A DNA stretch of 34,335 bases, taken from positions 1 to 34,335 of the forward strand of contig JAILAF010000087.1 of assembly GCA_024681775.1 (NCBI GenBank), in the 5' to 3' direction. Both the position numbers and the translations under genes were made by a program. The DNA comes from Lachnospiraceae bacterium (GTDB lineage: Bacteria > Bacillota > Clostridia > Lachnospirales > Lachnospiraceae). Below the pieces are notes generated by a model. That model saw only the letters and a program-made list of their open reading frames with translations. It did not search any database and was not told where the DNA came from. Below, one piece after another: positions 1 to 34,335 of this stretch. Position 1 is the stretch's first letter. The number at the start of each line of letters is the position of its first letter.

Positions 1-698
1 CCATTCTTTATCCAAAAGTGCTCTGCCTGGGGATTACCCTGAACCCATCCAAGTCTTACTTCTTCCATACCAATTTGCTTCAAAGAAAAGCATAACTCAG
101 ATATTATCTCACTTCCCACTCCACAATTCTGTACTTCAGTGTCCATCATAAAGAAACCAATAAATGCGGTTCCTTTATTCGGAAATGATATTATCAGGTC
201 CAATATCGCTACTAACTTTTCACCATCATAAAAGCCGACATAATACTTGTCAGTCATTGTTTTTCCGGGCGGTAAAGCATTCATATCGCCACGTATACTC
301 TCTTCTGATACAAACGGCGGACAGTATTGATAATATAATGTGTTCTTCTCGCAGAGCACTGTAACATCTGCGAGGTCAGCCTCTGATAACCTTCTGACTG
401 CGTATTTTGTTGAGATATTTCGGATTATATATTCATCCCGCAAAGCTGAAAGATGCTGAACAATCTTCGGATTCCAAGATATCATTTGTGGTAGTTTTTC
501 ACATGGGAACTCACTACACAAGCCACAGAAACGTGCATTATGTTCCTTACAGCAAGCGTGTATCTTACACATTCCCGATCTGGCCCATTCCGGAACTCGT
601 CCATCAGCCTCTATGCATCCGGGGCAGGAGCCATCAATCTTTTTTGAACAGCCTACGCAACATTCACCGCACGCTGTAATCGTTGAAAAATCAACCAT
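1..698 (-). CDS. DUF3795 zinc-cysteine domain fused to GNAT acetyltransferase (partial)
   Basis: Read on the minus strand from an ATG at 698; the frame stays open to the window edge, so the C-terminus is missing. Residues 1-80 carry a dense cysteine pattern (CGECCVGC, then CPGC, W, C, C, and CGLCSEFPCEKL), the layout of DUF3795 domains, probably metal binding. After a short linker (about residue 95) the protein turns into a GNAT fold: KYAVRRLSEADLADV at the start, a central strand with GTAFIGFFMMD, and the acetyl-CoA region ending in RLGWVQGNPQAEHFWIKNG, typical of GNAT C-termini. It should transfer an acyl group from acyl-CoA to an unknown acceptor. Domain calls come from motif reading. It has no obvious operon partner, and the next feature upstream is a gene remnant. 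Confidence 0.72.
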   Translation of the reverse strand, partial: MVDFSTITACGECCVGCSKKIDGSCPGCIEADGRVPEWARSGMCKIHACCKEHNARFCGLCSEFPCEKLPQMISWNPKIVQHLSALRDEYIIRNISTKYAVRRLSEADLADVTVLCEKNTLYYQYCPPFVSEESIRGDMNALPPGKTMTDKYYVGFYDGEKLVAILDLIISFPNKGTAFIGFFMMDTEVQNCGVGSEIISELCFSLKQIGMEEVRLGWVQGNPQAEHFWIKN

Positions 699-896
699 AT
701 AATTGCTTCATCTCTCTTTGCTCATTATATCCAATTCAAAAGTGCAAGCGGACTTGCACAATTACGCTAGCCTATATGATGGCAAGATGTAAAATATTAT
801 ACCATGCGTTATTGTTACTTCATAGGATAATTTCTTCCCTACCGACCATATAACGTGAGCTTGCCACGCCCCCGTTACTGTCATTTAAGAAAATGG

Positions 897-1220
897 TTAT
901 TCCAGTTCAAGTCCTCTGTTCTTTCTCTGTATAATCGGTTTCCTTGGCTGCTCGGAGGTTTCTTTCTTTAGCTCCGTAAGTTTTCCGAGAACGCTCTCCC
1001 TCGTTTTTTCTTCAACGACCTTACGCTTATGTTCATCCCACCATTCCTTGAACTTTCGCCAGGCTCCGGCGACAAGTTTACCGACTGGTGTCTTCGATTC
1101 TTTGAGGAATGCGTACCTCATAAATTCATTTTGTGCTTCTGTATCGACCATCTTCTGAATCGCTTCCTCGGTCTGTTTATTAAGTTCCTCAAGAACCGTT
1201 TCCTTGACCTCAATGATTTC
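897..1220 (-). pseudogene. C-terminal remnant of an unrecognised, possibly mobilisation-type protein
   Basis: An open minus-strand frame of 108 codons bounded upstream by an in-frame TAG at 1221-1223 and ending with TAA at 897. It is rich in Lys, Glu and Trp and predicted helical (for example VAGAWRKFKEWWDEHKRK), ending in RKPIIQRKNRGLELE. There is an internal ATG at 1151, but the reading frame continues coherently upstream of it to the point where the tnpB fragment starts, so this is more likely the tail of a gene whose front was replaced. The charged coiled tail resembles C-termini of plasmid mobilisation or recombination proteins, but I do not recognise the family with confidence. Confidence 0.4.
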
Positions 1221-1577
1221 CTACAGAAACAGTCCACGATACTGATCCGTGAAAACCAAACGATCTGTGTCGAAGACTTAAACATCAAGGGAATGGCCCG
1301 TAACCATAAACTCGCACGGCGCATAGCAAGCTACTCGCAGTCGAGGTTCTTTACGATGCTCGAATACAAGGCTTCATGGTATGGCCGGGAGGTCATAAAG
1401 GTTCCAACCTTCTACCCGAGTAGCCAGACCTGCAGCCTGTGCGGGTACAAAAATCCGCTGGTCAAAAACCTCTCGGTCAGAGAATGGGAATGTCCTAAGT
1501 GTCATATGATTCACGGCAGGGATAAAAATGCCGCCACCAACATACTTAAGAAAGGATTGCTGATGACGGCAGGTTAA
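1215..1577 (+). pseudogene. tnpB: 5'-truncated TnpB (IS200/IS605-type RNA-guided nuclease), C-terminal part
   Basis: About 120 codons match the last third of TnpB: DFLQKQSTILIRENQTI, then the RuvC-II glutamate in CVEDLNIKGM, the helix around FFTMLEYKASWYGREV, PTFYPSSQTCSLCGYKNP, the second zinc-finger half CPKC, and the RuvC-III aspartate in HGRDKNAATNIL. The N-terminal wedge domain and first RuvC aspartate are absent, so no active nuclease can be made. The open frame extends left to 1029, but that part is antisense to the neighbouring remnant and unlike TnpB, so I place the homology boundary near 1215. The stop at 1577 comes soon after the usual end of the conserved region. No TnpA is present. 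The element is a fossil, not an intact IS. Confidence 0.85.
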
Positions 1578-1719
1578 CTGAACATTCGGTAGGGTGGGGC
1601 ACACCCGAACCCATACGCTTGTGGAGACCATGTAAGACGCCAGTTCTGCTGACGCAACGTCCACAGGCCTCTCCTTTTCTAATAATCCTCATTGTCCAAA
1701 AGTCCCCGGTTCAGAGGCA
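1578..1719 (+). mobile_element. Probable right end of the IS605-type element (tnpB 3' flank, possible omega-RNA scaffold)
   Basis: This 142-bp stretch between the tnpB stop and the permease stop holds no gene. It has a small hairpin GGGTG-GGGCA-CACCC starting near 1592 and GC-rich segments typical of the subterminal structured right end of IS200/IS605 elements. In this family the tnpB 3' end and right end also encode the guide (omega) RNA scaffold, with the guide drawn from flanking DNA. The exact right boundary cannot be set from one copy. Confidence 0.4.
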
Positions 1720-2997
1720 TTACTCATACCGCAGCGCCTCGATGGGGTTCATCATGGCTGCCTTATTCGCCGGGTAATATCCGAAAAACAGGCCGATGGC
1801 CATGGAAAAGATCAGACTTCCCAGGATACTGCCCAAAGAAGGTGAAGCCGCGTAACCCATGAGTTTTGCGCCCAGGGCGCCCAGACCCAGGCCCAGGCCG
1901 ACGCCGATGGTGCCGCCGATGAGGCAGATGATCATGGACTCGATGATGAACTGCAGCCGGATGGACGCATTGGTGGCACCCAGCGCTTTTCTGGTACCGA
2001 TCTCCCGGGTCCTCTCCGTCACGGACACCAGCATGATGTTCATAACGCCGATGCCGCCTACCAGGAGCGCAATCCCGGCCACCAGGGAGATAGCCTTGGT
2101 CACCGCCCCCATCATGTCTCCCATGGACTCCACCATGGATGCCATGCAGAAGCTGTCGATGGTATAGAACTGATTGTCACGGTAAAACCCGGAAAGATAA
2201 TCCTTGATCTGCCCGGAAAGGGCGGTGGGATCCACACCCTCTCCCGCCACCACATCGAAGCTGGCAAATAACCGGTTGTGCATCAGGTCACACGCCAGGG
2301 ACAGGGGAATGTAAACATCGGTAGCCGTAGAGATCATCAGGGAAATCATGGCATTTTCTTCCTGCTTGTATACACCGGTCACCGTCAGCATCATGGTGGT
2401 CTCGTTGATCGTGACCTCAAAATCCTTGCCTATGGCCTCCTGCGGATCCACCTCCCACAGCTTTTTCACCATGGATTCGGATACAATAGCGGCTGTTTTT
2501 TTACCGGAAATCTCCTGATCGGTAAAATATGTCCCGGCGAGAAGTTCTTTGTTGTTTCCCATAAAATATCCGTTGCTGACACCGGAAATGGAGATATCCG
2601 CAGAGTTGGTGCCAACCTTGACCGTGTCGTTCGTAACGGATTTATTGATGGAGATCGCTCGGATCTGATCCCCGAATTTTTCGCTCATGCCCTGGATCAT
2701 TTCCAGCGTGATCAGGTCTTCCATTGTCGCAGTTGGATCCGTCTCCACGGTTCCAAAGATAATGCCGTCCTCCCGTTTTTCCTCTTCCACCCGCTTCTGG
2801 GTCAGATAGACGGAGATGTTACTGGCACCCAGACTCTGCATGGAGGATGTCAGAGCGTTGGACAGGGAATTACCGACGGTCATGATGGCGATCACGGAGG
2901 CGATACCGATGATGATGCCCAGCATGGTCAGAAGCGCACGGGATTTATTGGCTCTCAGGCTGGTGAAAGCCATTCGTATGTTTTCTCCTAAGAGCAT
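1720..2997 (-). CDS. MacB/FtsX-type ABC transporter permease
   Basis: A 425-residue inner-membrane permease. It starts [31 protein letters not shown], the standard MacB N-terminus, with the first membrane helix at about 20-42. A large extracytoplasmic MacB_PCD domain follows (about 45-275), then three C-terminal membrane helices beginning with ISLVAGIALLVGGIGVMNIMLVSVTERTREIG, the conserved FtsX coupling region. It ends ANKAAMMNPIEALRYE, as MacB homologues do. The start has a strong AAGGAGGG ribosome site and overlaps the ATPase gene by 10 bp, so the two are translationally coupled. With its ATPase and adaptor it should export a substrate such as a peptide or lipophilic drug; the substrate cannot be read from sequence. 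Confidence 0.93.
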   Translation of the reverse strand: MLLGENIRMAFTSLRANKSRALLTMLGIIIGIASVIAIMTVGNSLSNALTSSMQSLGASNISVYLTQKRVEEEKREDGIIFGTVETDPTATMEDLITLEMIQGMSEKFGDQIRAISINKSVTNDTVKVGTNSADISISGVSNGYFMGNNKELLAGTYFTDQEISGKKTAAIVSESMVKKLWEVDPQEAIGKDFEVTINETTMMLTVTGVYKQEENAMISLMISTATDVYIPLSLACDLMHNRLFASFDVVAGEGVDPTALSGQIKDYLSGFYRDNQFYTIDSFCMASMVESMGDMMGAVTKAISLVAGIALLVGGIGVMNIMLVSVTERTREIGTRKALGATNASIRLQFIIESMIICLIGGTIGVGLGLGLGALGAKLMGYAASPSLGSILGSLIFSMAIGLFFGYYPANKAAMMNPIEALRYE

Positions 2998-3728
2998 GCT
3001 TCACCCTCCTTTGCAAGAGGCGGACGTTCCACCACTCTCTCCCCGGTAATGCTGCCGTCGCTGATGGAGATGATCCGCTGGGTCTCTTCCGCCAGTTCAT
3101 GGGAATGGGTGATCAAAAGGATGGTCTTGCCCTCCTGGTTCAGCTTGTGAAACAGATCCATCACGATACGACCGGTCTTGGAATCCAGTGCACCGGTGGG
3201 CTCATCCGCCAGAATGATGGCAGGGTCATTGGCCAGACTGCGGGCGATGGCCACACGCTGCTTTTGTCCGCCGGAAAGCTCCTCCGGCATATGCTTCATG
3301 CGGTCAGCCATTCCCACCATCTCCAGAAGCATTTCCGCTTTTTCCGTCCGCTCTTTCCGGGGAACGCCCGCATAGAGCATAGGAAGCTCCACATTTTTGA
3401 TGGCATTGGTCTTGGGAACCAGATTGTAGGTCTGGAACACAAATCCGATCTTCTGGTTCCGGACAAAGGACAGCTCGGTGTCATTGGCCAGATCGATATC
3501 CAGCCCGTCGATGAAGTATTTTCCAAAAGTTGGCCGATCCAAAAGCCCAATGACGTTCATGAGGGTGGTCTTTCCAGAGCCGGAGGCTCCGACAATGGAA
3601 ACAAATTCTCCCCGGGTAACGTCCATGTCGATCCCATTCAGGATCTGGAGCTCATTGGGCTGGCCGATATAAAATCGTTTGATGATCCCGCGCAGGCGCA
3701 GGAGCGAGTTTTTTTCTTCCGTATCCAT
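2988..3728 (-). CDS. MacB-type ABC transporter ATP-binding protein
   Basis: A 246-residue ATPase of the LolD/MacB class that powers the permease. Walker A is GASGSGKTT (about residues 43-51), the signature is [15 protein letters not shown], Walker B is [12 protein letters not shown], and the switch histidine lies in [11 protein letters not shown]. The mid-region [19 protein letters not shown] is typical of this class. The start is an ATG with GGAG six bases upstream. The gene sits between the adaptor (13-bp gap) and the permease (10-bp overlap), so all three are one operon read from the promoter at about 5387. The permease is separate here, whereas E. coli MacB fuses ATPase and permease in one chain. 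Confidence 0.95.
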
Positions 3729-3741
3729 AGTTGCTCCGATA

Positions 3742-5280
3742 TTAGAAATACAGCAGCTCGTTCATATCCAGCTCACCGCTGCTTTCGATCACTTTCACCT
3801 TATCGCCTTCCTTCAGGCCCTCTCCCGCAACTTCCGTATAGTAACTGCTTTCCATCAGGATCTGAACGGGAACCACTTTAAAGCTTCCGTCCGCCTGGTG
3901 CACCTCCACGAAAGTACTTCCGTCCTCCGCAGTCTGAACCGCGGTGTAGGGAACGGTGAGGGCTCCCATGTGCTCATCCACAATAATGCTGAGAGATGCG
4001 GACATGTCCAGACGAAGTCTCTCCTGCTTTTCCTTAAATCCTATCTGGACCTCGTATTTTATGCTAGTCTGGTCCTTGGAAGCAGTGGGAGAAACAAAGA
4101 GTACTTCGCCTTCCATTTCCTCATTGCCGGTGGCATTGGTCTTGATCAGAACCCGTTGTCCCACCCGGATATCGCTGATATCATATTCGGACACAAAGGC
4201 CTTGATCTTATAATCGGAAGTATCCTGGACCGTCAGGATGGGGCCCTGGGCGTATTTCTCTCCCTGCCGGAAATTGCAGGCCGTCACGACGCCGGATATG
4301 GGTGCGTAGAGATTCACCAGATCCAGCTGCTCCTCATAATCCTCGATCTGCTTTTCCTGCGCGTCGGTGGTCAGAGACAGGCTGGTCTGGGCCTGGCTGT
4401 TCAGTGCACTGTTATAAGAGCTCTGGGCATTTGCCACGGTCTGCTCATAGGACCTCTGCTGGTCACTGAAGGTCTTTTTTGCGGATTTTAACACATAGAA
4501 CTGCGCGTTTGCGGCATCTGCTGCAGCATCGGAGATTGCTTTTGCGGCGTCATGGGCCGCCTTGGCATTTGCCTCTGCCTGCATCGCCGCTTCCAGGGCA
4601 GCCTTCAGTTCTTCATAGTTTTCTGCCTGCTCTCCTGCCTCATCCAGCGCCTTCTGGGCCTCTTCCCTGACGGCTACCGCCTTCAGATACAGATCCCAGG
4701 CCTTGTTGGTATCATTCTGCTTACCGTTATAGGTGCCGCAAAGGCTGTCGTAAGTCTCCTGCTCCTTGGCAACGTTCTCTTCCGCAGCGGTCAGAGATTC
4801 CTGGGCGGTGACGATCTGATAGTCCATGGACCGCTTGGCATCCTTCACGCCGGCGGAACTGCTGGCCATGGTCAGGGCGTTCTTCTTCTCGGAAAGATCC
4901 AGATTGTCTCTGGCCTCCTGCAATTTTTCCTCGATGTCCTCGGAATCAAAGGTCACCAGCAGGTCTCCTGCCTTCACCTCATCGCCTACCTTGACATTCA
5001 GGGCGGAAATAGTGACACCGCTCAGCTCTCCCGTCAGGTCCCGACTCTCCAGGCTGACCACCGTGCCGGTTGCGCCCACGCTCTTGATCAGATCTCTGGT
5101 GGAAACCTCCTCCGTAGATGCAGTGGAGCCAATGGCAGACATGGCTTCAATGCTCTTTTTCACGGCAGATACCACGAAGGCGATGAGTGCGATCAAAACG
5201 ACCGCGACCACTACCACGATCACCACAGTCTTCTTCTTTTTCTTTGATTTGATCTGATCCAGTATTTCTGTATCGCTCAT
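3742..5280 (-). CDS. HlyD/MacA-like efflux periplasmic adaptor protein
   Basis: A 512-residue adaptor for the ABC exporter. A basic start (LDQIKSKKKKKT) precedes one membrane anchor at about 19-42. Then comes a lipoyl half-domain (LNVKVGDEVKAGDLLVTFDSE), a long Ala/Glu/Gln-rich helical hairpin (about 115-315), the second lipoyl half (LYAPISGVVTACNFRQGEKY), a beta-barrel (DIRVGQRVLIKTNATG) and a membrane-proximal domain. The hairpin is longer than in many Gram-positive MacA homologues. The ribosome site is AGAGGA. It is the first gene of the three-gene exporter operon. In a single-membrane cell it would work as an extracytoplasmic, membrane-anchored cofactor of the permease, because no TolC-like partner is expected. 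Confidence 0.92.
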   Translation of the reverse strand: MSDTEILDQIKSKKKKKTVVIVVVVAVVLIALIAFVVSAVKKSIEAMSAIGSTASTEEVSTRDLIKSVGATGTVVSLESRDLTGELSGVTISALNVKVGDEVKAGDLLVTFDSEDIEEKLQEARDNLDLSEKKNALTMASSSAGVKDAKRSMDYQIVTAQESLTAAEENVAKEQETYDSLCGTYNGKQNDTNKAWDLYLKAVAVREEAQKALDEAGEQAENYEELKAALEAAMQAEANAKAAHDAAKAISDAAADAANAQFYVLKSAKKTFSDQQRSYEQTVANAQSSYNSALNSQAQTSLSLTTDAQEKQIEDYEEQLDLVNLYAPISGVVTACNFRQGEKYAQGPILTVQDTSDYKIKAFVSEYDISDIRVGQRVLIKTNATGNEEMEGEVLFVSPTASKDQTSIKYEVQIGFKEKQERLRLDMSASLSIIVDEHMGALTVPYTAVQTAEDGSTFVEVHQADGSFKVVPVQILMESSYYTEVAGEGLKEGDKVKVIESSGELDMNELLYF

Positions 5281-5358
5281 TGTTTCATCCTCTTATGTAA
5301 ACCAAATAATGCAAGTACGCTTGGAGCCAATGAATAACCCCACACTGTTTATGTGTTA

Positions 5359-5387
5359 TATATACACCATTAACAGCATGGAGTCAA
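5359..5387 (-). promoter_or_regulatory. Sigma-A-type promoter for the MacAB-like operon
   Basis: On the minus strand, TTGACT (5387-5382) is followed after exactly 17 bases by TATATA (5364-5359), an excellent match to the housekeeping consensus. It lies about 80 bp upstream of the adaptor start, so a leader of about 70 nt is expected. No convincing operator or riboswitch is visible in that leader. Confidence 0.8.
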
Positions 5388-5466
5388 CCCATATCTTTAT
5401 CAATTTATCATAGTAAAGACATTTTTACAAAAAAAGAAACGATATTTGAAACCAGGCGAGCAAAAT

Positions 5467-5646
5467 TCAATTATTTATGAGAAATTTTGGAAACCGAAAA
5501 GCCTTTGGATGCCGGTTGCCCAATGCTTCGGAAATGAGGATTCCCGAGATCCGCTCCGACGCTTCGATCGGAACGTGCTTCGCGATCCTACGGGCGGACC
5601 TTTCGACCCGGATGAGGATGTAGCATTCCAAGGCATGCAGGCCAGT
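5467..5646 (-). other. In-frame 59-codon open extension after the HD-GYP stop codon
   Basis: Directly after the TGA of the HD-GYP gene (5649-5647), the same frame continues for 59 sense codons before a TGA at 5469-5467. The predicted residues (LECYILIRVERSARRIAKHV and on) use codons like the neighbouring genes. No good ribosome site precedes an internal start; TTG at the Leu of LECY is the only early candidate. It could be a former C-terminal extension, an unannotated small protein or chance. I do not recognise it. The rest of 5281-5646 holds only the exporter promoter. Confidence 0.25.
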
Positions 5647-7365
5647 TCAATGTTCCCCCCGGATCACATAGTACTCCTCAATCCTGGGACGCGCTGCCAC
5701 ATAGAATTTCTCAAGTCTCTTGTCAAAATGCTTTCCCATGCTCTCCATCATGATCGCATCAGCCTTTTCAAAGGACATGCTTTCCTTGTATACACGCTTG
5801 CTCACCAGCGCATCGTACACGTCTGCCACAGCCATGATCCTTGCTTCCAGAGGAATGGCATCTCCCACTCTCCCCTCCGGATAGCCGGAACCATCCATTC
5901 TCTCGTGATGGAAATGGGCCACGTTTTCCGCCATGACCTTGAACTGCACATCATCGGTTCCCTCCAGGATAGCGTGAAGCACTCTGGCTCCCTCCGGAGC
6001 GTGGGTCTTCATCACTTCAAACTCCTCATCGGTGAACCTGCCGGGCTTCCTGAGGATGGCGTCATCCACCGCAATCTTTCCGATGTCGTGCAGGGGCGCG
6101 GCTTTGATGATATTTCGGCGGAACTCTTCCGTGATGCAGTTTTCCGTGATGAATGCCTCATCTTTCATAATCTCATCCATCAGGATCTCCACCACATCAC
6201 TGGTTCTGACAATATGGCCTCCGGTGGAATTGTCACGACTTTCCACCAACATTGCCATGCTGCGGATCAGCTGGGAATGCATCTTCACGATGCCGGCGGT
6301 TTTTTCCTCCACCTCCCGCTCCAGGTCGGAGTTATAGCTGTCCAGAAGCTTAATGTACTGCTGATTTTTCGTGTCATCCGTAATGAGGAACAGGAATCCC
6401 TTTTTGGATCCTCTGTGATAAAGGTAATTGATCTCTACCAGGTAGACTTTATCCCCTTCCTCGTAGTAGAACTTGTTCTGGGTCTCATCTTTCTGAAAAT
6501 CTTCAATCCAGGGGCCAAAAAGATTCCATAACGCATTGATTTTTTTCAGTGACTTGTCCAGCGTCAGCTCATGCAGCCCCGAAAAAATGGACTTTGCGGT
6601 CTCATTGCTTCCCAGGTAATTCAGACGAAAATCAAAGGAGATAAATCCGGTATCCCCGGTCTCTGTGATGGACTCCATCGCCGTGTTGGACACATCGTAG
6701 ATGCAGAGTTGGTGTGCGATCAAAAGATACACGACCTGCGCAAAGACGTAGTAGACCGGGATAAATTCAACCTCCGTCTTCAGCATTCTTCCGCCGAAAA
6801 ATGCGAAAAACGAAAGAATCTCCGGGATCGCCATCAGCCAGATGATCCTTCTGGACACCTCCCGCTTTTTCCAAAGACTCAAAACGATGGTTGCCAGACT
6901 TACCAGGAGATAGATGGCCATCATCACATAATATAACGTGTGTATTGGTCCGTATTCCTTCTCCAGGTATGCGATTCCATCCTTCGTGAATTTAAGACTG
7001 GCGGTCTTGTAAAAAATCCCGCTGTATCCGATGGTCAGAACACACAGATAGACGAACATGCTCAGGCCGAGCATGCATGTAGTAAGCCAGGGCGGGATCA
7101 CGATCTGACACAGATCAAAGATGATGAATGTGATAAACAGGATCAGAAAACAGCCCCCCAGGTAGTTTACCTGGATGCCGATGACTGCCTCCTCCAAGGT
7201 CTTTGCTTTGACCAGAAAAACGTAGCCGAGATTGGCAATGGGAATAAATCCGAACAATAAAGACAGATTGACATTGAAATTCTTATGCCACAGATGGGAA
7301 TAGATGCCGGATAGAATAACGGATATTACGAAAGCAGAAACATAGTAGATTTCAACGATATTCAC
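5647..7365 (-). CDS. Membrane-anchored PAS-like/HD-GYP signalling protein
   Basis: A 572-residue protein with about seven membrane helices in residues 1-225 (similar to the 7TM sensor region of histidine kinases), a PAS-like domain at about 235-345, a short coiled coil (LDSYNSDLEREVEEKTAGIV) and a C-terminal HD-GYP domain. Key residues are H426-D427 in HDIGK, H486-H487-E488 in the HHE motif, and G494-Y495-P496. HD-GYP domains usually hydrolyse cyclic di-GMP or a related dinucleotide at a bi-metal site; the actual substrate is not shown by sequence. It likely senses a membrane or small-molecule signal. It follows the DUF1294 gene at 16 bp and reads the same way, so it may be the last gene of the ddh transcript. 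Confidence 0.9.
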   Translation of the reverse strand: MNIVEIYYVSAFVISVILSGIYSHLWHKNFNVNLSLLFGFIPIANLGYVFLVKAKTLEEAVIGIQVNYLGGCFLILFITFIIFDLCQIVIPPWLTTCMLGLSMFVYLCVLTIGYSGIFYKTASLKFTKDGIAYLEKEYGPIHTLYYVMMAIYLLVSLATIVLSLWKKREVSRRIIWLMAIPEILSFFAFFGGRMLKTEVEFIPVYYVFAQVVYLLIAHQLCIYDVSNTAMESITETGDTGFISFDFRLNYLGSNETAKSIFSGLHELTLDKSLKKINALWNLFGPWIEDFQKDETQNKFYYEEGDKVYLVEINYLYHRGSKKGFLFLITDDTKNQQYIKLLDSYNSDLEREVEEKTAGIVKMHSQLIRSMAMLVESRDNSTGGHIVRTSDVVEILMDEIMKDEAFITENCITEEFRRNIIKAAPLHDIGKIAVDDAILRKPGRFTDEEFEVMKTHAPEGARVLHAILEGTDDVQFKVMAENVAHFHHERMDGSGYPEGRVGDAIPLEARIMAVADVYDALVSKRVYKESMSFEKADAIMMESMGKHFDKRLEKFYVAARPRIEEYYVIRGEH

Positions 7366-7381
7366 GACCCTCTCCCCTCGG

Positions 7382-7672
7382 TCACAAGACTCCTTTTCGG
7401 TATACGATCACGCAAATAAGCGAGACCTGAAGTAATAAAATAACAGGCATCCCAATTACAAACCGGGGATGTTTTGTTTTATGCCGAAACAAATACATCC
7501 CCGCAAGGCTGCCGATACTTCCGCCCAAAAGCGCGATCAAAAACAAAGTACGTTCAGGGATCCTCCATAAGTTCCTTTTGGCTCTGCGCTTGTCATCCGC
7601 CATGGAGACCAGCCCCACCACATTCAGGAACAAAAAATAGAAAATCCCTGCCGATACGATCCAGTCGTTCAT
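7382..7672 (-). CDS. DUF1294 small membrane protein
   Basis: A protein of about 96 residues with two to three membrane helices. It shows the DUF1294 pattern: an N-terminal helix, ADDKRRAKRNLWRIPERTLF, then a glycine-rich helix (LIALLGGSIGSLAGMYLFRHKTKHPRF) and a final hydrophobic helix. The family has no established function. I prefer the ATG at 7672 (MNDWIV) over the GTG at 7684, though neither has a strong ribosome site. It lies 13-25 bp after the aldo/keto reductase gene and is probably co-transcribed. Confidence 0.85.
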   Translation of the reverse strand: MNDWIVSAGIFYFLFLNVVGLVSMADDKRRAKRNLWRIPERTLFLIALLGGSIGSLAGMYLFRHKTKHPRFVIGMPVILLLQVSLICVIVYRKGVL

Positions 7673-7697
7673 TCCAACGAACACGGGGACGCTTCGA

Positions 7698-8816
7698 TCA
7701 GCCGAACGCCTCCGAACACTCCTTCAAAAGATTGATGATTTCCAGATGCTGAGGGCACATCTGCTGACACTGTCCGCAACCAACACAGTCACCCGCACAA
7801 CCTCTGCCTGCAACGGCAGCCTCGTACATCTGCTTTGATCTTGCAATGGCTCCGTCCGCCAGTCTGGTATTCATGGCAGAAAAGATCTCCGGGATCGGGA
7901 TGTTCATAGGACATCCGTCCGTGCAATAATGGCAGGCAGTACAAGGAATATTACGGATGTTATTATATGCAGCCATGGCCTGATGGATCGCCTGCATTTC
8001 CTTCTGATCCAAAGGCTTGAAATCCTTCATGTAGGAGAGGTTGTCCTTCATCTGATCCAGGCTGGACATTCCGGAGAGCACCGTCATGATGCCGTCCAGG
8101 GATGCGACAAAACGGATCGCCCAGGATGCGCAGGAAGCTTCCGGGCGGATGGATTTAAACAGATCCGCGATCTCCGCGGGAGGGGTAGCAAGGGCGCCAC
8201 CCTTCACCGGCTCCATGACAACGATGGGTTTTTCGTACTTTCTGGCCACTTCGTAGATCTCACGGGATCTGACATTGGGATTTTCCCAATCCGCATAATT
8301 GATCTGCAGCTGCACAAACTCCGCATCGGGGTGCTCCGACAGGATCCGGTCCAACACTTCCGGCTGATCATGGAAGGAAAAACCGTAGTGTCTGATCCTG
8401 CCTTTTGCTTTTTCCTGCTTCACAAAGTCCCAGAGACCGTACTTTTTATAGGTCTCGTAATTGTTTTTGTCCATGGCATGGAGCAGATAAAAGTCCAGGT
8501 AGTCCGTTCCCAGACGCTCCAGGGAAATCTCCAGCTCTTTTCTGGCAAGATCCGCATTGGGCTGGCTGGATGCATGGAGCTTACTTGCAATGGTATAATT
8601 TTCCCTGGGATGGCGCTTTACCAGCGCTTCCCGCGTTGCCTCTTCCGATCCTCCGTACACGAAGGCCGTATCAAAGTAGGTGAGGCCGGCTTCCAGAAAA
8701 AGATCCACCATCTCCGCAGTCTGTGCCACGTCGATCACGTCTCCTTGCGGAAGACGCGGCAACCGCATCAGGCCAAACCCCAATTTGCCGATGTTTTCTA
8801 CCGCTATATTTCCCAT
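7698..8816 (-). CDS. Aldo/keto reductase with C-terminal 4Fe-4S ferredoxin domain
   Basis: A 372-residue cytoplasmic oxidoreductase. The N-terminal barrel has the aldo/keto reductase tetrad in YFDTAFVYGGSEE (Asp, Tyr), TIASKL (Lys) and FYLLHAMD (His). From about residue 300, cysteine motifs CTACHYCTDGCPMNIP and CVGCGQCQQMCP form a ferredoxin-like domain, as in the clostridial aldo/keto reductases annotated as putative oxidoreductases. I chose the ATG at 8816 (MGNIAVENIG) because AAGGGGG lies just upstream; a longer start at 8834 has no such site. The substrate is unknown. It follows ddh by 36 bp in the same direction. Confidence 0.92.
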   Translation of the reverse strand: MGNIAVENIGKLGFGLMRLPRLPQGDVIDVAQTAEMVDLFLEAGLTYFDTAFVYGGSEEATREALVKRHPRENYTIASKLHASSQPNADLARKELEISLERLGTDYLDFYLLHAMDKNNYETYKKYGLWDFVKQEKAKGRIRHYGFSFHDQPEVLDRILSEHPDAEFVQLQINYADWENPNVRSREIYEVARKYEKPIVVMEPVKGGALATPPAEIADLFKSIRPEASCASWAIRFVASLDGIMTVLSGMSSLDQMKDNLSYMKDFKPLDQKEMQAIHQAMAAYNNIRNIPCTACHYCTDGCPMNIPIPEIFSAMNTRLADGAIARSKQMYEAAVAGRGCAGDCVGCGQCQQMCPQHLEIINLLKECSEAFG

Positions 8817-8852
8817 AAGTACCCCCTTGATCAAACCAAAACCCCAATGGCA

Positions 8853-9839
8853 TCAAAGCAGATGTGCACGGACCTCGTCAGGACTTTCAGATGACAGATA
8901 GATCGGTGCGATGTCGAAGACGGTCTTACATCCCGACTGTCCCTCTTTGTTCAACTTATACGCAGCCCGGGCATATGCCGCAATAACAGAACCCGTAAAC
9001 TCAGGATTGGAATCCAGCTGAAGTCTGTACTCAATGATGTGCTTGTTCTCTTTTTCAAATCCGGTGACCCCGCTACGAAGAACGAATCCGCCGTGGGGCA
9101 GGCCCTTATGATTCTCGTTCAGCTCCTCCTGGGAGATGAAATGAACCGTGGTATCATAGTCCGCAAAATAGTTGGGCATTTCCTTGATCTGCTTCTCGAT
9201 CTGAGATAGATCGGCTCCCTCTTCCGCAACGACATAGCACTCTCTGGTGTGCATCTGGCGGGTGGTGAGTTCAGGGTTCTCTCCTTTTCTGACGCTCTCC
9301 ACGGATGCTTCCACGGGAACGGTATACTGTCTGGCATCTTTGACACCGGGGATTCTGCGGATCGCGTCGGAATGTCCCTGGCTGACGCCTCTTCCCCAGA
9401 AGGTGTAATTGGAGCCCTCCGGAAGAACCGAGGTAGAGACCATTCTGATCAGGGAGAACATTCCGGGATCCCAGCCTACGGAAATGATACCCACATGTCC
9501 GGACTTCCGGGCGGCTGCATCTACATTTGTAAAATGCACCGGAATCTTCGCATGCGTATCGAAACTGTCTACTACGTTAAACCACTGTGCGTACTTCGGT
9601 GTCTGCTCCGGCAGGTCGGTGGCACTGCCGCCTCCCAGAACCAGAACATCAATCTTTTCCTTCCATTTCTCAATCTCATCCACGGAACAGACAGGGATGC
9701 CTTCGGTCTTGATCTTCAATGCCGAGGGATCTCTTCTGGTAAAAACCGCAACCAACTCCAGATCCGGATTCTGTCTGATAGCACTCTCCACGCCTCTCGA
9801 CAGATTACCGTATCCGACAATACCGATTCTGATGCTCAT
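8853..9839 (-). CDS. ddh: meso-diaminopimelate D-dehydrogenase
   Basis: A 328-residue NADPH enzyme that reductively aminates L-2-amino-6-oxopimelate to meso-diaminopimelate in one step, feeding lysine and peptidoglycan synthesis. The N-terminal Rossmann motif is RIGIVGYGNLSRGVESAI. Conserved segments include VLGGGSATDLPEQ, NVVDSFDTH, and VGWDPGMFSL, diagnostic of Ddh. The C-terminal EFTGSVIAAYARAA and length match the family (about 326). The ribosome site AAGGAG sits nine bases before the ATG. It lies downstream of rep in the same direction with an 87-bp gap. A single-step DAP enzyme placed beside a plasmid-type origin is notable, because it would tie the replicon to cell-wall synthesis if it is the only copy. 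Confidence 0.95.
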   Translation of the reverse strand: MSIRIGIVGYGNLSRGVESAIRQNPDLELVAVFTRRDPSALKIKTEGIPVCSVDEIEKWKEKIDVLVLGGGSATDLPEQTPKYAQWFNVVDSFDTHAKIPVHFTNVDAAARKSGHVGIISVGWDPGMFSLIRMVSTSVLPEGSNYTFWGRGVSQGHSDAIRRIPGVKDARQYTVPVEASVESVRKGENPELTTRQMHTRECYVVAEEGADLSQIEKQIKEMPNYFADYDTTVHFISQEELNENHKGLPHGGFVLRSGVTGFEKENKHIIEYRLQLDSNPEFTGSVIAAYARAAYKLNKEGQSGCKTVFDIAPIYLSSESPDEVRAHLL

Positions 9840-9926
9840 TTTCTTTTCTCCTTACACTGTTGATAGGTATTTATTCATCGCAAAACAACAGTTCAGCCAT
9901 GCTTTGCGTTTCGGTAACACGTGTTT

Positions 9927-11108
9927 TTATTCTTCGTCATCCGGCACTTCAAAGGGAAGGGACATCTGGGTAAAATCCACTTCCACCGGCTGATCGTCAA
10001 TCTGGATGATGCCACGGTCCTTTGCGGCGGCCAGCTGCGCTTTGGTGGGGATAAAGTTTCGCTCGATGGCTGCCAGGATGTAGGCGATGGGATCCTCCAC
10101 TTTTTCCTTGGAAGTCTCATAGAGCATAAATGCCTTGCGGATCAGGTACACATTGTACTTCGATTTCTCCGCAATGTTCGCCACATCCTTCAGCTTCATG
10201 GCCAATCCGGACTCATTCATCAGCTGAAGTACAACATCCATGACGTTCTCTTTTTCTTCTTCGGTAACCTCTCCGCTCTTGGGCGCGTTCTTTACGGGCT
10301 GCACAACCTGCATTGTAAAAAGAATGTTCTCGACTTTGCCGCCTCTTCCGCAGCGCTCGGTATCGTACTGGACGATCATCTCCGTCTTCTCGCTGATCTC
10401 TTTCACCGCGGGATCGATCACTCTTCTTCTGAGGGCTGTCCAGTCATCATAGGCCGTATCCCTCTTTGCCTTCAGCACAGCGGCGGCATAATCCTTATTG
10501 GTAGGTTTCGAGATCTTACTGAGATAACTCTTTGCAGCGGGATCGTTAGCATCCACTACACCTATGACAAACTTGAGTTCTGCAATTCCGTAACGTATGC
10601 TATATAATTCTCCCGTGGCAGAACTTCCCTTCGGATGATAGCAATAGGATTTCAAAAGCTCGTACAAACGAAAGGTATAATCGGACCGGAAATTCATCAT
10701 GGTCTGAAGATTCAGCCTGGTGAAATTGGAAGTGATGTCGGAAATGTATTTCTTGAGCTCACTGTTAAAGATGATGGTGAACTCTCCGTTTTCGTATCTG
10801 GCCTTCTGGATCAGGGGGATGTACTCAAACTCTCCCTTCTCCGGATCCTCATACCCGATCACGCGTCCGCCCAGCGCCTGGGCAACGGGGATCAATTTCG
10901 AATAGAAGGAACCGCTGTTGGAACCGGTCACTCTTCGAAGCTCCGCTGCTGTAAATGTGTACTCTGCCGCCTTATCCCCCAGCTCGGCCTCTTTTACCTG
11001 GGACAATGCGTAGGTTACGATCTTATTTTCCAGTAATGTCCCCTTATATTTGGAAGTGATGAGGACATTACTTTTTATGATGTTTTTTTCCGGCATTTGC
11101 CCCGCCAT
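9927..11108 (-). CDS. Rep_3-family (RepB-like) replication initiator
   Basis: A 393-residue initiator. The N-terminal half fits the Rep_3 double winged helix: IIKSNVLITSKYKGTLLENKI at the start, a first winged helix up to residue about 130, then NFTRLNLQTMMNFRSDYTFRLYELLKSY, the most conserved Rep_3 segment, and a second winged-helix region with IAELKFVIGV. The C-terminal part (about 270-393) is helical and acidic at its end. In iteron plasmids this protein binds repeats next to the origin, opens DNA and represses its own gene. I prefer ATG 11108, which has AAGGTGGAG nine bases upstream; a GTG at 11123 is also possible. Iterons begin 40 bp upstream, which supports autoregulation and the function call. 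Confidence 0.88.
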   Translation of the reverse strand: MAGQMPEKNIIKSNVLITSKYKGTLLENKIVTYALSQVKEAELGDKAAEYTFTAAELRRVTGSNSGSFYSKLIPVAQALGGRVIGYEDPEKGEFEYIPLIQKARYENGEFTIIFNSELKKYISDITSNFTRLNLQTMMNFRSDYTFRLYELLKSYCYHPKGSSATGELYSIRYGIAELKFVIGVVDANDPAAKSYLSKISKPTNKDYAAAVLKAKRDTAYDDWTALRRRVIDPAVKEISEKTEMIVQYDTERCGRGGKVENILFTMQVVQPVKNAPKSGEVTEEEKENVMDVVLQLMNESGLAMKLKDVANIAEKSKYNVYLIRKAFMLYETSKEKVEDPIAYILAAIERNFIPTKAQLAAAKDRGIIQIDDQPVEVDFTQMSLPFEVPDDEE

Positions 11109-11146
11109 AGTACTTTTCTCCACCTTTCCATTTTCCTAGTTTAAGC

Positions 11147-11314
11147 CTTTTTGTACACAATTACAAGCCTTTTTGTACGGCATAACCCTACATTTGTACA
11201 TGAAACACACCTTTTTTGTTCCGAGTAACTCCTTTTTGTACAGTTCTTTCACCCGGATTGGGCTGTGGAAGCCTTGATTTTGCTGGGTTTTTGTGGCCTC
11301 TCCTTTTTGTACGG
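11147..11314 (+). repeat. Iteron cluster A, next to rep
   Basis: Core TTTTTGTAC. Taking the G of GTAC as reference, units lie at 11153, 11175, 11196 (ATTTGTAC), 11218 (TTTTTTGTTC) and 11238, spaced 22, 21, 22 and 20 bp, or two helical turns. Two further copies lie at 11293 (TTTTTGTGG variant) and 11309 (exact). Seen from the rep gene the cores read GTACAAAAA. The position directly upstream of the rep start suggests both origin binding and autorepression. Confidence 0.8.
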
Positions 11315-11545
11315 TTCTTCTTGCTTTATGGTCCATATTGGCCGGACCGCGTCCCCAATCATTGTTCGGGGCAGATCTCAGGAGTGAACTCTCCCGCCCG
11401 GCGCATCCCGCAGCTGCAGGTATCCGCTCCTTTTCCTTTTGTGGCGGTTGGTCGGTCTTTCCACTGCGAAACGCAAGCCGGATTCCTTTCGATAATGTAT
11501 CCTGCGAAAAATGAGTGTAAATCCGCGCTTTTTCTTCCTTCCTCA

Positions 11546-11625
11546 CCATTATTGTACACTTCTTCGGGCTTTTTTGTACAGCAAATTGCGCTTTTTTGTT
11601 CGGAAGTTTGCGCTCTTTTGTACAG
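11546..11625 (+). repeat. Iteron cluster B, exact 22-bp period
   Basis: Four units with the G of the core at 11554, 11576, 11598 and 11620: spacing exactly 22, 22 and 22 bp. Cores are TTATTGTAC, TTTTTGTAC, TTTTTTGTTC and CTTTTGTAC. Flanking bases are also conserved, with GC before the T-run and AG or GG after GTAC in most units. The direct orientation and constant period are what iteron binding of a Rep_3 initiator requires. Confidence 0.85.
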
Positions 11626-11648
11626 AGCTCTTCTCTCGTATTTGGGCG

Positions 11649-11725
11649 TTTTTGTACAGTTCTTTTATTTCTTCTGTACGGAACTGCCTACCGAACCGTA
11701 CAGCTCTTTCCCCTTATCTGTACGG
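11649..11725 (+). repeat. Iteron cluster C, exact 22-bp period
   Basis: Four units with core G at 11654, 11676, 11698 and 11720, again exactly 22 bp apart, and separated from cluster B by 34 bp. The first core is exact (TTTTTGTAC). The other three have a weaker T-run (TTCTGTAC, ACCGTAC, TATCTGTAC) but keep GTACRG and often GAACT after it. This cluster abuts the AT-rich DNA. Confidence 0.82.
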
Positions 11726-12037
11726 AACTAGATTCGGGATTTCCTGGTTTTACTGGCTTTCTGAGGCATCTAAATAAATAATCAAATTTGTTGTTATAAA
11801 AAATAAATTAAGTATTAACAAAATGGTTGTTTTTATAACGCCCTCTCATCACAAGCAAAATAGCTGTGTCATTTATATAGCCGTAAATTCAAGGAAAATT
11901 ACATGTGCAATTATGACAGGGAATGTTTTTGACAGTCGTGATAGATTACATAAGAGAATAAGATCTTGCTAAATAGAATTTGATATCTAAACAAGTCAAA
12001 GCATTGTTAATCAAGTCAGTCAATGAAAATTCACTAC

Positions 12038-12046
12038 TTTTTGTAC
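12038..12046 (+). repeat. Isolated iteron core in the AT-rich region
   Basis: An exact TTTTTGTAC followed by GGAAG, as in other units, about 320 bp right of cluster C. It stands alone in AT-rich DNA. Confidence 0.55.
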
Positions 12047-12900
12047 GGAAGTTAGCTGAATGATTTAATGACGTTTGTTTTTTAGGCGTTTTTAGGAATG
12101 CTTAGCGTGCATATTCCAGGCCTTCTTCCGGAACTGATGGTACTCTTCTGGCGGCTCAGATCGTGGACTTTTGGTATAGGGGCGGAAGATCAAGCATGGA
12201 GTGGGTTTCTCCTTTTATTCGCTTCATTTATATGTGATTTGTCATTTTACGTACATGTAATTCTGTACTCTTTTTTACATACTTTCATGCATCTTTGTAT
12301 GCTTATTTTTCTTTAATTTTGTGTTCATACACTTATGACCACTTGATTGTATATAAACCTGTCTACATAAAATTAAATTTGTTTATGCGTATGTTTATCT
12401 GTAAACATAATTATATAACTGCAAATGTGTAAGTATTTATAACACTATGTGTTCATGAATGCTTGTTTGAGTACGGATATAATGATAATACATATTCATA
12501 TAAATGGCAAGAGCCGATTAATTAAATACAATATGTAAACAGAATTACATAATTACATTAGTGCAATAAAAAATCCTTAATTTATAGGTGCTCTATAAAT
12601 GATTGCAGTCAAAAAGCAGAGCTCTGAGGCTGAATGAAAGAAAAGGCATATTATCTTGATTCAGGAGACAAAAAAGTACAAACAATTAAGAAAACTAAAA
12701 TGTATAATTGTAGAATTACCAGTACATAAGCAATTATAAAATCATACAAATAAAAATACAAGAAATTATAATTGGAAAAAATTAAGGAAGTAAGTATATA
12801 TGTTTACAAATAATCAGAATTACAAAGAGACAAGAAAACCAACAATCAAATTTGCAAAAATACATACAAATGTATATAATAACAATGTTGGTTTTGTTCT

Positions 12901-12909
12901 GTACAAAAA
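12901..12909 (+). promoter_or_regulatory. Inverted iteron core just before parA (candidate operator)
   Basis: GTACAAAAA, the reverse complement of the iteron core, lies 14 bp before the parA start codon, overlapping the expected ribosome-binding leader. The placement suggests control of the par operon by the initiator or by the ribbon-helix-helix protein. Confidence 0.5.
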
Positions 12910-12923
12910 GAGAGAGTAACGAT

Positions 12924-13685
12924 ATGAAAGCAAAAAAGATTGCCATAGCAAATCAAAAGGGCGGCGTCGGTAAGAGCACGACGGCCATCAACATTGCAGA
13001 TGCTCTGAAGCGCTGCGGATACGAGGTGCTCCTGGTGGATTTGGACCCTCAGTGCAATTCTACGAACAGTTTTCACGCGGAAATCGAAGACTGCAACACG
13101 CTGTACGATGTCATGACCGGCGCTGTGAAGGCTGCCGACGCGATCCAGAAGACGGAGATGGGTGACATTATCGCGGGTGATCACCTTCTTTCCGGCGAAG
13201 AGAGCAAGTTTATGAGTAAGCCCGGTGCTTATTCTATCATTAAAAGAAGTCTGAAGCCAATCGAAGAGCAGTATGACTTCATTGTCTTCGATACGCCTCC
13301 CAACCTGGGCATATATATGCTGAACGCTCTGGTCGCAGCCGATGGTGTGATCATTCCGATCAAGGCGGAAAAATACGCGATCGACGGGCTTTCCGAGCTG
13401 ATCAAGTCCATCAACGAGGTGGTTGAGACGGAGAATGAGGATCTGAAGATCTATGGCGTCCTCATGACGGCGTATGATAAGAGAAATGCATTAGATAAGG
13501 AAATGTTCAAAAGGCTTCCCGAAGTGGGAGAGCAGAACGGGTTTAAGGTGTTTGATACACCAATCAGGATCTGCCAGACCATCAAGGTTGCACAGGCAGA
13601 AGAGGTATCACTGTTTGACAAGGATTCTACCAGTACGGGCGCAATTGACTATGTTGATCTGATCAAAGAGATCTTGGGGGTATAA
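12924..13685 (+). CDS. parA: ParA-family partition ATPase
   Basis: A 253-residue deviant-Walker ATPase that drives replicon segregation on the nucleoid. The Walker A motif is QKGGVGKSTT (about residues 11-20), with the signature lysine. Walker A' is VLLVDLDPQCN and Walker B is YDFIVFDTPPNLG. There is no N-terminal HTH domain, so it is a small type Ib/Soj-like ParA. The start is the ATG at 12924 (MKAKKIAIANQ); a longer frame from 12852 adds residues outside the family. The partner gene follows after 3 bp, so they form one operon. Divergent placement from rep across the iterons confirms its role in maintenance of this replicon. Confidence 0.95.
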   Translation: MKAKKIAIANQKGGVGKSTTAINIADALKRCGYEVLLVDLDPQCNSTNSFHAEIEDCNTLYDVMTGAVKAADAIQKTEMGDIIAGDHLLSGEESKFMSKPGAYSIIKRSLKPIEEQYDFIVFDTPPNLGIYMLNALVAADGVIIPIKAEKYAIDGLSELIKSINEVVETENEDLKIYGVLMTAYDKRNALDKEMFKRLPEVGEQNGFKVFDTPIRICQTIKVAQAEEVSLFDKDSTSTGAIDYVDLIKEILGV

Positions 13686-13688
13686 TCA

Positions 13689-14315
13689 ATGGCAGCAACG
13701 AAAAAGGGTTCCAAGCCTGACCTGTTTTCGGGTCTTCAAAAGGCAAAAGCAGTCGAGAAGAAAGAGCCTGCGGTACAGGCAAAACCGGTAACGGAGGAAG
13801 ATACGCCTATCGCAAAGGCTACGACCAAAGATCCCGTGGAAGAGAACTTCCGTACAAAAGAGGTGCAGGAAGAAAAACCTTCACAGCAGGAGATCAAGTC
13901 TGTACAAAAAGTAGAAGAAGAGACGAAAGCGGTCGAAATTCCGGCGGTTCCGGAGATCAATATTCCCGCTGCGGAACCTGCAAAGGCAGTAACTTCTGTA
14001 CAAAAAGGAGAAACCCCTATCGTGCAGCCTATCAGCCCTGCGGCCGCGCCAAAGAAACGGGGAAGAAAAGCGGCGACTCCTACAGGAGATACCGAGGAGA
14101 TCTGCAGGCAGACCTACTATTATACATATGAAGAAATGGCTGCGATCAAAACGGTGGGCTTCCTGGAGGACAGGACACATTCCGAGATCGTCAGAGAATT
14201 GATAGATTACGCACTGGAGCAGAAATACCCCGGCCTGCTGGGAAGAGCGGATGTGCTGAAGAAGGCCGAGAATCTGAGAGAGAAGATCAAGAACAGACAG
14301 TCCATTGATGACTGA
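13689..14315 (+). CDS. Ribbon-helix-helix partition (centromere-binding) protein, ParB role
   Basis: A 208-residue protein three bases after parA. Residues 1-135 are low complexity, rich in Lys, Glu, Pro and Ala, and probably disordered. Near residues 138-180 there is a ribbon-helix-helix pattern: strand RQTYYYT, helix YEEMAAIKTVGFLEDRT, then SEIVRELIDYALEQ. A basic helix ends the protein. This is not a canonical ParB: I see no CTPase or HTH core. RHH proteins such as ParG or omega act as ParA partners, using a flexible basic tail to stimulate the ATPase and the RHH to bind the centromere. Three copies of the iteron core fall inside the linker-coding DNA. The linker therefore repeats the peptide SVQK (residues 71-74 and 103-106). 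Confidence 0.78.
   Translation: MAATKKGSKPDLFSGLQKAKAVEKKEPAVQAKPVTEEDTPIAKATTKDPVEENFRTKEVQEEKPSQQEIKSVQKVEEETKAVEIPAVPEINIPAAEPAKAVTSVQKGETPIVQPISPAAAPKKRGRKAATPTGDTEEICRQTYYYTYEEMAAIKTVGFLEDRTHSEIVRELIDYALEQKYPGLLGRADVLKKAENLREKIKNRQSIDD
13852..14006 (+). repeat. Iteron-like cores inside the partition gene (candidate intragenic centromere sites)
   Basis: GTACAAAAG at 13852-13860, GTACAAAAA at 13902-13910 and GTACAAAAA at 13998-14006. The last two share a longer TCTGTACAAAAA. They read in the same orientation as the copy before parA and opposite to the origin arrays. Spacing (50 and 96 bp) is not a multiple of 22. Confidence 0.6.
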
Positions 14316-14316
14316 G

Positions 14317-14345
14317 AAAACGGCGCCTTCGGGCGCTGTTTTTTA
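14317..14345 (+). terminator. Rho-independent terminator of the par operon
   Basis: The stem AAAACGGCGCC (14317-14327) pairs with GGCGCTGTTTT (14332-14342), with one G-T pair and a C(TTCG)G tetraloop, followed by six T (14339-14344). It starts two bases after the partition gene stop, so it closes the parA operon and insulates tex. Confidence 0.9.
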
Positions 14346-14514
14346 TAGTAAGGCCATGCAGCGCATGCAGAGATGGCCTGATCTATTTGCGTGTTGATAA
14401 AGCATAAGTCACGAAACGAGGAGTGATCGAGTGCAGACGGCAACCGCGCATTCGCCAAGAAATGCGATAAAACGGATCCGTAGTAAAAGCGATGCAACAA
14501 GAGCAAATAGTTGT

Positions 14515-14542
14515 TTGAGAACGAGTATAAAAATGGTAAAAT
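14515..14542 (+). promoter_or_regulatory. Promoter for tex
   Basis: TTGAGA (14515-14520), a 16-base spacer, then TAAAAT (14537-14542), 59 bp before the tex start. The DNA between the par terminator and this promoter (14346-14514) contains a GGCCAT...ATGGCC inverted repeat near 14352-14378 but no gene I can support. Confidence 0.6.
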
Positions 14543-14601
14543 AGAAAGAGCGAGTCGAAAACTACACATTAAATATCGGCCGCTATTCTAAAGGAGAGTC
14601 C

Positions 14602-17025
14602 ATGGATATCAGCACTAAGATCGCACAGGAATTAGGAGTTAAGAAGAGTCAGGTAGATGCAACCATTGAACTGATCGACGGAGGGAACACCATTCCTTTT
14701 ATTGCCCGCTACCGCAAGGAGGCAACCGGCGCGTTAAATGATGAGCAGCTTAGAAATCTGCACGAGCGGCTTTTATACTTAAGAAATCTCGAAGAAAAAA
14801 AGGTCAGCATCATCAATGCCATCGATGAGCAGGGGAAACTGACGGATGAGCTGAAAAAGAAGATCGAAGAGGCGGAGAAGCTGGTTACGCTGGAGGATCT
14901 CTACCGCCCTTATAAACAGAAGAAGAAGACCAGAGCTACCGCGGCGAAGGCGAGAGGGCTGGAGCCTCTGGCAGAGTTCATTTTGCTCCAGAAAACGCAG
15001 GAACCTGTGGAAAACGAGGCACAGAAGTATGTCACCGGTCCCATCACGCCTGCATCCGAGTCCAAGGAAGACAAGGTCAAGGCAGAAGAAAAGCAGGTGC
15101 TTGATGTGGCGGCTGCTATTGCCGGAGCCAAGGATATCCTGGCAGAGATCTTTTCTGATGATCCGGATAACAGAACCTTCATCCGGAAACTGACGGAGGA
15201 CGAGGGAAAGATTGTTTCTTCTGCAAAGGATGCAACCCAGAAGACCGTATACGAGAATTACTATGATTATGAAGAGCCCATTCGCAAAGTGGTTGGCCAT
15301 AGAGTGCTGGCTTTGAACCGTGGCGAGAATGAGAAAGTCCTTACCGTGAAACTGGTGGCACCGGAAGAACGGATCCTGCAGCTCCTGGAAAACAAGATCA
15401 TCACCGAGGATAATCCGTACACCACGCCCCTTTTGAAAGAGGCGATCGCAGACGGATATGGCAGATTGATAGCGCCTGCTATCGAAAGGGAAGTAAGGGC
15501 GAGCCTTACCGACAAGGCAGAGGATGGAGCCATCGATGTCTTCGGAAAGAACCTTCGTCAGCTTCTCATGCAGCCTCCCATCGCCGGTCAGACGGTCCTG
15601 GGATGGGACCCTGCCTTCCGTACCGGATGTAAACTTGCTGTGGTGGATCCTACCGGAAAAGTATTAGATACGGTTGTTATTTATCCTACCGAGCCGCAGA
15701 ACAAGGTTGAGGAATCCAAGAGGATCGTAAAGAATCTGATCAAGAAATATCATATCGGCCTGATCTCCGTGGGTAACGGAACCGCTTCCAGAGAATCCGA
15801 GCAGGTGATCGTTGAGATGCTCCACGAGATTCCCGAGGCAGGTGTAAAATATGTGATCACAAACGAGGCCGGTGCTTCCGTTTATTCCGCCAGTGCGCTG
15901 GCAACGGAGGAGTTCCCTAATTTCGATGTGGGACAGAGAAGTGCCACTTCGATCGCGCGAAGGTTGCAGGATCCTCTGGCAGAGCTGGTAAAGATCGACC
16001 CGCAGTCCATCGGCGTGGGCCAGTACCAGCATGATATGGATCAGAAAAAGCTTAGTTCCGCACTGGAAGGTGTGGTAGAGGATTCCGTGAACCTGGTGGG
16101 TGTGGATCTGAATACCGCATCTGCGGCACTTTTGAAATATGTATCCGGCATCAGTTCCGCGATTGCCAAGAATATCGTGGTTTACCGCGAGGAGAACGGA
16201 TCCTTCGAGAGCAGAGCACAGTTAAAGAAGGTTCCGAAGCTGGGGCCCAAGGCGTTTGAACAGTGCGCCGGATTCCTTCGGGTAAGAGACGGCAAGGAGC
16301 CTCTTGATAATACGGGCGTCCACCCCGAGTCATATGAAGTGGCCCACAAAATTCTTAAAAAGATCGGGTGTGATTTTAACGATGCCAAGGCAATTGAAGC
16401 TTTTGAAAAGAGCATTTCCGATAAGGCTGCGCTCTCCGCAGAGCTGGGTGTTGGCGAGCTTACTCTGACGGATATTTTGCATGAGCTGGAGAAGCCCGGT
16501 CGTGACCCCAGAGAGGAAATGCCCCAGCCCGTACTTCGTTCCGATGTTTTGGATATGAAGGATCTGAAACCGGGAATGATCCTGAAGGGAACGGTCCGCA
16601 ACGTGATCGACTTTGGCGCATTCGTGGACATCGGCGTCCACCAGGATGGACTGGTCCACATCTCTCAGATCACGGACCGCTATATCAAGCACCCGCTTGA
16701 GGTGGTGTCCGTTGGTGACATTGTGGAAGTCAAGGTCTTGGGTGTTGACCTGGAGAAGGAGAGGATTTCCCTGACCATGCGTCTGGAGGAGACTCCTGCA
16801 GCTGATAAAAAACCGGAAGGCGGAAAGAAGCCGGAGGGGAACAGAAAATCCGGTGAAAACAGAAAATCCGGAGACAGAAGCGGCAGACCGGACAATCATT
16901 CCGGCAAAAATCAGAACTTCGGACAGAAGGGCAAGGACAGACCGACCGGCGGACGGAAGGATGATTTCGCACCCGGCACCATCGGTTATATGATGATGCA
17001 TAAAAACGATAAGAAAAAAGGCTGA
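14602..17025 (+). CDS. tex: Tex family RNA-binding transcription accessory protein
   Basis: An 807-residue cytoplasmic nucleic-acid-binding protein. In order: the Tex N-terminal helical region (MDISTKIAQELGVKKSQV; GGNTIPFIARYRKEATGALND near 28-48), a YqgF/RNase H-like domain from about 330 (GQTVLGWDPAFRTGCKLAVVD), helix-hairpin-helix motifs at about 500-563, and an S1 domain at about 652-724 (GMILKGTVRNVIDFGAFVDI). After the S1 domain comes a tail of about 80 residues rich in Lys, Gly, Asn and Pro, longer than in many Tex proteins and probably disordered and RNA binding. The ribosome site AAAGGAGAG precedes the ATG. It leads the rightward run of genes after the par operon. Confidence 0.96.
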   Translation: MDISTKIAQELGVKKSQVDATIELIDGGNTIPFIARYRKEATGALNDEQLRNLHERLLYLRNLEEKKVSIINAIDEQGKLTDELKKKIEEAEKLVTLEDLYRPYKQKKKTRATAAKARGLEPLAEFILLQKTQEPVENEAQKYVTGPITPASESKEDKVKAEEKQVLDVAAAIAGAKDILAEIFSDDPDNRTFIRKLTEDEGKIVSSAKDATQKTVYENYYDYEEPIRKVVGHRVLALNRGENEKVLTVKLVAPEERILQLLENKIITEDNPYTTPLLKEAIADGYGRLIAPAIEREVRASLTDKAEDGAIDVFGKNLRQLLMQPPIAGQTVLGWDPAFRTGCKLAVVDPTGKVLDTVVIYPTEPQNKVEESKRIVKNLIKKYHIGLISVGNGTASRESEQVIVEMLHEIPEAGVKYVITNEAGASVYSASALATEEFPNFDVGQRSATSIARRLQDPLAELVKIDPQSIGVGQYQHDMDQKKLSSALEGVVEDSVNLVGVDLNTASAALLKYVSGISSAIAKNIVVYREENGSFESRAQLKKVPKLGPKAFEQCAGFLRVRDGKEPLDNTGVHPESYEVAHKILKKIGCDFNDAKAIEAFEKSISDKAALSAELGVGELTLTDILHELEKPGRDPREEMPQPVLRSDVLDMKDLKPGMILKGTVRNVIDFGAFVDIGVHQDGLVHISQITDRYIKHPLEVVSVGDIVEVKVLGVDLEKERISLTMRLEETPAADKKPEGGKKPEGNRKSGENRKSGDRSGRPDNHSGKNQNFGQKGKDRPTGGRKDDFAPGTIGYMMMHKNDKKKG

Positions 17026-17055
17026 TGAACATCGGCGTCTTGAAAGGTAGAAAAG

Positions 17056-17283
17056 ATGAACCCGGCAAACATTATGAAAGTCATGGAGCTGAAGGGGAGA
17101 TTTGAAAGAAATCACCCGAAGGTTGTCAGCTTCTTCCAAAAGGAAGTGTTCAGCGGTATTCCGGAAGGAACCGTGGTGGAGATCACGATTACCAAGCCTG
17201 GACAGGAGCCGGTCACTTCCAATATGAAGGTCACTGCCGACGATCTGGAGACGGTAGAGGCATTGAAAGGCTTGGGAGTCTGA
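17056..17283 (+). CDS. Small conserved hypothetical protein (75 aa)
   Basis: A 75-residue protein starting [21 protein letters not shown] and ending [10 protein letters not shown]. It has an amphipathic helix, [20 protein letters not shown], and a strand with a conserved-looking [14 protein letters not shown]. There are no cysteines, signal or membrane segments. GAAAGG lies about ten bases before the ATG. It sits 30 bp after tex and 26 bp before the amidase gene, in the same direction. The gene is coherent in codon use and spacing, but I do not know its function. Confidence 0.8.
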
Positions 17284-17309
17284 CACAGAGAGGAAACATA
17301 ACGAGTGAT

Positions 17310-18299
17310 ATGAAAAAGAAATGGTTAGGGCTTTTCCTTTGCCTGGCTTTGTGGGCATGCATCGCTTCCGGATGTGCTCAAAAAACAGAGCCGGACGAAC
17401 CCCCGGTTTTGTCGGAGATTGCAGAACCCATCGCTGAGATGGCATCTGAGCCAGAGCCGGAAAAGGAAGAACCTGTGCAAGAGGAGATTGTCGAATCTCC
17501 GGAAGAAGATCCGGAGGCTTCTGTCGAAGGAGAGGGCCTTTCGGAGGATGATCCTTCCGATGAGCCTGCTCCTGAAGAGGGGACGACATCCGACCCTGAG
17601 GAGCCATTGCAGGAAACGCCGGATACGGTTCCCGAAGAACCGGAGGGCGATGTGGCACCACAGCCTGCCAACGGCTATATCATTGCCATCGATCCCGGTC
17701 ATCAGAAGACCGGCAATAGTGAGAAGGAACCTATCGGACCCGGCGCCAGCGAGATGAAGGCAAAGGTCTCCAGCGGGACCAGAGGGGTGTCCACCGGAAT
17801 CGCCGAATATGAGCTTACCCTGACGGTTGGCCTGCAACTGAGGGATGAGCTGGTAAACAGGGGTTACCAGGTGGTGATGATCCGGGAAACAAACGATGTG
17901 AACATCAGTAACAGCGAGCGTGCGGCAATTGCAAACAACGCGGGAGCAAATGCCTTTATCAGACTTCATGCGGATGGCTCGGAAAGCGCCGATGCAAGAG
18001 GTGCGATGACAATCTGTCAGACGTCGTCCAACCCTTACAACAGCGCATACTACGAGCAAAGCAAATCCCTATCGACGTCGGTTCTCGACGCTTTCGTTGC
18101 AGCCACGGGCTGTAAAAAACGGAACGTATGGGAGACGGATACCATGAGCGGGATCAATTGGTGCACGGTTCCTGTAACCATTTTGGAAATGGGTTTTATG
18201 ACCAATCCGACGGAGGATGAACTGATGGCCTCGGCGGATTACCAGGCCAAGATGGTGCAGGGCATAGCTGATGGAATTGATGCATTTTTGGGAAAATAA
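17310..18299 (+). CDS. Lipoprotein N-acetylmuramoyl-L-alanine amidase (Amidase_3)
   Basis: A 329-residue exported hydrolase that cleaves the MurNAc-L-Ala bond of peptidoglycan. The signal peptide ends in a lipobox-like ASGC, giving a lipid-anchored Cys22. Residues about 25-120 are a Pro/Glu/Asp-rich linker that spans the wall. The catalytic domain has zinc ligands and catalytic residues in IAIDPGHQ (His), AEYELTL (Glu), RLHAD (His) and [10 protein letters not shown] (Glu). A small insert with [14 protein letters not shown] is typical of clostridial members. It is probably part of cell separation or wall turnover. It follows the 75-residue gene closely and precedes a membrane protein gene by 15 bp. 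Confidence 0.92.
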
Positions 18300-18314
18300 G
18301 GAGGGAGAAACAAA

Positions 18315-19055
18315 ATGGAAAGTAACATGAACGAATTAATGCAACAGATCTACAAGTACGCGAATACATCGGGAGGCAGCGTAAATTACATTACCAACCT
18401 GTATTCCACTGCAATGGCGATCCTGACCATCGTAGGAACCTGGATGGTTTACAACAAGGCCAACGACAACGGTTGGGCAGCTATCATTCCTTTTTACAGA
18501 GAGTATGTCATGGCGCGCATCGCCGACAAGAAAAACGCCTTCTGGGGATACCTGATCGCTGCGATCATTGAGTTTTTTGCAGGAATTGCCTTTGCGGTAT
18601 CTCTTACCGTGGTCCTTCTTCAGCTCATCGGAAGCGGCTTTTCCTTCGGAGGATTCGATGAAGACTCCTACGGACTGTTCGGCGTGATGGCCCTTTCGTT
18701 GATCATCATGGGCATTGCGGGATTGGTAAAACTCATCATTAAGATCATTATGTATGCCGGCCTCACCAGGAATTTTGGATTGAACGGCGGCTGGGTTGTG
18801 GGTCTGATCTTCCTGCCCGGCGTATTTTTCCTGATCATGGGTGTGTCCGATAACATCCGTTATATTGCTGGCGCTCCCACCTACACTGCTGCTCCCACTG
18901 CTCCTTACGGGGATCCTGCATACGGCAACCAGGCATTTTCCAATCCTACCACGAATTCCTACGGAACTGCACCTACGGATTCTCAGCCCCAGGCTACCGA
19001 TCCGAACGCTGCTGCAGACCAGAACAACGATACCAACAATCCTTACATGAACTGA
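18315..19055 (+). CDS. DUF5684 membrane protein
   Basis: A 246-residue membrane protein with four hydrophobic helices at about 28-45, 72-100, 120-150 and 155-180. The segment WMVYNKANDNGWAAIIPFYR is the hallmark of DUF5684 (Trp-x-x-Lys-Ala...Gly-Trp...Ile-Pro-x-Tyr). The C-terminal 60 residues are a Pro/Thr/Ala/Asn-rich tail, likely exposed and disordered. AAGGAGGG lies ten bases upstream of the start. It is adjacent to the amidase, but no specific role is known for the family; a link to envelope function is inference. Confidence 0.82.
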   Translation: MESNMNELMQQIYKYANTSGGSVNYITNLYSTAMAILTIVGTWMVYNKANDNGWAAIIPFYREYVMARIADKKNAFWGYLIAAIIEFFAGIAFAVSLTVVLLQLIGSGFSFGGFDEDSYGLFGVMALSLIIMGIAGLVKLIIKIIMYAGLTRNFGLNGGWVVGLIFLPGVFFLIMGVSDNIRYIAGAPTYTAAPTAPYGDPAYGNQAFSNPTTNSYGTAPTDSQPQATDPNAAADQNNDTNNPYMN

Positions 19056-19112
19056 TCGTATTTCTCCGGACTTTTGCCAAAACAGTGATTTCGTTTGGAG
19101 AAGGGACGTGGA

Positions 19113-20384
19113 ATGAGCGACCGGGTGATCTTTCATGTAGATGTCAATTCCGCTTTTTTGTCCTGGTCTGCCCTCAAAGCACTTGAGGAGGACCCGGATT
19201 CCGTTGATCTTCGGACAATCCCGTCAGCTGTGGGCGGGGATGTCCGTACTCGGCATGGGATCATCACGGCAAAATCCATACCTGCAAAAAAATACGGCAT
19301 TGAGACCGGCGAACCGGTAGTAAAGGCATTGCAGAAATGTCCGGGTCTGGTGCTGGTTTCATCTGATTTTACTACCTATAAAAAATGCTCTGCCGCATTC
19401 ATGGAGGCGTTATATCGCTACAGCGATACAGTCGAGCAAGCCTCCATCGATGAGGCCTACGTGGATATGACGGGCCGGGAAGGGGATTTTGCAGAAGAGA
19501 TCGAGGCTGGAAACTCCTTCCCTTTGTGTGCGGCAGAAAAACTGAAAAATGAGATCAGGGATTCCCTGGGCTTTACGGTAAATGTGGGGATATCAAGTAA
19601 TAAGCTTCTGGCGAAAATGGCCAGTGATTTTACCAAACCCGACCGGATTCACACCCTGTTTCCGGAAGAGGTCCCCGCAAAGATGTGGGTCCTTCCCATC
19701 GAAAAGCTTTTCGGATGCGGCGGGAAAACTTCTGCAAGGCTGCGGGAAGTGGGGATCAAAACCATCGGGGATGCAGCAGCTGTGGACCCGGTTTATCTGC
19801 AAAAGCTTTTGGGCGACCGGTCCGGGGAGTATATCTATGCTGCAGCCAACGGGTGGGGGAGTACCACGGTCTGTTCCGAGGCTGACGCGGCAAAGAGTTA
19901 TTCCAACGAGCGCACCACTTCCGTTGATGTTACGCCGTTAAACTACGATGAGCTGGGGCGGGCTCTGCTGAAGGATCTGTCAAAAAAGGTTTCCGACAGG
20001 ATGAAAAAGGACGGTGCCCGTGGGAAAACGGTCTCCGTATCCATTAAAACTTCCGGATTTCGAAGGCATTCGCGTCAGACGGTTTTGAGCGAGGCAACGG
20101 ATGATCCGGAGATGATCTATCAGACGGCGGACCGTTTACTGACCGATCTGCTGTTTCAGCAGGCCGGGCTCTTTGACCAGGGTGATGGCATCCGCCTCAT
20201 CGGTGTGGGTGTGACAGGTCTGGAGGACAGTCCTTTTCACCAAATGGATGTATTCCAATGGATGAAAGAGGATGAAATCCGAAAGGAAGAAGCCATCAAA
20301 GAAGAAAAAAAGCGCAATCTACAGGACATGCTCGATAAGGCAAACGGCCGTTATGGAAACGGAACAATCCGAAAGGGCATGTAA
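19113..20384 (+). CDS. Y-family DNA polymerase (DinB/UmuC type)
   Basis: A 423-residue translesion polymerase. The first metal-binding motif is FHVDVNSAFLSW, the second is ASIDEAYVDMTG with the catalytic Asp-Glu pair, and between them lies TAKSIPAKKYGIETGEPV, which contacts the incoming nucleotide. NVGISSNKLLAKMASDFTKP is the palm-thumb junction and the helix-hairpin-helix follows. The little-finger domain occupies about 245-365 and the rest is a charged helix without a clear beta-clamp motif. I start at ATG 19113 because GGAGAAGGG precedes it; a TTG at 19095 extends the frame without support. No LexA (SOS) box was seen in the 57-bp gap upstream. Confidence 0.93.
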   Translation: MSDRVIFHVDVNSAFLSWSALKALEEDPDSVDLRTIPSAVGGDVRTRHGIITAKSIPAKKYGIETGEPVVKALQKCPGLVLVSSDFTTYKKCSAAFMEALYRYSDTVEQASIDEAYVDMTGREGDFAEEIEAGNSFPLCAAEKLKNEIRDSLGFTVNVGISSNKLLAKMASDFTKPDRIHTLFPEEVPAKMWVLPIEKLFGCGGKTSARLREVGIKTIGDAAAVDPVYLQKLLGDRSGEYIYAAANGWGSTTVCSEADAAKSYSNERTTSVDVTPLNYDELGRALLKDLSKKVSDRMKKDGARGKTVSVSIKTSGFRRHSRQTVLSEATDDPEMIYQTADRLLTDLLFQQAGLFDQGDGIRLIGVGVTGLEDSPFHQMDVFQWMKEDEIRKEEAIKEEKKRNLQDMLDKANGRYGNGTIRKGM

Positions 20385-20399
20385 GAGAAAGGTATTTTT

Positions 20400-21017
20400 A
20401 TGGAAAATAAGGTTTTGGCCCTGTCCTTTGACGACGGACCCAATACCACCATCACTCCGAAGATTCTGGATATTCTGGAGGAGTATCATATTGCAGCCAG
20501 CTTTTTCCTCATCGGACAGAATATCAAAGGGGAAGCTGTGGACGTGGCAAAGCGTGCCCTGGCTATGGGCTGTGATATCTGCAATCACTCCTTTACGCAC
20601 AAGGCCATGACGGAACTGACCCCGGAGGAGATCCGGGAAGAGATTGAAAAAACCGATGCGTTGATCCAATCAATTACAGGTGATATTCCTATTTTCTTCC
20701 GGCCTCCTTACATCAATGTAGATGATTATCTCTATGATCATGTGGACAAGGTCTTCATCTGCGGCGCCGGCTGCGAGGACTGGGTTCCGGAGGTTCCGGC
20801 TTCCGCCAGGATTGAGAAGACGCTGCAGCAGGCAGAGGATGGCATGATCTTTCTGTTCCACGACAGTGAGGGAAACGATGCCACTGTGGAGACCATGAAG
20901 GTGATCATCCCCGAGCTTTTGAGCAGGGGCTTTGAGTTCATCACGGTTTCCGAGATGTTCCGCAGAAAAAATGTGCCGCTGGATACCAAAAAGCACGAGA
21001 TCTTTACCGTGTTGTAA
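20400..21017 (+). CDS. Polysaccharide deacetylase (NodB fold), apparently cytoplasmic
   Basis: A 205-residue carbohydrate esterase 4 protein. Motif 1 is SFDDGP (residues 9-14, catalytic base and metal Asp), motif 2 is HSFTH (63-67, metal histidines), motif 3 is RPPY (101-104), and a late DS/H segment, MIFLFHDSEG, supplies the last motif. These are complete, so it is probably active as a metal-dependent N- or O-deacetylase. Unlike peptidoglycan deacetylases it has no signal peptide or anchor: the NodB domain begins at residue 4. A soluble substrate such as a chitooligosaccharide, sugar precursor or other amide is therefore possible. It lies 15 bp after the polymerase gene. Confidence 0.9.
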   Translation: MENKVLALSFDDGPNTTITPKILDILEEYHIAASFFLIGQNIKGEAVDVAKRALAMGCDICNHSFTHKAMTELTPEEIREEIEKTDALIQSITGDIPIFFRPPYINVDDYLYDHVDKVFICGAGCEDWVPEVPASARIEKTLQQAEDGMIFLFHDSEGNDATVETMKVIIPELLSRGFEFITVSEMFRRKNVPLDTKKHEIFTVL

Positions 21018-21051
21018 GAAACCTTCCGCGATGTCCGAAAGGAGGATGCTC

Positions 21052-21312
21052 ATGCAGGATGATATCAATATGCAGGTGACGCAGCCTTTCGAGAAAGATG
21101 GCAAGCGATACGCCTTTGTCCGATTTACCGACGAGAAGGGACGGAGTGCCGAGGGACGGATCCCTGAGTGCAAGATTCTCTCTTCCGATGGATTCACGGG
21201 CGAAGAGGTTGAGGCCCTGGAGCGTTATATGGAAGAAAACCTGGCGAAGATCAAGAAAATGGCCGCCGGTGTCAGGCTGTTGGATGCATTTATGAAGGAT
21301 GACAACAAATAA
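21052..21312 (+). CDS. Small conserved hypothetical protein (86 aa)
   Basis: An 86-residue protein starting MQDDINMQVTQPFEKDGKRY and ending RLLDAFMKDDNK. The first half is predicted beta (KRYAFVRFTDEKGRSAEGRI), the second half helical and acidic (GEEVEALERYMEENLAKIKKM). The ATG at 21052 has GGAGG six bases away. A longer frame overlapping the deacetylase gene has no start site. It lies 34 bp after the deacetylase and 24 bp before ldh. I know no function; similar small proteins occur across Lachnospiraceae. Confidence 0.78.
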   Translation: MQDDINMQVTQPFEKDGKRYAFVRFTDEKGRSAEGRIPECKILSSDGFTGEEVEALERYMEENLAKIKKMAAGVRLLDAFMKDDNK

Positions 21313-21336
21313 CATTTGTTACTAAAAGGAGGGCTT

Positions 21337-22290
21337 ATGGTCACTGTAAATCGTCAAAAAGTAGCTTTGATCGGATGTGGTTTTGTTGGTTCTGCTTCTG
21401 CTTTTGCATTGATGGAAAGCGGTCTTTTCTCCGAAATGGTGTTGATCGATGCAAACACTGCCAAAGCGGAAGGAGAGGCTTTGGATATTTCCCATGGTCT
21501 GCCCTATGCACAGCCTATGGACATCTATGCGGGCACCTATGATGATATTACCGATGCTTCCATCGTGGTGATCAGTGCCGGTGCGAACCAGAAGCCCGGC
21601 GAGACCAGACTGGATCTGGTCAAGAAGAATACAGCCATTTTCAAGAGCATTATCCCGGAACTCAGCAAGAGAGATTTCCAGGGGATCCTTTTGATCGTGG
21701 CAAATCCCGTTGATATCCTGACCTATGTGGCGAAGGAAATCTCCGGATTCCCGGAGAATCGTGTCTTCGGTTCCGGCACCGTTTTGGACTCCGCAAGATT
21801 GAAGTACCTTCTGGGGGAGCATCTGGGCGTGGACAGCAGGAGCGTGCATGCATTTGTCGTCGGCGAGCATGGCGACAGCGAGATCGTGGCATGGTCCAGC
21901 GTGAATGTATCCGGCGTTCCTTTGAGCCAGTTCTGCGAACTGCGGGGCTTTTTTGAGCACGAAGCTTCCATGGAGCGGATCGCTGAGAACGTGAAAAATA
22001 GCGCTTATGAGATCATCGAGAAAAAGCAGGCGACCTATTATGGTATCGCCATGAGTGTCCGTCGTATCTGTGAGGCAATCATTCGGGATGAAAAATCCAT
22101 CCTTCCCGTGTCCACGATTCAGCATGGAATGTATGGCATCGAAGGCGTCTCCTTAAGTATGCCGGCAGTGGTCGGTGAGCACGGTGTGGAGACCCAGGTT
22201 CCCATTCCCTTGAACGAGGAGGAGCAGGCGGCGCTTCGCGCTTCTGCGGATGCGTTGAAGGATGTCATTGCGGAATTGGATCTGGGTTGA
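21337..22290 (+). CDS. ldh: L-lactate dehydrogenase
   Basis: A 317-residue cytoplasmic enzyme that reduces pyruvate to L-lactate with NADH, regenerating NAD+ in fermentation. The N-terminal Rossmann motif is IGCGFVGSASAFAL. Family segments are ISAGANQKPGETRLDL (mobile loop; Gln at the specificity position marks lactate rather than malate dehydrogenase), NPVDILTYV, and EHGDSEIVAWS (catalytic His). The ATG at 21337 follows AAAGGAGGG. A TTG at 21316 in frame is not needed. It is last in the run from tex. No rho-independent terminator was found within 130 bp after it. Confidence 0.95.
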   Translation: MVTVNRQKVALIGCGFVGSASAFALMESGLFSEMVLIDANTAKAEGEALDISHGLPYAQPMDIYAGTYDDITDASIVVISAGANQKPGETRLDLVKKNTAIFKSIIPELSKRDFQGILLIVANPVDILTYVAKEISGFPENRVFGSGTVLDSARLKYLLGEHLGVDSRSVHAFVVGEHGDSEIVAWSSVNVSGVPLSQFCELRGFFEHEASMERIAENVKNSAYEIIEKKQATYYGIAMSVRRICEAIIRDEKSILPVSTIQHGMYGIEGVSLSMPAVVGEHGVETQVPIPLNEEEQAALRASADALKDVIAELDLG

Positions 22291-22418
22291 CATAACTCTA
22301 TCATCATTATGACGGAAATATTGCAAAATAAACAAAACACCTGCTCTGTTTGTGGCAAATTTTCCGAGATTTTCCAGCAGTAAATGGAAAAGGCCCCGAT
22401 TAATGCGGGATACAACCA

Positions 22419-22460
22419 CTATATCTAGTTGCAAGATTTCATTCATGCAACTAGATATAG
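22419..22460 (+). promoter_or_regulatory. 15-bp perfect inverted repeat overlapping a possible promoter of tldD
   Basis: CTATATCTAGTTGCA (22419-22433) and its exact reverse complement (22446-22460) are separated by 12 bases. No T-tract follows, so it is not a standard terminator. The left arm contains TTGCAA (22429-22434) and, 17 bases on, the right arm contains TAGATA (22452-22457), a plausible weak promoter. It could be an operator or an RNA hairpin in the 278-bp gap between ldh and tldD. Nothing else is evident in that gap apart from the tldD ribosome site. Confidence 0.5.
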
Positions 22461-22567
22461 AATTGTATGAATTGCAGGAACAAAAAGCAAATAGGATCAG
22501 TTTCCAGTGGGGGGGATCTTTTCACCGGACGATATCTTCCTATTGCAATATATCAAAGGAGTAATCT

Positions 22568-24040
22568 ATGAAAGCACCATTTTCCAATTATCTGAATGAT
22601 CAGACCCCTTTCTTTCGGGAAATCGTGTCTGATCTTTCTTCGTTCTACGAGTATGTCAGCCTCCTGGCGACAGACTCTGTCGGATTCCGGGTTTCTTTGT
22701 CTCAACGGAGAAAAACCGTGTCCGGTTCCAATATGACCACGGAGAGAGGCGTGGTGATCCGCGTCAGCAGATACGGCCTCTACAGCGAATTCGCCTTCAA
22801 CGCACCGGAGGATATCTGCCCGAGGGAGAGTGTTCAAGGCGATGTCGCAGCTTATGCAAAGGCAGTTTGCGTAAAGATCCGTGAAACCCTGGACGCACAG
22901 CTCAGACTGCTCGCCAGGACGAAGTCCGAGATTTACGAAACCGGAGTTCTTGCGGATGAGCCCCTGGAGCTGTTTGTTGAGAAGGAGACGGAGCGCCTGC
23001 CCGAGAAAGAGGATATGTCTTCGCTGATCGAGTATTGTAACGGCCTTTCCTCCAAAGGAATGGAGCGCATTGAAGGGGCTCTGGACGTGATCGTCAACGG
23101 GTCTTCCACTCATATTAACAAGCTCTTCCTTACCAAAAACCGCTTTCTGAGACAGTCCTATGTATACACGGAGTGCTCCATGGCTTCCTATGGCCGTAAT
23201 GAGGATGGGGAGGTCAAGACCATATACCTCGGAAAATCTGGCTGCAAAGGACCGGAGACCTTCAGCGAACTGGACGAGTGTGTGGACGAGCTGGCGCAGA
23301 TCATGAAGGATACCCTGAAAGCCGGCAAGATTGTTCCCGGGGAGTACGAAATCATCACTTCTCCCGAGGTGACGGGGCTTATCGCCCACGAGGCTTTTGG
23401 CCACGGCGTTGAGATGGATATGTTCGTGAAAAAGAGAGCGCTGGGCGCTGAGTACCTGAACAAGCGCATCGGATCCGATCTGGTGACCATGCATGAAGGG
23501 GCACTTTGCGACAACAGCGTGACGGCTTATGCCTTCGATGATGAAGGCGTGCTGGCGGGAGATGTGACCGAGATTGAAAACGGCATTTTGCGCACCGGTA
23601 TCTGTGATGCCCTGGCTGCCGTTCGTCTGGGGGTTCAGCCCACCGGAAACGGAAAGAGAGAAAATTACGGGCATAAGGTTTATACCCGTATGACCAATAC
23701 CATTTTTGATTCCGGCTCCTCGACCAAAGAAGAGATGATCGCATCCGTAAAGTACGGTTATCTCCTCGAAGGCATGGAGAGCGGTATGGAGGATCCCAAG
23801 CACTGGGGGATCCAGTGCATCATCGCCCGGGGCTATGAGATCAAGGACGGAAAGCTGACCGGGAATGTGGTGGCACCCGTTGTCATGACGGGTTATGTGC
23901 CGGATCTGCTGGGCAATGTTTCCATGATCAGCAACGACAGATGCGTCTACGGAAACGGCGGATGCGGAAAAGGTCACAAAGAATGGGTCAAGGTCGCAGA
24001 CGGCGGCCCATACCTGAAAACGAAGGCGAGGTTGGGATAA
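22568..24040 (+). CDS. TldD-like metallopeptidase subunit
   Basis: A 490-residue protein of the TldD/PmbA family. The zinc motif HEAFGH has His274, Glu275 and His279 of the HExxxH signature, with the surrounding TGLIAHEAFGHGVEMDMF typical of TldD. The upstream domain includes SGSNMTTERGVVIRVSRYG and the downstream segment TRMTNTIFDSG(S) is conserved. TldD and PmbA (TldE) form a heterodimeric zinc protease that degrades unfolded peptides and matures some peptide antibiotics in other bacteria. The ribosome site is AAAGGAG. The stop overlaps the start of the next gene (TAATG), so the two subunits are coupled. Confidence 0.92.
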   Translation: MKAPFSNYLNDQTPFFREIVSDLSSFYEYVSLLATDSVGFRVSLSQRRKTVSGSNMTTERGVVIRVSRYGLYSEFAFNAPEDICPRESVQGDVAAYAKAVCVKIRETLDAQLRLLARTKSEIYETGVLADEPLELFVEKETERLPEKEDMSSLIEYCNGLSSKGMERIEGALDVIVNGSSTHINKLFLTKNRFLRQSYVYTECSMASYGRNEDGEVKTIYLGKSGCKGPETFSELDECVDELAQIMKDTLKAGKIVPGEYEIITSPEVTGLIAHEAFGHGVEMDMFVKKRALGAEYLNKRIGSDLVTMHEGALCDNSVTAYAFDDEGVLAGDVTEIENGILRTGICDALAAVRLGVQPTGNGKRENYGHKVYTRMTNTIFDSGSSTKEEMIASVKYGYLLEGMESGMEDPKHWGIQCIIARGYEIKDGKLTGNVVAPVVMTGYVPDLLGNVSMISNDRCVYGNGGCGKGHKEWVKVADGGPYLKTKARLG

Positions 24041-25320
24041 TGCTGAACTATATCAAAGAAAAATTGCAGGAAATGCACTGCGATGCATATGAGATCACAG
24101 AGAAAAAAGTGACCGGATGGGAATTTTACTTCATCCGCCACAAGCTTGACCAGAACAGGGTCAAGGAAGAGACCACCATCACCGTATCTGTCTACAGATC
24201 CCTGGAAGACGGGAAATTTCTGGGCAAAGCGACCGGGGAGATCTTCCCTACCGCATCTCGGGAGGAGGTGGACAAGACCTTGGAGGATCTGTACTATCAG
24301 GCGTCGCTCATCAAAAACCCTTACTATACCCTGACGGATCGGCCCCTGCCCGAGACCGAGAAGATCGCGCAGGTGGATGTGGACAAGATCGCGGAAGACT
24401 TTGTCACCCTGATGAAGGAGATTCCCGAAACCGAGGAAAAATACCTGAATTCCTACGAGATCTTCGTCAACCTTGTTGAGCAGTACATGGTCAACTCCAA
24501 CGGCGTGGAGTATCGCTGCACTTACCCCCAGTCCATGCTGGAGTATGTGGTGAATGCCCGGAACGGAGAGCATGAGATCGAGCTGTACCGCATCGGCGAC
24601 AGCGGGTCCTGCGATAAGGAGGGCCTGAAAAAGGAGATCATGCGGACCATGGACTTCGGCGCCGACAGACTGAAGGCAGTGCCGACACCCAAAATGGAGA
24701 GCATTCCCGTGCTGCTTTCCACCGATGTTGCGACCCTGGTTTACAGTTACCTGGGAGCGCAGTGCAACGTTGGATTAAAGTATATGAAGGTTTCCGAGTG
24801 GGAGATCGGGAAGCCCATCAGCGAAGACCTCCGCGGAGATAAGCTCAGCATCGAGGTTCTGCGAAGTCTCCCCAATTCTTCCAAGAATTTTGACGTGGAC
24901 TCCGAAGGATCCTACATTCAGGAGCGGTACCTGATCCGCGACGGAGTGGTGGAGAGCTACAATGGTGCCCGCCAGTTCAGCCAGTACCTAGGGATTGAGG
25001 ACAATTCCATCATCTACAACGCCAAAGTGTCCGGCGGAACCCATTCCGCAGAAGAATTGCGCAGCGGTGATTATCTGGAGGTTGTTGAATTCTCCGACTT
25101 CTCCGTGGATGAAATGGGTGGAGATATCGCAGGGGAGATCCGTCTCGGATATCTGCACAAAGACGGTGTGACCACCATCGTTACCGGCGGTTCCGTTGCA
25201 GGAAACATGGAGGATGCCCTGAAGGACATGGCTGTTTCCAGGGAAATGGTGCAGTACGACTGTTATTTAATCCCCGCTGTCACTTGTTTGAAGAACATGC
25301 GGATTACGGGCGTTGTTTAA
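24040..25320 (+). CDS. PmbA/TldE-like partner of TldD
   Basis: A 426-residue TldD/PmbA family member that lacks an HExxxH motif and so should be the non-catalytic partner. It starts MLNYIKEKLQEMHCDAYEIT within the tldD stop codon (TAATG). Domain features are VTGWEFYFIRHKLDQNRVKEE in the N-terminal half, MVNSNGVEYRCTYPQSML, and a C-terminal beta core with SFGD-less but family-like GGTHSAEELRSGDYLEVVEFSDF and VTGGSVAGNMEDALKDM. The longer open frame starting at 23941 is an overlap with tldD and not a real start. The pair being in order tldD-tldE and translationally coupled supports a complex. Confidence 0.87.
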   Translation: MLNYIKEKLQEMHCDAYEITEKKVTGWEFYFIRHKLDQNRVKEETTITVSVYRSLEDGKFLGKATGEIFPTASREEVDKTLEDLYYQASLIKNPYYTLTDRPLPETEKIAQVDVDKIAEDFVTLMKEIPETEEKYLNSYEIFVNLVEQYMVNSNGVEYRCTYPQSMLEYVVNARNGEHEIELYRIGDSGSCDKEGLKKEIMRTMDFGADRLKAVPTPKMESIPVLLSTDVATLVYSYLGAQCNVGLKYMKVSEWEIGKPISEDLRGDKLSIEVLRSLPNSSKNFDVDSEGSYIQERYLIRDGVVESYNGARQFSQYLGIEDNSIIYNAKVSGGTHSAEELRSGDYLEVVEFSDFSVDEMGGDIAGEIRLGYLHKDGVTTIVTGGSVAGNMEDALKDMAVSREMVQYDCYLIPAVTCLKNMRITGVV

Positions 25321-25332
25321 TCCGCCGGAGAG

Positions 25333-26157
25333 ATGATTTTGGCAAAATATCAGTACGACAATTACGTGTTTGACCTATACGGGACCCTCATCGATATCCA
25401 TACCGATGAGGGAACCCCGCTCTTCTGGAAGCAGATTGCAACCTTGTACAGGACATATGGTGCGGATTATACGCCGGCTGAGCTTCGGAAGACCTACAGC
25501 AGCTATTGCAAAGAGGCGGAGAAAAAGCTCCGCGCAGCGTTGGGATACCAACATGTGGAGCTCTGCCTGGATGACGTCTTTCTGCGCCTCCTCACAGAAT
25601 GTGGGAACCACAGGACAATCGGACACACGGTGGGAGGCAGGCAGCTTTGGCAGCTTTCCCCGGGGGAACTGCGGGACTGCGGATGGCTGTATGACATTGC
25701 GAATACCTTCCGCGTCCTTTCCCGGACGAAACTCCGCGCATTCCCCGGGACGGCGGAGATGCTGGGTGATCTGAAGAAAGCCGGGAAAAAGGTCTATCTG
25801 CTTTCCAACGCCCAGGCAATCTTTACCAGGCCGGAGATCGAACAGACAGGACTCATGCCCTTTTTTGACGATGTGTTCATTTCTTCCGAGCAGGGGATCA
25901 AGAAGCCGGAACCGGAATTTCTGCGCAGGCTTATGAAAAAGCATGCCCTGACGCCGGAAAATACCCTCTTTACCGGAAATGACATTGCCGCGGATGTGGG
26001 GATTGCGTTAAGCTGCGGCCTCAAATGTAATTTCTATAATACCGAGCATATCCCTGCGGGAAAGCTGAAAAAGCAGATCGAAGCGGTGGTTTCGGCCCAT
26101 CCGGGCTCTGCAGCAGCAGATATTGTGATCAACTCCAAAGCGGCATGTATTTTCTGA
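25333..26157 (+). CDS. HAD-superfamily hydrolase
   Basis: A 274-residue cytoplasmic phosphatase-like protein. Motif I is FDLYGTLID (the DxYGTLxD form found in haloacid dehalogenases and some phosphatases), motif II is VYLLSNAQ, motif III is KKPEPEF and motif IV is FTGNDIAAD. A helical cap domain lies at about 20-130. The chain ends AADIVINSKAACIF, helping to frame a complete gene. The start could be the ATG at 25333 or a TTG six bases later, which is better spaced from GGAGAG. It follows the pmbA gene by 12 bp and ends just before a strong bidirectional terminator. Substrate unknown. Confidence 0.9.
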   Translation: MILAKYQYDNYVFDLYGTLIDIHTDEGTPLFWKQIATLYRTYGADYTPAELRKTYSSYCKEAEKKLRAALGYQHVELCLDDVFLRLLTECGNHRTIGHTVGGRQLWQLSPGELRDCGWLYDIANTFRVLSRTKLRAFPGTAEMLGDLKKAGKKVYLLSNAQAIFTRPEIEQTGLMPFFDDVFISSEQGIKKPEPEFLRRLMKKHALTPENTLFTGNDIAADVGIALSCGLKCNFYNTEHIPAGKLKKQIEAVVSAHPGSAAADIVINSKAACIF

Positions 26158-26176
26158 CGGAATGCATCCGAAAAAT

Positions 26177-26209
26177 AAGCCCTCTCCCACAATTGGGAGA
26201 GGGCTTTTG
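26177..26209. terminator. Bidirectional rho-independent terminator between HAD and LCP genes
   Basis: AAGCCCTCTCCCA and its complement TGGGAGAGGGCTT form a 13-bp perfect stem with a CAAT loop. TTTT follows on the plus strand and TTATTTTT on the minus strand. It lies in the 66-bp gap between the convergent genes ending at 26157 and 26224. Confidence 0.93.
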
Positions 26210-26223
26210 TCATCTGCCGAAAC

Positions 26224-27252
26224 CTATTTTTCATACAGGCTTTCCTGCAAAAAAGCCCGGTTTTTATCAAAATCGATGGAGAGAACTGCCATACCCCGCT
26301 CGGTTGCGTTCTTCCAGGTGCCTTCCAGAGGAATGCTTGCGGATTCGATGTCATACTTGACGGATCCCGACATCTGAACCGCCAGTGCCATGCATTCTCC
26401 TTCCGTCAGGTTGGTGGTGAGGTTGGTGCAAAGGCCTTCGATCAGCTCCGATCCGTTGGAAAGGGCGGTGGCGGGGAGCTTGTCCACGATGGCTGTGAGT
26501 ACCTTCCGCTGACGATTGGTCCGCTCAAAATCGGATCCGATGTACCGGTTCCGGGAGTAGGCAAGGGCCTGGGCACCGTTCAGATGGAGCATACCCTGGG
26601 CATTTTCCGGGAGATAATCGGTTCCGAACTCCTTGCCGGTAAGTTCATTGTACTCATTTAAGTAGGCATTCACCCAGTTTGCCTCTTCGGCGCTGAGCTC
26701 TAAGTCCACGCCGCCCACGACATCCACCAGATTGGCGAAAGCCAGGAAGTCGACGATGACATAGCGATTTACCGTGACGCCGAAATTCTGCTCGATGGTC
26801 TCCATCAACAGCTCCGGCCCGCCGTAGGCATAGGCTGCATTGAGGCGGTTGGGATCGTGCCCCGGGATCTCCACATAGATATCCCGCAGAAGAGAAGTCA
26901 TCTGAATCTTCCTGGTGTTCTTGCTGACGGAAAGCAGGATCATGGCGTCGGACCTGCCGGCCTCGTCCCCCCGGGAATCGGAGCCGATGAGCAAAATATT
27001 GGTCACACCTTCCGTGCTGACGGGGGCGGACGTCACGGATTCCGCCTCTTCATAGGTCAGCTTTCCGTAAGCGGAATGTACGATCGCGAAGCCGATACCT
27101 CCCGCGATCACGAGCAGGATCAACACGACGACTGCCAGCTTCCCCAGGAAGCGGAGCAGGTAGTTTTTCTTCTTCCTCTGCGGCTTTTGCGCTCTTTGCG
27201 GTGTTTGTGGTTTACGGGTTGCCCCGGTTGTCTGTCTCTCTGTTCTTTCCAT
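26224..27252 (-). CDS. LytR-CpsA-Psr (LCP) family wall-polymer transferase
   Basis: A 342-residue membrane protein. A basic Gln/Pro/Arg-rich cytoplasmic head (residues 1-30) precedes one membrane helix (about 33-58). The extracellular LCP domain has the conserved arginine and aspartate set: LLIGSDSRGDEAGRSDAMIL, TSLLRDIYVEIPG, RLNAAYAYGG, VDFLAFANLVDVVGGVDL, and ALAYSRNRYIGSDFERTNRQR. LCP proteins transfer undecaprenyl-linked glycopolymers (teichoic acid, capsule) to peptidoglycan. I chose ATG 27252 with GAGG eight bases upstream, since the longer frame from 27309 has no ribosome site. It is the only leftward gene in this half of the window and converges on the HAD gene. Confidence 0.94.
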   Translation of the reverse strand: MERTERQTTGATRKPQTPQRAQKPQRKKKNYLLRFLGKLAVVVLILLVIAGGIGFAIVHSAYGKLTYEEAESVTSAPVSTEGVTNILLIGSDSRGDEAGRSDAMILLSVSKNTRKIQMTSLLRDIYVEIPGHDPNRLNAAYAYGGPELLMETIEQNFGVTVNRYVIVDFLAFANLVDVVGGVDLELSAEEANWVNAYLNEYNELTGKEFGTDYLPENAQGMLHLNGAQALAYSRNRYIGSDFERTNRQRKVLTAIVDKLPATALSNGSELIEGLCTNLTTNLTEGECMALAVQMSGSVKYDIESASIPLEGTWKNATERGMAVLSIDFDKNRAFLQESLYEK

Positions 27253-27361
27253 AATAGATACCTCGTCTGATAACCGAGAAAGCATACCACTTCCTGAGGG
27301 AGGATGCAAGTCCGGCTCCTTCCGACCTGCGGATACTGTGGATTCTTTCTGATGAAAAGGA

Positions 27362-27390
27362 TTGACCTTCCGATCTTTACAACTTATAAT
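27362..27390 (+). promoter_or_regulatory. Consensus promoter for the TetR-CPBP operon
   Basis: TTGACC (27362-27367), a 17-base spacer and a perfect TATAAT (27385-27390), 43 bp upstream of the TetR start. This is one of the two best sigma-A promoters in the window. Confidence 0.85.
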
Positions 27391-27393
27391 TTA

Positions 27394-27405
27394 TGTTATA
27401 TAACA
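27394..27405 (+). promoter_or_regulatory. 12-bp palindrome at the expected transcription start (candidate TetR operator)
   Basis: TGTTATATAACA is a perfect palindrome starting four bases after the -10 box, so bound repressor would block transcription of the regulator gene. Its position makes autoregulation likely; which protein binds it is inference. Confidence 0.55.
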
Positions 27406-27432
27406 AAGACTATACAAAAGGAGGGTATATCC

Positions 27433-28002
27433 ATGCCGCCGAAAGCGAAGATAACCACCAAAATGGTTGCAGACGCGTCCTTTGAAGTGATCAGAGCAAA
27501 GGGTCATGAGAATCTGAATGCCAGAACGATCGCAGAATGGTTGGGGTGTTCCACACAGCCGGTCCTGTACTGTTTTAAGACGGTTCAGGAGATCCGGGAA
27601 GCCGCCTACGCGCTTGCAGATGCGTATCATACCGCCTTTATCATGCCGGGAGAGTCCGATGAAAATCCCTTCCTGACACTGGGACTGAATTACGTGCGCT
27701 TTGGGCAGGAAGAAAAAAACCTGTTCCGATTTCTGTTTCAGACGGATCAGTTCGGTGGGATGGATGTGGCCGCATTGCTGCAGAGCCCGGAACTATCCGG
27801 AATCTTAAACGTGATGACGGGACAGATGGGTTGCTCGGAGGACGAGGCCAGGGAGATGTTTTTGACTTTCTTTTGTGTCGCCCACGGTTTGGCCAGCCTG
27901 CTCGCCAATAATTCAATGGAATATGATGAGCAGCAATGCGAGAAGATGCTTGAAAATGTATTCTATGGGATGATTTCCTCCCGGAAAGGAGCGCAATCAT
28001 GA
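27433..28002 (+). CDS. TetR-family transcriptional regulator
   Basis: A 189-residue repressor-like protein. The N-terminal HTH is at about 10-55: ITTKMVADASFEVIRAKGHEN, ARTIAEWLGCSTQPVLYCF, where the TQPVLYCF recognition helix region replaces the usual SxGxLYxHF. The C-terminal two thirds is helical ligand-binding domain (LTLGLNYVRFGQEEKNLFRFLF matches TetR_C clostridial members). The ATG at 27433 follows AAAGGAGGG. The next gene overlaps by four bases (ATGA), so this pair is an operon, and the regulator probably controls the CPBP protease gene and itself through the palindrome near the start site. Confidence 0.9.
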   Translation: MPPKAKITTKMVADASFEVIRAKGHENLNARTIAEWLGCSTQPVLYCFKTVQEIREAAYALADAYHTAFIMPGESDENPFLTLGLNYVRFGQEEKNLFRFLFQTDQFGGMDVAALLQSPELSGILNVMTGQMGCSEDEAREMFLTFFCVAHGLASLLANNSMEYDEQQCEKMLENVFYGMISSRKGAQS

Positions 28003-28673
28003 AAAAAACAGCGATCCATTGGCCTGACAAGAGCGTCCTTCCGTTTTTGCTCCTGATGACCATACTCTCTTTTTCGAATCTGTTCCGGATCCGGATCGGC
28101 GGTGACCTGTTAAAACTGGCCGGTCTGGCGGTAATCCTTGGGGTGATCGCTTTCTTTGTCACCCGAAAGACCAACGATTCGAAGGAGGAAGGCCTTGATT
28201 TCAAGACTTTTCCCGGACAATTGAAAAACAAAAAAGCAGTGCTCCTCCTGGTGGCACCCATCCTCGTAGATGCGCTTACTTTTGTGATCTTCCGTGCCTT
28301 TTTGCCGGAATACTTTGATTTTCTGATGGCCAGACTGCCTTTTGCGGTGAACGCATCGATGATTCCCATGATCCTGGTAGAACTGCTGGTTTTACCTCTG
28401 GGAGAAGAGATCGCAATGCGGGCATTCTATCAAAAGCAGCTTGCAAAGACCGTCGGAGCCCGGCCTGCACTGATCCTCACGTCGATGGTTTTTGCCGTGG
28501 CGCATTTTTCCTTCGGTAGCCCTTTGATTGTTTTCGTGGATCTGGCAGGGGTTTTTGTCAACGCCATTTTCTACGGGCTGCTCTTTCAGGAAACCGATAA
28601 TGCCTGGTGCAGCTGGGTCTCTCACTCCGCTGCGGATATCGTAGCGATCTGCACGGTTGCATTTTTACTGTAG
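27999..28673 (+). CDS. CPBP-family intramembrane metalloprotease
   Basis: A 224-residue membrane protein with about six hydrophobic helices. The CPBP (Abi/RCE1-like) motifs are present: GEEIAMR with Glu136-Glu137 and Arg141, FAVAHFSF with His169, and WVSHSAAD with His209. These make the putative active site within the membrane. Family members in Gram-positives serve in bacteriocin self-immunity or peptide processing; no peptide gene is visible beside it. It is translationally coupled to the TetR regulator by the ATGA overlap, which suggests the regulator controls it. No clear terminator follows before 28826. Confidence 0.9.
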   Translation: MKKTAIHWPDKSVLPFLLLMTILSFSNLFRIRIGGDLLKLAGLAVILGVIAFFVTRKTNDSKEEGLDFKTFPGQLKNKKAVLLLVAPILVDALTFVIFRAFLPEYFDFLMARLPFAVNASMIPMILVELLVLPLGEEIAMRAFYQKQLAKTVGARPALILTSMVFAVAHFSFGSPLIVFVDLAGVFVNAIFYGLLFQETDNAWCSWVSHSAADIVAICTVAFLL

Positions 28674-28826
28674 GAGCGGGAAAGACCTGGATGTCAAAGG
28701 CCGGCCCGGCGACGCATGGGGAAGGCGCTGCCGCGCGTGTCTCTTCATTGCTTTTGGAGTATAATGGAATCGTCGGTAAGAGGTTTCTCATATTTGTGAC
28801 GATTCTCAATGCATGGAGAGCTTACA

Positions 28827-29471
28827 GTGAAAACGAGAGAAGAAGCGCTGCAATACGGCCTGTCCTTTCCGGATACCTACCGGGATGCGCCGTTTCATGA
28901 TGACAACTGGCAGCTGGTCCGGTACAGGGGGAACAAAAAAGCGTTCCTATGGACCTATGAGAAGGACGGATTTGTGAATCTGAATGTGAAGGTGGAGCCG
29001 GAAAAAGCCTTTTTCTGGCGGGAAATCTACCCATCCGTCCTGCCGGGATACCATCAGAACAAGGATCACTGGAACACCATTGTGCTGGACGGGAGCATTC
29101 CGGACCGGGATGTGAAACTGATGATCGCGGAAAGCTATGACCTGATCAGCGACAGTCCTTCCAAACGGATCTACGAAGCCGTAAAGAAGATCCCCTACGG
29201 TCATGTGGCGACTTATTCACAGGTCGCAGCCCTGGCCGGGGATCCTAAAATGGCCAGGGCCGTTGGGAATGCCCTTCATCGGAATCCGGACCCCGACCAT
29301 ATCCCTTGCTTTCGCGTGGTGAATGCCAAGGGAGAGCTGGCGGGGGAGTTCGCCTTCGGCGGCGACGGAGCCCAGGCCAAGCTCCTGGAAGCGGAAGGAA
29401 TCGAAGTGAAAGAAGGCCGGGTGGACCTGAAGAAATATCAGTGGAACGGAAGAGAAGACGAAACAAAATGA
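28827..29471 (+). CDS. YjbR/MmcQ-MGMT fusion, methylated-DNA repair-like protein
   Basis: A fusion of about 214 residues. Residues 1-110 are a YjbR/MmcQ (DUF419) domain: REEALQYGLSFPDTYRDAPF, NWQLVRYRGNKKAFLW, and INVKVEP-type strand VNLNVKVEPE. Residues 120-214 are an MGMT/Ogt C-terminal domain: SKRIYEAVKKIPYGHVATYSQVA, a helix-turn-helix with ARAVGNALHRNP, and IPCFRVVNAKGELAG carrying the acceptor cysteine. The usual PCHRV is PCFRV here. It should repair O6-alkylguanine or bind alkylated DNA. I start at GTG 28827, with GGAGAG nine bases away and family-like VKTREEALQYG; an ATG at 28809 is possible. A TATAAT at 28760-28765 may be its promoter. Confidence 0.88.
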   Translation: MKTREEALQYGLSFPDTYRDAPFHDDNWQLVRYRGNKKAFLWTYEKDGFVNLNVKVEPEKAFFWREIYPSVLPGYHQNKDHWNTIVLDGSIPDRDVKLMIAESYDLISDSPSKRIYEAVKKIPYGHVATYSQVAALAGDPKMARAVGNALHRNPDPDHIPCFRVVNAKGELAGEFAFGGDGAQAKLLEAEGIEVKEGRVDLKKYQWNGREDETK

Positions 29472-29489
29472 CCAAAGGAAGGACGATCA

Positions 29490-30023
29490 ATGGAACGATT
29501 TAACGAACAGGAATTACAAGGGAAAAACCATTCCGAGACTTTTTCCTTTGCGGCGCTTCCCGGAAATCTGTCCGAGCTGCAGGGGCTCCCGGAGGCTGCG
29601 CTGGCGTCTCCGTTTCAGACGGCAGCTTTGGCCATCGCGGTCCTGTGTCGGTTTGAAGCGGATGAAGCGGCTGTCCATGAAATGCTGAACTTCCTCAAAG
29701 GGCCGGAGCCTCTTTCCAATTATGAGAAGCAGTTTTTGCAGGACCGCCTCGCCGGAAAGGGATACAAGCCTGCGTCCTTTTTTGCGGGGGCCACACCGGA
29801 GAACGGATACACGCCGGAGGTCCCGTACCGGATCACCGTCAGTTCCAACCCTTACTCCTTCCAGAATGAGAACTGGGCGGTGGTCTACGTGCAGAGTGGT
29901 GGCGCGGACTCCCCCAGACAGATCAAGCTGAGGAAAAAACCTTCCACCGGACAGTGGTTCATCAATGAGATCCAGTGTCTGTCCGATATCCGGATCCCCC
30001 AGGCGGAGGACCCCTGGGCATGA
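29490..30023 (+). CDS. DUF6935-like protein
   Basis: A 177-residue protein without signal peptide or membrane segment. The second half has features I associate with DUF6935: PLSNYEKQFLQDRLAGKGYKP, ATPENGYTPEVPYRITVSSN, SGGADSPRQIKLRKKPSTGQW, and IRIPQAEDPWA at the end. The first half contains an Ala-rich helical region. Function unknown. AAAGGAAGG precedes the ATG. It begins 18 bp after the MGMT fusion and is followed by a terminator, so it ends that operon. Confidence 0.75.
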   Translation: MERFNEQELQGKNHSETFSFAALPGNLSELQGLPEAALASPFQTAALAIAVLCRFEADEAAVHEMLNFLKGPEPLSNYEKQFLQDRLAGKGYKPASFFAGATPENGYTPEVPYRITVSSNPYSFQNENWAVVYVQSGGADSPRQIKLRKKPSTGQWFINEIQCLSDIRIPQAEDPWA

Positions 30024-30033
30024 TAGAAGCAAG

Positions 30034-30071
30034 CAAAAATCCGGCTGACCAGGCCGGATTTTTGTGGAGAA
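30034..30071 (+). terminator. Rho-independent terminator, copy 1 of an identical 38-bp pair
   Basis: AAAAATCCGGC pairs with GCCGGATTTTT around a seven-base loop, with a T-run in the right arm. It closes the MGMT-DUF6935 operon. The whole 38-base stretch reappears unchanged at 31447-31484. Confidence 0.88.
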
Positions 30072-30096
30072 TGGGGGAAAAAGATGAGGTGCAGCG

Positions 30097-30213
30097 TCAA
30101 TAAGAGTTGAACATGTAGGAATAGTTGAACGCCATCACGTCGATCCGGTTGTGACCGACAGCCTTTGAGGCCTTATAAAGGGCTAAACGATCCGGCACCC
30201 TTCCCTTAGGCAT
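30097..30213 (-). pseudogene. C-terminal remnant of a GGDEF-domain (diguanylate cyclase) gene
   Basis: A 38-codon minus-strand frame. The stretch VPDRLALYKASKAVGHNRID matches the end of GGDEF domains (A-D-x-A-L-Y-x-A-K-x-x-G-R-N-R). The catalytic GGDEF motif and everything before it are absent, so it is a fragment. The residues after it, ending FNYSYMFNSY, may be the old C-terminus. The consensus is degenerate (GRN replaced by GHN). Confidence rests on the ALYKA...G.NRI pattern. Confidence 0.5.
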
Positions 30214-30338
30214 TTGCTTTTCTTTTTCTATCCTGCTTTCTTACCCTGGTCTATGCAGCTCGTTCCCCGAATACAAAAAATATGTCACATTTTCGCGAGA
30301 TATCGGTTTATATGTATTTTTTATGCCCCAAAAACCTC

Positions 30339-30344
30339 TATAAT
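30339..30344 (+). promoter_or_regulatory. TATAAT -10 element for the zinc-ribbon gene
   Basis: A perfect TATAAT lies 71 bp before the zinc-ribbon start. The region 17 bases upstream is T-rich but has no good -35 match. Confidence 0.4.
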
Positions 30345-30414
30345 GAATTTGTTCGATGGTGTCTTCAACACCAAAAATTCCCTAAACCAAATTCTCAGAA
30401 AGAGAGAAAACAAT

Positions 30415-30681
30415 ATGTATTTCGTCCCTGATGGAACCTTACAGTGCGGCTTATATGAATGCGATGAGTGTGGGAACCGATTCCTGGACACTCGCATCGC
30501 TCCGAAGATCGTGTGCCCTTATTGTGGCGAGGAGCCGAACATGGAGATCGGGCCGGATGATGAAATGCCGGAAGTAGCCGAGACCGCAAAACTTCTCCAA
30601 GTGATCGAAGGCGAGGACGTGGAAAAATATGAAACGCTCCTGAGCCTGGCTGTCACCGGTGGAGACTACGAATGGATCTAG
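30415..30681 (+). CDS. Small zinc-ribbon protein (88 aa)
   Basis: An 88-residue protein with two CxxC pairs: CDEC (Cys16, Cys19) and CPYC (Cys34, Cys37), the classic zinc ribbon. It starts MYFVPDGTLQCGLYECDECG. The C-terminal half is acidic and helical (DDEMPEVAETAKLLQVIEGE). Start ATG 30415 has AGAGAGAAA upstream; a longer frame from 30214 crosses the promoter region. It may be a regulatory or nucleic-acid or protein-binding adaptor, but no partner is evident. The GT2 gene starts 27 bp after it. Confidence 0.8.
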   Translation: MYFVPDGTLQCGLYECDECGNRFLDTRIAPKIVCPYCGEEPNMEIGPDDEMPEVAETAKLLQVIEGEDVEKYETLLSLAVTGGDYEWI

Positions 30682-30708
30682 CGCAGAAGAGCGCGCGGAG
30701 GAAGGCTT

Positions 30709-31461
30709 ATGAAGACGCACATTTCCGTCATCATTCCTGCCCATAACGAAGAAAAATATATCAAGAGATGCATTTCTTCCATAAAAAATGCGTCGAAGCA
30801 GTTTAAAGGAAATGTGGAGATCATCGTGGTCTGCAACCGCTGCACGGACAAAACGGCAGAGATTGCGGAGTCTTTGGGCGCACGGGTGCTGACTAACGAG
30901 GACCGATGCATCGCCAAGGTCAGAAATACCGGTATCGCAGAAGCAAAAGGGGAGATCATTGTTACTATCGATGCAGATAATCGCATGACGCCCGGAACCT
31001 TCCGCGAGATCTACACCCTTATCAGAAGCGGAGAGTATATCGGTGGCGGCGCTCCTATCCGATTTGAGCGATATTCCTTTCCGTTATGGTGCAACGATCT
31101 GATGTGCAGAGCGTCCTTTGGAATCACCGGTCTATATTGTGGGATTTTTTGGGCAAAGAAGGAGACCTTCGATGCCATCGGTGGCTTCGTGGACAAACGT
31201 GCTATGGAAGACGTGGCGACGGCGAAGCTCCTGAAGGAATACGGAAAAAGACAGGGGAAGAAATATACGACCCTACGGAAAAATGTCCTGATCAACTCCA
31301 CCCGAAAATACGATGACCTGGGGGATTGGCTGTATTTCAAACTAATGATCAAAAACGCTGGCGCACTGGTAAAAGCAGTTTTCGGGGATACCTCCGGGGT
31401 GGACCGGCTGCTGGATGAGCTCTTTTACGATTATAATGATACACATCAAAAATCCGGCTGA
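30709..31461 (+). CDS. Family 2 glycosyltransferase
   Basis: A 250-residue GT-A fold transferase. It begins HISVIIPAHNEEKYIKRCISSI, the GT2 nucleotide-binding start. The metal-binding DxD is in VTIDADNRMTPGTF. The middle segment SFGITGLYCGIFWAKKETFDAIGGF and the following MEDVATAKLL carry the acceptor-side acidic residues. No membrane helix follows, so it is a soluble or peripheral enzyme. It would add a sugar from an NDP-sugar to an unknown acceptor, perhaps a surface polymer. The stop overlaps the terminator: its last codons (QKSG) come from the terminator stem. Confidence 0.92.
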   Translation: MKTHISVIIPAHNEEKYIKRCISSIKNASKQFKGNVEIIVVCNRCTDKTAEIAESLGARVLTNEDRCIAKVRNTGIAEAKGEIIVTIDADNRMTPGTFREIYTLIRSGEYIGGGAPIRFERYSFPLWCNDLMCRASFGITGLYCGIFWAKKETFDAIGGFVDKRAMEDVATAKLLKEYGKRQGKKYTTLRKNVLINSTRKYDDLGDWLYFKLMIKNAGALVKAVFGDTSGVDRLLDELFYDYNDTHQKSG

Positions 31462-31484
31462 CCAGGCCGGATTTTTGTGGAGAA
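31447..31484 (+). terminator. Rho-independent terminator, copy 2 of the identical 38-bp pair
   Basis: Identical to 30034-30071. The left stem arm overlaps the end of the GT2 coding sequence, so the coding end and the terminator are fused. It separates GT2 from the downstream FkbH operon. The 31485-31650 leader that follows has only a weak promoter-like TATGATAAT near 31532. Confidence 0.88.
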
Positions 31485-31650
31485 AGGGAATGAAAAAAGT
31501 ATGATAGAAAACATTTCGTTTGCTTTCTATGATATGATAATACATGGTGATTGTGACAGGTTTTTGTAAGCTTTGTGTTTTCTGTGTGAACTGGAAAACG
31601 AAGGAATGGACCTGCGGGATCGCAAAAACATGGAACTGTGAGCATCCGAG

Positions 31651-33429
31651 ATGAAGGAACTGGAATACCCCTTTGACGGGGATCTGATCCTGGCTTCCAA
31701 GAAGAGCCTGAAGCGGCAGCTTTTGGCGGAGCGGCAGGATTTTCTTTCCAAGAAAATAGCGATTTTGGGTGGTGGGACGACCGCTGCGATCCGGCAGACG
31801 TTGGAACTGTTTTTGCTGCAGTACGGGATTAGCCCCTCTTTTTATGAGTCGGAGTACAATCAATACTACCAGGATGCGTGCTTTGATAATCCGCGATTGA
31901 TGGAATTCGGCCCAGATCTGATCTATGTCTGCACCTCCAACCGCAATGTGATCCATTACCCCGAGATGAGCGATTCTGCGGAACAGATCGGGGAAAAGCT
32001 CCGGGGAGAGTACGACCGCTTCGAGAAGATCTGGTCCTGCCTGCGGGAGACTTATCATTGCCCCGTTATTCAGAACAATTTCGAGATGCCCGCTTACCGC
32101 CTTCTGGGGAACAAGGACGCCTCGGATCCTCACGGAAGAGTGCATTTTCTCTCCCGGCTGAATCTGCTTTTTGCGGAGTATGCGGATTCTCATGACAACT
32201 TTTTCCTCTGTGATATCAATTATATTTCCGCGGATTACGGGCTGCGGGAGTGGTCGGATCCTTTTTACTGGTACATGTACAAATACGCCCTGAATGTCAG
32301 CGCCATTCCGCTGCTTTCCTTCAATGTGGCGAATATCATCAAATCCCTTTACGGGAAAAATCAAAAGGGCCTGGTGCTGGATCTGGACAATACCCTCTGG
32401 GGCGGTGTCGTGGGAGATGACGGCCCGGAGCACATCGTCATCGGCCCCGAGGAGGCGGAAGGGCAGGCATACACGGAGTTCCAGGAGTATGTACGGGATC
32501 TGTCAAAGCTGGGGGTCCTCCTGACCGTGGATTCCAAGAATGACGAAGAAAACGCCCTTGCGGGCCTGCGGCACCCCGACAGTGTCCTGCATCCCGAGGA
32601 TTTTGTCTGCGTGAAGGCCAATTGGGACCCCAAGGACCGGAACTTTACGCAGATCGCGCAGAGTTTAAACCTTCTGCCGGAGAGTCTGGTTTTCGTGGAC
32701 GACAACCCTGCGGAACGGCATATCATCAAGAGTGCCTATCCCGGTGTGGCCACTCCTGCCATGGAGGAGGCTCACCATTACATCCAAAGCATCGATCGCG
32801 CGGGGTATTTTGAGGTGACGGTCCTTTCGGAGGATGACAGGCGCCGCAGCGAGATGTATAAGGAAAACGCGCAGCGGGAGCAGCTGAAGTCCTCCTTCAG
32901 CGATTACAGAGAATACCTGCTTTCCCTGGAAATGAAAGCGGTGATCAGGCCGTTTGAGCCGGTGTATCTGGACCGGATCGCGCAGCTGACCAACAAATCC
33001 AACCAATTCAACCTGACCACCAAACGCTACACCCCGGCGGACATCGCCAGGGTGGCGGAAGACCCGGTTTATCTGACCTTTTATGGGAAGCTGGAGGACC
33101 GGTTCGGCGACAATGGCGTGGTTTCCATCCTGATCGGCAGGAAGGAGAGTGGGATCTGCCATATGGATCTGTGGCTCATGAGCTGCCGCGTCCTGAAGCG
33201 GGACATGGAATACGCCATGATGGACGCGCTGGTGGAACGGTGCAGGCAGGAATCGCTGACAGAGATCCGGGGGTATTATTATCCCACGGCAAAAAACAAA
33301 ATGGTCCGGGATTTCTACGGGGACATGGGATTTACCCTGCTTTCGGAGGACGAGGAGGGCAACCGGACCTGGCAGTTTTTGATCGATGATGCATATCAAA
33401 AGAAAAATACGGTCATTGCAATCGTGTAA
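31651..33429 (+). CDS. FkbH-like HAD-IIIC/acyltransferase protein
   Basis: A 592-residue multidomain enzyme. Residues 1-235 form the N-terminal domain seen in capsule and natural-product FkbH proteins (KKIAILGGGTTAAIRQTLEL, YESEYNQYYQDA). Residues 240-380 are the HAD-IIIC domain: LVLDLDNTLWGG with Asp244 and Asp246, TVDSKND, KANWDPK and VFVDDNPAER. Residues 385-592 are a GNAT-like domain. FkbH proteins load a three-carbon unit from 1,3-bisphosphoglycerate onto an acyl carrier protein; relatives load other acids. The ATG at 31651 has a weak ribosome site, but a stop lies 12 bp upstream in frame and the N-terminus matches the family. The carrier protein follows 44 bp later. Confidence 0.93.
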   Translation: MKELEYPFDGDLILASKKSLKRQLLAERQDFLSKKIAILGGGTTAAIRQTLELFLLQYGISPSFYESEYNQYYQDACFDNPRLMEFGPDLIYVCTSNRNVIHYPEMSDSAEQIGEKLRGEYDRFEKIWSCLRETYHCPVIQNNFEMPAYRLLGNKDASDPHGRVHFLSRLNLLFAEYADSHDNFFLCDINYISADYGLREWSDPFYWYMYKYALNVSAIPLLSFNVANIIKSLYGKNQKGLVLDLDNTLWGGVVGDDGPEHIVIGPEEAEGQAYTEFQEYVRDLSKLGVLLTVDSKNDEENALAGLRHPDSVLHPEDFVCVKANWDPKDRNFTQIAQSLNLLPESLVFVDDNPAERHIIKSAYPGVATPAMEEAHHYIQSIDRAGYFEVTVLSEDDRRRSEMYKENAQREQLKSSFSDYREYLLSLEMKAVIRPFEPVYLDRIAQLTNKSNQFNLTTKRYTPADIARVAEDPVYLTFYGKLEDRFGDNGVVSILIGRKESGICHMDLWLMSCRVLKRDMEYAMMDALVERCRQESLTEIRGYYYPTAKNKMVRDFYGDMGFTLLSEDEEGNRTWQFLIDDAYQKKNTVIAIV

Positions 33430-33473
33430 TTATGTGTACATATTTACAATCTGACCCATAAGGAGAGAAAAGA

Positions 33474-33716
33474 ATGACTCGCGAAGAAGTGTATGAGCAG
33501 TTAAATCAGGTGTTCCGTCAGGTGTTTGACGACGAGGATATCGTGGTAAGCGACAGCACCACCGCTGATGACATCGAGGACTGGGACTCTCTGGAGCACA
33601 TCAATCTGGTGGTAGCGGTGGAGAAGCAGTTTTCCATCAAATTCAACATGGGAGAGGTGAACTCCTTCCAAAATGTGGGAGAGATGGTGGATCTGATCCT
33701 GCAGAGAGTCGGATGA
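33474..33716 (+). CDS. Acyl carrier protein
   Basis: An 80-residue carrier. The phosphopantetheine serine is Ser39 in DWDSLEHINLV, and the acidic helix 2 and FNMGEVNSFQNVGEMVDLI follow. AAGGAGAG precedes the ATG. Directly behind FkbH, it is the expected acceptor of the FkbH-loaded acyl unit, distinct from the housekeeping AcpP. Confidence 0.93.
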   Translation: MTREEVYEQLNQVFRQVFDDEDIVVSDSTTADDIEDWDSLEHINLVVAVEKQFSIKFNMGEVNSFQNVGEMVDLILQRVG

Positions 33717-33735
33717 GTTTCTTCTATTATATATA

Positions 33736-34251
33736 GTGCCTGAAAAAAGCCTGCGCACGAATGACGATGTCTGTTTGGAACCTTTCTGTTTGGAACCTAT
33801 GGAGCTCGCTTCGCAGGCACGCTTGGGGGATGCAGTGAATACTTATCATTTTCAGGATCTGGAGCTCGGACAGCAGGAACGCCTGGTCTATGAGGTCACG
33901 GAGGAAAAACTGGCAGCATTTCTGCAGCTGACGGGGGACGATAACCCGCTTCATACGGATGATGCCTTTGCAAAGGAGATGGGGCATCCCGGGAAAGTAT
34001 CCTACGGCATGCTTTCCGCTTCGATGATCTCTGCCCTGGCAGGGGTGTATCTGCCGGGAAAATACTGCCTTTTGCAGCAGGTGACGAGTAAATTCGCCGC
34101 CCCCGTGTATGTGGGAGACCGGGTCACTCTGACGGGAACCGTGGAAGAGCTGAATGAAAGTGTGGGCCGGGTCGTGGTCAAGGTCCGCGGCATCAATCAG
34201 GACGGAAAAACCGTCCTCAGGGGCAGTTATTCTGCAGGCTTTACGCAGTAG
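33736..34251 (+). CDS. MaoC-like (R)-specific enoyl-thioester hydratase
   Basis: A hot-dog-fold enzyme of up to 171 residues. The hydratase motif is GDDNPLHTDDAFAKEMGHPG, with the catalytic Asp and His, and YGMLSASMISALAGVYLPG follows as in MaoC/PhaJ. It should hydrate enoyl to 3-hydroxyacyl thioesters, or dehydrate in reverse. Start is uncertain: GTG 33736 has no ribosome site; ATG 33799 (MELASQARL) would remove a 15-bp tandem duplication that encodes CLEPF-CLEPM. Position between ACP and an SDR suggests it acts on ACP-bound chains. Confidence 0.87.
   Translation: MPEKSLRTNDDVCLEPFCLEPMELASQARLGDAVNTYHFQDLELGQQERLVYEVTEEKLAAFLQLTGDDNPLHTDDAFAKEMGHPGKVSYGMLSASMISALAGVYLPGKYCLLQQVTSKFAAPVYVGDRVTLTGTVEELNESVGRVVVKVRGINQDGKTVLRGSYSAGFTQ
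33770..33799 (+). repeat. 15-bp tandem duplication at the MaoC 5' end
   Basis: TCTGTTTGGAACCTT is followed at once by TCTGTTTGGAACCTA, a 14 of 15 match. The second copy ends at the ATG at 33799. Confidence 0.85.
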
Positions 34252-34262
34252 GAGGGGAGATT

Positions 34263-34335
34263 TTGAGTAAAAACATTCTCATTACCGGTGCGTCCTCGGA
34301 TGTGGGGATCGCCTTTCTGAAAGAAGAGAATCCTG
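34263..34335 (+). CDS. SDR-family oxidoreductase (partial, N-terminus only)
   Basis: Twenty-four codons before the window edge: LSKNILITGASSDVGIAFLK, an NAD(P)-binding Rossmann start with the TGxxxxxG pattern of short-chain dehydrogenases. The start is TTG at 34263 with GGAGGGGAG upstream. It begins 11 bp after the MaoC stop. By context it may be a 3-oxoacyl-ACP reductase acting before the hydratase, but the diagnostic YxxxK lies outside the window. Confidence 0.72.
   Translation, partial: MSKNILITGASSDVGIAFLKEENP

Follow-up and report, generated by a model that had tools for sequence, protein, structure and literature searches.

The window, a 34,335-nucleotide stretch that is the whole of contig C20 in the genome bin of an uncultured Lachnospiraceae bacterium (G000), carries a plasmid-type replication and partition module within genes that are normally chromosomal. 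Comparisons were made with G008, a sister species, and with the congeners G012 and G013. The features are, in window coordinates:

1–1719, no strand: insertion absent from G008, made of an IS605-type TnpB fragment (Pfam Cas12f1-like_TNB) and other DNA
1720–5280, minus strand: FtsX-ABC-HlyD operon, which adjoins the replicon's far end on G008 contig C74
8853–9839, minus strand: ddh, meso-diaminopimelate dehydrogenase (TIGR01921, 449 bits), single copy in the bin
9927–11123, minus strand: Rep_3 family replication initiator (Pfam Rep3_N and Rep3_C), likely start ATG 11,108
11148–11725, plus strand: iterons clustered upstream of rep, with the core TTTTTGTACRG and several copies spaced 22 bp
11741–12923, no strand: putative origin region, AT-rich, with another exact iteron core at 12,038 and the skew minimum (11,718) just before it
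12899–12909, minus strand: iteron copy in inverted orientation, immediately before the parA start codon
12924–13685, plus strand: parA, partition ATPase without an N-terminal DNA-binding domain (Pfam AAA_31)
13689–14315, plus strand: probable ribbon-helix-helix partner of ParA, from position and C-terminal likeness by eye
about 14320–14345, plus strand: an inverted repeat with a T-run, seen by eye, that is probably the intrinsic terminator of the par operon
14602–17025, plus strand: tex, RNA-binding transcription accessory protein (Pfam), displaced from an ispD-tex site
17310–27309, no strand: amidase, DUF5684, Y-family polymerase, deacetylase, ldh, tldD, pmbA, HAD and LCP genes
34195–34335, plus strand: exact 141 bp overlap with contig C83, the right-hand continuation of the window

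The self-contained module of the original prediction is confirmed in its initiator, iterons, AT-rich DNA and parA by Pfam matches, core counts and AT content. The initiator has the two winged-helix Rep domains of Rep_3 iteron plasmids (Rep3_N, E 3.2e-31; Rep3_C, E 3.8e-10), and is the only Rep_3 gene in the bin. As in those plasmids, iterons and an AT-rich stretch adjoin rep, with 71% AT at 11,741–12,930. The exact core TTTTTGTAC is present in 11 copies in the 52,733 bp of the joined sequence (C20 and C83), 10 of these within 11,148–14,006, and in three copies in 380,000 bp of other G000 DNA. The enrichment is less marked once one mismatch is allowed, the 11-mer TTTTTGTACNG then having 19 sites on 52.7 kb, of which the module has 14, compared with 21 in 280,000 bp. 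The exact iterons share one direction up to 12,038 and have the opposite direction at and inside the par genes, and there is a similar cluster on the G008 contig. A DnaA box at the origin is a feature of Rep_3 iteron plasmids; the exact box TTATNCACA is absent, and sites with one mismatch number three in 1.85 kb and 37 on the whole 52.7 kb. Rep would bind the TTTTTGTAC iterons upstream of its own gene and open the AT-rich stretch, giving theta replication.

ParA (AAA_31, E 3.4e-54; 253 aa, start placed at 12,924) is 56% identical to the ParA near Rep on a Roseburia plasmid. The 208-aa protein that follows had been called a ribbon-helix-helix protein, and is likely to be such a partner because, compared by eye, its C-terminus is like those of the proteins following ParA in G412, G341, G164 and Roseburia; its position agrees, while there is no match to the ORF in Pfam or NCBIfam and its structure model (pLDDT 52) is too poor for a fold search. 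A short ParA with a ribbon-helix-helix partner characterises type Ib partition systems, to which this pair may belong. Three inverted iteron-like sites, at 13,850, 13,900 and 13,996, lie within the partner coding sequence. ParA and the small partner would segregate a low-copy circle, and Rep or the partner may couple copy control with partition through the iterons located at the start of parA and within the partner gene. The predicted terminator was likewise seen, as a hairpin and T-run.

The join between the window and C83 is spanned by G008 contig C66 (15,709-bp alignment, 88%). At the other end, G008 contig C74 has DNA of the C83 side to joined position 51,918 and then, 81 bp on, window positions 1720–2430; the circle is closed because C74 links the far end of the C83 continuation to the left end of the window. 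C74 also holds the empty site for the insertion at 1–1719, with 81 bp separating the flank matches. In G000 the junction from C83 to the window is unassembled, with a copy of a FIST-type gene and the TnpB fragment intervening, and two further gaps between the G008 contigs are bridged by G000 only. The replicon is about 53 kb in G000, and its three contigs in G008 are 58 kb together. These bins are fragmented (G000 92% complete, G008 89%). G008 is a low-coverage assembly (cov 1.64 given for one contig), which would favour an artefact of binning or assembly, through contigs of another organism or a tandem duplication. That is very improbable, given that the bins of two species agree in order over about 50 kb with 81–94% DNA identity and that tex and ddh belong to the genus of the host.

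The cumulative GC skew has its minimum at 11.0–12.0 kb in the window and at 11,718 on the joined sequence, inside the 11.1–12.9 kb interval where a switch was expected, and its maximum at 49,320, where gene orientation converges; gene orientation and skew are opposite on the two sides of the module. The skew largely follows gene orientation, because 4-fold sites have a weak strand asymmetry whose interval reaches zero in each of three zones, and bidirectional replication is not claimed from it. This test has little power because in chromosome stretches, some of them overlapping, the measure differs little between the 283 majority-strand genes (−0.057) and the 20 minority-strand genes (−0.086). 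The dnaA gene is on a separate contig, C125, which has its own skew minimum.

We consider it about 80% probable that a small circular replicon, separate from the chromosome, has its origin and partition locus in this module and is the sole detected home of tex and several other genes, which in congeners lie elsewhere. A head-to-tail duplication in the chromosome could give the same circular map. Integration of a plasmid origin into the main chromosome, which would make the skew and gene orientation coincidental, is improbable: it does happen in the family, since a related Rep_3 is found on the 3.37-Mb single contig of G261, and the left end of G000 is an unassembled insertion, but the circular map with G008, the reversal of gene orientation and skew across the module, and a GC of the 52.7 kb lower than that of the chromosome sample all argue against it. 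Of the two outcomes originally proposed, a chromid origin or an integrated one, the separate replicon has stood (the map completed with G008, the skew, dnaA on another contig), and no positive evidence emerged for integration.

In 17 of the 29 genomes with a true tex match (16 and G012), ispD is directly before tex. In G000, G008 and G013, ispD is followed by a gene for a solute-binding protein; tex is present as a single full-length copy in the G000 bin, and in G000 and G008 it is found only beside Rep. Neither tex nor Rep was found in the 79%-complete G013 bin. The replicon holds a core gene that is chromosomal in other species, and tex is a better case of a displaced core gene than ddh. A single excision of the interval from ispD to the solute-binding protein gene in G012 was rejected as a full explanation: ddh is inverted with respect to tex, and matches to the intervening genes, which we take to be of AI-2E and chemotaxis type, lie on other contigs in G000 and G008; the match to the AI-2E-type gene is on another contig in G013 too.

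For the genes around the module (ddh, tex, the Y-family polymerase, ldh, tldD/pmbA and LCP) the identities described earlier hold. The question of second copies raised there has been answered for ddh and tex, of which there are none in the bin, and in part for ldh, none being found at the DNA level in the 9 of 69 candidate places that were scored. The argument that ddh, as the only route to diaminopimelate, makes the replicon essential was rejected because dapF is present on contig C142, single copy though ddh is. The block at 17310–27309 and G013 contig C164 are collinear except for an insert there, but the pooled composition of C164 is chromosome-like. The FtsX-ABC-HlyD genes of G013 are on a contig with what we read from the sequence as rpsB-tsf.

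There is no tRNA on the replicon and no Rfam family (gathering score, window and C83), and hence no rRNA operon; relaxase or conjugation families are absent among the proteins scanned. Part of the cargo may be plasmid-born: G412 has a Y-family polymerase (49%) within a few kb of its related Rep and parA, and near Rep in G333 and G236 there is a relative of the 75-aa gene at 17,056. These neighbours, together with the lack of tRNA and Rfam families, a plasmid-like base composition and a ddh that dapF makes dispensable in principle, would suit an ordinary accessory plasmid on which the housekeeping-like genes are redundant extras. This is unlikely, as tex is without a second copy and missing from its old place, and none of the scanned proteins is of a relaxase or conjugation family.

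The GC of the replicon is 0.509, against 0.559 in a chromosome sample of 439,515 bp (7.8 kb counted twice), and its dinucleotide distance is 0.042, against 0.010–0.021 for 20 overlapping chromosome samples. Pooled 4-fold-site GC is 0.699 in 45 replicon genes of G000 and 0.773 in 346 chromosomal genes (Mann-Whitney p 2e-8), and in G008 it is 0.678 in 49 replicon genes against 0.719 in 38 genes of two stretches. The replicon copy has the lower value for all seven genes with an orthologue outside C164 of G013, and for 13 of the 14 compared in all; the chromosomal tsaE-ispD genes have no such shift. For ddh, tex and the amidase the values are 0.58–0.62 against 0.69–0.80 in orthologues, with ddh at 0.62 compared to 0.80 in G013 and 0.77 in G012. 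Against G013, ddh, ldh and the amidase are at 84, 90 and 83%, other replicon genes are at 57–81%, and nine chromosomal genes are at 55–87%, comparable to the closeness of the first three. That the composition of ddh is shifted despite this closeness suggests drift on the replicon.

The tex of G000 and G008 has a long branch of 0.46, where that of G012 is 0.16, at an unresolved fork, and its 4-fold GC (0.61 and 0.59) is intermediate between low-GC congeners (0.28–0.57) and G012 (0.80). This would be consistent with a real circle that arrived from a congener species with tex already aboard, the resident tex at the ispD site being lost as redundant. We regard this as possible though doubtful, since ddh, ldh and the amidase are as close to G013 as chromosomal genes are, yet the composition of ddh has shifted.

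The chromid criteria quoted in PMC5716241 include plasmid-type replication and partition, chromosome-like composition and core genes, and further growth-needed genes, a separate replicon and a size usually larger than that of other plasmids. The replicon has a Rep_3 gene and parA with its partner gene, and it is separate from the dnaA chromosome on the map through C74, G000 itself not being closed. Its composition is not close to that of the chromosome, because GC is 0.509 against 0.559, where published differences between chromid and chromosome are 0.2 to 2.8 points. The chromid label is thus only partly earned: the replicon works like a chromid, and fails in composition.

For the separate replicon, growth may have been through intake of chromosomal genes, tex leaving the ispD-tex site for the circle, which would thereafter not be cheaply lost. 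It is conceivable, as a tentative extension, that this is a second chromosome in the making, in which a Rep_3 plasmid of about 53 kb takes host genes block by block, the oldest (ddh, tex, amidase) lying by the origin and most drifted in base composition, and the later ones (hflX, FtsX-ABC-HlyD) further out and more chromosomal-looking. Both hflX and FtsX-ABC-HlyD have other surroundings in G013 and are further from the origin on the replicon. If this were true, the circle could be read as layers.

Discussion of how a plasmid turns into an indispensable second chromosome has mostly relied on chromids that are large and old. The present replicon is small and can be compared with relatives that have it and relatives that lack it. 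One conserved gene shows at once its empty site in the chromosome, its new location and its shift in composition, possibly a glimpse of the beginnings of a second chromosome. Which genes move first, and whether the partition system precedes capture, could be tested in one genus. A warning also follows: metagenome bins may have core genes on short contigs that look like plasmids.

The replicon is not named in the titles and abstracts of the literature searched. Chromids of 89–302 kb are already known in the family (BPc2, 302 kb; BhuII, 91.8 kb; PxyII, 88.9 kb; pINBov266, 266 kb), the last having a skew switch at its own rep/par genes and carrying the only TldE-TldD of its host. The present replicon shares with these the bacterial family, plasmid-type replication and chromosome-like gene content, and differs in its size (about 53–58 kb), its lower GC relative to the chromosome and the demonstrably empty old site of the relocated gene. 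Rep_3 plasmids with the sole rRNA operon are known from other phyla, in Persicobacteraceae, Aureimonas and others (PMC10645730); these also have a Rep_3 initiator and a sole core-gene copy on the plasmid, with parAB in those of Persicobacter, while here there is no rRNA and protein genes have been displaced instead. In Dinoroseobacter shibae a conditionally vital 72-kb replicon of RepB-I type is called a chromid on account of its chromosome-like codon usage (PMC4373377); it is similarly small, and differs in replication type and host group. What is new is the smaller case, the traceable displaced gene and the GC gradient towards the origin; "smallest chromid" is not claimed, because a 2025 survey has chromids from 0.04 Mb.

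Relatives of Rep (E ≤1e-15) are present in 16 of 397 genomes of the family, G000 included, with a best foreign identity of 40%. By tblastn, tex and ddh were not found near foreign Reps in the 16 stretches of 10–20 kb examined, which cover 16 of 17 such places in 15 genomes. There are no relatives of Rep in viral contigs, and among named genome contigs there is only the G008 contig. The nearest named relatives (32%) are on pNP243 of Butyrivibrio fibrisolvens D1 and the 243-kb plasmid of Roseburia; the pNP243 and Roseburia sp. 831b megaplasmids differ from the replicon in cargo and gene order, and like it have Rep_3 near ParA and a partner gene or ParB.

The original prediction of a plasmid-type module lying among normally chromosomal genes is borne out, with the Rep_3 domains, the clustered iterons, the AT-rich stretch and ParA all found. 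The window is the whole of contig C20 from the bin G000 (143 contigs, 2.906 Mb, 92% complete), and the features of the module are these:

9927-11123, minus strand: Rep initiator, both Rep_3 domains matched
upstream of rep: iterons with the core TTTTTGTAC, counted as exact cores
11,741-12,930: AT-rich stretch, 71% AT
12924-13685, plus strand: parA
after parA: gene for a 208-aa protein, containing three iteron-like sites in inverted orientation
after the 208-aa protein gene: probable terminator, read by eye

This Rep is the sole Rep_3 protein in the bin and was found in 2 of the 31 genomes of the genus. When C20 is joined to C83, the contig that continues its right end, the resulting 52,733 bp contain 11 exact copies of TTTTTGTAC, 10 of these within 11,148-14,006, and there are 3 in 380,000 bp elsewhere in G000. 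When the 11-mer may differ at one position, 19 copies are counted on the joined sequence (14 in the module) versus 21 in 280,000 bp. Several copies are spaced at 22 bp, an inverted copy lies directly ahead of the parA start, and the 8-base core TTTTGTAC is present 12 times in this module and 10 times in that of the sister-species bin G008. No convincing DnaA box was found. The 208-aa protein has no match among the Pfam or NCBIfam models and its AlphaFold model is poor; a similar short C-terminus can be seen by eye in the protein encoded after parA in three other genomes of the family (G412, G341, and G164) and in the 243-kb Roseburia plasmid. The iteron-like sites in this putative ParA-partner coding sequence, 3 in G000 (13850-14006) and 2 in G008 (C80, 11297 and 11443), raise the possibility that one stretch of the gene both encodes protein and serves as a binding site.

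The replicon carrying the module is most likely a circle. The final 141 bp of the window are identical to the end of C83, in opposite orientation, and a single G008 contig, C66, spans the C20-C83 join (88% over 15.7 kb). G008 contig C74 carries the C83-side sequence to joined position 51,918, then 81 bp, and then the equivalent of window 1720-2430, while C80 begins at the equivalent of window 2421; the G008 gaps C80/C66 and C66/C74 are bridged by G000 only. A linear order would require a rearrangement between the species in which precisely one end of the map was carried over to the opposite end, whereas the circle requires none. For G000 we infer closure from G008, because the G000 junction is occupied by an insertion, unassembled in its middle, with part of what we take from its sequence to be a FIST-type gene on one side and a TnpB fragment on the other.

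The FIST-type part is 97% identical to G000 contig C3, and the stretch is 97–98% identical between C83 (1-704), C3 (39733-40436) and contig C224 of the congener G012 (8188-8891), with tex-region DNA of G000 and G012 well below this, near 74%. Such identity would indicate recent transfer or cross-contamination of bins. The other side of the insertion, window 1-1577, contains the C-terminal piece of TnpB (1029-1577) together with neighbouring DNA, resembling stretches in the congeners G016 and G001, and its site is empty in G008.

The skew switch predicted for the module is present: cumulative skew along the joined sequence bottoms out at 11,718, where the main iteron cluster ends, and peaks at 49,320, the point at which oppositely oriented genes converge. 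In G008 the C80 minimum is at 9830, between the iterons and parA. Strand asymmetry at 4-fold degenerate sites is weak: the 23 right-arm genes give +0.052 [-0.005, 0.112], the 9 genes at 38.5-49.3 kb give -0.082 [-0.168, 0.001], and the 10 left-arm genes give +0.020 [-0.058, 0.114]. Measured in the same way, the chromosome shows almost no effect of strand. The skew is therefore taken as support for the position of the origin, not for the mode of replication. The dnaA gene (TIGR00362) is on another contig, C125, where it is followed by genes presumed to be dnaN, recF, and gyrBA, with a skew minimum between dnaA and the dnaN-like gene; the chromosome has an origin of its own.

All 31 genomes of the genus gave some match to tex, but in G013 and G020 the match is confined to S1-type or short domains belonging to other proteins. 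In 17 of the 29 genomes with a true match, including G012 (contig C266), ispD lies directly before tex; 7 have a context without ispD, 3 have too little sequence to judge, and in G000 and G008 the context is the Rep module, with one copy of tex adjoining Rep. An intact tsaE-tsaB-rimI-rnz-tsaD-ispD stretch is found in G000, G008, and G013, but with a solute-binding protein gene as its next neighbour (all names presumed from sequence), which argues that in G000 and G008 tex has left the ispD-tex site. The G008 bin also contains a second, G013-like copy of the tsaD-ispD-solute-binding protein stretch on C58, probably a contaminating contig.

From the amidase through to LCP, the right arm and G013 contig C164 are collinear, apart from an insert on the C164 side. 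FtsX-ABC-HlyD and hflX have other surroundings in G013, adjoining genes that we take from their sequence to be rpsB-tsf and NAD genes, respectively. Matches to tex, tldD, ldh, and LCP in the congener G002 are scattered across contigs C7, C12, and C9. The cargo of C83 includes MBOAT acyltransferases, a GGDEF protein, GH113, HflX, MerR, YbjQ, and SfsA, and scans of the replicon for tRNAs and Rfam families gave no match. Some of the cargo may be plasmid-born: the Y-family polymerase, which has a counterpart (49%) near the Rep and parA of G412, may have arrived with the plasmid, and the 75-aa gene following tex has a relative in G333 and G236, both with related Rep_3 loci.

The nearest foreign Rep (40%) is that of G412 (C124, 711-2021 and 6555-10228), with the polymerase a few kb from parA. 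A relative of the window's TetR-like protein (27433-28002; 74% over 186 aa) is encoded at C138 11810-12367 in G380, of another genus, on a contig that also bears a related Rep_3. On the replicon of G008, extra genes adjoin LCP (C66, 24211-29066) that are absent there in G000, presumably a response regulator, a kinase, and an ABC transporter.

The GC content of the joined replicon is 0.509, versus 0.559 for 439,515 bp sampled elsewhere in G000, with 7.8 kb counted twice and stretches ranging over 0.48–0.58. Its dinucleotide distance is 0.042, versus 0.010–0.021 for 20 overlapping chromosome samples. Pooled 4-fold GC is 0.699 (45 replicon genes) versus 0.773 (346 genes) in G000, with a smaller gap in G008, 0.678 (49 genes) versus 0.719 (38 genes). 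It is lower on the replicon for 13 of the 14 genes that have a G012 or G013 orthologue, the exception being the deacetylase (0.70 versus 0.69); 7 of these comparisons use G013 C164 alone, a contig that might lie on the replicon or on the chromosome, and the remaining 7 are all lower on the replicon. The chromosomal tsaE-ispD genes have no such shift among G000, G008, and G013. The shift might reflect drift on the replicon once the genes had moved there, or the genes might have come from a relative of lower GC; it is most pronounced close to the origin, with a Spearman coefficient of 0.39 against distance (p 0.008, 45 genes), the tex branch is long and in an unresolved position of the tree, and ddh looks native (84% to G013).

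The suggestion that the replicon would be essential, if ddh were the only route to diaminopimelate, fails since G000 also carries dapF, on contig C142. There is one ddh in G000 and the gene is present in 10 of the 31 genomes; neither ddh nor dapF was found in 16 of the 31, the near-complete G001 and G002 included, and these may reach meso-diaminopimelate by some other route or cross-link through a different amino acid.

Chromids are established in the Lachnospiraceae, as reported for BPc2 (302 kb; PMC2914790), BhuII (91,776 bp; PMC5716241), PxyII (88,942 bp; PMC7523725) and pINBov266, whose skew is described as switching at the rep/par genes and which bears its host's only TldE-TldD (PMC6249431). 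A 2025 survey gives chromid sizes of 0.04 to 4 Mb (PMC12456017), and small ones are also described in Paracoccus yeei (PMC6209633) and Dinoroseobacter shibae (PMC4373377). Both unidirectional and bidirectional chromids are reported (PMC7858055). Rep_3 plasmids with the sole rRNA operon are known in other phyla, those of Persicobacter having acquired parAB (PMC10645730). The chromid alternative is partly supported in that the replicon works like a chromid, but its base composition places it outside the composition criterion; it is alike in kind to the rrn plasmids, but without rRNA. It is filed as a chromid-like Rep_3 replicon.

A related Rep_3 gene in G261, of the same family, is on a 3.37-Mb single-contig genome (C1, 3244644-3245417), and is a plasmid origin within a chromosome.
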